DNA from: an uncultured Gammaproteobacteria bacterium
GTDB lineage: Bacteria; Pseudomonadota; Gammaproteobacteria; Steroidobacterales; UBA11654
Assembly: GCA_902553145.1 (NCBI GenBank)
Contig: CACDKD010000005.1
Coordinates: forward strand, 1 to 64,000
DNA length: 64,000 nucleotides
Reading direction: 5' to 3'
Shown piece by piece: positions 1 through 64,000 of the stretch. The translations under genes were made by a program, and so were the position numbers. The stretch's first letter is position 1. Each line of letters begins with the position of its first letter. The notes beneath the pieces were generated by a model. The model saw nothing but the letters and a program-made list of their open reading frames with translations, was not told the origin of the DNA and did no database searches.

Positions 1-1614
1 CGAAGCCATGACTTGTTGGTCTTTTCGATCGGAGTAAAAAACAACTAAATCAAGATTGGTGCTTGAATCGGCGAATTGTCGATTGAACCCAATTTCATAA
101 TTCCACAAGTATTCCGGATCATAGATCAATCGATCGGAATAAAGATTCTCTGAAAAGCCGGTGCCAAGGTTAAAACCACCCGCCTTGTATCCTCTTCCGA
201 TGCTCGCATAAAGATTGATCTCGTCGCTCCAATCTTTGATCAAAGACATTTTGCCTCCAAGCATTTGATCGCTTGGACTGAATTCTTCACCAAACGTATC
301 GTTGTAGTTGGCCTCCCAATCTTCCCATCGCATGCCTAAACTCAGAGTGAGCGTTTCAGACAAAAGATAATCAAATGTTCCAAACAAAGCTTTATTTTCG
401 GAATCGTAATTTCTCGTCCCGGTGACATTTTGGATGTAGGGTGGCCAAGGACTGAATGGATTGCTGTACGTTCCCAAATCATTGATGTCATTGCGCTCGC
501 TCAAATCCAAATAGTAAGCCCCCAAAACCCATGCAAAATTCTGACCCGTCTCCTCACCGATTGGATCGGAAAGCAACCTGAATTCTTGATTGAATGATCT
601 TCTTGATCGCAATGTCTCGGAGAAAAAATCGTAGATATAGGGTGCATTGTCAATTGGATTGCTCCAATCGGCATCGTAGCTGACAATGATGTCGGAACTC
701 GTTCCGCTGGTCAGACTTTGGAAAGAAAAACCCTCTGCGACGTGGTTGATCTTCAATCCATAGGCATCGGAATCTTGAGAATCAAACCCGGGCTTATCCG
801 AAAGGGTGTTGAGGCTGCCATCAGTGGTCCATGAATCGGACATGGCTTCAAAATCGGATTTTTGCATCAAAAATTTTAAATCCGTGTCCTCGTTCAATCG
901 ATAACTCAATTTGAATCGAGCCGTCAATTCATCCTTGCCAGTGGTGTCGTCTCGATTAAGATACGAATTCTTACGAAACCCATCGCTTTGATCTTGCCTG
1001 ATGGAAAATCGATATTTTGCATCCGGATTGTTTTCAAAAGGGCCGCCAAATGCGAGACCGAAAGAGCTGATGCCATCTGAACCCACTGTGAGCTCTGAAA
1101 GTCCTGAAAATATCTCGGTCGGTTCTTTCGATCGCATGTAGATCATTCCTGCAAGCGCATTGGCTCCCATGCGAGAACCTTGCGGTCCTCGATGCACTTC
1201 AATTTGCTCCATGTCAAAACTGCTGGAAATCCCGCCTTGCCCTGAAAAATCGATGTCGTCGATCATCAATCCCACAGAGGAGTTTGGCGTGCCCTCATAA
1301 CCGGACTGTTCGCCGATCCCTCGGATTTGGAAATACCTAGGACGACCATCGCTTAAGGCAAAATTAAGATTCGGAACCAAAAATGAGAGCTGTTCCAAAT
1401 GCTTGATTGGTTCTGCCTTGAGTTGTTCCTCATTAAGAACCAGTAAGCTGCCATCATTTTTTTCTAAAGCGATCTCTCGATAGCTTGCCTTGACTACGAT
1501 CTCTTCGATCTCTGCTGCATCAATTTGCAGCGGGATCATGGTCATCGATAACAAACCGAGACTCAGAGCCCTAGTTAAGGAGTTGATACAATTGGATAAA
1601 GTTATGTTTTGCAT
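1..1614 (-). CDS. TonB-dependent outer-membrane receptor, 3' part outside the window
   Basis: This ORF is absent from the track because its stop lies beyond the left edge; I read it by translating the minus strand from the ATG at 1614. After a signal-like start (MQNITLSNCINSLTRALSLG) comes a plug domain: a TonB-box-like stretch EIEEIVVKAS, then IRGIGEQSGYEGTPNSSVGL, and the typical VHRGPQGSRMGANALAGMI. Beta-barrel sequence follows, with motifs such as LSLGMRWEDWEANYND and YASIGRGYKAGGFNLG. About 538 residues are visible of a family usually 700-900 long. A strong Shine-Dalgarno GGAGG lies 6 nt before the ATG. The TPP riboswitch just upstream suggests uptake of thiamine or a thiamine precursor; the ligand itself is an inference. 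The receptor assignment is firm. Confidence 0.93.
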   Translation of the reverse strand, partial: MQNITLSNCINSLTRALSLGLLSMTMIPLQIDAAEIEEIVVKASYREIALEKNDGSLLVLNEEQLKAEPIKHLEQLSFLVPNLNFALSDGRPRYFQIRGIGEQSGYEGTPNSSVGLMIDDIDFSGQGGISSSFDMEQIEVHRGPQGSRMGANALAGMIYMRSKEPTEIFSGLSELTVGSDGISSFGLAFGGPFENNPDAKYRFSIRQDQSDGFRKNSYLNRDDTTGKDELTARFKLSYRLNEDTDLKFLMQKSDFEAMSDSWTTDGSLNTLSDKPGFDSQDSDAYGLKINHVAEGFSFQSLTSGTSSDIIVSYDADWSNPIDNAPYIYDFFSETLRSRRSFNQEFRLLSDPIGEETGQNFAWVLGAYYLDLSERNDINDLGTYSNPFSPWPPYIQNVTGTRNYDSENKALFGTFDYLLSETLTLSLGMRWEDWEANYNDTFGEEFSPSDQMLGGKMSLIKDWSDEINLYASIGRGYKAGGFNLGTGFSENLYSDRLIYDPEYLWNYEIGFNRQFADSSTNLDLVVFYSDRKDQQVMAS

Positions 1615-1620
1615 GGTACA

Positions 1621-1625
1621 CCTCC
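1621..1625 (-). promoter_or_regulatory. Shine-Dalgarno of the TonB receptor, embedded in a copy of a riboswitch segment
   Basis: GGAGG sits 6 nt before the ATG at 1614. It lies inside AATGGCGGAGG (1621-1631), an exact copy of an 11-nt segment in the 3' part of the TPP aptamer (1704-1714). The copy may allow one partner strand to pair with either site. Confidence 0.6.
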
Positions 1626-1692
1626 GCCATTGAACTGGAACAGGACAGGCTCCAAATAACCACGTCCATCACCCATTATTTTTATCATTTGG

Positions 1693-1783
1693 ATTATGCG
1701 ATTCCTCCGCCATTATTATATGGTTCAGGTTCAAAGGGTTCCCTAAAGTCTCAGGCAAAAGCCACCCCTTGCACGTGTCGCTA
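1693..1783 (-). promoter_or_regulatory. TPP riboswitch (THI element) upstream of the TonB receptor
   Basis: Read on the minus strand, the conserved THI-box blocks occur in the right order: AAGGGGTGGC, then GCCTGAGA, then ACCCTTTGAACCTGA, then AATAATGGCGGAGGAAT. CTGAGA and GAACCTGA are the pyrimidine- and pyrophosphate-sensing arms known for this class; the J/variable arm is short. A closing helix can form from GCGA (5') and TCGC (3'). The aptamer ends about 80 nt before the receptor ATG, leaving room for an expression platform. In this family ligand binding normally represses the downstream gene, so the receptor is probably induced when thiamine is scarce. Boundaries are approximate to about 10 nt. 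Confidence 0.88.
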
Positions 1784-1822
1784 TCATAGTATATTGGCCC
1801 AAGATTTGCTATCGTTCTCAGC

Positions 1823-2704
1823 ATGAGTGAAGAAAATAATTACGATTACAAAGCCATCGATGCGGTGGTGAATATTTGGACAAGAGAAGCCCTCTCGCAA
1901 AGACCCGATTGGGGCGACGATTTCTTTGTTGGAAAGATGAATGCAAAGGACTCTCTCATGACTGGATTGTCCTTGGATGAAATGCTGGAGCGTATGGAAA
2001 CCGCGGGCATTGAGAAAGCATTTCTCATTGCTGCTCATGCAGGAAGAGTCGGCATGCCGGGTTGCTATCACATGCCTTATGAAATTGTTGCAAGAGCATG
2101 CGAAGAATACCCCGATCGTTTTTATGGACTGGCTGGCATTGATCCTTTTGATGGCATGGAAGGCGTAAGGGCATTTGAAGATGCCGTTCAAAACATGGGA
2201 TTCATCGGCGCTCATCTATATCCGCATTGGTATGAATTGGCACCGGACCACGCAAAGTATTATCCGTTTTATGCAAAATGCTGCGAGCTAGATGTTCCGA
2301 TACAAATGCAAGTGGGTCAATCGATGGTTTACTCAAAAGAATATCGAACAAGGAGTGTTGGACAACCCATAACACTCGATACAGTGGCTTGCGATTTGCC
2401 AGAATTGAAGCTCATTGGAATCCATGTGGGCATTCCATGGCACGATGAGATGATCTCAATGGCTTGGAAGCATGAAAACATTTACATTGGATGCGATGCT
2501 CATCGGCCCAAATATTGGCCAAAAAGTTTCACGCATTACGTGAACAGTTACGGTCAAGACAAAGTCATCTTTGGGACCGACTTCCCTGTCCTTGATTTTA
2601 AGAAAACGACCGATGACATTAATGAGATTGGTTTTAAGCCAGAAGTCAGAAGGAAGCTGATGCGTGACAATGCGATTCGCATCTATGGCCTAGATATTGA
2701 GTAA
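1823..2704 (+). CDS. Amidohydrolase-family (Amidohydro_2 / ACMSD-like) protein
   Basis: A 293-residue TIM-barrel protein of the amidohydrolase 2 type. Supporting segments are FLIAAHAGR, YGLAGIDPFDGMEGVRAFE, IGAHLYPHW, KLIGIHVGIPWHDEM and the C-terminal IFGTDFPVLDF, where the last Asp is the usual metal or proton-transfer residue. The N-terminal metal motif HxH normally follows 'ID', but here the sequence reads IDAVVNIW, so two metal ligands seem missing. It overlaps the next gene by 8 nt, so the two are probably co-translated. No clear Shine-Dalgarno precedes the ATG, and its start is close to the divergent riboswitch promoter. Substrate unknown. Confidence 0.85.
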   Translation: MSEENNYDYKAIDAVVNIWTREALSQRPDWGDDFFVGKMNAKDSLMTGLSLDEMLERMETAGIEKAFLIAAHAGRVGMPGCYHMPYEIVARACEEYPDRFYGLAGIDPFDGMEGVRAFEDAVQNMGFIGAHLYPHWYELAPDHAKYYPFYAKCCELDVPIQMQVGQSMVYSKEYRTRSVGQPITLDTVACDLPELKLIGIHVGIPWHDEMISMAWKHENIYIGCDAHRPKYWPKSFTHYVNSYGQDKVIFGTDFPVLDFKKTTDDINEIGFKPEVRRKLMRDNAIRIYGLDIE

Positions 2705-3788
2705 TCCAATCGAAATCAAAACCTTTGAGGTTGAAAAGTCCAATTGGCTCAATACGCGAGTCCAAACCACAACATTCAATGGCGATCTCAATGAAAACGA
2801 AGTGCTCTTTGAAGTCGACCGATTTGCATTGACCTCAAACAATATTTCTTATGCCGCATCAGGAGACATGTTGGGCTATTGGCAGTTTTTTCCAACCACC
2901 GATGGGTACGGCAGAATCCCGGCAATGGGTTATGCCAATGTCATTCAATCCAATCATCCTGAAATTGAAGTGGGCAATCGCTATTGGGGTTTTTACCCCA
3001 TGTCGACCCATCTCATTGCCGAGGCTGGAAAGATCACCAAAAGCGGTTTCAGCGATGTGAGCAAACATCGAGAAAAACTTGCACCCATTTATTCAAGATT
3101 CGATGACGTTGGTTTCAATCCGCTCTATGAAGAGGAAAGAGAGAATCAAGATCTATTATTAAGGGGTTTATTTCTCACCTCATGGTTGGTGGATGATTTT
3201 ATGTTTGATAACAATCATTTTGGTGCCGATGCATACGTCATCACTTGTGCATCATCGAAGACAAGCATTGCGCTCGCCTTTGTTGCAAAACAAAGAGGGC
3301 TTAAGAAAACGATTGGTATCACCTCTGAAAAAAATAAACCCTTCACTGAGAGTCTCGATTGCTATGACGAGGTGCTTTCATACGATGAAGTGAAGACGCT
3401 CGATAATTCTCAAAAGATCATGATTGTAGACATGGCGGGTCATTATGGTGCGATGAAAGATCTGCATGAACTCTTCGGCGATCACGTGAAATATTCATGC
3501 AAGGTTGGAGCGACACATCTCGACAATCTAGAGGGAGACATGAGTCAATTTCCTGGTGCCAAACCCACTTTCTTCTTTGCTCCAACACAAGCTCAAAAGA
3601 GAACGGAAGAATGGGGCCCTGGAGAAGTACAAAAAAGAATTGGCATGAGTCTTAAGGAATTTCAAATCCACAGCGATCAATGGATGAAAGTGAAAAGAGG
3701 TTCAGGTCTCGATGAAATAAAAAACACATTCACAGAAGTGGTGCAAGGCAATATACCGCCTAATCGTGGAATCATTTTATCCGTCTAA
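2697..3788 (+). CDS. DUF2855 family protein
   Basis: A 363-residue protein that I recognise as DUF2855 from its pattern: FEVDRFALTSNNISYAASGD near residue 45, MGYANVIQSNHPEI and RYWGFYPMSTHL near 90-110, and a Rossmann-like segment AYVITCASSKTSIALAF around residue 185. The fold resembles zinc-less medium-chain dehydrogenases (quinone oxidoreductase-like), but no activity is established. It begins with TTG inside the 3' end of the amidohydrolase gene (8-nt overlap), so the pair likely forms one operon. An oxidoreductase partner for the hydrolase is a reasonable guess only. Confidence 0.8.
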   Translation: MSNPIEIKTFEVEKSNWLNTRVQTTTFNGDLNENEVLFEVDRFALTSNNISYAASGDMLGYWQFFPTTDGYGRIPAMGYANVIQSNHPEIEVGNRYWGFYPMSTHLIAEAGKITKSGFSDVSKHREKLAPIYSRFDDVGFNPLYEEERENQDLLLRGLFLTSWLVDDFMFDNNHFGADAYVITCASSKTSIALAFVAKQRGLKKTIGITSEKNKPFTESLDCYDEVLSYDEVKTLDNSQKIMIVDMAGHYGAMKDLHELFGDHVKYSCKVGATHLDNLEGDMSQFPGAKPTFFFAPTQAQKRTEEWGPGEVQKRIGMSLKEFQIHSDQWMKVKRGSGLDEIKNTFTEVVQGNIPPNRGIILSV

Positions 3789-3831
3789 AGTATCCAATTA
3801 CTGATCCCAAAGTTAATGATAAGATTAATTG

Positions 3832-4890
3832 ATGAATCTTGAACTCATTCTTGCTTTTATAATTGGCGCAATCATTGGTGGTGGCGTCACATTCAAGTTA
3901 TTGCCCGGATTCCTAAAATCAATTTTCAGAGAGACTGCCAGAGATGAATTATCCGAGATTCAAGATGAGATCGAAGGTGAACAAAAGCAAAATGAGGATG
4001 ATATATCCAAAAAACTTGAAGCGCTGAACACAGCAATCATAAAAGCCACATCCACTTGGGATGCCAATACAAAGAGTCTCTCACAAGAAGTGGGTGACCT
4101 CACTAAATCTCATACACAATGGGCTGAAGCATTATCAAACCCAGGTGAACAAGGCGCACTTGCAGAAGAATCACTAAAAGTGATGCTTGAAACAGCTGGT
4201 TTTGTGAAAGGAGTAAATTTCAGTGAGCAACAATCAGAAAAAACAGATCAGGGAGATTTCAGGCCAGATGTATATGTGAATACACCAGATAAAGGCACGA
4301 TCATTATTGACTCAAAAGCACCAATGAAACTCTACAAAGAGGCAATCGAAATTGAGGATACGAATCTCAAAAAAGCAAAACTGAAAGAACATGCAAAGAA
4401 TGTACTCGATCACGCGAAGAAATTAGGCAAAAAAGACTATTCGGGTTCAATTGGCAAGAAAACGCCTGACTTTGTAATCATGTACATACCGAATGTTTCC
4501 ATATACATGTCTGCTATTGATGAAATTCCAGACCTTGTTGAACAAGCTGCCAAGCAAAGAGTAATGATCTGTCCTCCTTCCCTCGTTTATGCAGCATTAA
4601 AAACAATCATGCTTACATGGCAACAACAAGAAGTTTATGAGAATGCTGAAAATATTAAACAGCAAGCATCAGAAGTTCATGCGAGATTGAAAAAATTTAA
4701 TGACGATTTCTTCTCAAAAATCGGGACAGACTTAGGTAGAGCGATTAAATCATATAACGATGGCGTAAGATCATGGGAAAGCCGCCTAATGCCATCTGTT
4801 AGAAAGATCGAAGAAATGGGAATTGCCGATTCAACGAGAAAAATAGAAGCACCTGAAGAAAAGCAAGAATTGCCAATTGATAAGGGCTGA
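3832..4890 (+). CDS. rmuC: RmuC-type DNA recombination protein
   Basis: A protein of about 352 residues with an N-terminal membrane segment (LELILAFIIGAIIGGGVTF), a coiled-coil region rich in Glu/Lys to about residue 100, and the RmuC nuclease-like core. The core holds GEQGALAEESLKVMLETAGF, then FRPDVYVNTPDKGTIIIDSKAP, which carries the Asp and DSK expected of a PD-(D/E)XK fold. RmuC limits inversions and other rearrangements in E. coli. The track starts at a TTG at 3829; the ATG at 3832 immediately after it is the more likely start. Confidence 0.88.
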   Translation: MNLELILAFIIGAIIGGGVTFKLLPGFLKSIFRETARDELSEIQDEIEGEQKQNEDDISKKLEALNTAIIKATSTWDANTKSLSQEVGDLTKSHTQWAEALSNPGEQGALAEESLKVMLETAGFVKGVNFSEQQSEKTDQGDFRPDVYVNTPDKGTIIIDSKAPMKLYKEAIEIEDTNLKKAKLKEHAKNVLDHAKKLGKKDYSGSIGKKTPDFVIMYIPNVSIYMSAIDEIPDLVEQAAKQRVMICPPSLVYAALKTIMLTWQQQEVYENAENIKQQASEVHARLKKFNDDFFSKIGTDLGRAIKSYNDGVRSWESRLMPSVRKIEEMGIADSTRKIEAPEEKQELPIDKG

Positions 4891-4906
4891 TTCTTTACCC
4901 TATAAA

Positions 4907-4996
4907 TCAATAACTTAGGAATCCATAAATCAGCATTCCAACTATGGTGAGCATCATAAAAAGCCCTAAAAGTATCATTAATTTATTCCCACTCAT
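4907..4996 (-). CDS. Small hydrophobic protein, 29 residues (hypothetical)
   Basis: Too short for the track. The ATG at 4996 opens a frame of 29 codons ending at TGA (4907-4909). It encodes a short polar head MSGNK followed by one continuous hydrophobic segment (LMILLGLFMMLTIVGMLIYGFL). A GGAG lies about 9 nt upstream, and the frame begins 5 nt after the stop of the lipoprotein gene on the same strand. It looks like a single-pass small membrane protein translated from the end of that operon. No family is recognised and it could be spurious. Confidence 0.45.
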   Translation of the reverse strand: MSGNKLMILLGLFMMLTIVGMLIYGFLSY

Positions 4997-5001
4997 GCAA
5001 C

Positions 5002-6294
5002 CTACTCCACTAATCCATCGACGTTGTATTTAGAGAAAAACTCCCAAATAACACTGGCCGAATCAATATCGAAGACCCGAGTACCTTTAATGCTTGGCCA
5101 TTGATGACCCAGGCCATCAAGATAATAAAGTTCCACTGACACATCGTTCATGCAACCGTTATAGACGGAAATTGTTCCACCCAATCCATCGTCATCGTTG
5201 TCTTCAATGACGGTTTCTGATGGCGTCACGTTGCAAGAATTGTAATTGACCCAGAATTCCATGACATCATCGATGGGTTTCATATTATTATTTCCTTCAT
5301 AGGGTACGGTGTTGTCCTTGGCGCCATGAATTTGCATGACGGGAGTGGGATGTTTTGCGTCGCATTCATTAAATGTTTGATTGGTCATGCTTCCCGTCAC
5401 AGAGGCAATGCCGGCAATTCGATGGCTTAACTGACACGCCAGGACATAGCTCATGAATCCGCCATTTGACATTCCGGTTGAATAAATCCGGTTGAGATTG
5501 ACAAAATAATTGCCGTCCAAGTAGTCAATGATTGAGTCGATGAAGTCGATGTCATCGGTCGTGCTTTGAGATGTCCAGCCGCCCACGTTCCAATGCGTTG
5601 CCTGCGTGGGCTGATAAATGGAGCCTTGTGGAAAGATAAGAATCAATCCGTGCTCATCGGCTTGCGTTTGAAAATTTGAATAATCAAAGATCCAATCGTC
5701 GTAACTGGTGTAGCCATGCAAAACAAAAACAATGGGGGCTGAGACATTGTTTGCATCAATGGATTGTGGAACATACTTAATAAACTCCCTAAAGAGCCCT
5801 CCTCTTGTCATCTCGCACTGCTCTGCATTCTGAATAGCAATGTCGCCTTCTGTAATATAGACATCGCAGGTTGGCTCTGTATTGGGATTATCGGAGGGGT
5901 CGTCTGTGATTGTTACTGTGAAACTCTTGGCTGCAGAGAGAGATCCATCGGAAACAGAAACGGTTAGCTCATATGTATTGTCTGCACCCTCATCGACTGG
6001 GTTTTCAAAATCGGGTGCCGTATTAAAGGACACATCGCCCGATGAATCGATGGAAAAATTGGATGCATCAGTTCCGGATAAGCTAAAACTGATTTGATCG
6101 CCGTCTGGATCGCCCGCTGTGACCGTGAAAGCCTCGGTCTGATTTTCTTGTACGTCATAATCTGACGATGAATTGTTAATAAAAGGTGAGCGATTATTGT
6201 CTGAAGAACCGCCTCCGCCTCCGCCGCCACAGGCATTGAGAATGAGGAGCGAAAACAGTAAAAGAGAATAGTGAGTTCTTCTACTCTTTATCAA
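5002..6294 (-). CDS. Secreted PHB-depolymerase / esterase-like lipoprotein with a cadherin-like domain
   Basis: A lipoprotein: the signal peptide ends in the lipobox LNAC, followed by a glycine-rich linker. Residues ~50-140 form a cadherin-like repeat (DYDVQENQTEAFTVTAGDPDGD, FTVTITDD). The C-terminal half is an alpha/beta-hydrolase of the PHB depolymerase/feruloyl esterase type (LpqC-like), with VFVLHGYTSYDD, nucleophile serine in STGMSNGGFM, acid in IHGAKDNTVPY and histidine in LDGLGHQWP. The track starts at TTG 6318; I prefer TTG 6294, which gives a compact signal peptide and has GGAAG just upstream. Either start overlaps the upstream transporter gene, so the pair is coupled. The substrate may be a polyester or an aromatic ester; not resolved. 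Confidence 0.85.
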   Translation of the reverse strand: MIKSRRTHYSLLLFSLLILNACGGGGGGGSSDNNRSPFINNSSSDYDVQENQTEAFTVTAGDPDGDQISFSLSGTDASNFSIDSSGDVSFNTAPDFENPVDEGADNTYELTVSVSDGSLSAAKSFTVTITDDPSDNPNTEPTCDVYITEGDIAIQNAEQCEMTRGGLFREFIKYVPQSIDANNVSAPIVFVLHGYTSYDDWIFDYSNFQTQADEHGLILIFPQGSIYQPTQATHWNVGGWTSQSTTDDIDFIDSIIDYLDGNYFVNLNRIYSTGMSNGGFMSYVLACQLSHRIAGIASVTGSMTNQTFNECDAKHPTPVMQIHGAKDNTVPYEGNNNMKPIDDVMEFWVNYNSCNVTPSETVIEDNDDDGLGGTISVYNGCMNDVSVELYYLDGLGHQWPSIKGTRVFDIDSASVIWEFFSKYNVDGLVE

Positions 6295-7543
6295 AGTAGC
6301 TTCCCAGTCGGTATCCAAGGTATGCCCACATTAAGGCGACCCCGCTTCCTATGGCCGCAACACCGCCAAGCGTTAGTCCAAGTCCTTGGGTTAAGCCCGT
6401 GAAGCTCCAAGCCCAAAAGATATCACCCGCTCTGTAGACGACCACATCAATCACGCTTTTTCCTTTGAATCTGGATTCACGATCAAGGGTGGTGAAGAGC
6501 ATCTCACGCGCTGGTTTTGTGATCGCGTATTCGCCAGCACGACGCACGACTTGCAATCCAACAACCACCCATAAAATTGGTGAAATCGCAAGAATCAGCA
6601 TTGCAATGACAATGATGAATGGGACCAAAGGGAGTGTGATTGTAAGGCCGAATCTTTTCGTCAGTCTTGATGTGCCAAACATCGCAGTTATGACGCCCAG
6701 AACATTGACTGCAAGATCAATCCCTGCCCAAATTTGTGTCCTGGTGTCTTGATCGACATCGGTGAGAATATTTTTGATGGCAAAATACACAAATGTGCTT
6801 AAACCGGTATACAGCACAATGAATATCCCAATTCCAAAGAGTAGATTTTTCAAGATCGGTGGTTTTAAAAACTCAACGAATCCATCCCAGAAGTTTCCTC
6901 CAATTGCTGTGTTGTTTCCATCCGAATTGGACGATTGATTTGTTGTCGTTTCACGTCCAAGCATGAGTGCAATAAACATAGGGATGAAGAGCATTGAGGA
7001 TGAAATGAGTATGAGCGCCTCTGAGCCGATTCTATTCGCAAAAAGGAGTGAGATTGTTGGGCCGAATATTGCGCCCAAGCTGCTGCCCGCGGCTATGAAT
7101 CCAAAAATTCTTTGTGACTGCTCTTTATTGAAAATATCGGCCATGAAACTCCAAAAGACCGATATGTTTAAGAGACTGAAGACGCTCACCCACACGTAAA
7201 ATACTTGGGGTATGAGTGTCGAATCGGGATTGAGAGTCAACATGGCATAAAGGCCAAAGAATGTCAGAGAAAAGAACCCGTAAATACCGGGCACAAGATA
7301 CCTAAAAGTAATTTTTGAGCAAATGTAGCCGTAAAAAGAAACCACGATAAAACTAATGAAGAATGTAAAAGTCCAAATGGTGCTGAGCTCGGCATCGGTC
7401 CAGTCGCTGGCCAAACCATCGCGAACGGATCGAATGATGTAGTAAGAAGCCAAAATTGAAAAGATAAACGCAAAGGATAGAACAACGGCTCTAATCTCGT
7501 TCGGTTTAATTTTTGTGATCTTTTGTAATATTGAATCAATCAT
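6281..7543 (-). CDS. MFS transporter of the Npt1/Npt2 (ATP/ADP-translocase-like) type
   Basis: A 420-residue polytopic membrane protein with about 11-12 hydrophobic segments. The start (NEIRAVVLSFAFIFSILASY, then YYIIRSVRDGLAS) and the GFIAAGSSLGAIFGP loop match free-living-bacterial relatives of the nucleotide transporters rather than ordinary drug MFS proteins. In free-living bacteria the substrate of this group is not established; nucleotide exchange should not be assumed. It lies 6 nt downstream of pgk on the same strand and overlaps the lipoprotein gene at its 3' end, so it may be read from the glycolytic operon. Confidence 0.82.
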   Translation of the reverse strand: MIDSILQKITKIKPNEIRAVVLSFAFIFSILASYYIIRSVRDGLASDWTDAELSTIWTFTFFISFIVVSFYGYICSKITFRYLVPGIYGFFSLTFFGLYAMLTLNPDSTLIPQVFYVWVSVFSLLNISVFWSFMADIFNKEQSQRIFGFIAAGSSLGAIFGPTISLLFANRIGSEALILISSSMLFIPMFIALMLGRETTTNQSSNSDGNNTAIGGNFWDGFVEFLKPPILKNLLFGIGIFIVLYTGLSTFVYFAIKNILTDVDQDTRTQIWAGIDLAVNVLGVITAMFGTSRLTKRFGLTITLPLVPFIIVIAMLILAISPILWVVVGLQVVRRAGEYAITKPAREMLFTTLDRESRFKGKSVIDVVVYRAGDIFWAWSFTGLTQGLGLTLGGVAAIGSGVALMWAYLGYRLGSYFDKE

Positions 7544-7549
7544 AGTGTC

Positions 7550-8707
7550 CTATTCTCCAAGAAGATCGAGTATTGGCAACGAGCCATTTTGAACAAAGTC
7601 TAGAAAAGCCCCTCCGCCAGTCGATATGTAACTTATTTTTTTTGTGATACCTAGCGCTTCAACCACAGCCACAGTATCCCCTCCGCCAACAATTGTGAAA
7701 CCTTGATTTTCTGAAACTGCATGACCCAATGCTGCAGTCCCTTCAGAGAAGGCTTTAAATTCAAACACTCCCAACGGGCCGTTCCAAATGGTTGTGCTGG
7801 TTTCATTGATGATATTGCAATACGCTTCAGCGGTTTGAGGCCCTATGTCTAAAATGAGTTCATCTTTTTCAATGTCATCGATCGATTTGATTGTTGCAAC
7901 TGCTTCACCTGAAAATTCTTTTGCCACTCTGACATCGACTGGGAGAGGCACATTCACATTATCCATCTGGAGAATATTTTTTGCTGCGTCAACCATTTCT
8001 GGTTCAGCCAATGAGGCACCAACCTCCTTTCCGCTTGCAAGAAGAAACGTATTGGCAATCCCTCCTCCCACAATGACGTGATCGCAAAAACTTGAGAATT
8101 TTTCTATGACGCCTAACTTGGATGAAACTTTGGCGCCCCCGATGATTGCAGTGACAGGTGATTTGGGTCCATCGATTGCCTTCTTAATTGAGTTCACCTC
8201 ATTGGATAAGAGCGGTCCAATGCATCTTTCTTTTGCGTATTGAAGTGCGCCGTATGTGCTTGAATGTTTTCGATGCGAGGCACCAAATGCATCCATGACA
8301 TAAACATCGCAAAGCCCTGCTATCTTTTGAGAAAGCGACTTATCGTTCTTTTTTTCTCCCGAGTGATAGCGAACATTCTCACACAGAGTGACGCCATCAG
8401 ATGGATGATCGATTCCCTCAAGCCAATTGGATTGAAAAGAAACTCTTATACCTAAGATCTCTTGCAGTCTCTCTGCCACTGGTTCCAGTGAGAAACTGCC
8501 ATCTAATTTTTCAGGGTCGGGTCGACCCAGATGTGACAACAGAATGACATTTGCGCCCTTATCAAGGGCCATTTGTATGGTTGGAAGAGAAGCCATGATT
8601 CTAGCATCACTGATGACGGCTCCATTTTTAAGAGGCACATTCAGGTCCAATCGGATCATGGTCCTCTTGCCATGCAAATCCAGTGTTTCCATGCTTGGTA
8701 TTTGCAT
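7550..8707 (-). CDS. pgk: Phosphoglycerate kinase
   Basis: A 385-residue enzyme, the usual bacterial length. It converts 1,3-bisphosphoglycerate + ADP to 3-phosphoglycerate + ATP in the cytoplasm. Diagnostic motifs are TMIRLDLNVPL near the N-terminus, LLSHLGRPD, AIIGGAKVSSKLGVI, WNGPLGVFE and the C-terminal nucleotide loop FTIVGGGDTVAVVE. It is the third gene of tkt-gap-pgk on the minus strand, 12 nt after gap, the arrangement of many gammaproteobacteria (tkt-epd/gap-pgk). Confidence 0.98.
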   Translation of the reverse strand: MQIPSMETLDLHGKRTMIRLDLNVPLKNGAVISDARIMASLPTIQMALDKGANVILLSHLGRPDPEKLDGSFSLEPVAERLQEILGIRVSFQSNWLEGIDHPSDGVTLCENVRYHSGEKKNDKSLSQKIAGLCDVYVMDAFGASHRKHSSTYGALQYAKERCIGPLLSNEVNSIKKAIDGPKSPVTAIIGGAKVSSKLGVIEKFSSFCDHVIVGGGIANTFLLASGKEVGASLAEPEMVDAAKNILQMDNVNVPLPVDVRVAKEFSGEAVATIKSIDDIEKDELILDIGPQTAEAYCNIINETSTTIWNGPLGVFEFKAFSEGTAALGHAVSENQGFTIVGGGDTVAVVEALGITKKISYISTGGGAFLDFVQNGSLPILDLLGE

Positions 8708-8719
8708 CAGATTTTTAAA

Positions 8720-9733
8720 TCAATCGGCGTTGACTAACGCAAGTGTTGTATCGAGCATTCGATTTGAGAATCCCCATTCATTGTCATACCAAGAGCATAC
8801 CTTCACCAAAGTTCCCTCTTGAACTTTAGTCATGGTTGCATCGTAGGTAGATGAAGCAGGATTGTGGTTAAAGTCAATCGATACAAGTGGGCCATCGTTG
8901 TAATCGAGAACTCCCTTAAGGGCTCCATCTGATGCAACTTTCACAACCTCATTGATTTCATCAACAGAAGTCTCTCTTGAGGCAATAAAACTGAGATCAA
9001 CCAACGACACATTGATGGTTGGGACTCGAACAGAAAAGCCGTCCAATTTTCCATCCAGTTCTGGCAATACAAGGCCAACAGCAGCGGCTGCACCGGTCTT
9101 GGTTGGAATCATGGATTGTGTTGCAGATCTTGCTCTTCTGAGGTCGCTGTGCATCACATCGGTTAGAACCTGATCATTCGTATACGCATGAATGGTGGTC
9201 ATGATGCCGCTCTCAAGTCCAATGCTTTCATGAATCGGCTTCACGAGTGGTGCAAGGCAATTGGTTGTGCAAGACGCATTTGAAATCACGGCATCGTCTT
9301 TGCTCAGAGTGTCGTGGTTAACGCCGTAAACAATAGTCGCATCGATGTCTGTACCCGCTGGTGCAGATATGACCACCTTTTTTGCGCCTGCATTGATGTG
9401 CTTACTTGCCAACTCTTTTTTTGCAAAAAATCCAGTGCATTCAAGCACAACATCGACGCCGAGATCGCCCCAAGGCAATTGCTCAGGATCTCTCTCGGCG
9501 AAAACTTTAATTTCATCTCCATTGACAACGAGTGCATCGTCTCTGGCTTCAACGGAATAAGGGAATGGTCCGTGTGCTGTATCGTATTTTGTTAGGTGCG
9601 CATTGCTGTTTGCATCGCCTAAATCATTGATTGCAAGTACTTGTAGCTCATCGGTTCGTCCACTTTCGTAGAGTGCTCTTAGGACATTTCTGCCGATTCT
9701 ACCGTATCCATTGATTGCTATTTTGACCGTCAT
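8720..9733 (-). CDS. gap: Glyceraldehyde-3-phosphate dehydrogenase, type I
   Basis: A 337-residue enzyme with the NAD-binding loop [15 protein letters not shown] at the N-terminus and the catalytic cysteine in [13 protein letters not shown] (about residue 155). Downstream are HAYTNDQVL, the phosphate-binding [13 protein letters not shown], and [12 protein letters not shown] at the C-terminus. The local sequence AHGPF differs from the VHGRF of standard glycolytic GAPDH, and the gene sits between tkt and pgk where E. coli has epd. An erythrose-4-phosphate dehydrogenase role (pyridoxal phosphate synthesis) is therefore a real alternative. I favour GAPDH with moderate certainty on substrate. Confidence 0.93.
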
Positions 9734-9751
9734 TGAAGACTCCTTTACTTT

Positions 9752-11830
9752 TTATCGATTTATCATTGCTTTCAATTTCTCTGTGACATTCTCATCCGAG
9801 AAACCGTAGTGTTTAAATAATTCAGGCGCTGGGGCAGAGGCTCCAAAACCCTCCATTCCTATCACAACTCCTTTGGGTCCGGCATAACCTCTCCAGGCAC
9901 TGGCCATTGATGCTTCAATCACCATAATTTTTTCAAAACCTAAAGGAATGACTGAATTTTTGTATTCATCCGATTGTTGTTCAAAAATCTCAACGCATGG
10001 CATGGAAACTACTCTTATTGACAAGCCTTCAGATTCAAGTTCATTCGATGCATTCATTGCGTATTGAACCTCAGAGCCAGTGGCAATAATGATTGCATCC
10101 GGATTTGAATCCCTATCTCCTCTTAAGACATAACCGCCTTTAAGGATATCGTTCGTAACTTCTTCGGATCGATCGTATTGAGGCAATGATTGTCTCGTCA
10201 GAATCAGTGCCGATGGGCTGTTTCTTTTTTGAACTGCAACTTTCCAAGCAATCGCAGTTTCAAGTGTGTCGCAAGGTCTCCATACATCAAGGCCTGGAAT
10301 CAATCTCAAGCTCGGTACGTGCTCTACGGGCTGATGCGTTGGTCCGTCTTCGCCAAGACCTATTGAGTCATGGGTTAATACATGTATGACGCCCAACTCC
10401 ATCATGGCAGCCATGCGAATGGCATTTCTTGAATAATCGCTGAATGTTAAAAATGTACCCGAATAAGGAATCAATCCCCCATGAAGGTCTATGCCATTCA
10501 TGATTGCGGACATGCCAAACTCTCTCACGCCATAATAAATATAATTTCCGTCGTGATCATTTTTGGTGATTGGTTTTGAAGACTCGTGATAGGTGCAAAC
10601 CGAACCCGTCAAATCAGCTGATCCGCCTATCATATTCGAGCAATCTTCCTTGAGCGCATTGAGAGCTATGAGCGATGATTTTCTTGTGGCAACTACATCG
10701 GCATTTTCTCTTAATTGATTAATCAGTGCATCGAGATTAACCATTTCATTGTTGGTTATGTTTCCGTTGATGCAATTCAAGAATTCATCTGCCAGCTCTG
10801 GGTTCTGGGATTTATACTCTTCAAATCTTTGATTCCAATCATTTTCTTCCAATTGTCCTTTTTCTTTGCAATCCCAGGCATTCTTGATTTCGTCAGGAAC
10901 GATAAAAGGACCGTGCTCCCAACCCAATGATTCTCTGAGATTTGAAATTTCATCATCCCCAAGGGGAGCTCCGTGTGTATCGGCAGTTCCTGCTTTGTTC
11001 GGAGATCCATAACCAATGACTGTCTTGCAATCAATCAGTGAAGGTTGATTGGACGCTTTGGCTTCAGAAATTGCTTTTGAGATGGCTTCGGCATCGTGGC
11101 CATCAACATTCTCAATGACATGCCAACCGTATGACTTGAATCGAGCACACACATCCTCGTCAAACCAACCGTCTACCTCTCCATCAATTGAAATACCGTT
11201 GTCATCATAAACGCAAATTAATTTGCTTAAATTGAGTGTTCCAGCGAGTGAGCAAGCTTCGTGAGAAATGCCCTCCATTAAACATCCGTCACCGAGAAAG
11301 ACATAAGTATAATGATCAACAATGGAATGGCCGTCTCTATTAAATCTTGATGCCAAAATGCTCTCAGCCAGAGCCATGCCAACCGCATTTGTTATCCCTT
11401 GCCCAAGAGGCCCTGTTGTGGTTTCAATCCCAAGATCTGGATCAAGTTCTGGATGGCCAGCAGTGTGTGATCCAAATTGTCTAAACTTTTTTATATCCTC
11501 AATGCTCAATGGATAACCGGTCAGGTGCAAAAGCGAATAAAGCAACATTGAACCGTGACCATTTGAAAGTACAAATCGATCGCGATCTGCCCATTTTGGA
11601 TTTGAAGGATTGTGTCTTAAGTGATCATTCCAAAGCACTTCAGCAATGTCTGCCATCCCCATTGGCATGCCTGGATGTCCAGAATTTGCAGCTTGAACAG
11701 CATCTGCCGACAAAACTCTTATGCAATCTGCTAATTTTTTCTTCTCGATAGTGATAGTGGGATTGCTTTGAAAATATTCTCTAATTTGTTGTTGATTTTC
11801 TTGTTTACCGAAACAAGTATTATTGTCCAT
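9752..11830 (-). CDS. tkt: Transketolase
   Basis: A 692-residue thiamine-diphosphate enzyme of the pentose phosphate pathway. Motifs include [20 protein letters not shown] near residue 45, the ThDP signature [13 protein letters not shown] around 180, the pyrimidine-domain [21 protein letters not shown] near 490, and [17 protein letters not shown] at the end. It is about 25-30 residues longer than E. coli TktA because of an N-terminal tail ([20 protein letters not shown]). I see no alternative start codon between that ATG and the core, and no Shine-Dalgarno in front of it. It is the first gene of tkt-gap-pgk. As a thiamine enzyme it is a consumer of the vitamin whose uptake the TPP-controlled receptor may serve. 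Confidence 0.97.
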
Positions 11831-11890
11831 GAGGAATCATGAAGTGGCAACTAGTTTTCTTTCAATCTATTAAAATTCATCATATGCATA

Positions 11891-11896
11891 TATAAT
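11891..11896 (+). promoter_or_regulatory. Possible -10 element upstream of metK
   Basis: TATAAT occurs 25 nt before the metK ATG in an AT-rich gap divergent from tkt. I see no good -35 match at 16-18 nt spacing, so this is a weak call. Confidence 0.3.
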
Positions 11897-11920
11897 TCCC
11901 GCGATATTGGAGACTTTTTA

Positions 11921-13084
11921 ATGACAAATAAAACATATTTAATGACATCTGAGTCGGTTGGAGAAGGCCATCCTGATAAGATGGCAGATCAGATCTCAGA
12001 CGCAATACTAGATGCAATTCTCGCCCAAGACAAAGGCTGCAGAGTTGCTGTGGAAACGCTCGTCAAAACTGGATTGGTTGTTCTGGGTGGCGAAATAACA
12101 ACCACTGCTGATGTGGATTATGAGGCAATCGCCAGGCGAACCATTAAAAGAATCGGTTATGACAAAGAAGAGTTAGGGTTTGATGATCAATCCTGTGAGG
12201 TTTTAGTAGCGATAAGCAAGCAATCTCGGGATATCGCGATGGGCGTGGATCGCGCTGATGAGAAAGAACAAGGCGCAGGAGATCAGGGTTTAATGTTTGG
12301 TTATGCGACCAATGAAACGAAACAATTGATGCCAGCAACCATTCAATTGTCGCATCAATTGGTAAAAAGACACGCCGATGTCAGAAGGAGCGGTGAACTC
12401 AGCTGGCTAAGGCCGGATGCAAAAAGTCAGGTAACAATATTATTCGATGACGGTAAACCGAAATCAATCGATACTGTGGTTCTATCGACACAACATGACG
12501 AGGATGTCTCAATGAGTGATATTCAAGCTGGTGTATTGGAACACATCATTAAGCCAATACTTCCTGAAGAACTTTTGACTGAAACCACCCAATACCTCAT
12601 CAATCCAACTGGAAATTTTATTATTGGCGGTCCCGTAGGAGACTGCGGACTGACCGGTAGAAAAATAATTGTGGATACTTATGGCGGTATGGCGAGACAC
12701 GGTGGTGGTGCATTTTCCGGAAAGGATCCATCAAAAGTTGACCGATCAGCTGCATATGCTGCCAGGTATGTGGCCAAAAATATTGTTGCGGCTGGATTAG
12801 CCGATAGGTGTGAAATCCAGGTCTCTTATGCAATAGGTGTGGCAAAACCAACTTCAGTCAGAGTAAAAACATTCGGCACAGAGAAAGTTTCTGAAGAGAA
12901 AATTGTGCACTTAGTGAATGAAAATTTTGATCTTACTCCATATGGAATCATGAATATGCTTGATCTACTACAGCCGATCTATGAAAAGTCAGCTGCATAT
13001 GGTCACTTTGGAAGGGAAGATGAAGCATTTCCATGGGAAAAAACTGACCGATCTGACGCATTAAAAGATCAATCTGGGTTGTAA
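11921..13084 (+). CDS. metK: S-adenosylmethionine synthetase
   Basis: A 387-residue enzyme that makes SAM from methionine and ATP. Signatures are [20 protein letters not shown] at the N-terminus, [16 protein letters not shown] around residue 118, the phosphate loop [19 protein letters not shown] near 260, and [20 protein letters not shown] precedes the ATG. It forms a SAM-cycle pair with ahcY 45 nt downstream. No SAM or SAH riboswitch is evident upstream of either gene. Confidence 0.98.
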
Positions 13085-13129
13085 TTAGACGCGAATGATA
13101 ATTAACTATTTTATTTAAGGGAAAATATT

Positions 13130-14452
13130 ATGGCTGAAACAGCAAAAGAAAATAAAATTGATTTGATGGATGACTTCAAAGTGGCGGACATTTCTCTGGC
13201 CGAATGGGGCGAGAAGGAAATTAAGATCGCAGAAACTGAAATGCCTGGATTGATGAGTATCAGAGAGGAATTTGGTGCAGAGAAGCCATTGAAGGGTGCT
13301 AGGATTGCCGGATGTTTACACATGACAATTCAAACAGCAGTATTGATTGAAACCCTCATTGAACTTGGTGCCGATATTCGGTGGTCTTCTTGCAATATTT
13401 TTTCGACGCAAGACCATGCCGCAGCTGCGCTTGCTGCAAAAGGTATTCCTATCTTCGCATGGAAAGATGAGAGTGAAGAAGAATACTGGTGGTGTGTTGA
13501 GCAAACAATCAAAGGACCAAATGGTTGGACGCCAAACCTTATACTTGACGATGGGGGTGATTTAACAGGCCTCATGCACGACAAGTATCCTGAGTTAATG
13601 AAAGATATAATCGGTGTTTCGGAAGAAACCACAACCGGCGTTCTTCGTCTTTATAACATGGAAAAAGATGGAACGCTCATGTGTCCAGCGATTAATGTAA
13701 ACGATTCTGTCACAAAATCGAAATTCGATAACCTGTATGGATGTCGTGAATCACTCGTGGATGGAATCAAAAGAGCAACCGATGTCATGGTTGCCGGAAA
13801 AATAGCAATTGTTGCCGGATATGGAGATGTTGGAAAAGGTTCAGCACAAAGTCTCAGGGGGCTTGGTGCCACTGTATGGATTACTGAAATTGATCCAATA
13901 TGCGCCCTGCAAGCCGCAATGGAAGGATACCGAGTTGTAACCATGGACGATGCTTGCTCAAAAGCAGACATCTTCGTAACAGCTACTGGAAATTACAATG
14001 TAATCGACAAGCATCATTTAGAGCAGATGAAGGATCAAGCAATCGTTTGTAATATTGGTCACTTCGACAATGAGATTAATGTTGAGTCAATGAAGGACCT
14101 TGAGTGGATCAATATCAAGCCCCAAGTTGACCATATTGTCTTTCCGGATGGGAAAAGAATTATCCTGCTTGCTGAAGGTCGCTTGGTTAATTTAGGGTGT
14201 GGCACGGGTCATCCAAGTTTTGTCATGTCTAATTCATTCTGCAATCAGACTCTTGCTCAAATTGAACTATTCAAAAACAGCTCGAATTACGATAAACAGG
14301 TCTATGTCCTTCCAAAATCACTTGATGAAAAAGTTGCAAAACTTCATCTGGACAAGATCGGAGCTAAATTAACAAAACTGACCACTGAACAGGCGGAATA
14401 TATTGGTGTTAAAGAGTCAGGACCCTACAAACCTGAACATTACCGATACTGA
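13130..14452 (+). CDS. ahcY: S-adenosylhomocysteine hydrolase
   Basis: A 440-residue NAD-dependent enzyme that splits SAH into adenosine and homocysteine, relieving product inhibition of methyltransferases. Hallmarks are [35 protein letters not shown], the NAD loop [15 protein letters not shown] near residue 225, and the invariant C-terminus KPEHYRY. It follows metK in the same direction, with AAGGGA as ribosome binding site. Its end lies 1 nt from the convergent Lon-domain gene. Confidence 0.98.
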
Positions 14453-14453
14453 T

Positions 14454-15047
14454 TTATTGTTGTGATGACTCTCTGATCATCTTAATTAGAGGCTCAAGAA
14501 AATTGAGCCTGATTATTGGGTCATCAATTTCTAAACACTTTTGCTTATCCTCTATTCGAAGCGGAAGGATTTCAGCAAACCTATAGCTTATCCAGGATGC
14601 GCTATCAAATCTCTTTTCATCATCGTCGTATATATTGACATCGTCTAAAATTGCCTGAAGCAATTCAACCAAGTGAGTGAATTCTTTTAAAGGCTTATAA
14701 TCGCCCTCTTTTTCTATGCGCTCAATGCTTCCAATATTCAGCCCATCTTCCTGTTTATTAAGTTCTTTGAGACGAAATTTTTGTGTCCCGAGGGTGGTTA
14801 TTCCTAAAAGCCCATCTCCACCCTGATCCCAATCAATAATTTTTGCGAGCGTTCCGGTATCATAGGTTTCAAACATTTTTGGATCCGTGCTTTCTCGACT
14901 TAAGATGATGCCAAACTCACTATCTTCACGCATGGATCTGCTCACCATGTCAATATATCTGGGCTCAAAAATTCTGAGTGGCAGCTTTGAATCTGGGAAT
15001 AATATAGTCCTCAGGGGGAATATTGGTAGATCTTCTCTATCGCTCAT
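14454..15047 (-). CDS. LON substrate-binding-domain protein
   Basis: A 197-residue protein matching the stand-alone N-terminal substrate-binding domain of Lon protease. It opens with LPIFPLRTILFPDSKLPLRI, then FEPRYIDMVSRSMREDSEFG, and carries the GTLAKI strand around residue 85. No ATPase or protease domain follows. Such proteins are widespread and their job is unclear. It overlaps the end of mpl by 11 nt on the same strand and is therefore coupled to it. Confidence 0.9.
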   Translation of the reverse strand: MSDREDLPIFPLRTILFPDSKLPLRIFEPRYIDMVSRSMREDSEFGIILSRESTDPKMFETYDTGTLAKIIDWDQGGDGLLGITTLGTQKFRLKELNKQEDGLNIGSIERIEKEGDYKPLKEFTHLVELLQAILDDVNIYDDDEKRFDSASWISYRFAEILPLRIEDKQKCLEIDDPIIRLNFLEPLIKMIRESSQQ

Positions 15048-16392
15048 ATTCTTTTAGCCCCATTTCTAATGTCTCTACGAAGGGAATGGAACTCTTGTTG
15101 GTCATAATTAAGAAATTATATTCATCCGTATCAAGCGATTCTAAGTTATTAATGAGCTCTTCATTGGATTTCACTATATTGACGCTCTCTGAGGATTTGA
15201 ATGCATCCTCAATGTCCCATTCGAAATCGTCATTAAAAAGAATAAAAACGCAGTCAGCTCCAGAAAGTGAATTCACAACTTCGTCCTTTAATGTGCCTTG
15301 TCTCATTGTGTTTGAAGCCAATTCAGCCAATACGCATAATTTTTTATTTGGATCCCTTTCCTTTACTGCATCGATGCCAAACTTGATTGAAGTTGGATGA
15401 TGAGCAAAATCATCAAAAACAAGGTGATTTTCAAACTGTTGTAGATGCTGAAGCCTTCTTTTCACTCCATCAAATTGGTTAATGGCTTCAAAAATCCTTT
15501 CTCTATCAAAACCCAAAGATCTCAATGCTGAAAAAGCTGAAACAATATTCATTAGGTTGTGTTTGCCAAATAATTTGGGCTTCATGGTCCCTTCTATTGC
15601 ATCGCATTCTTTGATCATAAAGTGATCATCTTTAATTATCATTGTATAGTCAGCTTCCTTGTTAAAGCCGAATGATTTGGTGGATGACCAATTTCCCATG
15701 CTAAGCAAGTCTTTAATATTTTCATCGCCAAAGGGAACTCGAACTTTTGTTTGTGATGGAAGAGATCTAATTAATTGATGGAAGTGCCATTTGATTTGAT
15801 CCAAATCTTTAAAAATATCTGCGTGATCAAATTCAAGATTATTTATTACCAATGTCTCAGCTGGGTAGTGTATGAATTTGGATCGCTTATCAAAAAAAGC
15901 TGTGTCGTACTCATCCGCTTCAATCACAAAATATGGAGAGCTTCCCAATGCCGCCGATGCTTCAAAGTTAATCGGAACTCCCCCTATAAGATATCCAGGA
16001 TCTTCGCCCATATATTTTAATGCCGATGCGATGATGCTTGAGGTGGTTGTCTTACCATGGGTTCCAGCGACAGAAATCACTTTTCTGTCAGAGAGTATGT
16101 TTTTTCCCAGCCATTCAGGCCCAGAAGTATAGGCAAAACCTTTGTCAAGAATGTGTTCAATGATCTCCATATCTCTCGACATAACGTTACCGATGACAAT
16201 TAGATCAGGCTCTATATTCAGCTGATCAATATCATAGTTTGGAATGATATCAATGCCCATTTCATCGAGTTGATCACTAATGGGTGGGTAGCAATTAATG
16301 TCTGAGCCTGTAACCTCATGTCCAGATTCTCTCGCTAAAAGCGCAAGACTGCCCATGAATGTTCCGCAAATGCCTAAAATGTGAATATGCAT
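15037..16392 (-). CDS. mpl: UDP-N-acetylmuramate:L-alanyl-gamma-D-glutamyl-meso-diaminopimelate ligase
   Basis: A 451-residue Mur-ligase family enzyme for murein-peptide recycling: it joins the recycled tripeptide to UDP-MurNAc. Evidence is HILGICGTFMGSLALLA at the N-terminus (Mpl-specific; MurC has a different loop), the ATP loop VAGTHGKTTTSSI near residue 110, EADEYDTAFFDKRSKF around 178, and VFDDFAHHPTSIKFGIDAVK near 330. MurC is the alternative paralog, but the GTFMGSLA and DKRSKF motifs favour Mpl. Confidence 0.93.
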   Translation of the reverse strand: MHIHILGICGTFMGSLALLARESGHEVTGSDINCYPPISDQLDEMGIDIIPNYDIDQLNIEPDLIVIGNVMSRDMEIIEHILDKGFAYTSGPEWLGKNILSDRKVISVAGTHGKTTTSSIIASALKYMGEDPGYLIGGVPINFEASAALGSSPYFVIEADEYDTAFFDKRSKFIHYPAETLVINNLEFDHADIFKDLDQIKWHFHQLIRSLPSQTKVRVPFGDENIKDLLSMGNWSSTKSFGFNKEADYTMIIKDDHFMIKECDAIEGTMKPKLFGKHNLMNIVSAFSALRSLGFDRERIFEAINQFDGVKRRLQHLQQFENHLVFDDFAHHPTSIKFGIDAVKERDPNKKLCVLAELASNTMRQGTLKDEVVNSLSGADCVFILFNDDFEWDIEDAFKSSESVNIVKSNEELINNLESLDTDEYNFLIMTNKSSIPFVETLEMGLKEYER

Positions 16393-16401
16393 GATTCTAA
16401 A

Positions 16402-16953
16402 TTATTCACCAAGAAATGAAGAATGTACTAAGAAATTGATCATCATGTATAAAAGTGCAACAGCAACACCAGAAATTGGAGGAGAAGAAGCACTAGATTT
16501 ATCTTTTACCATTGACCTTGAAAAGATATGTCCCATTACCATTATCGACCATATAGCGATCATAAAGAATAATAAAGGCAGCCAAATTGGAAGATCGCCT
16601 GATTCAACTAGATCGCTATCATTCAAAATATCAGCAAATCGAATGATTAAAGGGCTGGCGATAATATTAAACATTGCACCAGTCCCGAATAAAGCAATCA
16701 GTGTTCGAGTATAATTATCTTGCGAACTAAATATTTGAGTCAATACTCTTAAAAATACAATCATCAAAATAGCATCAACAAAGAAAGATCGAATAAAAAC
16801 AACAGGTGTTTCTGATACTGTAAAACCAGAAACTGACTGACTTAGGAAGTAAAATAAAAATACGACAAATAAAAGAAACATCGAGTTTGGCAATGCCATT
16901 TGATCGGATTTTCTCAACAGAATATTCCAAAGAACTTTTATTAACTCAACCAT
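16402..16953 (-). CDS. Hypothetical integral membrane protein, possibly YIP1-like
   Basis: A protein of about 183 residues with five hydrophobic segments: SMFLLFVVFLFYFLSQSVSG, SFFVDAILMIVFLRVLTQIF, LIALFGTGAMFNIIASPLII, WLPLLFFMIAIWSIMVMGHI and VAVALLYMMINFLVHS. The layout and conserved-looking polar turns recall YIP1-family proteins, but I cannot confirm this without a profile search. The track begins at TTG 16962; the ATG at 16953 is equally good. It lies 9 nt upstream of mpl on the same strand. Confidence 0.7.
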   Translation of the reverse strand: MVELIKVLWNILLRKSDQMALPNSMFLLFVVFLFYFLSQSVSGFTVSETPVVFIRSFFVDAILMIVFLRVLTQIFSSQDNYTRTLIALFGTGAMFNIIASPLIIRFADILNDSDLVESGDLPIWLPLLFFMIAIWSIMVMGHIFSRSMVKDKSSASSPPISGVAVALLYMMINFLVHSSFLGE

Positions 16954-17011
16954 GACAGACAATTCTATTATAATTTTGTCTTCAGAATAAATTAAATAAA
17001 CAAGAATTAAG

Positions 17012-18094
17012 TTGTACCTAATTGAAGAACAAGAGAGCCTTGATCATTTTCTAAATGACATCAAGAATGAGGAATGCATTGCAGTCGATACCGAATTCAC
17101 CAGAGTAAATACATACTATCCAAAATTATGCTTGCTACAGATTGCAACTCCTTCTTTAATTGCGTGCATTGATTGCCTAAGTGAAATTAATCTGAATGGT
17201 TTATGGGAAATCATTTTTGATAAAAAGATTGAAAAAGTTATGCACTCCTGTTCTCAAGACATAGAAATATTTTTTTTAAATAATGGGGGCATTCCTGAAA
17301 ATATATTTGATACTCAAATTGCAGCTGCTTTTATTGGTTATTCATCACAAGTTGGTTTTAAAGAGCTCTTAGAGCAGGAGCTAAGTGTAAAAATAGATAA
17401 ATCCCAGACAAGAAGTGATTGGAGTAAGCGACCACTTGCAAAAGAACAATTAGAATATGCCTTTGATGATGTTGAAGATCTAATTGAGCTGGCGGATTCA
17501 ATCAAAGAGAAGCTAATCTCGCTGAATCGGAATGAGTGGGTTTTTGAAGAATGTTATAATCTAATCCATATGAAAATGGGGCTGATGGACACATCAGAAA
17601 TCTGGAAAAAGACCAAAGGAATCAGAAAATTAAGAAAAACTCAACTTCATCAAGCCATCTTGGTTTCAAAATGGAGAGAAGAAAAAGCAGCAAAGAAAGA
17701 CATTCCAAGAAAATGGTTGATCGATGATCATGAAATTATATCCATCTCTAAAAATGAAAACCTATCAAAAGATACAATAAAACAAATGATTTCAAGCAAA
17801 AGAATCTCTGAGAATGAAATTACTGAGCTACATCATCTCTTGAGAGACACAAAAGAAGATTTCTCTGAACTAAATGAAAGAAGCAAGAAAAAGAAAATCA
17901 AAGATGATGATCTCAAAGCTGTCAGCATTTATCTCGAATCTAAGTCAGCAGAGCTTGAAATAAACAAGGATATTCTTGCTTCAAAAAAAGATATGATCAA
18001 ATTTATAGCAGAGAGAAAAGGTAAGCTGAGCAGAGGGTGGAGAGAGAAGCTGATGAGAGATGATTTGGAAAAAGTACTTAATGAATCACTATAA
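17012..18094 (+). CDS. rnd: Ribonuclease D
   Basis: A 360-residue 3'-5' exoribonuclease for tRNA and stable RNA maturation. The DEDDy active site is complete: VDTEFTR near residue 23, HSCSQDIEIF near 78, FDTQIAAAF near 97, and YAFDDVEDLIEL near 150 (Tyr and Asp of the fourth motif). An HRDC-like helical region follows (LHQAILVSKWREEKAAKKDI, then RKWLIDDHEI). The start is TTG with only a weak ribosome binding site. The 3' end overlaps the convergent adk gene by 6 nt. Confidence 0.93.
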   Translation: MYLIEEQESLDHFLNDIKNEECIAVDTEFTRVNTYYPKLCLLQIATPSLIACIDCLSEINLNGLWEIIFDKKIEKVMHSCSQDIEIFFLNNGGIPENIFDTQIAAAFIGYSSQVGFKELLEQELSVKIDKSQTRSDWSKRPLAKEQLEYAFDDVEDLIELADSIKEKLISLNRNEWVFEECYNLIHMKMGLMDTSEIWKKTKGIRKLRKTQLHQAILVSKWREEKAAKKDIPRKWLIDDHEIISISKNENLSKDTIKQMISSKRISENEITELHHLLRDTKEDFSELNERSKKKKIKDDDLKAVSIYLESKSAELEINKDILASKKDMIKFIAERKGKLSRGWREKLMRDDLEKVLNESL

Positions 18095-18730
18095 TTCCAT
18101 CAATTTTTTTAGCCTTCCATAAACATCGTTAACAGACCCATGGCCATCAATCGTTTCAAGAAGCCCTGCTGATTTATAATAATCAATCATGGGTTCTGTC
18201 TGTTGACCATAAACCTCTATTCTTTTAGTAATTGACTGCTCATTGTCATCTTCCCGCTGGAGCAACTCCCCTCCTTTAGAGAGGCATTCATCGATCTCGG
18301 TTTCAGATGAAAAATAAATATTTAATGTCTTTCCTGTAAGCGAACAAGTTCTTCTGCCGGACAGTCTCTTAATTAGAATCTCGCTTGGAACGTCAATCAA
18401 TATAGTGTAATCCAATGGTTTGTTTAGGTTTGAAAGTAAATCATCCAATGATTTTGCCTGTGAAATATTTCTCGGATAACCATCCAAGAGAAAACTATTC
18501 TCACCGATTTTGGATAATTCATACTTAATTAAATCTAAAACAATGCCGTCAGAAACAAGCAACCCCTCAGACATGATTTTTTGAACTTCCTGGCCAAGCT
18601 CAGAACCTGATTCAATGGCTTCTCTGAGCAACACACCCGTTGAAATTTGGCGACAATTATACTCATCCATGAGTTTTTCAGCTTGCGTTCCTTTTCCAGA
18701 ACCGGGAGCGCCCATTAAAATTAGCCTCAT
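18089..18730 (-). CDS. adk: Adenylate kinase
   Basis: About 213 residues. It carries the P-loop MRLILMGAPGSGKGTQAEKL, then YNCRQISTGVLLREAI, FLLDGYPRNISQAKSL (about residue 85), and RRTCSLTGKTLNIYF at the start of the LID. The track starts at 18757, but the ATG at 18730 begins exactly at the conserved MRLILMGAPG and has GAGGG 5 nt upstream. It catalyses 2 ADP = ATP + AMP. The LID lacks the four-cysteine zinc motif, as in most Gram-negatives. Confidence 0.96.
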   Translation of the reverse strand: MRLILMGAPGSGKGTQAEKLMDEYNCRQISTGVLLREAIESGSELGQEVQKIMSEGLLVSDGIVLDLIKYELSKIGENSFLLDGYPRNISQAKSLDDLLSNLNKPLDYTILIDVPSEILIKRLSGRRTCSLTGKTLNIYFSSETEIDECLSKGGELLQREDDNEQSITKRIEVYGQQTEPMIDYYKSAGLLETIDGHGSVNDVYGRLKKLMEL

Positions 18731-18815
18731 AAAAATCCCTCTTTTAGATAGTTTCACTATTAAAACATTGGATGACTAGCTATCATATTCAAAATTCTTA
18801 AATTTGGAAGGGATT

Positions 18816-20078
18816 ATGACACCGAAAAATGCTTTTTATGCCCAATCAGGAGGGGTAACTTCAGTCATCAATGCAAGCGCTGCTGGCGTGATTGAAACAG
18901 CAAGAAAATATCCCAAAAAAATAGGTAAAGTCTTTGCTGGAAAAAATGGAATCCTAGGAGCTCTTGAAGAAAATTTATTTGATACAAGCTATGAATCAGC
19001 TAAACAGATTGATCTTCTGAAATACACTCCTGGCGGAGCATTCGGCTCTGCTAGATATAAGCTTAAAGGCATAAAAGAAAACAGAAGAGAGTATGAGCGG
19101 TTGATTGAGGTCTTTAAGGCACATAATATTGGTTATTTTTTCTACAATGGCGGTGGAGACTCAATGGATACTGCTCACAAAGTATCGCAGATTGGAACAA
19201 AGATGAATTTCCCTATTACATCAATAGGTATCCCAAAAACTGTAGATAACGACCTGCCCATTACTGATACATGTCCTGGTTTTGGCTCAGTTGCCAAGTA
19301 CATTGCAGTCTCAACAAATGAGGCTAGTTTAGATGTCCTATCAATGGCTGAAACATCAACGAAAGTTTTTATATTAGAAGTTATGGGAAGACACGCTGGA
19401 TGGATAGCAGCAGCATCCGGGCTGATTTCTAAAAAAAGAAATGATCCGCCTCATATAATTCTTTTTCCAGAAGTTCCGTTTAATAAGAAAGACTTTCTTA
19501 AAAATGTCGATAAATCAGTAAAACAAAATGGCTATTGCGTGATTGTTGCAAGCGAGGGAACGAGATACAAAAATAGTAAATTTCTTGCCGATACTGGAAG
19601 CAAAGATTCTTTTGGTCACAAACAGCTTGGTGGAGTGGCTCCTGTTCTTGCAGAGATGATCAAAAGCTCACTTGGGTATAAATATCATTATGCGATTGCA
19701 GATTATCTCCAAAGATCAGCAAGGCATTTAGCTTCTGAAGTTGACCTCAAACAGTCTTATGCGGTTGGTCAAGCCGCCGTTAAATCAGCAATAAATGGTG
19801 AAAAATCAAAAATGATGACAATTGTCAGGAAATCAAATAAGCCCTATAAGTGGTCGATTCAGTCTACCGATTTATCGAATGTTGCGAATAACGAAAAAAT
19901 GATGCCTAGGAAATTTATTACCCCAAATGGTTATGGAATTACAAAAGCATGCAAGGAATACATGGGTCCATTAATCAAAGGAGAGGCTTATCCGCCATAC
20001 AAGGAAGGCTTACCAGTATTTTGTGAACTTAAAAATAAACTTGTTCCAAAGAGGCTAAAATCAAAATTTATGGTATGA
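18816..20078 (+). CDS. pfp: Pyrophosphate-dependent 6-phosphofructokinase
   Basis: About 420 residues. The phosphofructokinase core shows AQSGGVTSVINASAAGVIE at the N-terminus, YNGGGDSMDTAHKVSQI near 105, and GIPKTVDNDLPITDTCPGFG near 135. Asp in place of Gly after the GG pair and Lys in PKTVDND are the known markers of the PPi-using subgroup; ATP enzymes have GGDGS and PGTIDND. The track start (TTG 18804) falls inside the Shine-Dalgarno GGAAGGG; the ATG at 18816 is right. It lies 52 nt before the proton pyrophosphatase gene on the same strand, which supports shared use of PPi. Confidence 0.93.
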   Translation: MTPKNAFYAQSGGVTSVINASAAGVIETARKYPKKIGKVFAGKNGILGALEENLFDTSYESAKQIDLLKYTPGGAFGSARYKLKGIKENRREYERLIEVFKAHNIGYFFYNGGGDSMDTAHKVSQIGTKMNFPITSIGIPKTVDNDLPITDTCPGFGSVAKYIAVSTNEASLDVLSMAETSTKVFILEVMGRHAGWIAAASGLISKKRNDPPHIILFPEVPFNKKDFLKNVDKSVKQNGYCVIVASEGTRYKNSKFLADTGSKDSFGHKQLGGVAPVLAEMIKSSLGYKYHYAIADYLQRSARHLASEVDLKQSYAVGQAAVKSAINGEKSKMMTIVRKSNKPYKWSIQSTDLSNVANNEKMMPRKFITPNGYGITKACKEYMGPLIKGEAYPPYKEGLPVFCELKNKLVPKRLKSKFMV

Positions 20079-20130
20079 TCCAGAAAATTTTTAACAAACT
20101 TCTAAAAAACACATAAATGAGGAGTACACG

Positions 20131-22164
20131 ATGAATGAAGGTCAAGCTTTATGGATTGCTTTAACTGCATCAGTGGTAGCAATTATTTGCGGAGTTGTTT
20201 TTTCACTCCAAATCATTAAAGAATCAGACGGTAATGACCGGATGAGAGAAATTTCAGGAGCAATTCAAGAAGGAGCTCAAGCTTATCTGACTAGACAATA
20301 TTCAACAATTGCAATCGTAGGAGTTGTCATATTTATATTAATGGGTGTCAGCGGAATTGGTTGGGCTAGTGCAATTGGTTTTGCAATCGGTGCCATCTTT
20401 TCTGGTCTAGCAGGATACATTGGCATGAGTATATCAGTCAGAGCCAATGTCAGAACTGCTCAAGCAGCTCACCAAGGAATGAATGCTGCTCTATCCATGG
20501 CATTTAGAGGCGGTGCTGTTACTGGACTGCTCGTTGTTGGTCTCGGTTTATTAAGCATTGCTGGATACTACCTCATTTTGACATCTTCAGGCATTTCTGT
20601 TGATGACAGTCTGCATGCATTAATAGGATTGGCATTCGGTGGTTCACTGATATCTATATTTGCAAGACTTGGTGGTGGAATATTTACAAAAGGTGCCGAT
20701 GTTGGCGCTGACCTTGTTGGAAAAATTAATGCTGGGATACCAGAGGATGACCCAAGAAACGCAGCAGTGATTGCAGATAATGTTGGAGACAATGTAGGAG
20801 ACTGTGCAGGTATGGCAGCAGACCTTTTTGAGACATATGCAGTCACAATCATCGCAACCATGCTGTTGGGTGGTTTATTGTTCAGCGGAGTAGAAGCGAC
20901 TAATGCAATAATGTACCCACTTGTATTGGGTGCTGTCTCTATAGTCGCATCGGTTGTAGGAGCACTATTTGTTAAGGCCAAAGAAGGCGGAAGCGTAATG
21001 GGGGCCCTTTACAAAGGTGTCATTATCTCTGGACTGCTTGCTGCCATCGCTTTCTATCCAATAACTGGGATGATGGGAATGAGTATGGGTCTTTTCTGGT
21101 CGGCAATCATTGGGCTTGCATTAACTGCTTTTATGGTGATAGTAACAGAATATTATACGAGCACAGAATATAACCCTGTAAAGAAAATAGCAGAAGCATC
21201 AGAGACTGGTCATGCAACGAATATCATAGCGGGATTGGGTGTTTCAATGAAAGCCACTGCACTTCCTGTACTGGCTGTTTGCTTGAGTATTTGGGGCGCT
21301 TATATGCTTGGTGGTCTCTATGGAATAGCGATTGCTGCGACATCAATGCTCTCTCTAACAGGAATGATTGTTGCATTGGATGCATTTGGTCCTATTACAG
21401 ATAATGCTGGGGGGATTGCTGAGATGGCAGAACTTCCACCTGAAATCAGAGGGATTACTGATCCTTTGGATGCTGTAGGTAATACAACAAAAGCTGTCAC
21501 AAAAGGTTATGCAATTGGATCAGCGGGGCTAGCTGCATTGGTCTTATTTGCAGATTTCACAGCAAATCTAGAGGCTGAAGGAAAAATGGTTCAGTTCATG
21601 CTGAATGACCCTGCGGTAATCATCGGATTATTCATAGGTGGAATGGTTCCATATCTTTTCGCTGCCCTTGCAATGGAAGCCGTCGAACGAGCTGCAACCT
21701 CAGTAGTAGAAGAAGTTGAAAGACAATTTGAGGAACCTGGAATCATGGAAGGAACAGTAAAGCCAGATTATTCAAAAGCTGTCGATTTGCTTACCAAGTC
21801 CGCGATTAAGGAAATGATAGTTCCTTCCTTGCTTCCAGTACTTGTACCAGTCGTCTTGGCAGTTCTTATGAATATCATGATGCCAGAAGATGGAGGCATT
21901 AAAGCACTTGGTGGACTATTAATTGGAACAATTGTTACAGGAATATTTGTTGCAATCTCAATGACCACCGGAGGTGGAGCTTGGGATAATGCAAAGAAAT
22001 ACGTGGAAGATGGTCATTGTGGCGGCAAGGGATCTGAGGCACATAATGCTTCAATCACTGGTGATACAGTAGGAGACCCTTATAAAGATACTGCCGGCCC
22101 AGCAATCAATCCTTTGATTAAGATCATTAATATCGTTGCATTATTGTTAATCCCATTGCTCTAA
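20131..22164 (+). CDS. hppA: K+-independent proton-pumping membrane pyrophosphatase
   Basis: A 677-residue integral membrane protein with about 15-16 hydrophobic segments. It couples PPi hydrolysis to H+ export. Catalytic motifs are [20 protein letters not shown] near residue 187, [20 protein letters not shown] near 215, and [20 protein letters not shown] near the C-terminus. The sequence [15 protein letters not shown] has Lys where K+-dependent enzymes have Ala, the accepted marker of K+-independence. GAGGAG precedes the ATG. With pfp upstream it forms a PPi-energy module. Confidence 0.97.
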
Positions 22165-22200
22165 TTCATTATTGATTCATATTTGAATCTGTACAGAAGG

Positions 22201-22254
22201 GTTACAATTCGTTACATCATGGGAGAGGATAACATGTTAAAAAACATTCCTCTT
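22201..22254 (+). promoter_or_regulatory. Leader of the tolC-like gene: direct repeat and hairpin
   Basis: GTTACA occurs twice at a 10-bp period (22201-22206 and 22211-22216), the layout expected of an OmpR/PhoB-family regulator site. A hairpin follows at 22223-22254: GAGAGGA pairs with TCCTCTT (one G-U), and inside it ATGTT pairs with AACAT. There is no following T-run, so it does not look like a terminator. Function is inferred only. Confidence 0.3.
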
Positions 22255-22306
22255 CCGAGATGTTAGCGAAAAAATCTAAATGAAAGAAAAGAACGAAACT
22301 AGTCGC

Positions 22307-23692
22307 ATGAAAAAAATAAGCATCATATCTTTCTTTTTAGTATTCATATGTCAAGGGTCACATGCGGCTTCATTAATGGAAGTCTTTGAATTGGCAACAA
22401 TTAATGATCCATTTATCAAAGAAGCATTGGCAAACAAAGAAGCGATTATTGAAAGTAAACCACAAGCAAGAAGCTTGATTCTGCCTCAGTTGAGTAGTTC
22501 GGCGATATTTTCTGATAGCGATGTAAATGGGCAAAGCACATTTCAGCAAAAGTTTGTTAATCCTATAACAGGCGATGAAACCGTACTGACCAGCAATACT
22601 GATTTTATTCAAGAGTCTGAAACATTGCAGTGGGATGTCACTCTGAGACAAACTATTTTTGATTATGGGCTTTGGATGAATCTTAGAAAAGCAAATAAGA
22701 CAGTTGCTCAAGCTGAAGTGGATTATCTTTCAGCAGAACAAGACCTAATCATACGAGTAGCATCTTCTTATTTTAATATTCTAGCTGCAGAAGATACGCT
22801 CGAAGCAGAACAAGCTGCAAGACAATCGATAGAAAAGCAATTGGATCAGGCTCAAAAAAGATTTGAAGTAGGATTGATTGCCATTACTGATGTTCAAGAA
22901 GCTCAAGCAGCTTATGATCAATCTATCGCCAATGAAATCATTGCAAAAAGAAGCCTAGCTACGGCTAAAGAGTCACTTAGATCAATTACCAACAGTTACC
23001 CTGGTAAACTTAAAAAACCAGGCAATGATCTTCCATTAATTATGCCTAATCCTCAGAGTGAGAATGATTGGGTTGATACATCGTTAGAGCAAAACCTAAG
23101 CCTTATGTCAGCAGAAGTTGGTGTAGAAATAGCCAAGAGCGAAATTAAAATTCAAAGAAGCGGACATCTTCCAACGATTGGTGTTCAAGCAGCTAGGAGA
23201 GATACAGATACTGATAGCTTTAGAGCTGACAGTGGCGGATCACTAAGTCCTGCTGACTCGGAAAACATTAACGATGGTATTGGCATACAAATGACTCTTC
23301 CGCTCTACAGTGGAGGTCAAGTTAGATCAAGGGTTAAACAAGCTGTTGCCAGACATAGAGCATCAAAAGAAAAATTAGAGAGAGTGGCAAGAGAAACCAC
23401 AAAGATTGCGAGAGACTCTTACTTAGGTGTGATCTCTGGGATTGCTACTGTAAAAGCACTGCAGCAATCGGTCATGTCATCTGCAACAGCATTACAGGCT
23501 ACTGAAGCTGGATATGAAGTGGGAACAAGAACAACTGTTGATGTTTTGGATGCCAGAAGAAGACTTTTCTCAGCTCAGAAGAATTTAGCTATAAGTAAGT
23601 ATGATTACATCTTAAATATCTTGAAACTTAAACAAGCCGCAGGAACCTTAACCGTTGATGATCTAGAGCAAATTAACAGCTGGCTAATGTAA
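22307..23692 (+). CDS. tolC: TolC-family outer-membrane efflux channel
   Basis: About 461 residues. The signal peptide MKKISIISFFLVFICQGSHA is followed by the mature start ASLMEVFELATINDP. Two OEP repeats with long alpha-helical coiled-coil segments follow (QARSLILPQLSSSAIFSD; QLDQAQKRFEVGLIAITDVQ; then VKALQQSVMSSATALQATEA with GYEVGTRTTVDVLDARRRLF). The duplicated 'FEVG...TDVQEAQA' and 'YEVGTRTTVDVLDA' are classic TolC signatures. The track starts at 22280, but the ATG at 22307 gives a proper signal peptide. It is the exit duct for type I secretion and RND pumps; no partner pump is in the window. Confidence 0.92.
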   Translation: MKKISIISFFLVFICQGSHAASLMEVFELATINDPFIKEALANKEAIIESKPQARSLILPQLSSSAIFSDSDVNGQSTFQQKFVNPITGDETVLTSNTDFIQESETLQWDVTLRQTIFDYGLWMNLRKANKTVAQAEVDYLSAEQDLIIRVASSYFNILAAEDTLEAEQAARQSIEKQLDQAQKRFEVGLIAITDVQEAQAAYDQSIANEIIAKRSLATAKESLRSITNSYPGKLKKPGNDLPLIMPNPQSENDWVDTSLEQNLSLMSAEVGVEIAKSEIKIQRSGHLPTIGVQAARRDTDTDSFRADSGGSLSPADSENINDGIGIQMTLPLYSGGQVRSRVKQAVARHRASKEKLERVARETTKIARDSYLGVISGIATVKALQQSVMSSATALQATEAGYEVGTRTTVDVLDARRRLFSAQKNLAISKYDYILNILKLKQAAGTLTVDDLEQINSWLM

Positions 23693-24973
23693 ATTTATCA
23701 AAGGTCTTATTAACTGCAAGATCTTATCTTTTGATCCCTTATTATTTTCAATAACCTGCATGGCATTATTTGTCATTTGATTACATCGTTCTTGATCATC
23801 TGATAATTCTAAGACAGAACTAGACAGATCCTTATAGTCACTTACGATAATGATTGCTTGATTCAATCGGAACTGATCAGCAATCTCATGAACATTGTCA
23901 AGCTTGGGTCCTGTTAAGATTGGTTTCATCATTACAGCAGGCTCAATTAAATTATGGCCTCCAATATCAAATAAACTTCCTCCAACAAATGAAATATCTC
24001 CTACAGAATAGAAAAAGAGTAGATCTCCAAGAGTATCTACGAGTAATACATCTGTATCTATCTTTTCACCGTTGCTTTCTGACCATTTACAGTAGCTCAG
24101 TACGCTCTGATCAAGAATTTTAGAAACAGCCTGAAACCTTTCCGGTTTCCTAGGGGCAAGTATTAAAAGAGCATCGGGTATCTTTTCTTTGATCAATGCA
24201 TGAGCCCTAATCGCTTCTTTTTCTTCACGCTCATGAGTGCTTCCTGCTGTCCATGAGAACCTTTTATTTATAATTTCAGATTTGAAAGTATTTTTGTCCA
24301 TTGATGAGCTGAGATTAACTTCAATGTCAAATTTCAAATTTCCTGTGACAAATGTTCTCTCTTCTTTAGCTCCCAGTGAAATAAATTTTTGAGCATCCTC
24401 CTCAGACTGTGATGCAACAACAATGCCCTGTGAAACACTGTCTTTAAATAATCCAAACAAAATCGAGTACTTCTTCATTGAATCATCTGATATACATGCA
24501 CTTGCTAGAATCAATGGAATCTCTTTGCTTCCACAGTAATGATATATATTGGGCCAGATTTCTGTCTCAATGATGATTGCCATTTTAGGTTTTGCCCATT
24601 GAAAAAATCTCTTTACAGGGCCTTTTAAATCATAGGGCATGTAAACACTGATTACCTTATCCTGAAATAAATCCTCAATTAGAGCAGACGCAGTTGGTGT
24701 CGTACACGTAAAGATTAATTTAGACTCCGGATATTCTTCTAATAATGATCTTACCAATGATTGAGCTGCATTCACCTCTCCATAGGAAACAGCATGCACC
24801 CATATCGTCTCATTATTGTTACATCTTTCATAAAACCCGAATCTTTCTGCAATTCTATTAATATACCTTCGGTCAGATATTGAACGAAAAACCAAATGTA
24901 TAATTAAGAGGGGCGATACTAGATATGTAAATATATTGTAAAGAAAACGCGATATTTTGGTTCTGAGCATCAT
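23684..24973 (-). CDS. waaA: 3-deoxy-D-manno-octulosonic acid (Kdo) transferase
   Basis: A 429-residue GT30 glycosyltransferase anchored by one N-terminal hydrophobic segment (IFTYLVSPLLIIHLVF). It adds Kdo to lipid A precursors at the inner membrane. Evidence is NNETIWVHAVSYGEVNAAQS near residue 55, FTCTTPTASALIEDLF, IIETEIWPNIYHYC with the expected Glu near 137, AGSTHEREEKEAIRAH near 240, and SFVGGSLFDIGGHNLIEPAV near 330. The 3' end overlaps the convergent tolC by 9 nt. Confidence 0.96.
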   Translation of the reverse strand: MMLRTKISRFLYNIFTYLVSPLLIIHLVFRSISDRRYINRIAERFGFYERCNNNETIWVHAVSYGEVNAAQSLVRSLLEEYPESKLIFTCTTPTASALIEDLFQDKVISVYMPYDLKGPVKRFFQWAKPKMAIIIETEIWPNIYHYCGSKEIPLILASACISDDSMKKYSILFGLFKDSVSQGIVVASQSEEDAQKFISLGAKEERTFVTGNLKFDIEVNLSSSMDKNTFKSEIINKRFSWTAGSTHEREEKEAIRAHALIKEKIPDALLILAPRKPERFQAVSKILDQSVLSYCKWSESNGEKIDTDVLLVDTLGDLLFFYSVGDISFVGGSLFDIGGHNLIEPAVMMKPILTGPKLDNVHEIADQFRLNQAIIIVSDYKDLSSSVLELSDDQERCNQMTNNAMQVIENNKGSKDKILQLIRPLINLH

Positions 24974-25042
24974 GTCATGATAATCCTTGAGTGATTACCA
25001 AACTAGTTTTTTATTTATGAGTCAGCAGACCTTGATTTTTTA

Positions 25043-25405
25043 TTATTCAGATCTTCCGTAATCTACTTTTCTATAATTGACTTTAATTTCTTTAAAACCT
25101 TCAGCAAACTCATCAACAATCTCGCCCTTTATACCATTTCTGATCTGATTTAGATCCCTCACAATCAAGGCGAGTCTTCCAACTTCTTCAAGTGGCATAT
25201 CTACACCTCTCCGAATATCGCCCTCTGTGTCCCATATTTTTCCATTGATTTCATACATTCTATCTATGAATACATCAATAGACTTGCCGTTTGGAATTTC
25301 TTTTTTATATGCATTCAGCTCTTCTGAAACGTCTTCATCAGTTCTTTGAGACTTGAGCAATGTAATGGTATATCGATCAATAATTTCTGAAAGAGGCATT
25401 TTCAT
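25043..25405 (-). CDS. Conserved-looking small protein of unknown function next to nrdJ
   Basis: A 120-residue, charged, mostly helical protein (SEIIDRYTITLLKSQRTDED, VSEELNAYKKEI, VDMPLEEVGRLALIVRDLNQ, IRNGIKGEIVDEF). No signal peptide or membrane segment. I do not recognise a named family, though the opening resembles short DUF proteins of about 120 residues. It starts 18 nt after nrdJb on the same strand and is likely the last gene of the nrdJa-nrdJb operon. A link to nucleotide reduction is contextual only. Confidence 0.75.
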   Translation of the reverse strand: MKMPLSEIIDRYTITLLKSQRTDEDVSEELNAYKKEIPNGKSIDVFIDRMYEINGKIWDTEGDIRRGVDMPLEEVGRLALIVRDLNQIRNGIKGEIVDEFAEGFKEIKVNYRKVDYGRSE

Positions 25406-25423
25406 TTTTTTATATACCTTTTA

Positions 25424-26125
25424 TTAGCCACATTTCGAGTAACCACAGTTTAAACAAGTTTCGCAGCCATCCATTAGTACCACTGCGACTGTATTGCATT
25501 GCCCACATAATTTTGAACCTTCAGGAAATTCTGTATTTACAAATGCATCTTGTTGTTTACTTTGATTCTCAAATTCTTGCCTCTTCTCTTCGATCAGTTT
25601 TTGCTGATGCTCATCAAGGATTGGCTCACCAATGATTCCAATGTATTTGAAGTGTCTTTCAATCACGTATCCTAGTTCTGCAATAATTGAAGGCATGAAC
25701 TTCCCTTCACCAGCGAAATAACCTCCTTTAGGATCAAAAACTGCTTTTAACTCTTCTACCAGGAATGCTACGTCCCCTCCTTTTCTAAATACAGCAGACA
25801 AGACTCTGGTTAAAGCAACAATCCATTGATAATGATCAAGGTTTTTTGAATTTATAAAGATCTCGTATGGTCTGAATTTCTCATGCTCTGTATCCTGATT
25901 AAGAACAATATCATTGATTGTGATATACATTGCATGATCTGAAACTGGAGGTTTAATTTTATAAGTTGTTCCTCTAAGCATTTCTGGCCTTTCAAGGCGT
26001 TCATGCATCCGAACTACATTAGGTTCCTCTTGTGTTATTTGCTCTAGAGCCTCATTGACTTGAGGTTTTTCCTCGGTACTGACCCTGTAACCAACTATTT
26101 TATTTTCTATTCTTACCTTTGCCAT
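25424..26125 (-). CDS. nrdJb: Ribonucleotide reductase class II, small C-terminal subunit NrdJb
   Basis: A 233-residue protein corresponding to the C-terminal part of adenosylcobalamin-dependent ribonucleotide reductase, encoded separately as in Pseudomonas aeruginosa. The end reads KLCGQCNTVAVVLMDGCETC followed by LNCGYSKCG: the Cys-rich redox/zinc tail that re-reduces the active site. The middle (DHYQWIVALTRVLSAVFRKG, GGYFAGEGKFMPSIIAELG) belongs to the same enzyme family. It begins 2 nt after the nrdJa stop, so translation is coupled. Confidence 0.93.
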   Translation of the reverse strand: MAKVRIENKIVGYRVSTEEKPQVNEALEQITQEEPNVVRMHERLERPEMLRGTTYKIKPPVSDHAMYITINDIVLNQDTEHEKFRPYEIFINSKNLDHYQWIVALTRVLSAVFRKGGDVAFLVEELKAVFDPKGGYFAGEGKFMPSIIAELGYVIERHFKYIGIIGEPILDEHQQKLIEEKRQEFENQSKQQDAFVNTEFPEGSKLCGQCNTVAVVLMDGCETCLNCGYSKCG

Positions 26126-26127
26126 TC

Positions 26128-28278
26128 TTAGAATTTTCCGTAATAACCCTCTTTGAGAGCATCAAACAAATTTGCTGCTGTGTGAGTCTCACCGTCATAT
26201 TCAATTTCCTCATTTCCAGCAACTTCAACTTCTTGTCCATCTTCTAGAACAAATACATATTTTGTTTGTTCTAAATCTTTCTCCTTCACAAGCACGCCTT
26301 GAAAAGCCTCTGGATTAAATCTAAACGTGGTGCAACCCTTTAAATTTCTTTCATGGGCATAGAGATAAATATCTTTAAACTCTTCAAATGGAAAATCAGT
26401 TGGTACATTTGCAGTTTTAGAGATAGATGAATCAACCCATTCCTGTGAAGCACTCTGAACGTCTACATGCTGCTTTGGCGTAATATCATCTGCGGTAATA
26501 AAGTAATCAGGCAATGCATTTTCCGTGCCCTCTTCTGCATTGATATCAGCCTTTGGATTGATTTTGTCTATGTAAGAGAGAAGCTCGAATGAATAAACAT
26601 CTACCTTTTCTTTTGTCTTCTTCTTTTCTCTAATAACATTTCTAAAATAGTGGTGTGCAAAACTAGGCTCAATACCATTGCTGACATTATTCCCAATTGA
26701 AAGAGAAATTGTTCCTGTTGGTGCAATGGATGAATGATGGGTAAATCTAGCACCTTGTTTTGCGAGTTTTTCGATTAATTCAGGATCTTGTTGACCAATT
26801 TTTTGCATATAACGACTATACTTTGCATGCAGGATACTGCCTTTGACCTTATCTCCTACTACGTATCCGTCATCTAGCATTTCAGGACGCTTCCTTAGCA
26901 TCTCGTGTGTTACATCAAAATCTTCTTTTAAAATTGGTGCAGGACCCTTTTCTTTTGATAAATCCAGTGACGCTCTCCAGCCCGTGACTGCTAATTCTCT
27001 GCTAACTTTCTCTGTAAATTCTAGAGATTCATCAGAACCATATTTCATTGTAAGCATTGTCATCGTAGATCCTAGGCCAAGAAATCCCATACCATGCCTT
27101 CGTTTTCTATATATTTCATCTCTTTGTTGATCAATTGGAAGCCCGTTGATTTCAACTACATTGTCCAACATTCGAGTAAATACTTTTACTACTTCTCTGA
27201 ATGTTTCCCAATCAAATTGGGCTTCATCAGAAAAAGGATTTTTTACAAACTTTGTAAGGTTCACAGAACCAAGTAAACAAGAACCATATTCTGGCAATGG
27301 TTGTTCTCCACATGGATTGGTTGCTCTTATATTTTCATCAAACCAGTTGTTATTCATCTCATTAACTTTATCAATCAGAATAAATCCTGGTTCTGCATAG
27401 TCATATGTCGATGCCATTATAAGATCCCAAAGCTTTCTTGCGGGTATTGTCTTATAAACCTTGCAAGCTACTTGACCTTCTTCATTGGTAAGATAACCTT
27501 CTTTCTTAACCCAATCCTTCCAGATAACTTTGTTTGAATCCTCCAAATCAATTTCCTTTGATTCTGGCAAACTTGGATCCAAAGGAAATACAAGTGGCCA
27601 ATCATCATCAGCTTTTACGGCTTCAATAAATTCATCGGTGATCAGTAGTGATAAATTAAACTGACGAAGTCTGCCGTCTTCTCTTTTGACCTTGATGAAG
27701 TCCTCTACATCGGGATGACTAATATCAAAAGTTGCCATTTGAGCTCCCCTTCTTCCGCCTGCAGACGAAACGGTGAAGCATGTTTTATCATAAATATCCA
27801 TAAATGATAAAGGGCCTGATGTAAAAGCGCCGGCTCCAGTGACATAGGCGCCTTTTGGTCGAAGTGTAGAAAATTCATAGCCAATTCCACAACCGGCCTT
27901 TAGTGTTAATCCCGCTTCAGTTACTTTGTCTAAAATACCTGACATTGAATCCTGGATAGAGCCAGAAACTGTACAGTTTATTGTAGATGTTGCTGGCTTG
28001 TATTCCATTGAACCAGCATTAGACATGATTCTTCCTGCAGGTATTGCTCCTGATCTCAAAGCCCATAAAAACTCTTCATAGTGTTGATCTTTCTTATCTT
28101 TTTCTTCAACATCTGAAAGAGCCTTTGCAACACGCTTAAAAGTATCATCAATTGTTACATCGACCGGTTTAGCATCATAATCTTTTAACCGGTATTTTTT
28201 ATCCCATATATCGACAGATGCATCTTGATGATCTATATCAAAAGTTTTAAGGCCATCTGTTTTTTCTGCTGTAGACAT
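26128..28278 (-). CDS. nrdJa: Ribonucleotide reductase class II (B12-dependent), large subunit NrdJa
   Basis: A 716-residue catalytic subunit that reduces ribonucleotides using adenosylcobalamin. Evidence includes AGRIMSNAGSMEYKPATSTI near residue 75, LKAGCGIGYEFSTLRPKGAY near 125, the active-site segment ATNPCGEQPLPEYGSCLLGS near 310 with the radical cysteine and glutamate, RRHGMGFLGLGSTMTML near 390, and SSIAPTGTISLSIGNNVSNG near 520. AGGGA precedes the ATG. Two NrdR-box-like palindromes lie upstream. The organism therefore needs cobalamin for DNA synthesis unless another reductase exists elsewhere. Confidence 0.97.
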   Translation of the reverse strand: MSTAEKTDGLKTFDIDHQDASVDIWDKKYRLKDYDAKPVDVTIDDTFKRVAKALSDVEEKDKKDQHYEEFLWALRSGAIPAGRIMSNAGSMEYKPATSTINCTVSGSIQDSMSGILDKVTEAGLTLKAGCGIGYEFSTLRPKGAYVTGAGAFTSGPLSFMDIYDKTCFTVSSAGGRRGAQMATFDISHPDVEDFIKVKREDGRLRQFNLSLLITDEFIEAVKADDDWPLVFPLDPSLPESKEIDLEDSNKVIWKDWVKKEGYLTNEEGQVACKVYKTIPARKLWDLIMASTYDYAEPGFILIDKVNEMNNNWFDENIRATNPCGEQPLPEYGSCLLGSVNLTKFVKNPFSDEAQFDWETFREVVKVFTRMLDNVVEINGLPIDQQRDEIYRKRRHGMGFLGLGSTMTMLTMKYGSDESLEFTEKVSRELAVTGWRASLDLSKEKGPAPILKEDFDVTHEMLRKRPEMLDDGYVVGDKVKGSILHAKYSRYMQKIGQQDPELIEKLAKQGARFTHHSSIAPTGTISLSIGNNVSNGIEPSFAHHYFRNVIREKKKTKEKVDVYSFELLSYIDKINPKADINAEEGTENALPDYFITADDITPKQHVDVQSASQEWVDSSISKTANVPTDFPFEEFKDIYLYAHERNLKGCTTFRFNPEAFQGVLVKEKDLEQTKYVFVLEDGQEVEVAGNEEIEYDGETHTAANLFDALKEGYYGKF

Positions 28279-28332
28279 TTTTTTCCCTGACTTATTTTTT
28301 GAGTCCTATATGTTTATTTTTATATTCTGAAC

Positions 28333-28348
28333 ACACAATATATTGTGT
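28333..28348 (-). promoter_or_regulatory. NrdR box (proximal)
   Basis: ACACAATATATTGTGT is a perfect 16-bp palindrome matching the NrdR consensus (acaCwAtATaTwGtgt), 55 bp before the nrdJa start. NrdR is the (d)ATP-sensing repressor of ribonucleotide reductase genes. Confidence 0.85.
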
Positions 28349-28514
28349 ATAGACAATATTAGATTATTATCAATTTTTGCTGGTTGTCAAGACATTTTGT
28401 TTTTCTAGTATTTTTGGCTATTTACTATATATTTCATGTACTTATATTGATTTTATAGAAAGTTTACATAGACATTTTTTATCAGTTTTTTCATACAATG
28501 CCATAAAGATAGTG

Positions 28515-28530
28515 ACACAACATGTTGTGT
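28515..28530 (-). promoter_or_regulatory. Second NrdR-box-like palindrome (distal)
   Basis: ACACAACATGTTGTGT is a second perfect 16-bp palindrome, with the same outer ACACAA/TTGTGT half-sites. Its start is 182 bp from that of the proximal box, instead of the usual 31-32 bp pairing. It lies closer to the divergent htrA (170 bp from its ATG) than to nrdJa. Confidence 0.65.
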
Positions 28531-28554
28531 TCATGTTATTCACTTAATATTAAG

Positions 28555-28576
28555 ATTTTATTAACATTTTATTAAC
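28555..28576 (+). repeat. 11-bp tandem direct repeat upstream of htrA
   Basis: ATTTTATTAAC is present twice back to back. On the minus strand this reads GTTAATAAAAT twice, i.e. two TGTTAA half-sites at an 11-bp period, which resembles sites of OmpR/PhoB-type response regulators. It is about 125 bp before the htrA ATG. Confidence 0.4.
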
Positions 28577-28700
28577 AATACTCATTTTGCTTATGTTTAA
28601 ATCCAATTGAGAAAAAATTATGAATTATAGTGTTAATGCCTTGATCATCGATTGTGATTAGCTACTATCATCATTTGTTAAAAACAATAATTATTAAAAA

Positions 28701-30212
28701 ATGGAAAAAAACAAATTTATATTAATTCTTGCATCTGTAAGTTTTCTATCGGTAATGATGATGGCTGTCGAAAGTCATGAAATTGATATCGACCATGAGA
28801 TTGAAATAGAAATTGACGAAGATATGAGCAGTGATGAAGTCACTGAAATGGTACTAGAGATTATTAATGAGGGCGTTGAGGTTGGTGAGAAAGCTCTGAA
28901 GAATGCCTTGGCTACAATTAAAATCAAAACTGGTCAAAGCTCTCTACCCGACTTAATTGAGGAAACATCTCCAGCTGTAGTTAGAATTGCTATCAGAGGA
29001 ACAATGGAAACTCAACAAAATCCTTTCTTTGATGATCCATTTTTTGAAAGATTTTTTGGCCAACCGCAAATGCCTCGTGAGCGAGAATTTGGTGGCGGCG
29101 GTTCAGGCGTCATAATTGATGGCCAACTTGGATACATTATTACCAATGCTCATGTGATAGACAGGGCTGATGAGATTAAAGTATTTTCTAAAGATGGCGA
29201 AGAGTATGATGCAGAAGTGCTCGGCTCTGACAAAGGCACAGACTTAGCATTGATAAAGATTACGAGTGACAAAAAATTACCAGAAATAAAACTTGGTGAT
29301 TCTGATTCAGTTAGAGTCGGTGACTCAGTGGTTGCTATAGGTGCTCCATTTGGTTTAAGCCAAACAGTTACCTCAGGCATAATCAGTGCCTTGGGAAGGC
29401 CTCAAATGACTGCTGATGGTTTTGGCGAAATGATTCAAACAGATGCAGCAATTAATCCTGGTAACTCTGGTGGTGCATTGATAAATCTTGAGGGTAAGTT
29501 AATTGGTATACCTAGTTCTATCTTTACAAGAGGTGGTGGCAACATAGGAATAGGTTTTGCCATTCCAGTCAGCACAGTGAAAAACATCACCAGCCAAATC
29601 ATTGACTTTGGATCAGTTAAGCGTGGACTACTAGGTGTTATTATAAGCGACCTATCTCAAGATGTAGCTGAGCAGCTCGGTCTCGATATCGACAAGGGAG
29701 CATTGATACAAGAAGTTTCCCCAGATTCAGCAGCTGAGGATGCAGGTTTGGAGCCTGGGGATGTGATCATAGAAGTTGATGATAAGGCAATTGAGAGCGT
29801 GAACGACCTGAGAAATGCCATCGGCCTTAAGAGAAGCGGTGAGAGGGTCAAAATTTCAATTATTAGAAATAATCGTGAAATAATAAAGAATGCAAAACTT
29901 GGTGAAATAGCTGTTGAGCAAACTGTTCAAGCAGATCAAATCAACTCATTATTAGCTGGCGCTGAATTATCAGACTATATAGAAGATTCTGGTTCGATGT
30001 TTGGCAAATCTCAGGGTGTTATTATCTTGTCGATCGAGCCAAACAGTAACGCAGACAGGGCCAGGCTCAAAGCCGGAGATATTATTTGGGCTGTTGGCAA
30101 TATGGAAGTTGAGAATCTTGAAGAATTCAAGTCTGTGACTGAAGATAGGGATATTCTCATTCTAAGAGTAAAAAGAAATGGTCGTCAATTGATCATTCAA
30201 ATGAGAAAATAA
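28701..30212 (+). CDS. degP: HtrA/DegP-type periplasmic serine protease with two PDZ domains
   Basis: A 503-residue Do-family protease. After a signal peptide comes an unusual acidic stretch (residues 26-60, HEIDIDHEIEIEIDED). The trypsin-like domain has its catalytic triad at His151 (ITNAHVID), Asp181 (GTDLALI) and Ser256 (NPGNSGGAL). PDZ1 starts near 310 (RGLLGVIISDLSQDVAEQLG) and PDZ2 near 430 (GVIILSIEPNSNADRARLKA). The LA-loop segment QQNPFFDDPFFERFFGQP is typical of the family. It degrades or refolds damaged envelope proteins. cca follows 30 nt downstream. Confidence 0.95.
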   Translation: MEKNKFILILASVSFLSVMMMAVESHEIDIDHEIEIEIDEDMSSDEVTEMVLEIINEGVEVGEKALKNALATIKIKTGQSSLPDLIEETSPAVVRIAIRGTMETQQNPFFDDPFFERFFGQPQMPREREFGGGGSGVIIDGQLGYIITNAHVIDRADEIKVFSKDGEEYDAEVLGSDKGTDLALIKITSDKKLPEIKLGDSDSVRVGDSVVAIGAPFGLSQTVTSGIISALGRPQMTADGFGEMIQTDAAINPGNSGGALINLEGKLIGIPSSIFTRGGGNIGIGFAIPVSTVKNITSQIIDFGSVKRGLLGVIISDLSQDVAEQLGLDIDKGALIQEVSPDSAAEDAGLEPGDVIIEVDDKAIESVNDLRNAIGLKRSGERVKISIIRNNREIIKNAKLGEIAVEQTVQADQINSLLAGAELSDYIEDSGSMFGKSQGVIILSIEPNSNADRARLKAGDIIWAVGNMEVENLEEFKSVTEDRDILILRVKRNGRQLIIQMRK

Positions 30213-30242
30213 GAATATTATTTCTCAACTGAAAAACAGTGT

Positions 30243-31355
30243 ATGCAAATTTATTTAGTTGGCGGAGCCATTAGAGATCGCCTCCTTGAGTTACCTGCTC
30301 CATATGAGTGTGATTGGGTTGTTGTGGGCTCAAGCCCTGAGGAAATGAAATCAAAAGGTTATATCAAGGTTGGAAAATCCTTTCCGGTATTCATTGACCC
30401 CAAAACCTCTGAAGAATATGCATTAGCAAGGACAGAGAGTAAATCAGGGCATGGATATCATGGCTTTGATTTCGATGCAGGACCAGAGATTACACTAGAA
30501 GAAGATCTGTTAAGGAGAGATTTGACAATCAATGCGATTGCTGAAGATGATATGGGCAATATCATCGATCCATACAACGGTATTGCTGATATCAAAAACA
30601 GAGTTTTAAGACATGTTTCAGGTGCCTTTAGAGATGATCCACTAAGAGTTCTTAGAGTGGCTCGTTTTATGTCTAAACTGAGCTCATTTGGATTCAGAAT
30701 TGCAGATGAAACAAATGAATTAATCACAGAAATAGTAAGCAGTGGTGAATTGGATTACTTGGTCCCTGAGCGAATTTGGTTGGAAACAGAAAAAGCACTG
30801 AGAACAGACTGCTTTGATGTATATTTTAAAACCCTATTTGACTTCAACGCCATTGCCGATATTTACCCGGATCTAGAAGGTGTCGATCATACACTATGCT
30901 CCTCATTAACCCCGTATAGAAATGCGTCGCCTGAAATGAAGATGGCATCAATCTTCTGTGCCTTAAACAATTTGAAAGAGGGAAATATAATTGAACATTT
31001 GGATGAAATTCAGAGTCGAATCAAATTTCCGAATACGTTTAAATCATTTGCTAAAACTGCTCTAAAAACTTCAAAAATTATACATGATTCAAAAGATAGT
31101 ATTTCTGCTATTGATGTTTATGAAATTCTTGAAGCAACTGATGCATTTAGAAGCCCTGAATATTTCTCACTCATCATGGAGTTTCATAATCTAGCTGATG
31201 CCGATAATCGCAAAATAAAAATCATTATAGATGCTTTTGATTCTTGCAAAGACATTGGATATGACGAGGAGACATTCGAAGGATTAGAGGGAGACTCAAT
31301 TAAGAAAAAAATTGATGGCCTTAGGATCGAAAAAATCGATTCAAGCCTGAAATAA
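30243..31355 (+). CDS. cca: tRNA nucleotidyltransferase (CCA-adding enzyme)
   Basis: A 370-residue class II polymerase-beta-like enzyme that adds or repairs the 3' CCA of tRNAs. The opening MQIYLVGGAIRDRLLEL is diagnostic. The metal motif, normally DxD before WVVVG, reads ECDWVVVGSSPEEM here, so the first Asp appears replaced by Glu. RRDLTINAIAEDDMGNIIDP (near 95) and FRDDPLRVLRVARFMSKLSS (near 125) are the motif B-D region. It is shorter than E. coli Cca (412) and lacks a clear HD phosphohydrolase tail. The tRNA in this window encodes its own CCA. Confidence 0.95.
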   Translation: MQIYLVGGAIRDRLLELPAPYECDWVVVGSSPEEMKSKGYIKVGKSFPVFIDPKTSEEYALARTESKSGHGYHGFDFDAGPEITLEEDLLRRDLTINAIAEDDMGNIIDPYNGIADIKNRVLRHVSGAFRDDPLRVLRVARFMSKLSSFGFRIADETNELITEIVSSGELDYLVPERIWLETEKALRTDCFDVYFKTLFDFNAIADIYPDLEGVDHTLCSSLTPYRNASPEMKMASIFCALNNLKEGNIIEHLDEIQSRIKFPNTFKSFAKTALKTSKIIHDSKDSISAIDVYEILEATDAFRSPEYFSLIMEFHNLADADNRKIKIIIDAFDSCKDIGYDEETFEGLEGDSIKKKIDGLRIEKIDSSLK

Positions 31356-31356
31356 C

Positions 31357-31911
31357 CTATACCGGTCTTCCCAACGTTAACTTCACATTTAACTTCTCGA
31401 TCAATGAATAAGAGTAAAGCACTTTCCAAGACGCAATATCATCTACAATTTCAACAATTGATAACTTATCTAATGTAATCATTCCTGGTGGCGAGTCCAA
31501 TTTACTTATTATTTGATCTTTTATTGAGGGCTCTTTATTCCCATAAAAAAGGCTGATGTGAGGATTGTATTCTTTAGGAGGTATATTCAAAAGATCATCC
31601 AACCTTCCCTTTAAATACAGAAGCTCAGGTGAAACTTGAATCTGAACATAAAATGATTGGAAAATGTTGTCTTCGGTTCCGTATCCATTTGTTCTCATCT
31701 CAAGCACACTATTGGTCATAGCTAAATCCTCTAATTCACCTAAAATTTTCTCGTCTAAAATTTGAAAAGGCCCCGATAACGTTAGATGTACCTTAAATAG
31801 TGGCCCATTGAGCGAATGATTGACTGTGTGTTGTAGCTTATTGAGCGAGGCAAAATCAGTATGGCTAAATTCTCCCCAGATATAATATGTTTTCTTGGTT
31901 GATTGAGTCAT
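31357..31911 (-). CDS. 2H phosphoesterase (cyclic phosphodiesterase / LigT-like)
   Basis: A 184-residue protein with two HxS/T motifs that define the 2H family: HLTLSGPF near residue 42 and HISLFYGNKE near 118. Spacing and length match cyclic-nucleotide or RNA 2',3'-cyclic phosphodiesterases. The substrate may be ADP-ribose 1'',2''-cyclic phosphate or an RNA end; unresolved. It is convergent with cca (1-nt gap), an interesting tRNA-end pairing but likely accidental. Confidence 0.8.
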   Translation of the reverse strand: MTQSTKKTYYIWGEFSHTDFASLNKLQHTVNHSLNGPLFKVHLTLSGPFQILDEKILGELEDLAMTNSVLEMRTNGYGTEDNIFQSFYVQIQVSPELLYLKGRLDDLLNIPPKEYNPHISLFYGNKEPSIKDQIISKLDSPPGMITLDKLSIVEIVDDIASWKVLYSYSLIEKLNVKLTLGRPV

Positions 31912-31931
31912 GATTCCCGTCTTCTATGCGT

Positions 31932-32711
31932 TTACAAGAACATGAAGATAGCTGAACCCAAAACTACTCTGTAAAGAACGAAAGGGAGCATGCCGATTTT
32001 CATGACAAAAGCCAAAAATAAATGAATTGTATAGTATGCAATGACAAAGGAGACGGTTAAACCTGTTAGCAGATGAATGTAATTAATATCTAAAAAACCG
32101 ACTGAATACAGATCATATGCTTGAAGTATGGATGCTGCAAGGATGACTGGGATTGCCAACAAAAAAGAAAATCTGGCAGATTCGACTCTTCCAAGACCCA
32201 TAAATAAACCCATGGTAATGGTTATACCTGATCTCGACACGCCCGGAATAAGAGCAAGAATTTGAGCCAGCCCAATAAGCAGTCCAATTTGGAGAGTTAA
32301 ATTCCTCCCTCCAGAGCTAACTTTATCTGATGCAAGCAAAAGAAATCCGAAAATGATACTGGTCGAAGCTATCACGTTAGATGATCTCAGATTGGCCTCA
32401 ATCCAATCATTAAAAAGTCCACCAGCTATGACAACTGGTATTGTTGCAATAACTAAAATCATTAAATCCGAGTGGACGATATTCTTTCCTCGATTTTTAA
32501 TAGGGTCTTCGATCATCCTGCAAAGATCATCTTTGAAATATATAAGGACTGCCAAAAGTGTTCCAAAATGCAAAGAAATATCAAACAATAATCCTTGATC
32601 GTTCCAACCAGCTATCTTTGATATCAGTATCAAGTGGGCAGAACTCGAAATGGGCAAGAATTCAGTTAGTCCCTGGATAATTGCTAATATTAATGTCTGT
32701 ATTAGATCCAT
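31932..32711 (-). CDS. uppP: Undecaprenyl-diphosphate phosphatase
   Basis: A 259-residue integral membrane protein with about seven to eight hydrophobic segments. It recycles undecaprenyl-PP for peptidoglycan synthesis and confers bacitracin tolerance. Signatures are IQGLTEFLPISSSAHLIL at the N-terminus and ALIPGVSRSGITITMGLFMG near residue 155; the Glu and the Arg/Ser of these motifs are catalytic. The start lies 6 nt from the midA-like stop. Confidence 0.96.
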   Translation of the reverse strand: MDLIQTLILAIIQGLTEFLPISSSAHLILISKIAGWNDQGLLFDISLHFGTLLAVLIYFKDDLCRMIEDPIKNRGKNIVHSDLMILVIATIPVVIAGGLFNDWIEANLRSSNVIASTSIIFGFLLLASDKVSSGGRNLTLQIGLLIGLAQILALIPGVSRSGITITMGLFMGLGRVESARFSFLLAIPVILAASILQAYDLYSVGFLDINYIHLLTGLTVSFVIAYYTIHLFLAFVMKIGMLPFVLYRVVLGSAIFMFL

Positions 32712-32717
32712 AAGTTA

Positions 32718-33860
32718 TTAAAGAGTATGAGTTAAGTGATTTAATTCTTCAAAATTGTCTTTCGATATTTTTTTGCTGAGAATCATGCACTTAAAAACAT
32801 CGCCCATATAATTTGGCATGATGAGTTTTTTAAGTTTTTGAGTTTCTCTCATACGTGACTCCTCAGAATCGATATCCCCAATGATGCTTAATGAACTTTC
32901 ATTAAGCAAAAACATCGCTTGGGTTGTGAAAAGGTCTATGAAGAACCCTTCATCAATGGCGACATTAGCCAACTGAGTAAAATCTACAGACGCAGAAATG
33001 TCTTGATAACCTAAGTTCTTGAATGGATCTTCAATGACTTGATTCTGATAATGGCAAATCATGTTTCCTTTCGATCTATCAGATCTATAAAAATCATTTC
33101 TAACATATCCATAATCTATAAATATCATCGAACCTTTGTTGATCATTTGTGAGATTGCTTTAAACCATTTTTGAAAATCCAGTCGAACCTCAGAGATAAA
33201 GCCCTCTTCAAATTGTCGGTCAATCTCACTCGATATGATTTCAATTTCATCCGATAACTTTTTACCGCTTTTTTTTGTTGCTTCCTCAAGCTCACCATTT
33301 TTAAGAGTCACGCCTAATTCATATATTTGGTTATTTTCTATCGTAAATCGTTTAAATGGGAGAGCATCAATCACCTCATTTGCGATCAATACCCCATCGA
33401 TTGGATCTACATCGAGGGATTCAAGCCAAGTGACTTTATCTCTAATGTTTTTTGGTAGATCAGATATTAATTGCATTTGCCTGTCTCTCAAGTCTGCGCT
33501 TATTTCTAAAATATAGTACTGCCCTATCTCTACTCCTAACTCCTCTAGCTCTTTTAGATATTCAAATGCAAATGTCCCTTTCCCCGCTCCTACCTCAATT
33601 ACAGAGGGCTCATCATGCATCTCAAGCAATCGATTGGTCTGTCTAGCAATTGCTTTTGAGAAATATTTCGAAATCTCAGGTGCTGTTGTAAAGTCCCCAC
33701 CCTGTCCTATTTTGTATGAGCCGGAAGAATAATACCCCAATCCAGGCTCATACATTGCCGTATTGAAAAAGAGATCAAATGGGATCCAACCATTGCTTTG
33801 TTCGATTCTATTCTTAAGAAGCTCTTTGAGGATAAATGTTTGTTCAATTTCAGGATTCAT
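32718..33860 (-). CDS. SAM-dependent methyltransferase of the MidA/NDUFAF7 family
   Basis: A 380-residue protein. The N-terminus IPFDLFFNTAMYEPGLGYYS and QGGDFTTAPEISKYFSKAIA are hallmark sequences of the family, followed by a SAM-binding segment VIEVGAGKGTFAFEYLKEL near residue 95 and ANEVIDALPF near 175. The human relative NDUFAF7 methylates an arginine in complex I; the bacterial target is not known. Adjacent to uppP downstream and divergent from folM. Confidence 0.9.
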   Translation of the reverse strand: MNPEIEQTFILKELLKNRIEQSNGWIPFDLFFNTAMYEPGLGYYSSGSYKIGQGGDFTTAPEISKYFSKAIARQTNRLLEMHDEPSVIEVGAGKGTFAFEYLKELEELGVEIGQYYILEISADLRDRQMQLISDLPKNIRDKVTWLESLDVDPIDGVLIANEVIDALPFKRFTIENNQIYELGVTLKNGELEEATKKSGKKLSDEIEIISSEIDRQFEEGFISEVRLDFQKWFKAISQMINKGSMIFIDYGYVRNDFYRSDRSKGNMICHYQNQVIEDPFKNLGYQDISASVDFTQLANVAIDEGFFIDLFTTQAMFLLNESSLSIIGDIDSEESRMRETQKLKKLIMPNYMGDVFKCMILSKKISKDNFEELNHLTHTL

Positions 33861-33926
33861 TCTGCGCAGTGATCAGGGGTGTTTTTTTAATTATCCATCA
33901 TATAACTTTTCAATTAAAATAGAGCG

Positions 33927-34667
33927 ATGAATAACCAAGATAATAAATGGGTATTGATCACTGGGGGAGCAAAAAGGATCGGTGCTGAAGTTGCTAGGAC
34001 ATTGCATGCAAGAGGCATGAATATAGCCATTCATTACAATAGCTCAAATCAAGATGCGGAATCATTGTGCGATGAACTCAACGCGATCAGAAAAAATTCA
34101 ATCATGATTTTTGGCGCCAATTTGACTTCAGATGACGCTGTAGAAGCTCTAATACCCAATGTTCTCAATAAAACAGGTCGCCTGGATGTCTTGATCAATA
34201 ATGCATCAACATTTTACCCAACGCCAATCGACGATATTTCTCATGACGATTGGGATAGTTTGATTGGAACAAACCTCAAAGCGCCCTTGTTTCTTTGCAA
34301 GCATGCCGCTAAACACTTAAGAAAAACAAAGGGGTCAATTGTAAATATGGTAGACATTCACGCAACCAAGCCACTGAGCAATCACCCCGTTTATGGGCCT
34401 GCTAAATCTGGTTTAGTCATGCTAACAAGGTCACTCGCTAGAGATCTGGCGCCTGATGTGAGAGTCAATGGAGTTGCCCCTGGAATGATCCTATGGCCCG
34501 AAAAAGAGCCTCCTGAGAATATTAAAGAAAAAATCATTGAGCAAATCCCATTAAGGCGATCTGGATCACCAAAAGATATTGCAAATACAATAAAATTTTT
34601 GATTGAAGATGCCGATTATATGACAGGTCAAATCATTGCAGTAGACGGTGGAAGAGGCATTAACTGA
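33927..34667 (+). CDS. folM: Pteridine reductase / dihydromonapterin reductase (FolM-like SDR)
   Basis: A 246-residue short-chain dehydrogenase. Cofactor loop TGGAKRIGAEVARTLHARG at the N-terminus; the Arg in GGAKRIG is typical of pteridine reductases and unlike the GxxxGIG of most SDRs. NNASTFYPTPI is near residue 88, NMVDIHATKPL near 140, the catalytic pair is in PVYGPAKSGL, and RVNGVAPGMILWPEK lies near 185. Next to folK and folB, it probably reduces dihydromonapterin or dihydrofolate. Confidence 0.9.
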   Translation: MNNQDNKWVLITGGAKRIGAEVARTLHARGMNIAIHYNSSNQDAESLCDELNAIRKNSIMIFGANLTSDDAVEALIPNVLNKTGRLDVLINNASTFYPTPIDDISHDDWDSLIGTNLKAPLFLCKHAAKHLRKTKGSIVNMVDIHATKPLSNHPVYGPAKSGLVMLTRSLARDLAPDVRVNGVAPGMILWPEKEPPENIKEKIIEQIPLRRSGSPKDIANTIKFLIEDADYMTGQIIAVDGGRGIN

Positions 34668-34674
34668 TTCCTAT

Positions 34675-35151
34675 TTAGATTCTCTTAGAGACATCTAAGT
34701 TTTCTTTCAGCCTGTTCCATAGCTCTAGAAAAGTAATTTTCTCAATGGGATGCTTGCCCTCTGGGAAGAGCTCAGCAAGTGGCTCTAGAACAAATCCATA
34801 CTTTAAAATCTCGTCACGAGGTATGTTTAAATCTATATTGACCACCTCGTCATATAATAAAACATCGATATCAAGCGTTCTATCATTAAATGCTTTAGTT
34901 CCTGTGACTCTGCCAGTCATCTCTTCAATGCGATGAAGTTCCGAAATCAATTCTACTGGTTCGAGAACTGTATAGATCTTTACAACCAAATTTAGAAAAT
35001 CAGATCCCTTAAATCCCACAGCCTCTGTTAGGTAGGTCGACGAAGAAGTTATCTCGCCAAAGATTTTGCTTAACTGATCCAGTGCAAATTGAATATTCTT
35101 TTCGGGGGAAACATTGCTTCCTAAGCTGAGATAGGCTGTTGAGAAACTCAA
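34675..35151 (-). CDS. folK: 2-amino-4-hydroxy-6-hydroxymethyldihydropteridine pyrophosphokinase
   Basis: About 158 residues. HPPK transfers pyrophosphate to hydroxymethyl-dihydropterin in folate synthesis. Motifs are AYLSLGSNVSPEKNIQFAL at the N-terminus, YLTEAVGFKGSDFLNLVVKI near 45, and FNDRTLDIDVLLYDEVV with the catalytic Asp pair near 105. The track uses TTG 35178; I prefer TTG 35151, one nt after the folB stop with GAGGAAGAG just upstream, which begins right before the conserved first strand. Confidence 0.94.
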   Translation of the reverse strand: MSFSTAYLSLGSNVSPEKNIQFALDQLSKIFGEITSSSTYLTEAVGFKGSDFLNLVVKIYTVLEPVELISELHRIEEMTGRVTGTKAFNDRTLDIDVLLYDEVVNIDLNIPRDEILKYGFVLEPLAELFPEGKHPIEKITFLELWNRLKENLDVSKRI

Positions 35152-35152
35152 T

Positions 35153-35512
35153 TTACTCTTCCTCTTTAGTCCTCTCAATAATCAAACCTACATTTTCGGA
35201 GTCTCTTATTGCAAAGGGCTTTGAAACTTTTAGCTTTAACCAAGAAACATCAAATTCATTCAAGATTGTCTGAGCAATTGTTTCTGCAAGTGTCTCGATT
35301 AATTCGAATTGATTTTCGGCAGCCATCGTTTTTATTCTTTTGGTTACTGCTTTATAATCAAGGGCATCATCGATTGAATCAGAAGCCGCTGCAACTCTGA
35401 TGTCAGTGGATAATTCCAAGTCAAAAACTACTTTCTGTGGAAGCCTTTTTTCCCATTCCCAGATACCAATGACTGTCTCAACTTCTAATTTTTTAAGAAA
35501 TATTTTATCCAC
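35153..35512 (-). CDS. folB: Dihydroneopterin aldolase
   Basis: A 119-residue enzyme of folate synthesis. It reads IFLKKLEVETVIGIWEWEKR, then LPQKVVFDLEL, then ALDYKAVTKRI and FELIETLAETIAQTIL, with KPFAIRDSENVGLIIERT at the end, the standard DHNA/FolB pattern. It starts with GTG overlapping the tsaD stop by 8 nt and is followed after 1 nt by folK. Confidence 0.94.
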   Translation of the reverse strand: MDKIFLKKLEVETVIGIWEWEKRLPQKVVFDLELSTDIRVAAASDSIDDALDYKAVTKRIKTMAAENQFELIETLAETIAQTILNEFDVSWLKLKVSKPFAIRDSENVGLIIERTKEEE

Positions 35513-36560
35513 CTAGTGACTCCGAGGCATATATGTTCTCTATAGACCATCTTGGGTTGATTTTGATTTCATAGTTATCATTCATGATCCCATCTTGATA
35601 CCTAAAACACCCTGTCAATGCAATCATTGCTGCATTATCTGTGCAAAACTCAATACTAGGATAACTCACATCAACATCAATTTTTTCAAATACTTCATTC
35701 ATCTCATCTCTGAGTCTCCTATTTGCACCAACTCCTCCAGCGATAATGATGTCGCTTACATCCATTTGGCTGACAGCCCTCCTGCTTTTCTCTACCAAGC
35801 AGTCAACAATTGCCTCTTGATAGGCGTTTGCTATATCTGCAATGCATTGCTCATCTAGTGCTTTTTGTTCTTTGAGCTCATTTACTGTGTATAAAAGTGA
35901 GGTCTTTAAACCGCTGAAACTAAAATCAAGATTGTCTTTAGGATCCATCATTGGCCTAGGGAATTCGAAGTCATTTTCATTTCCTGACAACGCCATCTTC
36001 GCAATGGCTGGACCACCCGGGTAACCCAAGCCCAGCAGGCTTGATGCTTTGTCAAAGGCTTCTCCTGCTGCATCGTCAAGAGTTTGACCAATCAATTGAT
36101 ATTCTCCTCTTTCTTTCACATAGACCAAAAGCGTATGCCCTCCAGACACCAATAAAGCGACAAAGGGCATTTTCGTTCGTTCACTTTCCAATAGAGGGGC
36201 CAGTAAATGAGCTTCCATATGATGCACCGGGATGCTTGGGATGCCAAGAGAGAATGCCAGTGCATTTGCTGTAACAGAGCCAACAAGCAATGCACCGGAT
36301 AAACCTGGGCCTGCAGTGTATGCGATTGCATTAACATCATTGATGGTCCTATTTGTTTCTTTAAGCAAATGATCGATCATTGGCAATAACTTGCTGATAT
36401 GATCCCTAGAAGCCAACTCTGGAACAACGCCCCCATAATCACGATGCAACTCAATTTGACTGAATACCTTGTGAGCAATCAGTCCTTTTTCAGAGTCGTA
36501 CAGTGCAGTTGCTGTTTCATCGCAACTGGTTTCTATTCCTAATATTAAATCAGAGCTCAT
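35505..36560 (-). CDS. tsaD: tRNA N6-adenosine threonylcarbamoyltransferase
   Basis: A 351-residue ASKHA-fold enzyme that transfers threonylcarbamoyl to A37 of ANN-decoding tRNAs. The signature LILGIETSCDETATALYD is followed by the iron-binding HHMEAHLLAP near residue 112, PFVALLVSGGHTLLVYV, DDAAGEAFDKAS, and a C-terminal AGGVGANRRLRDEM and FCTDNAAMIA. It is divergent from rpsU, the usual gammaproteobacterial context, and overlaps folB. Confidence 0.98.
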   Translation of the reverse strand: MSSDLILGIETSCDETATALYDSEKGLIAHKVFSQIELHRDYGGVVPELASRDHISKLLPMIDHLLKETNRTINDVNAIAYTAGPGLSGALLVGSVTANALAFSLGIPSIPVHHMEAHLLAPLLESERTKMPFVALLVSGGHTLLVYVKERGEYQLIGQTLDDAAGEAFDKASSLLGLGYPGGPAIAKMALSGNENDFEFPRPMMDPKDNLDFSFSGLKTSLLYTVNELKEQKALDEQCIADIANAYQEAIVDCLVEKSRRAVSQMDVSDIIIAGGVGANRRLRDEMNEVFEKIDVDVSYPSIEFCTDNAAMIALTGCFRYQDGIMNDNYEIKINPRWSIENIYASESLGG

Positions 36561-36653
36561 TTCCTTTGCTTTTTGAATGGTTAATCTGTATATTTCACCG
36601 TCTATTAAGGGTTTAAGTATATATTTATTTAATTCAACTGGAAGGTATAAGTT

Positions 36654-36869
36654 TTGCCATTAGTAAAAGTTAAAGATAACGAATATTTCGATTACGCGCT
36701 GAGACGATTCAAAAGGTCTTGCGAGAAAGCTGGTATTGTTAACGAATACCGAAAAAGAGAATTCTATGAGAAGCCAACTCAAGAAAGGAAGCGAAAAAAA
36801 GCTGCTGCTGTAAAAAGAGAAAGAAAGAGAGTAACTCGAGAGCATAATCGCTCAAGAAGACTCTACTAA
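36654..36869 (+). CDS. rpsU: 30S ribosomal protein bS21
   Basis: A 71-residue basic protein with the complete S21 pattern: [40 protein letters not shown] and a terminal RSRRLY. The start codon is TTG with GGAAGG 10 nt upstream. It leads the macromolecular-synthesis operon. Confidence 0.98.
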
Positions 36870-36875
36870 AACACT

Positions 36876-37331
36876 TTGACACTTCTCACTCAAATTCAAG
36901 TCCAAGTCAAGGATGCCATGAAAGCGGGAGATAAGCTAAAGCTGTCAACGCTAAGAATGCTGGTTGCAGCAATCAAACAAAAAGAAATCGATACAAGGAC
37001 TGAATTATCGGATGACGAAGTGATATCCATTATTGAAAAACAGGTCCAACAAAGACTTGAATCAGCAGAGCAATACAAAGCTGCTGGGAGAGATGAGCTC
37101 TTTGAGAAAGAAAGCCAAGAAGCTGAGATCTTGACTACATACCTTCCAGAAAAAATGAGTGAGGTAGAGGTTGCTGAAATGATTGAGAAAATCATGAGTG
37201 ATATGGGTGAAGTCACGATGAAAGAAATGGGCAATCTTATGGCAAAGCTTAGGAATCAGGCAGGATCAAAGATTGATATGAAACTGGCAAGCCAAATGGT
37301 CCGTGATAAAATTGCCAATCAAGACAACTAG
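36876..37331 (+). CDS. GatB/YqeY domain protein
   Basis: A 151-residue YqeY-type protein (LLTQIQVQVKDAMKAGDKLK, STLRMLVAAIKQKEIDTR, EILTTYLPEKMSEVEVAEMI, then GSKIDMKLASQMV). YqeY resembles the tail of GatB but works without GatCAB; its role is uncertain, perhaps tRNA binding. It starts at TTG 6 nt after rpsU and sits between rpsU and dnaG, as in many proteobacteria. Confidence 0.93.
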   Translation: MTLLTQIQVQVKDAMKAGDKLKLSTLRMLVAAIKQKEIDTRTELSDDEVISIIEKQVQQRLESAEQYKAAGRDELFEKESQEAEILTTYLPEKMSEVEVAEMIEKIMSDMGEVTMKEMGNLMAKLRNQAGSKIDMKLASQMVRDKIANQDN

Positions 37332-37404
37332 ATAGACCTTTTACTTTTTTTCAAATCTACTTAGACTTACTAGTTAGACTTTTCTCTGGTAATTATTAAT
37401 ACGT

Positions 37405-39141
37405 GTGATGGTAGAAAGAATTCCTCAGGCATTCATAGATGATTTGATTGATCGATCAGACATTACTGAGATCATTGGCAAACGCATTGAGATTAAAAAG
37501 GCAGGGAAGGAGTACAAAGCATGTTGTCCTTTTCATAACGAAAAAACACCTTCATTCACAATCAGTCCAGAAAAAGGGTTTTATCACTGCTTTGGATGCG
37601 GAGCTCATGGAACCAGTCTTGGGTTCTTAATGGATTACGAAAAACTCACATTTGTTGAGGCGATCGAAGAGCTCGCAAAAATACTAGGTATGGAAGTCCC
37701 CAAATCCAATGAAGACATCAAGCTCACAAAAAAACAAACAAGCTTAAAATCATTGCTCAATCAAGTTTCTGAATACTTTCAGTTAAATCTAAAATCCTCA
37801 GAAAAAACAATTGGATACCTTAAAAATAGAGGCATTGACGGGAAAACCGCAAAAGATTTTTGCATTGGCTATTCAAAAGATTCATGGGATGACATCACCA
37901 AGAAATTTGGATCAACAGAAAAAAATATTGATCAACTTGTTGAGGCCGGCCTGATCATCAAAAAAGATAAGGGCGGTTATTATGATCGATTTAGAAATAG
38001 AGTCATGTTCCCAATCAGAGATAACAGGGGTGATGTGGTTGGATTTGGCGGAAGAGTAATTGACGAAGAGGATGATCCAAAATATTTAAACTCTCCTGAG
38101 ACAACACTTTTTAAGAAAGGTTATCTTCTTTATGGTCTATACGAAGGCAAACAAGAAATCTCAGCGACAAAAGAAGTTATTCTCGTTGAAGGATACACAG
38201 ATGTCATTGGTCTCTCGCAATATCAAGTTCGCAATGCATTGGCAACATTAGGAACCGCAACAACTGAAAATCATATAAAGCTCATTTTTCAAAAAGCGAA
38301 TGAGCTCACTTTTTGTTTCGATGCAGACAATGCAGGCAGAAAAGCAGCAATCAGAGCTCTTGAGATCTGCCTGCCTTTGATAAAACAAAATAAGAGCGTT
38401 AAATTTTTAATGCTTGATAAAGGAAACGATCCCGATACAGCTATAAGAGAGCAAGGAACTGATGGATTTAAAGGCTTGCTCAAAAAATCAATCACATTGG
38501 ATGACATGATTATAGAAATTTGTAACAGCAGTTTTGAAATTGACTCTTTGACTGGCAAAGCAAATGCTGCTGAAAAAGCAATTCATCTCGTTCGTAAAAT
38601 TAGCGAGGGGATATATAAAGATCTCGTTGTAGAAAAAATCGCAAAACATTATGGAGTGCCCACGAACAAGTTTATGTCTGGAACATTGAAAACAAAGAAA
38701 GAAAAAATAAAAGCCAAAGGTGATGCTGGCAGTAAGAGACCCACGCTTGTTCATCAGGCTATCAAGATTCTACTGAATGAGCCTAGTCTAGCAATCAAAC
38801 TCAATCCAAGTGCTGACCTCAAATATTTAGACATCAAGGGTATTGATATTCTCAATGATATCATAGACTTAGTAGATAATAACCATTCCACTAAAGTGGC
38901 TACGATAATTCATCATTTTGAAGATGATAAATTGAGAAACTTTCTTGCTGAACTGGCTATAGAAGACATCTTGGTTAATCCAGGGGAACTAGAAAAAGAA
39001 TTCGATGACATTGTTTTGAGCTTAAAAAAAGCAAATCAAAGAAAAGAGCTTAACGGACTTCTTAAAAAAGCAAAAAATAAATCTTTGAGTAAGCCTGATG
39101 AGGAAAGGCTCGCGGAACTGACAAATATTCCAAAAAATTAA
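37405..39141 (+). CDS. dnaG: DNA primase
   Basis: A 578-residue primase making RNA primers at the replication fork. The zinc-binding domain is intact (CPFHNEKTPSFTISPEKGFY and HCFGCGAHG), the core has FRNRVMFPIRDNRGDVVGFG near 195, and the TOPRIM domain has VILVEGYTDVIGLSQYQVRN near 258 and FCFDADNAGRKAA near 305. The C-terminal ~130 residues are the DnaB-binding helical region. GTG 37405 and ATG 37408 are adjacent possible starts. Confidence 0.97.
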   Translation: MMVERIPQAFIDDLIDRSDITEIIGKRIEIKKAGKEYKACCPFHNEKTPSFTISPEKGFYHCFGCGAHGTSLGFLMDYEKLTFVEAIEELAKILGMEVPKSNEDIKLTKKQTSLKSLLNQVSEYFQLNLKSSEKTIGYLKNRGIDGKTAKDFCIGYSKDSWDDITKKFGSTEKNIDQLVEAGLIIKKDKGGYYDRFRNRVMFPIRDNRGDVVGFGGRVIDEEDDPKYLNSPETTLFKKGYLLYGLYEGKQEISATKEVILVEGYTDVIGLSQYQVRNALATLGTATTENHIKLIFQKANELTFCFDADNAGRKAAIRALEICLPLIKQNKSVKFLMLDKGNDPDTAIREQGTDGFKGLLKKSITLDDMIIEICNSSFEIDSLTGKANAAEKAIHLVRKISEGIYKDLVVEKIAKHYGVPTNKFMSGTLKTKKEKIKAKGDAGSKRPTLVHQAIKILLNEPSLAIKLNPSADLKYLDIKGIDILNDIIDLVDNNHSTKVATIIHHFEDDKLRNFLAELAIEDILVNPGELEKEFDDIVLSLKKANQRKELNGLLKKAKNKSLSKPDEERLAELTNIPKN

Positions 39142-39160
39142 CAAATATCACCATAAATAG

Positions 39161-39173
39161 GGCTATAATAGCC
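39161..39173 (+). promoter_or_regulatory. Possible internal rpoD promoter with an inverted repeat
   Basis: GGCTAT-A-ATAGCC is a perfect 6-bp inverted repeat with one central base, and it contains TATAAT (39164-39169), 35 nt before the rpoD ATG. I see no good -35 hexamer. It may be an internal promoter with an operator, or chance. Confidence 0.3.
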
Positions 39174-39204
39174 AACCAATTTTTTATAGGCAGCAATAGA
39201 AACA

Positions 39205-41082
39205 ATGACTGAAGAAAGTGTCAAAGAAGAAAAAGTGACAAAAAATTCCATCGAGGAAGAAGAAGGTCTTGATCTTGATGAATTACAGTCAGTTTTCACT
39301 CAAGATGAAGATGAGTCAATTGATTCCTCCGATGAGGAAGAATCGCCTTTTCAGTTGCTCTTAAAGAAAGGTAAGAATGAAGGGTTCATTACTTACGCCG
39401 AGCTAAACGAAAATCTCCCTGAGGGTGTTATCGAAGCAGATCGTCTTGAAGAAATTGTAGAGATGATCAGTGACATGGGCATCTCGGTACAAGAACATGC
39501 TAATAAAGCATCTGACGGCGAGAGCACTGCCAATGATCAAGAAACCATAAATCCAATTGAAAATGAGATTGGAAAAACCACCGATCCAGTCAGAATGTAC
39601 ATGCGTGAAATGGGCACGATCGAACTGCTTGATCGCGAGGGTGAAATTGTCATTGCGAAAAAAATAGAGGACGGAAACAATAAAATTCAAGAAACACTCT
39701 CTTCTTTTTTACCGGTATTGATCTTTATTCAAGAAAGATATCAAACAATCAAAGAAACAATTGCTGCCGAAGAAGACAAGGATGAGAGCAAACTTCTGGA
39801 TATATTTTCAGATTTTGCGTTCGAGAATGATGAGATCATTGAAATCAATTCTGATAACAACTCTGAACCAGTGGAGATCGATGTTGCTGCAATTGAAAAA
39901 GAAATCAAAAAACTCAGCAGACAAACCAATAGACTAATCTCACTTATAGACTCAAACGATACTGAGAAAGCTGAAAATCAGAAAGCACTCATCAAAGAAA
40001 CAGTAATGGGTGTAAAAATTTCTCCGAAGTTATTTGATCTTCTGCAAAGAATCATCACTACCTATATGGATGAAGTGAAGCGCTTTGAGAAAGAAATCAG
40101 AGGATTGGTGGTCAATAAGGCTGGTCTTCCAATGGATGAATTTAGAAAAACATTCATCGGCAATGAGACGAAATTAACATGGATTGATAAATACATTCGT
40201 GCAAAAAGAAAATATTCATCAAAACTCAATAAAAACAAAACAAAGATAGTAGCAAACCAAAAAAGGCTGGCAAAATTAGAAGAATCTTCCTATTTGACAA
40301 TTCAGGGAATTAAGGAAGTAAACCGCGATTTAAATATGGGAAGAATTAGAGCCGATCGAGCAAAAAAAGAGATGGTTGAGGCCAATCTTAGGCTAGTTAT
40401 ATCTATTGCAAAAAAATATACGAACAGAGGCTTGCAATTCCTGGATTTAATACAAGAAGGAAATATTGGCCTGATGAAGGCAGTCGATAAGTTTGAATAC
40501 CGACGAGGATATAAATTCTCAACTTATGCCACTTGGTGGATTAGGCAAGCAATCACAAGATCCATTGCAGACCAAGCAAGAACGATAAGAATTCCTGTGC
40601 ATATGATTGAGACCATAAATAAGCTCAATCGTATACAGAGACAGATGATTCAAGAAAAAGGGAGAGAGCCAAGCGTAGAAGAATTATCAGAAGTCATGGA
40701 GATGCCAGTTTCAAGGATCAGAAAAGTACTGAAGATTTCAAGAGAACCAATCTCAATGGAAACCCCCATTGGAGATGACGAGGATTCAATACTTGGAGAT
40801 TTCATCGAGGATGGAACCATCGATCAGCCAGATGGTGCAGCGACAAAAACTGGCCTCAAAGAAAATACCATTAACATACTTGAAAGCTTGACACCAAGAG
40901 AGGCTAAAGTTCTCAGAATGCGTTTTGGTATTAATATGAATACAGATCACACACTCGAAGAAGTTGGAAAACAATTCGATGTGACTCGTGAGCGTATAAG
41001 GCAGATTGAAGCCAAAGCACTCAGAAAACTTAGGCATCCTTCTAGAAGTGAGAAATTAAAAAGCTTCATGGGTGACAGTTAG
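39205..41082 (+). CDS. rpoD: RNA polymerase primary sigma factor (sigma-70)
   Basis: A 625-residue primary sigma factor. An acidic N-terminal tail (residues 1-50) precedes region 1.1 ([20 protein letters not shown]). Region 1.2 is [20 protein letters not shown], the non-conserved insert spans roughly 155-370, region 2 has [20 protein letters not shown] and [20 protein letters not shown], region 3 [20 protein letters not shown], and region 4 [20 protein letters not shown] with [20 protein letters not shown]. Last gene of the operon. Confidence 0.99.
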
Positions 41083-41129
41083 AAACTCAAATTATGACTG
41101 CCTCTTTATTAGAGACCTGAGAATAAGTT

Positions 41130-41963
41130 TCAACCTTTAAGAAAATCCCTGATCATATTGGCCTTAGTGCCCAGACCTTCTTCATTGCTTTCGTTAGGAA
41201 AAAAACCTTTGGTAGAGTGAGGAATTAACTCAGCGGCCTGATCCACACCAGATTTCAAAGGATCGTCTTCTGATGCGCCACAGAATGTTTCAACAGTAAT
41301 CATTGGCAATCTTTCTTTGTCTTCATGCGTGAAAGCGGCATGGTAACCTTTGTGGTATGTTGTGAGGCCTTTTAGTACCTCCAATACCAGCTTATTAATG
41401 AATTCAGGTGGAGGCATTGAGACTTCATCTCTTTGATGCTCCGACGTTTTCTTGAAATACGGAAAGTAAATGAATTGATCTCTGACAAAGTTCCATGCCC
41501 AAACCAGATGTTGACCAAATTCATCGGGTTTGATTTCAGGGGCATAGTGCTCAAGATACTCTTTTCGTTCCTCATCACTGAACATTGCTATTCCATCCAA
41601 TACCAATTTTTTTACTCGATCTGGATGTTTGATGGCCACCTCAGATGCAATATGTGCACCAGTATGGCTGCCAAAGAAATGGCATGATTCTATTTCCAGC
41701 GAGTCCATGACTCTGATGACACTATCTGCGTAGTCTCCAGCTGATGGCCATTCTTCTATTGGGACAACAGAATCACCGAAGCCCAATGTATCAGGTGCGA
41801 TCACTTTGAATGATGAGGACATCTGCTCAATCAAAGGCAAAAGTATGACCGAAGAAGCTGGCGATGAATGAATCATATAAAGAATTTCATCTGAATCAGA
41901 TCCAGCATAACGATAATGAATCTCTCCCTCTTCTATTCTTGTGAATGCTCTATTAATTGTCAT
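41130..41963 (-). CDS. Alpha/beta-hydrolase-fold protein with a non-canonical nucleophile elbow
   Basis: A 277-residue alpha/beta-hydrolase fold protein: LYMIHSSPASSVILLPLIEQ (oxyanion-hole region), VIAPDTLGFGDSV, then the nucleophile elbow FFGSHTGAHIASEV near residue 98. The elbow pattern Sm-x-Nu-x-Sm puts His, not Ser, Asp or Cys, at the nucleophile position, and the usual C-terminal catalytic His is not obvious (the end reads FFPNESNEEGLG). Catalysis by the classical mechanism is doubtful. Convergent with rpoD. Function unknown. Confidence 0.82.
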   Translation of the reverse strand: MTINRAFTRIEEGEIHYRYAGSDSDEILYMIHSSPASSVILLPLIEQMSSSFKVIAPDTLGFGDSVVPIEEWPSAGDYADSVIRVMDSLEIESCHFFGSHTGAHIASEVAIKHPDRVKKLVLDGIAMFSDEERKEYLEHYAPEIKPDEFGQHLVWAWNFVRDQFIYFPYFKKTSEHQRDEVSMPPPEFINKLVLEVLKGLTTYHKGYHAAFTHEDKERLPMITVETFCGASEDDPLKSGVDQAAELIPHSTKGFFPNESNEEGLGTKANMIRDFLKG

Positions 41964-42035
41964 AATCGGAATCTATTTTAGTAAACATGATTGGAGTATA
42001 ACATCGATAATGGTGATAGAATAATCACTGCCTAA

Positions 42036-42112
42036 GGGCCTGTAGCTCAGTTGGTTAGAGCAGTGGACTCATAATCCATTGGTCGGAGGTTCGAGTCCTC
42101 CCGGGCCCACCA
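42036..42112 (+). tRNA. ileX: tRNA-Ile2 (anticodon CAU, lysidine type)
   Basis: A 77-nt cloverleaf with encoded CCA. The acceptor GGGCCTG pairs with CGGGCCC, the D-arm is GCTC...GAGC, the anticodon loop is CTCATAA on the stem GTGGA/TCCAT, and the T-arm contains GGTTCGAGTCC. CAU could be elongator Met or Ile2. Acceptor pairs C4-G69 and C5-G68 and the overall similarity to Ile2 sequences favour an isoleucine tRNA modified by TilS. The fold is certain; the identity is likely. Confidence 0.9.
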
Positions 42113-42125
42113 CTTTTCGGCTTTT

Positions 42126-42272
42126 CTAAAATATCCATTGCAGTATTAATACTGTAATAATACCTTTGAACCATGCAAACCATAGCGATTGATATTGGGT
42201 GAGTCCAAATTTATTTACCCAATTTTCAGTCGTTCTTTCATGCCACTTAAAAGCTTTAGTTAGAGCATCCAT
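42126..42272 (-). CDS. Small protein of 48 residues (hypothetical)
   Basis: Not in the track. The ATG at 42272, preceded by AGAGAGGTTG as ribosome binding site, opens a 48-codon frame ending in TAG (42126-42128). The protein has a polar, Trp-containing first half (TKAFKWHERTTENWVNKFGL) and a hydrophobic C-terminal segment (WFAWFKGIITVLILQWIF) that could insert in the membrane. It lies between the tRNA and the sugar dehydrogenase gene. No homolog is recognised. Confidence 0.5.
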   Translation of the reverse strand: MDALTKAFKWHERTTENWVNKFGLTQYQSLWFAWFKGIITVLILQWIF

Positions 42273-42390
42273 AATCAACCTCTCTTTATTTTTTTCATAT
42301 TAATAACTTACTCTTAATGATTTATCTTTTCATCTTTTGAAAATAAGATTCATAATATACAAATAATAAATTATTTAAAAAAAGGATCCT

Positions 42391-43476
42391 ATGAAAATAA
42401 AGTTTCTATTGTTAGTTTTATTATTTTCTAACTCAGCATATTCAAATTATAAATTAGAGACAGTTCTTGATGATTTAGATGATGCTTGGAGTTTGGTATT
42501 TTTAAGCGAAGATAAAATCTTATTTACCGAAATGTCTGGAAAGCTAAAAGTTGCCTCACTGTCAGATAAATCAGTGAATGAGATCAATAGTGTTCCCCTT
42601 GTTCAATATAGCGGTCAAGGAGGATTATCAGATGTCGCCCTTGATCCTGATTTTGAATCTAACAATATGATTTACTTAACTTATTCAGCTAAAGATCAAA
42701 ACAAAAAAACAACCTTGTTCTTGCTATCTGCTGAGCTTAATGGGAATGCCCTTGAAAATAGCAAAGTCATTTTTCAAGCTAAAGCGCCCAGGAGATCCCC
42801 AATGCATCTTGGAGCAAAGATTGCCTTCTTAAGTGATGATACTATTTTACTCACAAGTGGTGATGGATTTGATCATAGAGAAAAAGCTCAAAGCTTGGAT
42901 AATCATTTTGGAAAAATCATAAGAATTAATAAAGACGGCTCCATCCCAAAGGATAATCCTTTTATAAATGTTGAAGATGCTCTTCCAGAAATTTACTCAT
43001 ATGGCCATAGAAACATGCAGGGACTTGTAGTTACTAAGTCTGGAAAAATATATGAGCATGAGCATGGTCCAAAAGGTGGTGATGAAATAAATCTTATCCA
43101 GCCTTCATTGAACTATGGTTGGCCAGCAATAACATATGGCATAGATTATTCAGGGGCTGTCATCAGTCCTTTCACAGAAAAAGATGGCATGGAGCAACCG
43201 CTTCTGCATTGGACGCCATCAATCGCACCCTCGGATATACTTTATTATGAAAATGACTTTTATCCGGAACTAAAAAACAGTTTCCTAGTAACCGCATTGG
43301 TATCGAAGGATGTTAAAAAAGTTACATTTGAAGATGGTATAGATGTTCAAGAAAGTTTATTTTCAGAAGTAAATGATAGATTGAGAAACATTCAAGCTTC
43401 GCCGAACGGGATATTATATTTACTCACAGACGGACCGAATGGAAAATTAATTAAAATCTTGCCCAAAGAGCTATGA
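42391..43476 (+). CDS. PQQ-dependent soluble aldose sugar dehydrogenase (YliI-like)
   Basis: 361 residues with a signal peptide (MKIKFLLLVLLFSNSAYS). A six-bladed beta-propeller of the glucose/sorbosone dehydrogenase family: SGQGGLSDVALDPDFESNNM near residue 75, LTSGDGFDHREKAQSLDNHF near 155, GKIIRINKDGSIPKDNPF, IYSYGHRNMQGLVV near 205, EHEHGPKGGDEINLIQPSLN and YGWPAITYGIDYSG. These are the PQQ- and calcium-binding loops of the family. It oxidises aldoses in the periplasm if PQQ is available; no PQQ synthesis genes are in the window. AAGGATCC precedes the ATG. The stop overlaps the next start (ATGA). Confidence 0.92.
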   Translation: MKIKFLLLVLLFSNSAYSNYKLETVLDDLDDAWSLVFLSEDKILFTEMSGKLKVASLSDKSVNEINSVPLVQYSGQGGLSDVALDPDFESNNMIYLTYSAKDQNKKTTLFLLSAELNGNALENSKVIFQAKAPRRSPMHLGAKIAFLSDDTILLTSGDGFDHREKAQSLDNHFGKIIRINKDGSIPKDNPFINVEDALPEIYSYGHRNMQGLVVTKSGKIYEHEHGPKGGDEINLIQPSLNYGWPAITYGIDYSGAVISPFTEKDGMEQPLLHWTPSIAPSDILYYENDFYPELKNSFLVTALVSKDVKKVTFEDGIDVQESLFSEVNDRLRNIQASPNGILYLLTDGPNGKLIKILPKEL

Positions 43477-44309
43477 AAATAGCAAAATACCCATTCGCAG
43501 TTCTCTCCGCAGCCCTTTTTACAGTATTGCTGATGACTCCGGTTTCATCATTAACTAAATTAATCTGGCTAGCATCAGTTGATATGCCAGTGGGAATAAT
43601 CTCGTCATTAGAAGTAATCTTATTTGATTTTCAGAGAATGGGGATAGGTCTATATCTCCTTGTAATTATTGGGTTTACAATTGCTTTCTCTGCCGCTGGA
43701 TTAATCTCTAGATTCAGTCCACTGGGTGGAAAATATCTATATGCAATAGCTGGGGGGACTGCTATTTTTATGACATTGTTTTTGATTGTCGAATTGGTAT
43801 TTCAGTCAGAGTTAATAGCAGGAAACAAAACGATCATTGGAAAGATACTTCATTTTGGCGCAGGGTTCTTTGGAGGGTATTTCTTTTATTCCCTCATTTC
43901 ATCAGAAAGAAATTACACATTTATTATTAGATTTTTAGGTATTTTTTACGCCTATTTTTTATTGGGTTTAGTGCTTCAATGGATTTTTAATCCCATAAGC
44001 GCATCAGCTGATTTTGGCTTCGTATTTAATGAATTGGCAAGTGATGCACAAAATGCACTTTTGAGAGATTTTACATCCTTCTTTGTAGCCACTTTCATAT
44101 TTTCTATATTGGGGGCAATCACACTAAATCCAGCATGGTTTTTCTCGGCAGGAATAGTTTATTTTGGAGCAGGAATCTTCAACTTAATTGCTATTTATGC
44201 TCATGGAACAGGGTTCAATCAGATATTTATTTCTGAATTCATCTTAGGCGCTTGGCCAACTGCTCTGGCACTGACTATCATTATGAAAGAACAAAAAATA
44301 TCTAACTAG
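43473..44309 (+). CDS. Integral membrane protein of unknown function
   Basis: A 278-residue protein with about seven to eight hydrophobic segments (e.g. GIGLYLLVIIGFTIAFSAAG, YAIAGGTAIFMTLFLIVELV, GAGFFGGYFFYSLISS, IIRFLGIFYAYFLLGLVLQW). I do not recognise a family. It overlaps the sugar dehydrogenase stop by 4 nt (ATGA), so the two are translated together. An electron-transfer or anchoring partner for the dehydrogenase is possible but not shown; there are no clear heme or quinone motifs. Confidence 0.8.
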   Translation: MKIAKYPFAVLSAALFTVLLMTPVSSLTKLIWLASVDMPVGIISSLEVILFDFQRMGIGLYLLVIIGFTIAFSAAGLISRFSPLGGKYLYAIAGGTAIFMTLFLIVELVFQSELIAGNKTIIGKILHFGAGFFGGYFFYSLISSERNYTFIIRFLGIFYAYFLLGLVLQWIFNPISASADFGFVFNELASDAQNALLRDFTSFFVATFIFSILGAITLNPAWFFSAGIVYFGAGIFNLIAIYAHGTGFNQIFISEFILGAWPTALALTIIMKEQKISN

Positions 44310-44872
44310 ACAAATGATCGAGGTTTTCTTGAAAAGATCTCCTCAATCATTGGTATGAAATATTCTAGAGGCTTTTCTTTAAAATCCGGATCAAATGATT
44401 TTTGATCCCATTTTGAACAAAAATCTATGCATTCCTGATAATGAGGATGATCTTTGTGCTGATCTCTTAAATTTCTATCCTCACCATAATGGTGCATCCA
44501 ATAGTAGCCTTGAAATAATCCATGGTTCAGAACTATCCAATAATTTTTTTCACTGATATATGGTCTTAAAATAGCCGCAGAAGCCTGTGAATGATTAACT
44601 GGTGATATCACGTCACCTATATCGTGAAGCAATGCACATACAATTGTTTCTGTGTCTGCGCCATCTTGTTCTGCTCTTGTAGCCGTTTGTAGACAATGTT
44701 GAAGCCTACTGATTTGATAAGGGGAATCGCCATCCATCATTTTCATCCATTCCACGACTCTTTTGACTAAACTTCTTTCATTTTCTGAATCATGAATTGC
44801 GATAAGATCATAATCTTCCCTGGTTCCATGATCCATGGATGTGAATTTAACTTTCTCGTTCAACTTACTCAA
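44306..44872 (-). CDS. tmpB: HD-domain mixed-valent diiron oxygenase-like protein (TmpB/PhnZ type)
   Basis: A 188-residue HD-domain protein. Candidate metal ligands are His59 (RLQHCLQTATRAEQDGAD), His83-Asp84 (ALLHDIGD), His94 (PVNHSQASAAIL), His117 (VLNHGLFQGYYWMHH) and Asp156 (KWDQKSFDPDF). The 'QHCLQTATRAE.DGAD' and 'LFQGYY' patterns match the oxygenase subset of HD proteins (PhnZ, TmpB) rather than ordinary phosphohydrolases. Such enzymes cleave the C-P bond of 1-hydroxyphosphonates with O2. It starts at TTG overlapping the dioxygenase stop by 4 nt. The substrate assignment (hydroxylated trimethylaminoethylphosphonate, giving glycine betaine) comes from this pairing and is inferred. Confidence 0.68.
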   Translation of the reverse strand: MSKLNEKVKFTSMDHGTREDYDLIAIHDSENERSLVKRVVEWMKMMDGDSPYQISRLQHCLQTATRAEQDGADTETIVCALLHDIGDVISPVNHSQASAAILRPYISEKNYWIVLNHGLFQGYYWMHHYGEDRNLRDQHKDHPHYQECIDFCSKWDQKSFDPDFKEKPLEYFIPMIEEIFSRKPRSFV

Positions 44873-45951
44873 TTCTCTAAATTTTTCAAAAGGTATAGAT
44901 TGTTTTCTATATTATCCATTTCATAATATGCGTCTTGAAGATGTCGCTTTCCATCTGGTTTAAATTCTTCCCTGCCATGAAGAATACGATGAGCAGAAAC
45001 TAATAAAACTTGACCCGAATCAAGTCTGAATTTTGATTTGTATCTTTCGCTATTAATTCTATTGCATAATTCATGATAAGCCTTATAAAAAGAGGCGACA
45101 TTTTTCTCCCTCGGATCTATCATTTGCATCAATTGATTTGAGTATCTGAAACCAGTAACTTCTTTTTCTGCATTCATTCTGATCATTGGCTCATTTGCGT
45201 AAGTCTCGTTTTCTTCATCAAATTCTCTGAAAGGAACTGCAAAGCTACTCAAAACATCAAAATACTCGGGGCAATCACTTCTCAAATCTCGAAGGACTGC
45301 ATAGCCATCAACTATGGTTGATCTTCCTCCTTCGCACTCGTTAACGAGCATATGAAGAGCCTGAGCACTGGGTGGCCATGTGTAACTTGCAAAATCATTA
45401 TGGGGAGGAAGCTCTAGCGATGTGTGTGCAATATTATAAACATGACCATCCACAGATACATTGTGAATACGCTCAAACAATACTTCCCTGATGGGTCCAA
45501 GACGAGGGGCAAGCTCTTCGAGTGAATTTGAAATGGTAGGCGCGTTCTTAATGACTATTACACCATTGGCAATAAAATTAGAGATTGCGTCTATGGCAGT
45601 ATCATTTATTTTAAGAAAATCATTCCAGTCAAAGTAATTTGGCATGAAATCATTGGTCCAAAGCACTTTTTCGGGCTTTCTGGATTTGTCTAAAGATTCT
45701 ATTTCTTCAAAGCATATAGAGGTTTCATGATCATCGGGCCAAACTATATGAATATGGCTTTCATTTACTTCAACTTTTTTTGGCTTTAGATCAGCAGGGA
45801 CGGAATTAAGCAAAAATCTCTTTTCTTGTGTCTCCTTTACTCTGCAGTCATTGCAAGGGCAATTATCTCGCATCCAAAGATGCGGTAAATCATACTCTGA
45901 ATTATCATTGCTTATGATTCTTAATGAGGTTTCATTAATTTCAAAATCCAT
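44869..45951 (-). CDS. tmpA: Gamma-butyrobetaine-hydroxylase-like Fe(II)/2-oxoglutarate dioxygenase (TmpA type)
   Basis: A 360-residue protein with the two-domain layout of gamma-butyrobetaine hydroxylase. The N-terminal zinc domain has Cys31/Cys33/Cys36 (RDNCPCNDCR) and His75. The TauD-like catalytic domain has His184-x-Asp186 (LPPHNDFASYTWPP) and His325 (HRILHGREEF), with Arg in GKRHLQDAYYEMD for 2-oxoglutarate. BBOX (carnitine synthesis) and TmpA (2-trimethylaminoethylphosphonate 1-hydroxylase) share this fold; both act on a trimethylammonium substrate. The coupled HD oxygenase-like gene downstream argues for TmpA. It is divergent from an MHS transporter across a 35-bp gap. AGGG precedes the ATG. 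Confidence 0.75.
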   Translation of the reverse strand: MDFEINETSLRIISNDNSEYDLPHLWMRDNCPCNDCRVKETQEKRFLLNSVPADLKPKKVEVNESHIHIVWPDDHETSICFEEIESLDKSRKPEKVLWTNDFMPNYFDWNDFLKINDTAIDAISNFIANGVIVIKNAPTISNSLEELAPRLGPIREVLFERIHNVSVDGHVYNIAHTSLELPPHNDFASYTWPPSAQALHMLVNECEGGRSTIVDGYAVLRDLRSDCPEYFDVLSSFAVPFREFDEENETYANEPMIRMNAEKEVTGFRYSNQLMQMIDPREKNVASFYKAYHELCNRINSERYKSKFRLDSGQVLLVSAHRILHGREEFKPDGKRHLQDAYYEMDNIENNLYLLKNLEN

Positions 45952-45973
45952 TTTTACCCTCCTACCAATAATT

Positions 45974-45979
45974 TATAAT
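45974..45979 (+). promoter_or_regulatory. Possible -10 element in the 35-bp divergent tmpA/transporter gap
   Basis: TATAAT lies only 8 nt before the transporter ATG at 45987, implying a very short leader or use of the downstream in-frame ATG at 46029. The whole divergent control region is 35 bp, so the two promoters must overlap with coding sequence or with each other. Confidence 0.35.
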
Positions 45980-45986
45980 ACAAAGC

Positions 45987-47318
45987 ATGAATAATGAAAG
46001 CTTAGAAAAAAATAATATTAATTCCAATATGAGAAAAGTTGCTCTTACGGCTCTAGCAGGAACAAGTATAGAGTGGTATGACTTCTTTCTATACGGCGCA
46101 GCAGCAGCTCTTATTTTTCCAACAGCTTTCTTTGGGGAGGTTCCTCCTACGACGGCATTGATACTTTCATTGCTGACTTTTGCTGCTGGTTTTATAGCAA
46201 GGCCCATTGGTGGAATTATCTTTGGTCATTTCGGTGACAAAATAGGGAGAAAGAAAACACTCATCAGTGCTTTAATGCTAATGGGCATCTCATCTACATT
46301 GATAGGCTTACTCCCAACATATGCAATGATTGGCGCTCTGGCACCAATCCTTCTTACCGCATTAAGATTTGCTCAAGGATTGGCTATTGGCGGCCAGTGG
46401 GGTGGCGCTATGCTTTTAGTCACTGAAAGTGCTCCTGCAAACCAAAGGGGGTACTACGGGGCTTTTGCGCAAGCCGGTGCCCCAATTGGAGTGATATTGG
46501 CTAACTTGGCACTCATTATTACAAGTGCTTTGGTTTCCGATGAATTTTTCAATACTTGGGGCTGGAGAATCCCCTTTCTAGCAAGCGCTGTTTTAATCCT
46601 TGTCAGTATGTATATTCAGTTGAACCTTGAAGACACAAAGGCATTCAAAGAATTAGCAATGCATAGAAATGAGAATCAGGATGATGATCAAACAGCAATT
46701 CAGAAATCGCCCATCATTGAAGCAGTAAGGAAATACCCTAAAAGAATCATGCTTGCTGCTGGAGCTTTTATAAATATTCAGGTTACTTTTTATATTCTTA
46801 TCGCTTTTTTATTGGCTTATGGAGTGCAGAGCGCGAAGATGGCTAGAGATGATATGCTTACAGCGGTTTTAATTGCATCAGCAATAATGGTGCCAATGCA
46901 ATTTTTATTTTCATCATATTCTGATAGGAACGGAAGAAGAGGCATTTTCATGCTCGGAGCAATATTATCGGGTCTATGGGCCTTCGCAATTTTTCCCTTA
47001 GTCGATACCGGAAATTTCTGGTTAATCACGCTAGCTGTATCGGGAGGTATGGTTTTTCTGGCCATGATGTATGGACCACAAGCGGCCTTTTTTACTGAAT
47101 TATTTAGCACCGAAGTTAGATATTCAGGAGCAACGCTTGGTTATCAATTTGGGGCAATCATTGGTGGAGCCTTTGCTCCAACCATCGCTGTAAAGTTATG
47201 GACCGAATTAGATATTTTCTGGGTCTCGGTCTATATGTCATGCTCAGCACTGCTCACTTTGCTCTCTGTGATGGCTTTAACAGAAACCTACCAGACTGAC
47301 TTAAATAAGACTCAATAA
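45987..47318 (+). CDS. MFS transporter, metabolite:H+ symporter (MHS) family
   Basis: A 443-residue, 12-segment carrier. The start ALTALAGTSIEWYDFFLYGA and the loop GHFGDKIGRKKTLISALMLM are MHS-family markers (ProP, ShiA, KgtP, citrate carriers). TM-rich sequence continues with QGLAIGGQWGGAMLLVTESA and ELFSTEVRYSGATLGYQFGA. ProP-type members carry betaine and proline, so a trimethylammonium substrate fits the divergent TmpA/TmpB-like pair, but specificity cannot be read from sequence. The true start could be ATG 46029. Convergent with the malonyl-CoA decarboxylase gene. Confidence 0.88.
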   Translation: MNNESLEKNNINSNMRKVALTALAGTSIEWYDFFLYGAAAALIFPTAFFGEVPPTTALILSLLTFAAGFIARPIGGIIFGHFGDKIGRKKTLISALMLMGISSTLIGLLPTYAMIGALAPILLTALRFAQGLAIGGQWGGAMLLVTESAPANQRGYYGAFAQAGAPIGVILANLALIITSALVSDEFFNTWGWRIPFLASAVLILVSMYIQLNLEDTKAFKELAMHRNENQDDDQTAIQKSPIIEAVRKYPKRIMLAAGAFINIQVTFYILIAFLLAYGVQSAKMARDDMLTAVLIASAIMVPMQFLFSSYSDRNGRRGIFMLGAILSGLWAFAIFPLVDTGNFWLITLAVSGGMVFLAMMYGPQAAFFTELFSTEVRYSGATLGYQFGAIIGGAFAPTIAVKLWTELDIFWVSVYMSCSALLTLLSVMALTETYQTDLNKTQ

Positions 47319-47337
47319 TAAAATTTGATTTGATTAA

Positions 47338-48588
47338 CTATTGAATCTGGAGTTTCTTCAATAGAGTTTTAACTTTGTCTGAATGTTGTACTTTCTTTGT
47401 TTTAAAAAACAACTCGTGATTCTTTTCCAATGAATCAGGATCATATAGATAATTAACCATCATGCCTTTTGATTGATATATTCCTTTTAGGGACATATCA
47501 GCATTTAAATTTATCCTCGCTAAAGTAGCGCCATTGCCTAAATGGAATCTAGCTACAGGATCATTGGGAAATCCATCTTCTCTATTCGAATACAAAAGAT
47601 AAGTCATGGCTTGCTTCATCAGACTTTCTTCATCCAGATCTTCATCAATGGATTGTTCTTTAAGCCATTTTGTAAAATCAGGAGCCGGAGAAAGTGTTAC
47701 AAATTTTTTCAGCGCTTCGTTCTTACGTTTTAACTTGTAGACAACTTCTTTGATCAGAAAATTACCAAATGAAATCCCTGATAAGCCATCTTGACAACTT
47801 GAAATAGAATAAAAAACTGCAGTACTTATATCTTCTTCAGACATAACGCTTCGATCAATCTTTATCACCTCATCAATTTTCCTTGGCATATTGTTGGTAA
47901 AAGCAACTTCTACGAAGATAAGAGGCTCATTAGCTATAAGTGGATGAAAGAAAGCAAAACATCTTCTATCTTCTGGCTCTAATCTAGATCGAAGTTCACT
48001 CCATGAATTGATTTCATGTACGGCTTCATATGCAATTATTTTTTCCAAGATACTTGCTGGTGTAGCCCAATCTATTTCTTTTAAAACCAAAAAAGATGGA
48101 TTGAACCAATGTTTGAATAGATTTAGGAGGGCTACATCGAAGAATTCCAAGTTTGGATTATTTTTCTCGAGAGATCTAATTCTCTCTCTGAGTTTTACCA
48201 ATTTATAAGTTCCTTCAGGAACCGTATTCAGTCTTCTGAAAAGTTCAACCCACTGGGGTTCTGAAGATTGAGTAATTTTTTCAAGATTTTCTTGTGTTTT
48301 ATTCTTGGTATATTCTATCGATGATTTTGATAAAGCGTCGGAATCTATGTCATATTTCTCTAATAGAGAATCGAAAAAATCGATGAATTGTTTATCGCTA
48401 AGTTCTTCTATCAGGCTAAAAAGATTTTCAGCATATACCAATGAGGAAACTTCTCCACTTTTTGACATGACTGATTCAACAGCTTTATCAATATCTTTCG
48501 GAAGATTGCTAAAATCTTTCGAGCGAAAATACCGGCTTTTTAATGGTCCGCTCTTGATTGAAGAAATTAAATTTTGGAATAAACTCAT
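47338..48588 (-). CDS. Malonyl-CoA decarboxylase
   Basis: A 416-residue enzyme converting malonyl-CoA to acetyl-CoA and CO2. A helical N-terminal domain (to ~150) precedes the GNAT-like catalytic domain, with EDRRCFAFFHPLIANEPLIF near 205, FYSISSCQDGLSGISFGNFL near 255, FVTLSPAPDFTKWL near 295, and VARFHLGNGATLARINLNAD near 345, whose His is the expected catalytic base. SLKGIYQSKGMMVNYLYD closes the family pattern. No malonyl-CoA synthetase or malonate transporter is adjacent. No clear Shine-Dalgarno precedes the ATG. Confidence 0.93.
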   Translation of the reverse strand: MSLFQNLISSIKSGPLKSRYFRSKDFSNLPKDIDKAVESVMSKSGEVSSLVYAENLFSLIEELSDKQFIDFFDSLLEKYDIDSDALSKSSIEYTKNKTQENLEKITQSSEPQWVELFRRLNTVPEGTYKLVKLRERIRSLEKNNPNLEFFDVALLNLFKHWFNPSFLVLKEIDWATPASILEKIIAYEAVHEINSWSELRSRLEPEDRRCFAFFHPLIANEPLIFVEVAFTNNMPRKIDEVIKIDRSVMSEEDISTAVFYSISSCQDGLSGISFGNFLIKEVVYKLKRKNEALKKFVTLSPAPDFTKWLKEQSIDEDLDEESLMKQAMTYLLYSNREDGFPNDPVARFHLGNGATLARINLNADMSLKGIYQSKGMMVNYLYDPDSLEKNHELFFKTKKVQHSDKVKTLLKKLQIQ

Positions 48589-48603
48589 GGGGTCAGAAGT
48601 ATA

Positions 48604-50004
48604 CTAGCATTCAATAATATTTACAGGTACTTCTAATACATTCGTAGCCAAACCCCCGCGGGATGTTTCTTTGTATCGAAGATGCATGTCTTCTCCAGTT
48701 TTTCGCATTGTACGAATTACTCTATCCAATGAAACAAAGTGAGTTCCATCTCCTTGGAGCGCCATACGGGCAGCATGTATTGCTTTCACCGATGCAGATG
48801 CATTGCGTTCAATACAAGGTATCTGCACTAAACCCCCAATGGGATCGCAAGTCAGCCCTAAATTATGCTCCATCGCAATTTCAGCCGCATTTTCAACTTG
48901 TGCCGGTGTACCGCCAAGAACTTCTGCCAATGCTCCAGCTGCCATTGAACAGGCAGAGCCAACTTCACCTTGGCATCCAACTTCAGCGCCACTTATGGAT
49001 GCATTCTTTTTGTAGAGGATACCAATCGCAGCAGCCGTTAATAGAAATCTAACTGCCCCATCATCGTCTGCTTCAGGGATAAAATGCATGTAATAATGCA
49101 AAACCGCTGGGATGATTCCTGCAGCACCGTTTGTAGGCGCAGTAACCACTCTTCCTCCTGCGGCATTCTCTTCATTGGTCGCCAATGCATAAAGAGTCAC
49201 CCAGTCAAGTATTGTGAGAGGATCCTCAGACTCCTTGTCTGATTTTTTCTTTAATTTAAGGTAAAGTTTATGGGATCGACGTTCAACATTTAAACCGCCA
49301 GGCAATACGCCTTCATTGTTAATCCCTTGATTGACAACTTCTTGCATCACAGACCATAAATGAAGCAATCCCTCGCGTGTTTTATTTTCCGGTCGCCATG
49401 CGCTCTCATTTGTCAACATGACATCGGAAATACTAATTGATTCCTTCTCGCAATATTCCAATAGCTCGGTAGCTTTTTCATAGGGATAAGTGATCTCGGT
49501 TTCATCTTCTGCGATGTAATTCCCTTTTTCATTCGAATCATCAACAACAAAACCGCCTCCAACCGAATAATAAGTTTTTTGCATTAACTCGCTGCCTTTT
49601 TCATCGTAAGCAGTAAAAGTCATTCCATTGGGATGAAAAGGTAGAGATTTCCTGCGATAAAGCTTGAGGTCTGTCTCATGATCGTAATCGATCTTTTTCT
49701 TTCCGAGTAAATTGATTTTTCCCACAGAATAGATTTTCTCAATTCGTTTGGGGATTGAAGTTGCATCAATTCGATCGGGCTCTTCTCCTTCCAATCCCAA
49801 AATAACGGCTTTGGGAGTTCCATGCGCCTTGCCTGTAGCTCCAAGAGAGCCATACATTTCGGATTTAATGCGGTTCACTTTCTTAAGCTGCTTAGATTCT
49901 TCTATGCTAAGTATGAATTTTCTTGCAGCGATCATAGGACCAACGGTATGCGAACTGGATGGCCCGATACCAACTTTAAAAAGATCGAATACGCTAATTG
50001 CCAT
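48604..50004 (-). CDS. sdaA: L-serine dehydratase, iron-sulfur, single chain
   Basis: A 466-residue enzyme deaminating L-serine to pyruvate and ammonia. The N-terminal beta domain starts [20 protein letters not shown]; the alpha domain contains [20 protein letters not shown] near residue 345 and [20 protein letters not shown] near 385, with the Cys residues of the [4Fe-4S] cluster. Its presence between the betaine-related groups fits disposal of serine made from glycine and C1 units, though SdaA is also a common housekeeping gene. Confidence 0.97.
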
Positions 50005-50023
50005 GATTATTATATTAAAGCTA

Positions 50024-52024
50024 TCAACTTGATTTGATTAGCTCAATATCCTCAGGCTTTACAAGTTCTGTTCCCAGTCCATCTAGCAAGGGTCCAAGAT
50101 ATTTTGCATACGGCTTCCATCTGTCCATTCCGGCCTTATTGATCGGTTTTCTCACCTGTTCTGAACTTGCAGTCCTTACTGATCTGTCGGTCTCATAAAA
50201 AGTGATGCAAGATTCCTCAAAAGGCAATTCCAAAAAATTCAACATTTTCACTACTTGGCCCTCTAGATCATCAATAATGTCTTCATTATTCACTCTCAAA
50301 ATCTTATTTGGCAAAACCTGATCCCAGTGATTCATTAATTTGATGTAACTTTTATAGTAACTGCCTGCTTCAGTCAATCCATAAGTGAATTCTTGGCCTT
50401 GAGCAAATAACTGCTTAAACATACTAAAGCAGCAATCTAGGGGATATCGTCTCGCATCGATAATTTTTGCGTTTGGCATGATTAAATGAATCAATCCAAT
50501 GTGTCTGAAATTATTAGGCATCTTATCGGTAAATCTTGGTGCTTCATTTCGATGCATGCTCGTATCACTTATAAACTTCTCCCCCATTGCTATTCTCTTT
50601 TCTAGAGATAAATTTTCCATGCTTTTTGGATAGTTTCCTTCCTTGCCATAAATATCATCGCCTCTAAGACTTTGCGCCATTGACAGAATATTTGGAAGCT
50701 CGAGCGTTCCATCAATCATTGAATGAGAGGCCAATATTTGCTCAATTAATGTTGAGCCAGCCCTCGGCAGACCTAGGATGAATATTGGATCTTTTGTCTC
50801 ATGTCCACCCTGGCCATGTTTTTCAAAAAATAATTCATCGCATACATCGATCTGAGCCTGCAACTCCTTGTCCATTCTTTCAATGGAATATTTGCTTTGC
50901 TTGTTTTTAATCTTATTCCCAGAATCAAGATGAAAAAAAGCTTCATCGTATTCACCAACTGCTTCACAACCTTGGGCCAATGCAAAATGAAAATAGGCTT
51001 TATCTCGCATAGTTAAATCAACTCTTTGAAGCTGCTCTCTCATAATGTTTAGTTCATTCTTACTAAATTCATACGTTTTTAAGTTTGCGAGTGAGAAAAA
51101 AGCTTCACCATGATCTTGTTTTACTTGGTAGGCAGTTTGATAACTAGTAATCGCTCTATCTGACTCTCCCAATGTTTTCTGTGCATGACCCTTCGATGTA
51201 AGAATACTGAAGTTATAGGGATTCTTTTTAAGAATGTCATCGAATAGATCTATTGCACCCTTGTGATCACCGTTTTGCATGATCTCGCTTGCTTTTTGTG
51301 CTTGATATGAGAGATTTTCAGGAAATTTTTCGCACAGTATATTCACCTGCTCCATAGTCTTTGCAAATTTCTGCTTTTTTCTAAGAATCATTGCATACTT
51401 CATTCTGAGCTCCCCATCACTGGGGCTTAATTTGACTGCACTCTCGAGCAGGAATTCTGCGTCATCAAAGTAACCAAGTCGATCGGCAATGTCTGATAAC
51501 AATGACATTGCATATGTATTTGTTGGGTACTGTTTAAGAAATTCTCGGCATTTTTCTTCAGCAATACCTAATTTCCCTTCATTGAGAATCTGACTGATGA
51601 AGAGCAGAGTGTTTGGCATTGTCTCAAGGGTATTCATTTGCATGTAAGCGTGATCCGCTGCAGGCTTATTCTCATTCTTTTTAAAATAAGAATACAGAGC
51701 CTTCCAGGATGATGGTAAAGCTGGATTCAATTCACAGGCTTGTCTGTAATGCTTGATTGAATCTTCTTCATTTCCACTGTCTCTATTTAAATGACCCAAC
51801 TCTTGATAAGCTCTGCCCATATCTGGGGCATTAGTTAATAGACTCTCAATGTATTTTTTTGAATCATCGTAATTCTTTAAATATCTTGAACTGACTGCTG
51901 CCAAATATAGGCTATCAATATGATTTTGATCTTTTTTGAGATTGGATTTCAGCAATCTCATTGCTTCGATATTGTCGCCTCTTTTTATAGCATCAGCTGC
52001 TTTGGATGTGTCTATTTGTGTCAT
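50024..52024 (-). CDS. TPR-repeat sulfotransferase
   Basis: A 666-residue protein. Residues ~1-400 are tandem tetratricopeptide repeats (e.g. MGRAYQELGHLNRDSGNEED, AEFLLESAVKLSPSDGELRM). The C-terminal ~260 residues are a PAPS-dependent sulfotransferase domain, with the 5'-phosphosulfate loop DPIFILGLPRAGSTLIEQIL near 415, ASHSMIDGTLELPNI, PNNFRHIGLIHLIMPNAKII near 535, and RYPLDCCFSMFKQLFAQGQE as the 3'-phosphate-binding segment. No signal peptide. Acceptor unknown. Such fusions are common in marine bacteria. Confidence 0.92.
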   Translation of the reverse strand: MTQIDTSKAADAIKRGDNIEAMRLLKSNLKKDQNHIDSLYLAAVSSRYLKNYDDSKKYIESLLTNAPDMGRAYQELGHLNRDSGNEEDSIKHYRQACELNPALPSSWKALYSYFKKNENKPAADHAYMQMNTLETMPNTLLFISQILNEGKLGIAEEKCREFLKQYPTNTYAMSLLSDIADRLGYFDDAEFLLESAVKLSPSDGELRMKYAMILRKKQKFAKTMEQVNILCEKFPENLSYQAQKASEIMQNGDHKGAIDLFDDILKKNPYNFSILTSKGHAQKTLGESDRAITSYQTAYQVKQDHGEAFFSLANLKTYEFSKNELNIMREQLQRVDLTMRDKAYFHFALAQGCEAVGEYDEAFFHLDSGNKIKNKQSKYSIERMDKELQAQIDVCDELFFEKHGQGGHETKDPIFILGLPRAGSTLIEQILASHSMIDGTLELPNILSMAQSLRGDDIYGKEGNYPKSMENLSLEKRIAMGEKFISDTSMHRNEAPRFTDKMPNNFRHIGLIHLIMPNAKIIDARRYPLDCCFSMFKQLFAQGQEFTYGLTEAGSYYKSYIKLMNHWDQVLPNKILRVNNEDIIDDLEGQVVKMLNFLELPFEESCITFYETDRSVRTASSEQVRKPINKAGMDRWKPYAKYLGPLLDGLGTELVKPEDIELIKSS

Positions 52025-52067
52025 CTATTGTTTCAATGAAAAATAAGTAAATGTTCTTATCCAATTA

Positions 52068-52092
52068 AAAAGGGAGCCTAAGCTCCCTTCTT
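52068..52092 (-). terminator. Rho-independent terminator of the TonB receptor gene
   Basis: On the minus strand AAGGGAGC-TTAG-GCTCCCTT forms an 8-bp stem with a 4-nt loop and is followed directly by TTTAATT, 24 nt after the receptor stop codon. Confidence 0.85.
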
Positions 52093-52113
52093 AAATTTTA
52101 GCTTATCTAAAAA

Positions 52114-54687
52114 CTAAAAGTTTCTTTTGTACCTAATACCCATAGTCATAGGTCTAATGTATGAGACACGCTGTCTATCGAATACAAAAGTATTGCTGAT
52201 TTCAGCTCTTTCATCTGTGACATTATCAATGTAGAACTCAGTAGTACTTTCCCCATTGGTCATGCCTAAACGAAGATCCATAAAGCTGTATTGGTCTTGA
52301 ACGGCTTTGTTTGGCTCCATCACATCTGAATAACTGTCACCAGAATGCGTGACTTGAAGTTGAACATGGCCAGTATATCCATCTGCCATCTCCCATTCTT
52401 GCCTCACTCTTAAATTAGCCTGAAAACCAGGTGCAAATGCCATTTCAGTTCCGACAATCACATCATTGGTTGGTACTAGTTTCTTCGTGATTTCAGTATC
52501 CAATACTGAGAAGGCACCTGAAACAGTCAGCCCTTCTTTATCTGCATAGTAAGTGAAGTCACCCTCTACTCCAGTGATTTCACCATCTGCTGCATTATCA
52601 GAGAAGAACAAGTTTACAATGCTTGGATCAAATATGGTTGTTTGCAGTCCTTCAACATCTACATAAAAAGCACTGCCATTGAACCTTAGTTGCCCATCCA
52701 TAAGAACTGTTTTCCAACCGAACTCGTAGTTTGTAATTTCATCCGACTTAATTTCAGCTGGGACAGAGTATGAACCATCTGCGCTTGTTCTGCCGACAGG
52801 CCTATTTAGAAGACCAGGCCTAAAGCCTTCGGACCAAGTGAGATAATACATAACTTCATCGCTCGGATTCCAAGAATAGGTCACCTTTCCAATGACACCA
52901 TCTGTGGATGCTTTATCTGGATAACCGTTTGCATTACCTGGAGCATATTGTGCTGATAAGTTGGATCCAAATTGTTGAGTATCTGGAGCGCCGAAACCAT
53001 TATAGAATGATGAGTTCGCACTTCCTTCAAAATCAACTTCAATGTCATACCAACGTGCACCTAGAGTAAGCTCTGATGTATCGCTCAATGCTATATTCAG
53101 TTCACCAAAGAATCCTTTCTGTTCATCGGTTCTCTTTATGTCATTAAAGAAGATGACCGGCTCACAAAATGGGCCAGCAGAGAACCATCCGGGAGATGCG
53201 TTATTGATCGAACCGGTTACAGACGTATCGGTAAGAGCGTAGTTACACGCATAGGTTATGTCATTGTCGACAGCACCTGGATAAGTAAACAAGTTTAACT
53301 CGGTAAGTTCAGTATCACTCATGAATGCGCCAGCAGTAAGCGACATTGTGTCACTTAAGTCAGCATTGATTCTGATCTCATGACTTTTAACCTCAGTATT
53401 AGTGGTTGAGTCCACGAGCAAGTTTGGAGCACTACAAGTCCCAGTTGGAACATTGCCCGGAGCAAACTTTGTATAAGTCACATAATAGTCACAGATGTAA
53501 TATGGGAGATATTGCCCAACAAAGAGATAATCAGTGTAATCAACCATCTGATTAGTTTCTCTATCGGTATACGCTCCAGCATAAATCACTTCAAGATCAC
53601 CTACCATGCCCTCAAGAGTTAAACTCATGTTGTCATACTCGTCATCGATTGAATTTGCTGTGTATGTTTGTATTTCTAGATCGCCCAGTGTTGGATCGGC
53701 AAAGAAAACTCCATCGGCATCGACACTTTGATGCGCTAGAACCAAATTTGCACTCCATTGATCACTGAGATCTTGTGCTAGAGAAGCTCTAAAGCCTTGG
53801 TATTCGACTCCATTTGCATCTTCCTCTTGTATTGCAACTGCTGGAATGAGCGTCGCTCCTGAAAGATCCGCACCGGCTTGGAAACCAGCTCTAGCTGAAG
53901 ATACAGGAAGGCCATTCTGCCTTACCGTACCAGCAGGTCTAAAGCGAGCAGATTCACTGGCATCAACTGAACCAGCAACTTGATCGATGTAACCGCCTTT
54001 GTCGTCCATGTATGCAACGACTCTCAATGCGGTGCTCTCTCCTAGAGGTATATTTGTCATGGCTTCAATTTTTGAGCCTGTGTCACCCTCTGGAGTAAAC
54101 CTGGCTTCAAATTCAACATTGCTTTCACTCACTCCCATTTTGGGTTTATTGGTGATCATTCTTACAACGCCTGCTTGTGAACTGGCTCCAAACAGTGTTC
54201 CTTGTGGTCCCGAAAGAACCTCAATACGAGCCATGTCTGCCGCATATACATCTAAGTTTCTTCCTGGTTGAGCCAGTGGTTGCTCATCAAGGTAGAAAGA
54301 GACGTTAGGCGCTAATCCAGCAACTCCTGCAGTTGTAAGGTTAGGCGTTGTTGAAGCAAGACCTCGAATATATATCGTGTTTTGCCCTGGGCCTGATCCA
54401 CCTGCAGTAACGCCAGGCAATTGCAATAGGTAGTCCTCAAAGGTATTTATACCCGATGCTTCTAATGATTCCTCAGTTAGAGTTTGCACCTGAAGTGGAA
54501 CGTCTTGAAGTGTTTCCTCTTTCTTTCTTGAGGTTACAACGATTTCTTCAATTTGTGCGCTTATATTAGAGGTAGCTAAAACGGCGCCTGCTGCCACTAT
54601 TGTTGCAGCTGATTGAGCCTTGTTTATATTGTGTTGCTTCTTGATGGCTTTTGTTCTTCTCAAAGCCTTGAGTTGTTTTCTTGTCAT
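52114..54687 (-). CDS. TonB-dependent outer-membrane receptor
   Basis: An 857-residue receptor. A long basic leader (KQLKALRRTKAIKKQHNINK) precedes a hydrophobic stretch ending SNISAQ, then the TonB box-like IEEIVVTSRKKEETLQDVPL. The plug contains TIYIRGLASTTPNLT and IEVLSGPQGTLFGASSQAGV followed by VRMITNKP. Barrel motifs include SEGFRPGLLNRPVGR, and the chain ends in an aromatic residue (GIRYKRNF). It is of the 'orphan' type seen for carbohydrate or organic-ligand uptake, not obviously a siderophore receptor. It is divergent from the BCCT carrier; ligand unknown. A terminator follows. Confidence 0.95.
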   Translation of the reverse strand: MTRKQLKALRRTKAIKKQHNINKAQSAATIVAAGAVLATSNISAQIEEIVVTSRKKEETLQDVPLQVQTLTEESLEASGINTFEDYLLQLPGVTAGGSGPGQNTIYIRGLASTTPNLTTAGVAGLAPNVSFYLDEQPLAQPGRNLDVYAADMARIEVLSGPQGTLFGASSQAGVVRMITNKPKMGVSESNVEFEARFTPEGDTGSKIEAMTNIPLGESTALRVVAYMDDKGGYIDQVAGSVDASESARFRPAGTVRQNGLPVSSARAGFQAGADLSGATLIPAVAIQEEDANGVEYQGFRASLAQDLSDQWSANLVLAHQSVDADGVFFADPTLGDLEIQTYTANSIDDEYDNMSLTLEGMVGDLEVIYAGAYTDRETNQMVDYTDYLFVGQYLPYYICDYYVTYTKFAPGNVPTGTCSAPNLLVDSTTNTEVKSHEIRINADLSDTMSLTAGAFMSDTELTELNLFTYPGAVDNDITYACNYALTDTSVTGSINNASPGWFSAGPFCEPVIFFNDIKRTDEQKGFFGELNIALSDTSELTLGARWYDIEVDFEGSANSSFYNGFGAPDTQQFGSNLSAQYAPGNANGYPDKASTDGVIGKVTYSWNPSDEVMYYLTWSEGFRPGLLNRPVGRTSADGSYSVPAEIKSDEITNYEFGWKTVLMDGQLRFNGSAFYVDVEGLQTTIFDPSIVNLFFSDNAADGEITGVEGDFTYYADKEGLTVSGAFSVLDTEITKKLVPTNDVIVGTEMAFAPGFQANLRVRQEWEMADGYTGHVQLQVTHSGDSYSDVMEPNKAVQDQYSFMDLRLGMTNGESTTEFYIDNVTDERAEISNTFVFDRQRVSYIRPMTMGIRYKRNF

Positions 54688-54852
54688 CAGTAATCCCCCA
54701 CTTTGACGAGTGAATAATAATAAATTATCGGACTAGTCTAGTATATTTACCCTAAAATTTATAGAACTCATTCATATTAAGGCTAAGAACCCTTATTTAT
54801 ATGGGTTTCAGGGCAAATAAAATAGCTTTTTTTCACCTTAATAGGAGGTAAA

Positions 54853-56448
54853 TTGAATAATCACTTGACTGTAATTAAAGATGATATAGATTGTCTGAAA
54901 GCTATTTCTTTCAAAAAAATATGTCTCACAAAAGAACTTTCTCAACGCATTATGCTTAAAAGTATCGACTATAGAAGATTCTTCATTTCTCTATTTCTTG
55001 TCTCGGCTTTTGTAGGTATAACTTTGGTCAATCTTGATTCAGCAAGCAATCTTTTCAATAGCACGCAATCATTTATAGCAAATAACTTTGGGTGGCTTAT
55101 CATTTTATGTGCAAATGGTTTTCTGGTTTTCTGCATATGGATGGCAATCAGTCGTTTTGGAACGATTAGATTGGGCGGAGCCGATGCCAAGCCAGAATTT
55201 AACTATATAAATTGGATCGCCATGCTATTCAGTGCGGGACTGGGCATAGGAGTAATATTCTACTCCGTGGCAGAACCAATATTACATCTCAATTCATCGG
55301 CACTATTTGAGGATGGGGCTTCCTTTAATCAAAGAGCCACATTATCAATGAATCTGACATATCTTCATTGGGGATTTCATGCTTGGGCCATATATGGCGT
55401 TGTGGGATTGTGCTTTGCTTATTTTGCATTCAACCTTGGAAGGCCTTTTAGGGTCAGCTCATTCTTTCTTGATGTCGGGCTGCAGAGTGCATGGAGTCGA
55501 GTGATTGTCGATGTCTTTGCTATTCTAGCGACCGTCTTTGGTATTGCCACATCATTGGGGTTAGGAGCTACCCAGATAAGCACTGGACTTGAATATGTAG
55601 GCATTGCAAGCTCAACGCTCATTGGCACATTCTGGATTATAATCTTCATTACAATGCTGGGACTCATTAGTGTGGTTTTGGGTTTGAATGCTGGAATAAA
55701 AAGACTCTCACAATTCAACATGATTTTATGCGGATTCTTTTTGATCACGATATTTTTTACAGGTCCTACAGGATTTATACTTGATGGATTCGTAGAAAAT
55801 ATTGGCACTTATCTTCAAAACTTTATCAATTTGTCTAGCAACGTAGATGCCTATAGAGACACGGAATGGCAAAATGCTTGGACGCTCTTCTACTACTGTT
55901 GGTGGTTTGCATGGTCACCTTTTGTGGGTCTTTTTATTGCTAGAATCTCTTATGGAAGAACGATTAAAGAATTCATCCTTGGGGTTGTTTTATTGCCGTC
56001 ATTGATAGTTTTCATATGGTTGAGTGTTTTCGGAAATGCTGCAATATATCAAGAGTTTACGTCAGCTGGGTCACTTGCAGATGTCATCAATCAAGATATT
56101 TCAGCATCCCTTTTCGTGTTCTTAGAGCAATACCCTGGTGCAAGCATTCTAATGGTCGTTTCTTTGGTTAACATAGTTACATTTTTTGTAACCTCCTCTG
56201 ATTCAGGAGCATTGGTTAGCGCCATGATGACTTCATCAAATCAACTTGATTCCAGAGAGGATGCTCCTGCATTATTTTCGAGGATAGTTTGGGCACTTAT
56301 GCTTGGCATAATAGCCATTATTCTCCTATCTGGAGGAGGATTATCAGCGCTTCAGACATCGGTTATTGCAACCGGTCTGCCCTTTGCATTAATTGCCTGC
56401 ATTGCTGCTAGAAACTTATATAAAAAATTAAAGATTGATTCCAATTAA
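54853..56448 (+). CDS. BCCT-family transporter (betaine/carnitine/choline type)
   Basis: A 531-residue, 12-segment carrier. NYINWIAMLFSAGLGIGVIF (the glycine stretch of TM3), WGFHAWAIYGVVGLCFAYFA, and WTLFYYCWWFAWSPFVGLFI with IARISYGRTIKEFILGV are the hallmark BCCT sequences. The Trp-rich segment in TM8 forms the aromatic cage for the quaternary ammonium group. The start is TTG supported by a strong AGGAGG 4 nt upstream. It opens the corrinoid-methyltransferase operon, so a methylated amine such as glycine betaine is the likely cargo. Confidence 0.95.
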   Translation: MNNHLTVIKDDIDCLKAISFKKICLTKELSQRIMLKSIDYRRFFISLFLVSAFVGITLVNLDSASNLFNSTQSFIANNFGWLIILCANGFLVFCIWMAISRFGTIRLGGADAKPEFNYINWIAMLFSAGLGIGVIFYSVAEPILHLNSSALFEDGASFNQRATLSMNLTYLHWGFHAWAIYGVVGLCFAYFAFNLGRPFRVSSFFLDVGLQSAWSRVIVDVFAILATVFGIATSLGLGATQISTGLEYVGIASSTLIGTFWIIIFITMLGLISVVLGLNAGIKRLSQFNMILCGFFLITIFFTGPTGFILDGFVENIGTYLQNFINLSSNVDAYRDTEWQNAWTLFYYCWWFAWSPFVGLFIARISYGRTIKEFILGVVLLPSLIVFIWLSVFGNAAIYQEFTSAGSLADVINQDISASLFVFLEQYPGASILMVVSLVNIVTFFVTSSDSGALVSAMMTSSNQLDSREDAPALFSRIVWALMLGIIAIILLSGGGLSALQTSVIATGLPFALIACIAARNLYKKLKIDSN

Positions 56449-56462
56449 AAAAGATTGATTCC
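56430..56462 (+). repeat. 20-bp-period tandem duplication over the BCCT stop codon
   Basis: AAAGATTGATTCC occurs at 56430-56442 and again at 56450-56462. The first copy encodes the last residues of the carrier; the second follows its stop. Confidence 0.7.
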
Positions 56463-56524
56463 GATAATATTTAGTGGTCTGATGATCCATATTATGACCA
56501 AAATATCCTATACATTTCATACCC

Positions 56525-59119
56525 ATGGCCTCTAAGTTTCCAAGCGAGGCTGAAGTCGTCATAGTTGGCGTTGGCGGCATTGTTGGATCGATGATCGCAT
56601 ACTGGCTTACAGAACTTGGTCAGAAAAACATAGTGGGATTGGAAAAATCAAGTGTGATTCCCTCAGATATGGGATCTACTGCTCATGCTTCAGACTTTGT
56701 CTACAACACAACACACGATAAACTTGGAAACTGGTCGACTGCCTTCAGTCGTAATTTTTACGATGACAATGGCTTCTTCTTGAAAAAAGGAGGCTTAGAA
56801 ATCTGTCGAAAAGACGATGATGTTCTCTGGGAAGAGCTGAAACGAAAGGTGTCATCAGGCAAGGCTTTTGGAACCAATGTAAGATTAATTTCTGCCGCTG
56901 AAGCCAAAGAAAAATTTCCTTTATTAGACGAAGATTCGATACGAGGAGCAATGTGGGATCCGGATGCCGGTCTTGTAACGCCTCGATCACAGGATGTGGT
57001 TCGGTTTGCCGTTGAGCATGCAAAAGAAAAAGGTGCACTTAAAACATATGCCGATACTCCTGCAACAGGCTTTGAGATTGAGAATGGACGAATTACTGCC
57101 GTAAAAACAGAGAGAGGAACAATCAAAACTGACAAAGTCGTCATCGCATCTGGAATCTGGGGGCCTTTGGTTGGAGAGATGGCTGGTGTTTCGGTTCCAT
57201 TAATGCCAGTGGAGCATCCATTGTTGTTCTTTGGTCCGCTGCCTGAAGCACAAGGTGCTGAGGATTTTCTTGTTTATCCATTGATGAGAGACCAAGGAAA
57301 CTCTGCTTATGTCCGAGATACAGGCAAACTTCATGGTGGCATGCTTGAATGGGGTTTTTACGAAGACAAAGAGCCTAGGCTTGTTGATGCCGAGGACATT
57401 GGTAATCCTGAAAAGACTATGATGTCTGATTCGATGAGGTATCTTGATCTCGAAGAAGTTGCTGAGCCTCTAGAAAAAGCTTTTGAAACAACGCCGATAC
57501 TCGCTGAACTGGGCTGGGATGAAAGAAGTTCTTTTAATGGACTGCTTTCTGTAACACCCGATGGTGGTTCTTTAATTGGTGAAAGCCCAGAAATCAGAGG
57601 CTTTTGGTTATGTGAAGCGGTTTGGGTGAAAGACGGTCCCGGTTGTGCCAGACTCTGTGCTGAATGGATGACCAATGGCAAAACACAGATGGACATACAC
57701 TCTTTTGATATTGCCAGATTTTATCCTGCACAGAAGGAAAAAGCTTTTGTCAAATCAAGGTCTTTTGAAAATGCACAAACCATATACACTCCCCCCGTCC
57801 ATCCAAAGGAACCCTATATCAGCAGTCGAGAATTATACGTCAGCCCTTTTTATGCAAGAGAAAAAGAACTGGGCGGACACTTTGAAAATGAGATTGGAGG
57901 ATGGGAACGAGCATTTGCCTATGAGAGCAACATGGAAAAGCTGCATAATTACATGCAAGAGGTTCCGATTAGAGAAAACGAATGGGACAGAAGGCATGTG
58001 CCATATGAAATTGCCAATGCAGAACACTTAGCAATGAGCGATTCTGCTGGGATGATCAATCTATCCCATTTTGCGATCGTTGATGTCGAGGGTCCCGATG
58101 CAGAGCGGATGCTAGAAGACCTTTCGGTTGCCAAAGTTGGTGGCGATACGCCTCAAGATAAAATTATCTACACCAATTTCTTAGATGAAGATGGTGGTGT
58201 GCATGCAGACCTGACCATCTCGCGTTTGGGATCTGATCGTTATCGAGTTGTCACCGGCGGTGCCGATGGAAATCGTGATTGGGTCACGATGCGTAATTAC
58301 CGAGATGACATGGGATTTAATGCCGACGTGAAGATTCGTACCCATGATATGGCGACTTTAGGATTATGGGGCCCTAAAGCAAAGGATGCCTTGGGTCACT
58401 TTATTGATCCAAATGAGATCAGCATCGAGAATTTTCCTTTTGTAGAGGCAAAACATCTCACCCTCAATTTATCTGGAGGGAAAGCAATTGATGTTTGGGC
58501 AGCCCGAATTTCATATGTTGGAGAGAGTGGTTGGGAAATCTATTTGAATAATGATAGTGAGGATGGTCTAGCTCTTTATGATTCTCTTCTTGAAGTTGGA
58601 GTTGTTCCAGTAGGCATAGAAACTTACGCCAATAGTCGACGGCTTGAAAAAAGCTTCAGACTTCAAGGGGCTGACTTATTGACCGAATACAATGCTTGTG
58701 AATCTGCGGTTCAAAGACCCAAGGTTAAAGAAGCGGATTTTCATGGCAAAAAAGCACACCTTGTCCATCGAGAAGAAGAGCCAAGTGCAGTTCTATGCAC
58801 AATGACCTTGGATAGTTTGGAAGTCTCTGGCGGTGGTTCGCGTTACCCTGTTGGTATCTCACCAATCATTGATCCTGATTCAGGTGAAGTTCCAACCGAT
58901 AGCAAAGGCCGAAGATCCTACAGCACCAGCATGTCTTACTGTCCATCAATTAAGAAACATGTCGTGATGGGTTATCTTCCTAATGAGATTGCTGTCCCTG
59001 GGAAGCAGCTTACATTGGAATACTTTAATGAAGATGGTGATGGAATGTATCCAATGACTGTTCAGATAGTTGGCAAGGGCTGTCTATACGATCCGAAAAA
59101 TGAAAAGGTTCGTTCATAA
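56525..59119 (+). CDS. Dimethylglycine/sarcosine-dehydrogenase-like flavoprotein fused to a GcvT-type domain
   Basis: An 864-residue enzyme. Residues ~8-400 form a DAO-type FAD domain: VVIVGVGGIVGSMIAYWL, then MGSTAHASDFV with His54 at the place of the histidine that holds FAD covalently in dimethylglycine dehydrogenase. A bridging FAO_M-like part follows. Residues ~480-855 are an aminomethyltransferase (GcvT) folate domain: SAGMINLSHFAIVDVEGPDA, MATLGLWGPKAKDAL and ARISYVGESGWEIYL. It would oxidise an N-methyl amine and pass the C1 unit to tetrahydrofolate. It lies downstream of the BCCT gene and directly before the mttB-like gene. Confidence 0.9.
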   Translation: MASKFPSEAEVVIVGVGGIVGSMIAYWLTELGQKNIVGLEKSSVIPSDMGSTAHASDFVYNTTHDKLGNWSTAFSRNFYDDNGFFLKKGGLEICRKDDDVLWEELKRKVSSGKAFGTNVRLISAAEAKEKFPLLDEDSIRGAMWDPDAGLVTPRSQDVVRFAVEHAKEKGALKTYADTPATGFEIENGRITAVKTERGTIKTDKVVIASGIWGPLVGEMAGVSVPLMPVEHPLLFFGPLPEAQGAEDFLVYPLMRDQGNSAYVRDTGKLHGGMLEWGFYEDKEPRLVDAEDIGNPEKTMMSDSMRYLDLEEVAEPLEKAFETTPILAELGWDERSSFNGLLSVTPDGGSLIGESPEIRGFWLCEAVWVKDGPGCARLCAEWMTNGKTQMDIHSFDIARFYPAQKEKAFVKSRSFENAQTIYTPPVHPKEPYISSRELYVSPFYAREKELGGHFENEIGGWERAFAYESNMEKLHNYMQEVPIRENEWDRRHVPYEIANAEHLAMSDSAGMINLSHFAIVDVEGPDAERMLEDLSVAKVGGDTPQDKIIYTNFLDEDGGVHADLTISRLGSDRYRVVTGGADGNRDWVTMRNYRDDMGFNADVKIRTHDMATLGLWGPKAKDALGHFIDPNEISIENFPFVEAKHLTLNLSGGKAIDVWAARISYVGESGWEIYLNNDSEDGLALYDSLLEVGVVPVGIETYANSRRLEKSFRLQGADLLTEYNACESAVQRPKVKEADFHGKKAHLVHREEEPSAVLCTMTLDSLEVSGGGSRYPVGISPIIDPDSGEVPTDSKGRRSYSTSMSYCPSIKKHVVMGYLPNEIAVPGKQLTLEYFNEDGDGMYPMTVQIVGKGCLYDPKNEKVRS

Positions 59120-59142
59120 ATTGATTGGAGCGAGGTGAATGT

Positions 59143-60684
59143 ATGCCTGAAAGAAAACGAAGAAGAAAAGCAGGCGGAAGAAGAAAGAAATTAGCGGCCA
59201 GAGAACAAGGTGCGGTTAATTATCGACCATATATTGAACGCAAAATTCCATATTTTGAAATATTGGATGAAGAAGGCCTTGCATCAATTGAAAAAAATGC
59301 AGACATCATACTTGAGGAGATTGGAATTGAGTTTCGAGATTTTCCAAGAGCTGTAGAATTATTCAAGAATGCAGGAGCAGATATTGATGGTGAAAGAGTC
59401 CGCTTCCCTCAAGGTTTATGTCGGGAGTTGATCCAATCAAGCGCGCCAAGTGAATATACACAACATGCAAGAAATCCAAAAAATAATGTAGTCATAGGTG
59501 GTCGAAATACCGTACTTGTTCCAGCTTACGGGCCTCCATTTGTAAGAGATTTAGACAAAGGTCGAAGATACGCGACACTTGAGGATTTTCAGAATTTCGT
59601 CAAATTAGCCTACATGAGTCCAAATCTTCACCATTCCGGTGGGACCATATGTGAGCCCGTTGATGTCCCTGTCAATAAACGTCATTTCGACATGATCTAC
59701 AGTCACATCAAATACAGTGATAAACCTTTTATGGGGTCTGTTACACATCCCGAAAGAGCTGAAGACACGGTCGCAATGGCAAAACTGGTTTTTGGAGAAA
59801 GCTTTGTACAGGAGAATACTGTTTTAACGAGCTTGATAAATGCGAATTCACCTTTAACGTTTGATGAGACAATGCTTGGTGCTGCCACGGTTTATGCTGA
59901 AAATAATCAAGCAACGATGATTTCTCCATTTATTTTGGCTGGTGCAATGTCGCCGGTGACCATAGCAGGCACAGTCACACAGATTCTGGCAGAAGCTCTT
60001 GCAGGAATGGCATATATTCAGCTTGTTAAACCAGGTGCTCCAGTCATTTTTGGTACTTTTGCTAGTGCGGTCTCAATGCAAACAGGAGCACCCACATTTG
60101 GTACACCAGAGCCAAGCCATGTGATGACAATTGTAGGTTCACTGGCTAGAAGATTGGGCGTGCCATTCAGAAGTGGTGGCGGATTGTGTGCATCGAAAAT
60201 ACCGGATGCGCAAGCTGCATATGAGTCAGCAAATACATTGCAAGCATCTGCCTTAGCTGGGGTCAATTTTATGTTGCATACAGCTGGTTGGCTAGAGGGC
60301 GGTCTTGCCATGGGCTATGAGAAATTCATCATGGATGCAGATCAGGCGGGAATGCTCGCCGTGCTTCTTGATGGAGTTGAATTGTCTGAAAATTCCATGG
60401 CAATGGATGCGTTCAGAGAAATTGGACCAGGTGGACACTTCCTTGGTGCAGCTCATACTCAAGCTAATTTTGAATCAGCTTTTTATCGTTCTGAAATTGC
60501 CGATAATAATAGCTTTGAGCAATGGGAAGAAGAAGGTAGCATGGACGCTGCAATGCGTGCCAATTCAAAATGGAAGCAACTGCTGAAAGAATACGAAGCG
60601 CCAGAATTGGATCCTGCAATAGATGAGGCTTTACTTGAGTTTATAGCTAAGAGAAAATCTGAATTTGAAGACAGAGATTATTGA
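59143..60684 (+). CDS. Trimethylamine-methyltransferase-family protein, non-pyrrolysine (MtgB-like)
   Basis: About 513 residues of the MttB superfamily. A basic N-terminal tail (RKRRRKAGGRRKK) precedes the TIM barrel: IGIEFRDFPRAVELFKNAGA, VPAYGPPFVRDLDKGRRYAT, FVKLAYMSPNLHHSGGTICE, NANSPLTFDETMLGAATVYA, PFILAGAMSPVTIAGTVTQI and FGTPEPSHVMTIVGSLARRL. The frame has no internal amber codon, so it is not a pyrrolysine enzyme; the known relatives without pyrrolysine demethylate quaternary amines such as glycine betaine (MtgB). The track start (TTG 59125) is upstream of GAGGTG; I prefer ATG 59143. The corrinoid partner gene follows after 3 nt. Confidence 0.93.
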   Translation: MPERKRRRKAGGRRKKLAAREQGAVNYRPYIERKIPYFEILDEEGLASIEKNADIILEEIGIEFRDFPRAVELFKNAGADIDGERVRFPQGLCRELIQSSAPSEYTQHARNPKNNVVIGGRNTVLVPAYGPPFVRDLDKGRRYATLEDFQNFVKLAYMSPNLHHSGGTICEPVDVPVNKRHFDMIYSHIKYSDKPFMGSVTHPERAEDTVAMAKLVFGESFVQENTVLTSLINANSPLTFDETMLGAATVYAENNQATMISPFILAGAMSPVTIAGTVTQILAEALAGMAYIQLVKPGAPVIFGTFASAVSMQTGAPTFGTPEPSHVMTIVGSLARRLGVPFRSGGGLCASKIPDAQAAYESANTLQASALAGVNFMLHTAGWLEGGLAMGYEKFIMDADQAGMLAVLLDGVELSENSMAMDAFREIGPGGHFLGAAHTQANFESAFYRSEIADNNSFEQWEEEGSMDAAMRANSKWKQLLKEYEAPELDPAIDEALLEFIAKRKSEFEDRDY

Positions 60685-60687
60685 TTT

Positions 60688-61398
60688 ATGAGCGACTCAT
60701 ATATAGAAAATGAAGAAGATATTATCTTAGCCGACTTATCGGATGATGAGCTCGTCGAGCAAATGCATGATGACTTGTATGACGGCCTAAAGGAAGAAAT
60801 AGAAGAAGGCACAGATATCTTATTATCCCGTGGATGGTCTGCAGAAAAGGTTCTCAACGAGGCGCTTGTAGCCGGAATGACCATTGTTGGAATAGATTTT
60901 AGAGACGGGATCCTTTTTGTTCCAGAAGTTTTACTGGCGGCTAATGCCATGAAAGGTGGAATGGAGATCCTTAAGCCTTTATTGGCTGAAACAGGTGCCA
61001 AGCCTGTTGGCTCAATGGTAATTGGGACTGTTAAAGGAGACATTCATGATATTGGAAAGAACCTTGTTGGCATGATGTGCGAAGGCGCGGGTTTCGAGGT
61101 CGTCGACATTGGCATCAATAATTCAGTGGAAGATTATTTTGAGGCACTGGAAAAACATAAACCGGACATATTGGGAATGTCTGCCCTCCTCACCACAACA
61201 ATGCCATATATGAAAGTCGTCATAGATGAAATGGTAAACAAGGGAATACGAGATGACTATATTGTATTGGTTGGAGGTGCTCCATTGAATGAAGAATTTG
61301 GAGAGGCTGTTGGTGCAGATCGATACTGTAGAGATTCGGCCGAAGCTGCTGCTGTTGCGATGGCAATGGTGACAGAACGTCAGGAAAGCTCCGCTTAA
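60688..61398 (+). CDS. Corrinoid (cobalamin-binding) methyl-carrier protein
   Basis: A 236-residue protein of the MtgC/MttC type. The N-terminal cap (ALVAGMTIVGIDFRDGILFV, LLAANAMKGGMEILKPLL) precedes a B12-binding Rossmann domain with GDIHDIGKN (His120 is the lower axial ligand), MSALLTTTMPYMK and VLVGGAPLNEEFGEAVGADR, i.e. the DxHxxG...SxL...GG signature. It accepts the methyl group from the MttB-like enzyme. An acidic tail of about 25 residues at the start is an addition to the common form. It starts 3 nt after the methyltransferase stop. Confidence 0.95.
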   Translation: MSDSYIENEEDIILADLSDDELVEQMHDDLYDGLKEEIEEGTDILLSRGWSAEKVLNEALVAGMTIVGIDFRDGILFVPEVLLAANAMKGGMEILKPLLAETGAKPVGSMVIGTVKGDIHDIGKNLVGMMCEGAGFEVVDIGINNSVEDYFEALEKHKPDILGMSALLTTTMPYMKVVIDEMVNKGIRDDYIVLVGGAPLNEEFGEAVGADRYCRDSAEAAAVAMAMVTERQESSA

Positions 61399-61450
61399 TT
61401 TTTAACTGATCAAAAACTGATTGCGAATCTAGCCGAATAGTTATCAAGAC

Positions 61451-62308
61451 ATGAGTGATTTAAACCAAATATCAGAAACAGTTGCTAAACGAATAAGACA
61501 AGATCTTCAGAAATCTTATATGGAAATTATTCCAGTACCAGGCATTGAGGATAAACTGGACTCTCTCCCCTCGGACATGTATTTAGCGGTCACCTGCTCT
61601 CCTACAAAAGGAGTGGATGAAACCTTGGAGCTTAGTGAAAAGCTCATCGAAAGAGGCTTTAAGGTAACACCGCATATCGCATCGAAATGCGTTAGTGGTG
61701 AAAAACACCTTGAAGCGATCATAAAAAAACTTGATGAATTGGGCATTAAAAGCATTTTTGTGCCTGGCGGCGATAGACCAGAACCAATGGGTGATTTCAA
61801 TAATGCCCTTGATCTTCTCAAAGCTTTAAAGAAGCTTGGACATAACTTAAACAAAATCGGTATGGCTGCACATCCTGAGGGTCACCCAGATGTGAGCGAT
61901 GAAATCCTAATGGAAGCGCTTGAAGAAAAAAAAGATCTTGCGGATTTTATTGTCACTCAAATGTGTTTCGATGCAGAGATTTTGAATGATTGGATGAATC
62001 AGATTCATAAGAAAGGTATAGAACTTCCTGTTTGGGTAGGGCTGCCTGGCGTAATCGAACGAGGTCGTCTACTGAAAACCTCTCTTAGAATAGGTGTTGG
62101 TGATTCCTTGCGATTCTTAAGAAAGAAATCGCAAGTTGCAACAGAACTGATGAAATCTAGTATTTATAATCCGGATGATTTGGTAAGGGATATTACTGAA
62201 CAAATTGATATCAACGATTCCAAGCTTGCCGGCTACCATATTTATTGCTTCAACCAGATTGAAACAACTGAAAAATGGCGCACCGAAAGAATCTCTGCTC
62301 TTAATTAA
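61451..62308 (+). CDS. Methylenetetrahydrofolate-reductase-like protein
   Basis: A 285-residue TIM-barrel protein of the MTHFR superfamily: FKVTPHIASKCVSGEKHLEA near residue 75, IKSIFVPGGDRPEPMGDFNN near 100, IGMAAHPEGHPDVSDEILME near 137, DFIVTQMCFDAEILNDWMNQ near 175, and LPVWVGLPGVIERGRLLKTS. The order VxGGD, AAHPEGH, TQMCFD is the MTHFR pattern. In this operon it would work in the oxidative direction, turning methyl-H4folate from demethylation into methylene-H4folate; it may need an electron acceptor different from NADH. It is not MetF-like enough to assume methionine synthesis. Confidence 0.88.
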   Translation: MSDLNQISETVAKRIRQDLQKSYMEIIPVPGIEDKLDSLPSDMYLAVTCSPTKGVDETLELSEKLIERGFKVTPHIASKCVSGEKHLEAIIKKLDELGIKSIFVPGGDRPEPMGDFNNALDLLKALKKLGHNLNKIGMAAHPEGHPDVSDEILMEALEEKKDLADFIVTQMCFDAEILNDWMNQIHKKGIELPVWVGLPGVIERGRLLKTSLRIGVGDSLRFLRKKSQVATELMKSSIYNPDDLVRDITEQIDINDSKLAGYHIYCFNQIETTEKWRTERISALN

Positions 62309-62335
62309 TCAATAAAAGCAGCATTGAAGATTTAT

Positions 62336-63424
62336 TCAAGCTTCCTTGATGAAGCCAATCAAAATTTTGGAAAGCTTCTCAGGTTTAGTCCATTGATAAA
62401 AATGGCCTCCTCCGATGTGTGGTGCACTCTCAGCATTAGGCGCCATCTTAAGAACATCTTTCTCTATTCCATTTGTTACAGGGTCATTGCCTGCAAAAAC
62501 AGATAAAAATGGTTTCTTGGATTTTCCGAAGAACTCTCTTGCTAATTTTTGCGCCTCTAATGAGGCATCAGGAATAATAGGGACCTGGCTGGGCATTGCT
62601 CTCGGTCCCATTTTATAGGAAGGGTCAGGAAATGGAGCATCATATGCTTTTACTAAATCTGTAGAAAATGGTGATAAATGACCAAGGCCTATTTGATTAA
62701 AAAAATATTCAGTAGATAGAGAAATCTTCGATCGCTTTTCCATTGAAAATGAGTTCACTAGACCGATTGGTAAATTTTCTGTATCCCAACAAAACTTCTG
62801 CCAATACATGAACTTAAGCGCAGGATGTGTTTTCCATGACCTCTCTTCTGATAAGCTCTTGCCATCCATTTGCCTGATCTGTTTCGCCATCTCCATGATG
62901 GTTAACTTTTTATCGCTCTCTCTAAAAGCTTTGATTTCATCGATAACTTGCTGCGGAACATCTGGATTATATGGCAAACCTGTATTTCCTACAGAGATCC
63001 TGATGAATCGATCTGGATCTTGAGCCACCATTCTAAGGCCAATGAGACCGCCCCAATCTTGGCCAAAAAAAGTAATTTCAGAGAAATCATTCTCAGCCAA
63101 CCACTGGCCCATCCAATCAACCTGTCTCTGATAGCTGTAATCTTCCAGAGAAGCTGGCTTGTCAGATTTTCCATAGCCAGGCAAATCGGGGGCAACCACT
63201 CTTATTCCAGCAGAAGTTAGAAAAGGTATCATTTTCGAATACAGATAACTCCATACGGGCTGACCGTGCATGGCCAATAGAATTGGTCCATCTTTAGGGC
63301 CTTCATCAATATGATGAATGCGAAGTTCCGAGCAATCGTGCGTTGTGATGTTTGTGTAATGCGGTTCAAAAGGATAACCCTTTATGTCTTCGAATCTTTC
63401 ATCCGGTGTTCGGAGTATTTTCAT
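62336..63424 (-). CDS. Haloalkane-dehalogenase-like alpha/beta hydrolase
   Basis: A 362-residue alpha/beta hydrolase with HLD-I features: oxyanion loop LLAMHGQPVWSYLYSKMIPF near residue 50, VVAPDLPGYGKSDKP, nucleophile Asp123 with a following halide-binding Trp in FFGQDWGGLIGLRM, acid in FAGNDPVTNG and base His in IGGGHFYQW near the end. The Asp nucleophile and adjacent Trp fit haloalkane dehalogenase; epoxide hydrolases also use an Asp there and often share the same Trp. A second halide-stabilising residue cannot be assigned by eye. Convergent with the MTHFR-like gene; 22 nt after the saccharopine-dehydrogenase-like gene. Confidence 0.8.
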   Translation of the reverse strand: MKILRTPDERFEDIKGYPFEPHYTNITTHDCSELRIHHIDEGPKDGPILLAMHGQPVWSYLYSKMIPFLTSAGIRVVAPDLPGYGKSDKPASLEDYSYQRQVDWMGQWLAENDFSEITFFGQDWGGLIGLRMVAQDPDRFIRISVGNTGLPYNPDVPQQVIDEIKAFRESDKKLTIMEMAKQIRQMDGKSLSEERSWKTHPALKFMYWQKFCWDTENLPIGLVNSFSMEKRSKISLSTEYFFNQIGLGHLSPFSTDLVKAYDAPFPDPSYKMGPRAMPSQVPIIPDASLEAQKLAREFFGKSKKPFLSVFAGNDPVTNGIEKDVLKMAPNAESAPHIGGGHFYQWTKPEKLSKILIGFIKEA

Positions 63425-63446
63425 CCCTTATCTCTATGGATTTGCC

Positions 63447-64000
63447 TCAATTTTGTATAGGACCTTCAAAGACAATACCAGCATTCTTCAATCTTGAAAT
63501 CAAAGCTCCACCAAGACCCGATGCGCTCGTCAATATACCGCCATAATCTGAGCCGCCAGGCAGATCTTGTTCATTTTCAACCAGGCACAATGCTGATTCA
63601 GTAACAAGTAATGATGTGATTTTATATCCAGGATCTCCCTTACCATGCATTTTAAAAACAGAAACGTCTCCATCATCGGCTAAAGCTTTATAGGTTGCAC
63701 TGAACCATCCGTTTTCTCTCGCCTCTTTGGAAGGGCCTTCTCCAGGTTTTTTCATCAGTGGTCTCACAATTTTTCTAAGCGGTGTCATTAAGACAAGCCC
63801 AAAGATTGCTAAAAAGGCCATTGACATATAAGCGCCTGTCTTTTTCTTATGAAAGGTAAATTCTTGATACGTAAAGTCCTGCCCGTATTTTTCTCCTTTT
63901 TGCTCATGCAACGCTGCACTTCTTCTGACAACCCTTGTATTGGCTGCTGCCATGATAAAAGGTCCTGACCAACCATTGATTACATCTTGCTCAAGTACAC
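63447..64000 (-). CDS. Saccharopine-dehydrogenase-like / trans-acting enoyl-reductase family protein, 5' part outside the window
   Basis: The track calls 168 residues from an ATG at 63953, but the frame stays open to the window edge (…DVINGWSGPFIMAAANTRVV), so this is only the C-terminal ~184 residues. PFIMAAANTRVVRRSAALHE followed by a membrane-prone segment (SMAFLAIFGLVLMTPL) and PGEGPSKEARENGWFSATY are features of the bacterial saccharopine-dehydrogenase-like proteins related to mycobacterial trans-acting enoyl reductase. The Rossmann NADP domain would be beyond the edge. It is upstream of the dehalogenase-like gene on the same strand. Confidence 0.82.
   Translation of the reverse strand, partial: VLEQDVINGWSGPFIMAAANTRVVRRSAALHEQKGEKYGQDFTYQEFTFHKKKTGAYMSMAFLAIFGLVLMTPLRKIVRPLMKKPGEGPSKEARENGWFSATYKALADDGDVSVFKMHGKGDPGYKITSLLVTESALCLVENEQDLPGGSDYGGILTSASGLGGALISRLKNAGIVFEGPIQN

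Follow-up and report, generated by a model that had tools for sequence, protein, structure and literature searches.

The gene pair examined here, a GBBH-like Fe(II)/2OG oxygenase followed by an HD-domain protein, raises the question of whether its products degrade a phosphonate, as TmpA and TmpB do, or act on another compound. We addressed this question in a window of 64,000 nucleotides, the whole stretch of DNA that was analysed, from an uncultured gammaproteobacterium. The host belongs to SAR86: its genome, 1.44 Mb and incomplete (85%), has SAR86-cluster records as its closest relatives. The locus comprises three genes:

44306..44872, minus strand: HD-domain protein, 188 aa from a TTG start, of a family separate from TmpB/PhnZ
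44869..45951, minus strand: GBBH-like Fe(II)/2OG oxygenase, 360 aa
45987..47318, plus strand: MHS-type MFS symporter, 443 aa, divergent from the pair

The first-pass annotation read the pair as TmpA/TmpB and the symporter as a possible new importer of its substrate. The gene positions that it gave are correct, as are the 35-bp gap (45952-45986) between the oxygenase gene and the divergent MHS gene and the 4-nt overlap between the oxygenase and HD genes, provided that the HD gene starts at the TTG at 44872. A second TTG lies three codons on, at 44863, and its use as the start abolishes the overlap; several HD orthologues have an ATG start near the position of this second codon. All 13 SAR86 loci compared (L002-L014) show the order oxygenase-then-HD, despite their differing surroundings. 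The pairing is not due to chance and has been retained across these loci.

The oxygenase

The oxygenase matches the Pfam families TauD (120 bits) and GBBH-like_N (54 bits). Its Fe ligands (His184/Asp186/His325) and its Cys3-His zinc ligands (Cys31/Cys33/Cys36/His75) are invariant in the SAR86 orthologues, in agreement with the initial description of a GBBH-like dioxygenase carrying both sites. It scores below the cut-offs of both the GBBH model TIGR02409 (236 bits; cut-off 414.75) and the TmpA model NF049936 (223.4 bits; cut-off 400). According to the TmpA/TmpB reading, a divergent oxygenase would hydroxylate 2-trimethylaminoethylphosphonate (TMAEP) or a related compound; cleavage of the C-P bond by the HD protein would then yield glycine betaine and phosphate. 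The two-gene architecture and the likely end product match that system. However, the score of the oxygenase does not, and a residue comparison reveals that it has the Cys3-His zinc site that TmpA has lost, which argues against TmpA identity.

The residues expected at the anion site point in the same direction. TmpA contacts the phosphonate through N187, N287 and R288, and the anion contacts of BBOX are N191 and N293 (PMC9296572). The window oxygenase has both Asn residues (N173 and N272), and Gln273 replaces Arg288 of TmpA; this combination is shared by four SAR86 orthologues, G554 and G666. The Arg288 position is occupied by Arg in nine of nine TmpA proteins compared, and by Phe, Trp or Ala in GBBH-type proteins. 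Judged by these residues, the anion site is BBOX-like, with both Asn and no Arg288.

The aromatic cage of the window oxygenase is F159/H163/H176/Y342, read from sequence alone; the AlphaFold model of this protein, built on a shallow alignment, has a mean pLDDT of 52 and was set aside. The F/H/H/Y cage is invariant across the SAR86/G554/G666 clade and differs from those of TmpA (Y/F/F-or-Y/Y), human BBOX (Y/W/Y/Y) and bacterial GBBH (F/F/Y/Y), with His at the positions of BBOX W181 and Y194. Since two of the four cage positions are His, a trimethylammonium substrate is not assured, and these two residues speak more strongly than anything else in the sequence against a trimethylammonium site of the usual kind. 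They would fit a different head group. The same module might act on another quaternary or charged amine, neither gamma-butyrobetaine nor a phosphonate, and yield betaine or some other compound that the demethylation operon uses. The two BBOX anion-site Asn residues that are kept count against such a substrate.

In the oxygenase tree, the SAR86 and G554 proteins form a clade of their own (100/100) on a long branch, outside the GBBH clades. Because the branches of this tree are long, the exact placement of this clade is unsure, a weakness shared by the AU tests, which reject a single clade of SAR86/G554 with TmpA (p=0.0019). The idea that the enzyme groups with TmpA is thus contradicted, and the accompanying idea that it falls outside the true GBBHs is borne out. 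A single clade of the SAR86 enzymes with the other HD-paired oxygenases gave p=0.058 with five SAR86 rows only, and was rejected (p=0.011) once G554 and further GBBH rows were included. Oxygenases have therefore probably come to pair with the HD family on more than one occasion.

The HD-domain protein

The HD protein scores far below the cut-offs of the TmpB model NF049941 (38.5 bits; cut-off 300), the Phn-HD model TIGR03276 (43.2 bits; cut-off 214.6) and the PhnZ1 model (30.1 bits; cut-off 300), and a generic HD domain is its only Pfam match. We aligned 62 members of its family with seven TmpB/Phn-HD proteins. The diiron ligands H59, H83, D84, H94, H117 and D156 align with the six of the TmpB/PhnZ set, H...HD...H...H...D (PMC8177086), and all six are kept throughout the alignment. 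The PhnZ/TmpB-type ligand pattern recognized at first is therefore genuine and characterizes the whole family.

The residues around the metal site are different. The YxxE substrate loop of TmpB and PhnZ (PMC8177086) is absent from the 62 family members, which have Tyr or Phe at the Glu position; the corresponding segment of the window protein is GDSPYQISRLQH. The HDxGH His of TmpB/PhnZ is mostly Asp in the family (Asp87 in the window), the HVxxKR Lys is an invariant Gln (Gln121 in the window), and the LQGG segment is found in none of the aligned family members; Arg136 is invariant in the family. In the PhnZ structures, the conserved HDxGH His, the HVxxKR Lys and the LQGG segment are ascribed a role in phosphonate binding. 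In the tree, a very long branch with 100/100 support splits the family from TmpB/Phn-HD, and the HD proteins of SAR86, G554, G408 and Pseudohongiella fall into a single clade (100/95). With a separate clade and different second-sphere residues, the ligand pattern does not by itself identify a phosphonate oxygenase, contrary to the first assumption. Altogether, both proteins lie outside TmpA/TmpB by score, tree and residues, and the phosphonate-contact residues are missing in both, so that neither the proposed identity nor a phosphonate substrate is upheld.

The fold, on the other hand, is where the HD protein comes nearest to PhnZ and TmpB, and this speaks for the TmpA/TmpB reading. When the family profile was compared with solved structures, PhnZ and TmpB were the only confident matches. 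The AlphaFold model of the HD protein has a pLDDT of 92, and all 10 matches below E=0.001 in a fold search with this model are PhnZ or TmpB (TM about 0.66). MIOX comes next, with a probability of 1.0, and other HD proteins are weaker (E>0.02). The predicted fold is closest to PhnZ/TmpB and then to MIOX. The protein lies outside TmpB/Phn-HD, against the first expectation; in line with that expectation, it does not resemble a plain phosphohydrolase. It is probably a diiron oxygenase, in a clade separate from PhnZ/TmpB. We know of no enzyme of this clade that has been assayed and, to our knowledge, the open papers searched describe neither the clade nor its residues and betaine context. The family was detected in 59 of the 399 Pseudomonadota genomes sampled, and in 24 of the 321 genomes of the window's class.

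These data also bear on another interpretation, namely that an ordinary gamma-butyrobetaine hydroxylase is encoded next to an HD protein that serves a betaine operon in some unrelated way, as a phosphohydrolase or an accessory factor. The generic Pfam match of the HD protein is consistent with this interpretation. However, the oxygenase is placed outside the GBBH clades, and the fold search puts the PhnZ/TmpB oxygenases first, far ahead of hydrolases.

HD genes and Fe/2OG oxygenases in other genomes

Outside SAR86, Fe/2OG oxygenases from unrelated families (GBBH-like, PhyH, TauD and IPNS-like) recur as neighbors of HD-family members. The HD gene adjoins a GBBH-like oxygenase gene in G376, G147, G308, G554, G544 and G651, a PhyH-type one in L016, L146, L151, L155 and L156, and an IPNS-like one in L038. 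In G544 and G651 the oxygenase gene is divergent from the HD gene, about 0.5 kb off, and not co-transcribed with it; in G666 the two genes are not adjacent. Of about 75 non-SAR86 loci, 12 have an Fe/2OG oxygenase gene beside the HD gene, compared with 1 of 363 other nearby genes; because the loci are partly non-independent and the detection seeds were drawn from the same loci, the probability calculated for this difference is indicative only. Together with the fold matches, this repeated pairing substantiates the two-step logic first proposed for the locus, in which an Fe/2OG hydroxylase works with an HD oxygenase.

HD genes are also found in betaine operons and elsewhere with no adjacent 2OG oxygenase gene. 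The whole Pseudohongiella genome contains the HD gene but yielded no GBBH-like oxygenase, and G408 likewise has the HD gene and no hydroxylase. Such solitary HD genes would suit an ordinary GBBH with an HD protein of unrelated function; the repeated association with several unrelated oxygenase families argues against it, and we consider this interpretation unlikely. The same solitary genes are hard to explain if hydroxylated TMAEP is the HD substrate.

Two of the paired oxygenases favor the TmpA/TmpB reading. Those of G308 and G544 exceed the TmpA cut-off of 400 bits (422 and 403 bits, respectively), branch beside TmpA and retain Arg288. The HD partner in G308 reaches only 45 bits with the TmpB model. 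Since one protein of this pair passes and the other fails, names taken from databases can be wrong either way. Moreover, the oxygenases paired with the HD family show three different cages, which indicates that the HD partner is compatible with several substrates and adds to the case for a different amine in SAR86.

Glycine betaine genes in the window and its relatives

Elsewhere in the window, about 9-17 kb from the pair and outside its operon, lies a group of genes related to glycine betaine:

54853..56448, plus strand: BCCT-family betaine/choline-type transporter (TIGR00842, 435.6 bits; cut-off 407.55)
56525..59119, plus strand: FAD/GcvT-type dimethylglycine/sarcosine dehydrogenase-like (DMGDH-like) protein
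59125..60684, plus strand: MttB-superfamily methyltransferase, sharing 78% identity with the MttB from the pair-containing operon in G554
60688..61398, plus strand: cognate corrinoid protein; best model MtgC (glycine betaine-specific), 194 bits, below the cut-off of 370
61451..62308, plus strand: methylenetetrahydrofolate reductase (MTHFR)-like protein, assigned by eye, with no NCBIfam match at the threshold used

The MttB-superfamily gene has no in-frame stop and is therefore not the pyrrolysine TMA enzyme. In G554 the pair itself is part of such an operon, with the order MttB-corrinoid-...-MTHFR-methyltransferase-RACo-oxygenase-HD-DMGDH-like-sox, beside a GbdR-like regulator; the labels MTHFR, methyltransferase and sox were assigned partly by eye. 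The MttB and corrinoid proteins of the window are 78-82% identical to their G554 counterparts, and a homologue of the window BCCT transporter is encoded near the G554 pair. Within SAR86, L012 encodes an 84% homologue of the window DMGDH-like protein 4 kb from the pair. HD genes in further genomes show a similar arrangement: RACo-HD-DMGDH-like-sox in Pseudohongiella, the HD gene before a DMGDH-like gene in G408, and the HD gene between sox-like genes and an MttB homologue in G008. Thus, the pair or the HD gene lies in or near operons of the MttB-type betaine demethylation kind (MtgB/MtgC, RACo, DMGDH, sox) in SAR86, G554, G408, Pseudohongiella and G008, and the link to betaine drawn in the first-pass annotation is corroborated by these homologues. 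As far as we know, the described MttB-type pathway includes neither an HD nor a GBBH-like gene. The context singles out no candidate compound for the reading in which the substrate is a different amine, and we regard that reading as rather unlikely, albeit plausible.

A proposed route to glycine betaine

Carnitine and phosphonate genes were looked for in the genomes that carry the pair. No carnitine dehydrogenase was found in the window genome, in eight other pair-bearing SAR86 genomes or in G554, so carnitine, if it is the product, would have to be converted further in some other way. BKACE is present in G554 and in three of these nine SAR86 genomes, and one Pseudohongiella genome has carnitine dehydrogenase, BKACE and the HD gene. 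No PhnD-type phosphonate/phosphite binding protein was found in the nine pair-bearing SAR86 genomes, a further point against TmpA/TmpB function, which we judge quite unlikely. As the genomes are incomplete, single absences mean little and a consistent absence across nine means more.

We tentatively favor, at somewhat less than even confidence, an oxidative module of two steps in which a carboxylated quaternary amine is turned into glycine betaine for the demethylation pathway nearby, with gamma-butyrobetaine/carnitine as the leading candidate from the residues and gene context. The GBBH-like enzyme would hydroxylate this small amine, in the leading case converting gamma-butyrobetaine to carnitine, and the HD diiron oxygenase would use O2 to split the product of that step and set glycine betaine free. 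In the carnitine case the products would be glycine betaine and glycolate, which balances as the PhnZ reaction does. Glycine betaine would then be demethylated by the MttB-type methyltransferase, the corrinoid protein and DMGDH-type enzymes. A route from gamma-butyrobetaine through carnitine to betaine fits the BBOX-like anion site, the lack of a carnitine dehydrogenase and the hydroxylase-free HD genes; the HD genes of Pseudohongiella and G408 would be explained if their substrate, carnitine, can be imported directly. Four observations speak against this reading: the two His residues in the cage, the distance between the betaine genes and the pair in the window, the separation of the two genes in G666, and the Pseudohongiella genome that has carnitine dehydrogenase and BKACE besides the HD gene. 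The sequence data show the pair and its conservation, the metal ligands, the fold, the separate clade, the lack of phosphonate residues and the betaine context; we infer from them, as probable at best, that the HD protein acts as an oxygenase, which compound is used, that a C-C bond is broken and that betaine is formed. The more specific proposal that the HD protein is a carnitine-cleaving oxygenase (carnitine + O2 -> glycine betaine + glycolate), the first of a large C-C-breaking HD clade whose members work with different Fe/2OG hydroxylases, and the basis of a dehydrogenase-free route to glycine betaine from gamma-butyrobetaine or carnitine in SAR86, seems quite unlikely. We know of no precedent for this cleavage. 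The open literature searched, of limited coverage, contained no description of an HD protein in carnitine or betaine catabolism.

The combination of a hydroxylase with an HD oxygenase is itself already known from PhnY/PhnZ and TmpA/TmpB. The window pair resembles TmpA/TmpB of Leisingera caerulea in having a GBBH-like oxygenase gene followed by an HD gene, in the HD ligands and fold and in the likely betaine product, but differs in its zinc site, its betaine-demethylation context and the lack of a PhnD-type importer. PhnY/PhnZ, which acts on 2-aminoethylphosphonate, and Phn-HD (TIGR03276) share the HD-oxygenase fold, the six ligands and the pairing with a 2OG hydroxylase, whereas the window HD protein lacks YxxE, the His/Lys and LQGG, and its partner is GBBH-like. 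BBOX and GBBH (TIGR02409) have the same zinc N-domain, Fe and 2OG ligands and two anion-site Asn residues; unlike them, the window oxygenase has His at W181 and Y194 and belongs to its own long-branch clade. MIOX is likewise an HD-domain diiron oxygenase with a matching fold, and it performs C-C cleavage, as proposed for the window protein, although the two show no sequence match even by profile and 12% identity over the fold. A 2020 review counts three known HD-domain oxygenases, MIOX, PhnZ and TmpB (PMC8177086). The clade described here keeps the diiron site and recurs by several Fe/2OG hydroxylases, which makes it a good place to seek a further reaction. If the proposal is true, the SAR86 pair would form a link between marine quaternary amines and one-carbon metabolism. 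In any case, not every hydroxylase-HD pair in ocean data should be taken as a sign of phosphonate, and thus phosphorus, use.

The MHS carrier and other neighbors of the pair

The MHS protein scores 399 bits with the metabolite/H+ symporter model, 345 with the shikimate transporter model and 243 with ProP, below every curated cut-off. Among the SAR86 loci L002-L014, its gene adjoins the pair in L002-L004, the window-type subclade, and in no others. As this adjacency is not conserved, we rejected the MHS protein as a dedicated importer, and the suggestion of a new importer is left without support.

A malonyl-CoA decarboxylase gene lies near the pair in two arrangements, that of L012/L013 and that of the window. 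Its presence suggested a C3-C4 cleavage of carnitine to malonate; shared regional ancestry explains it equally well.

Homologues of the window's HD protein, which belongs to a clade (the HD family) separate from TmpB, PhnZ and Phn-HD, were also found beside other oxygenases. One cluster (G308, L137, C2:52500-65500) contains a TmpA-scoring oxygenase and an HD-family partner, together with an additional GBBH-like gene, a choline-type ABC binding protein, BKACE and a carnitine dehydrogenase scoring 413.7 bits against a cut-off of 414. In another genome (G008:C3, L054/L104), a GBBH-like oxygenase scores 470 bits with the TmpA model and yet retains the zinc site; its gene lies immediately upstream of that for a Phn-HD protein, which at 168 bits is under the TmpB cut-off.

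At five loci (L146, L151, L155, L156 and L016) the HD-family gene immediately adjoins a PhyH-type Fe/2OG oxygenase gene. Their surroundings include, by eye, a ureidoglycolate lyase-like gene at L146 and a glycerate kinase-like one at L151.

In another set of SAR86-type genomes, distinct from those with the pair, a protein of the HD family (L025-L036, L039, L140; 46-48% identical) is encoded in an unrelated context, with no GBBH-like oxygenase gene adjoining it. G666 encodes, on contig C2 (L186), an oxygenase that falls in the clade of the window's enzyme, is intact and 55% identical, and likewise has the F/H/H/Y aromatic cage; its gene does not adjoin that genome's HD gene, which is on C1.

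A malonyl-CoA decarboxylase gene lies a few genes or less from the pair in two distinct SAR86 gene arrangements:

Window, 47338-48588, malonyl-CoA decarboxylase
L012, 12841-14094, malonyl-CoA decarboxylase
L013, 12847-14097, malonyl-CoA decarboxylase

The part of the window that separates the pair from the betaine genes holds a TPR-sulfotransferase gene adjoining a TonB-dependent receptor gene (50024-54687). Their homologues (47% and 53-58%; L171, 2-3683) adjoin the corresponding region in G554, which has the oxygenase-HD pair inside a glycine-betaine demethylation operon, and are followed there by a BCCT transporter.
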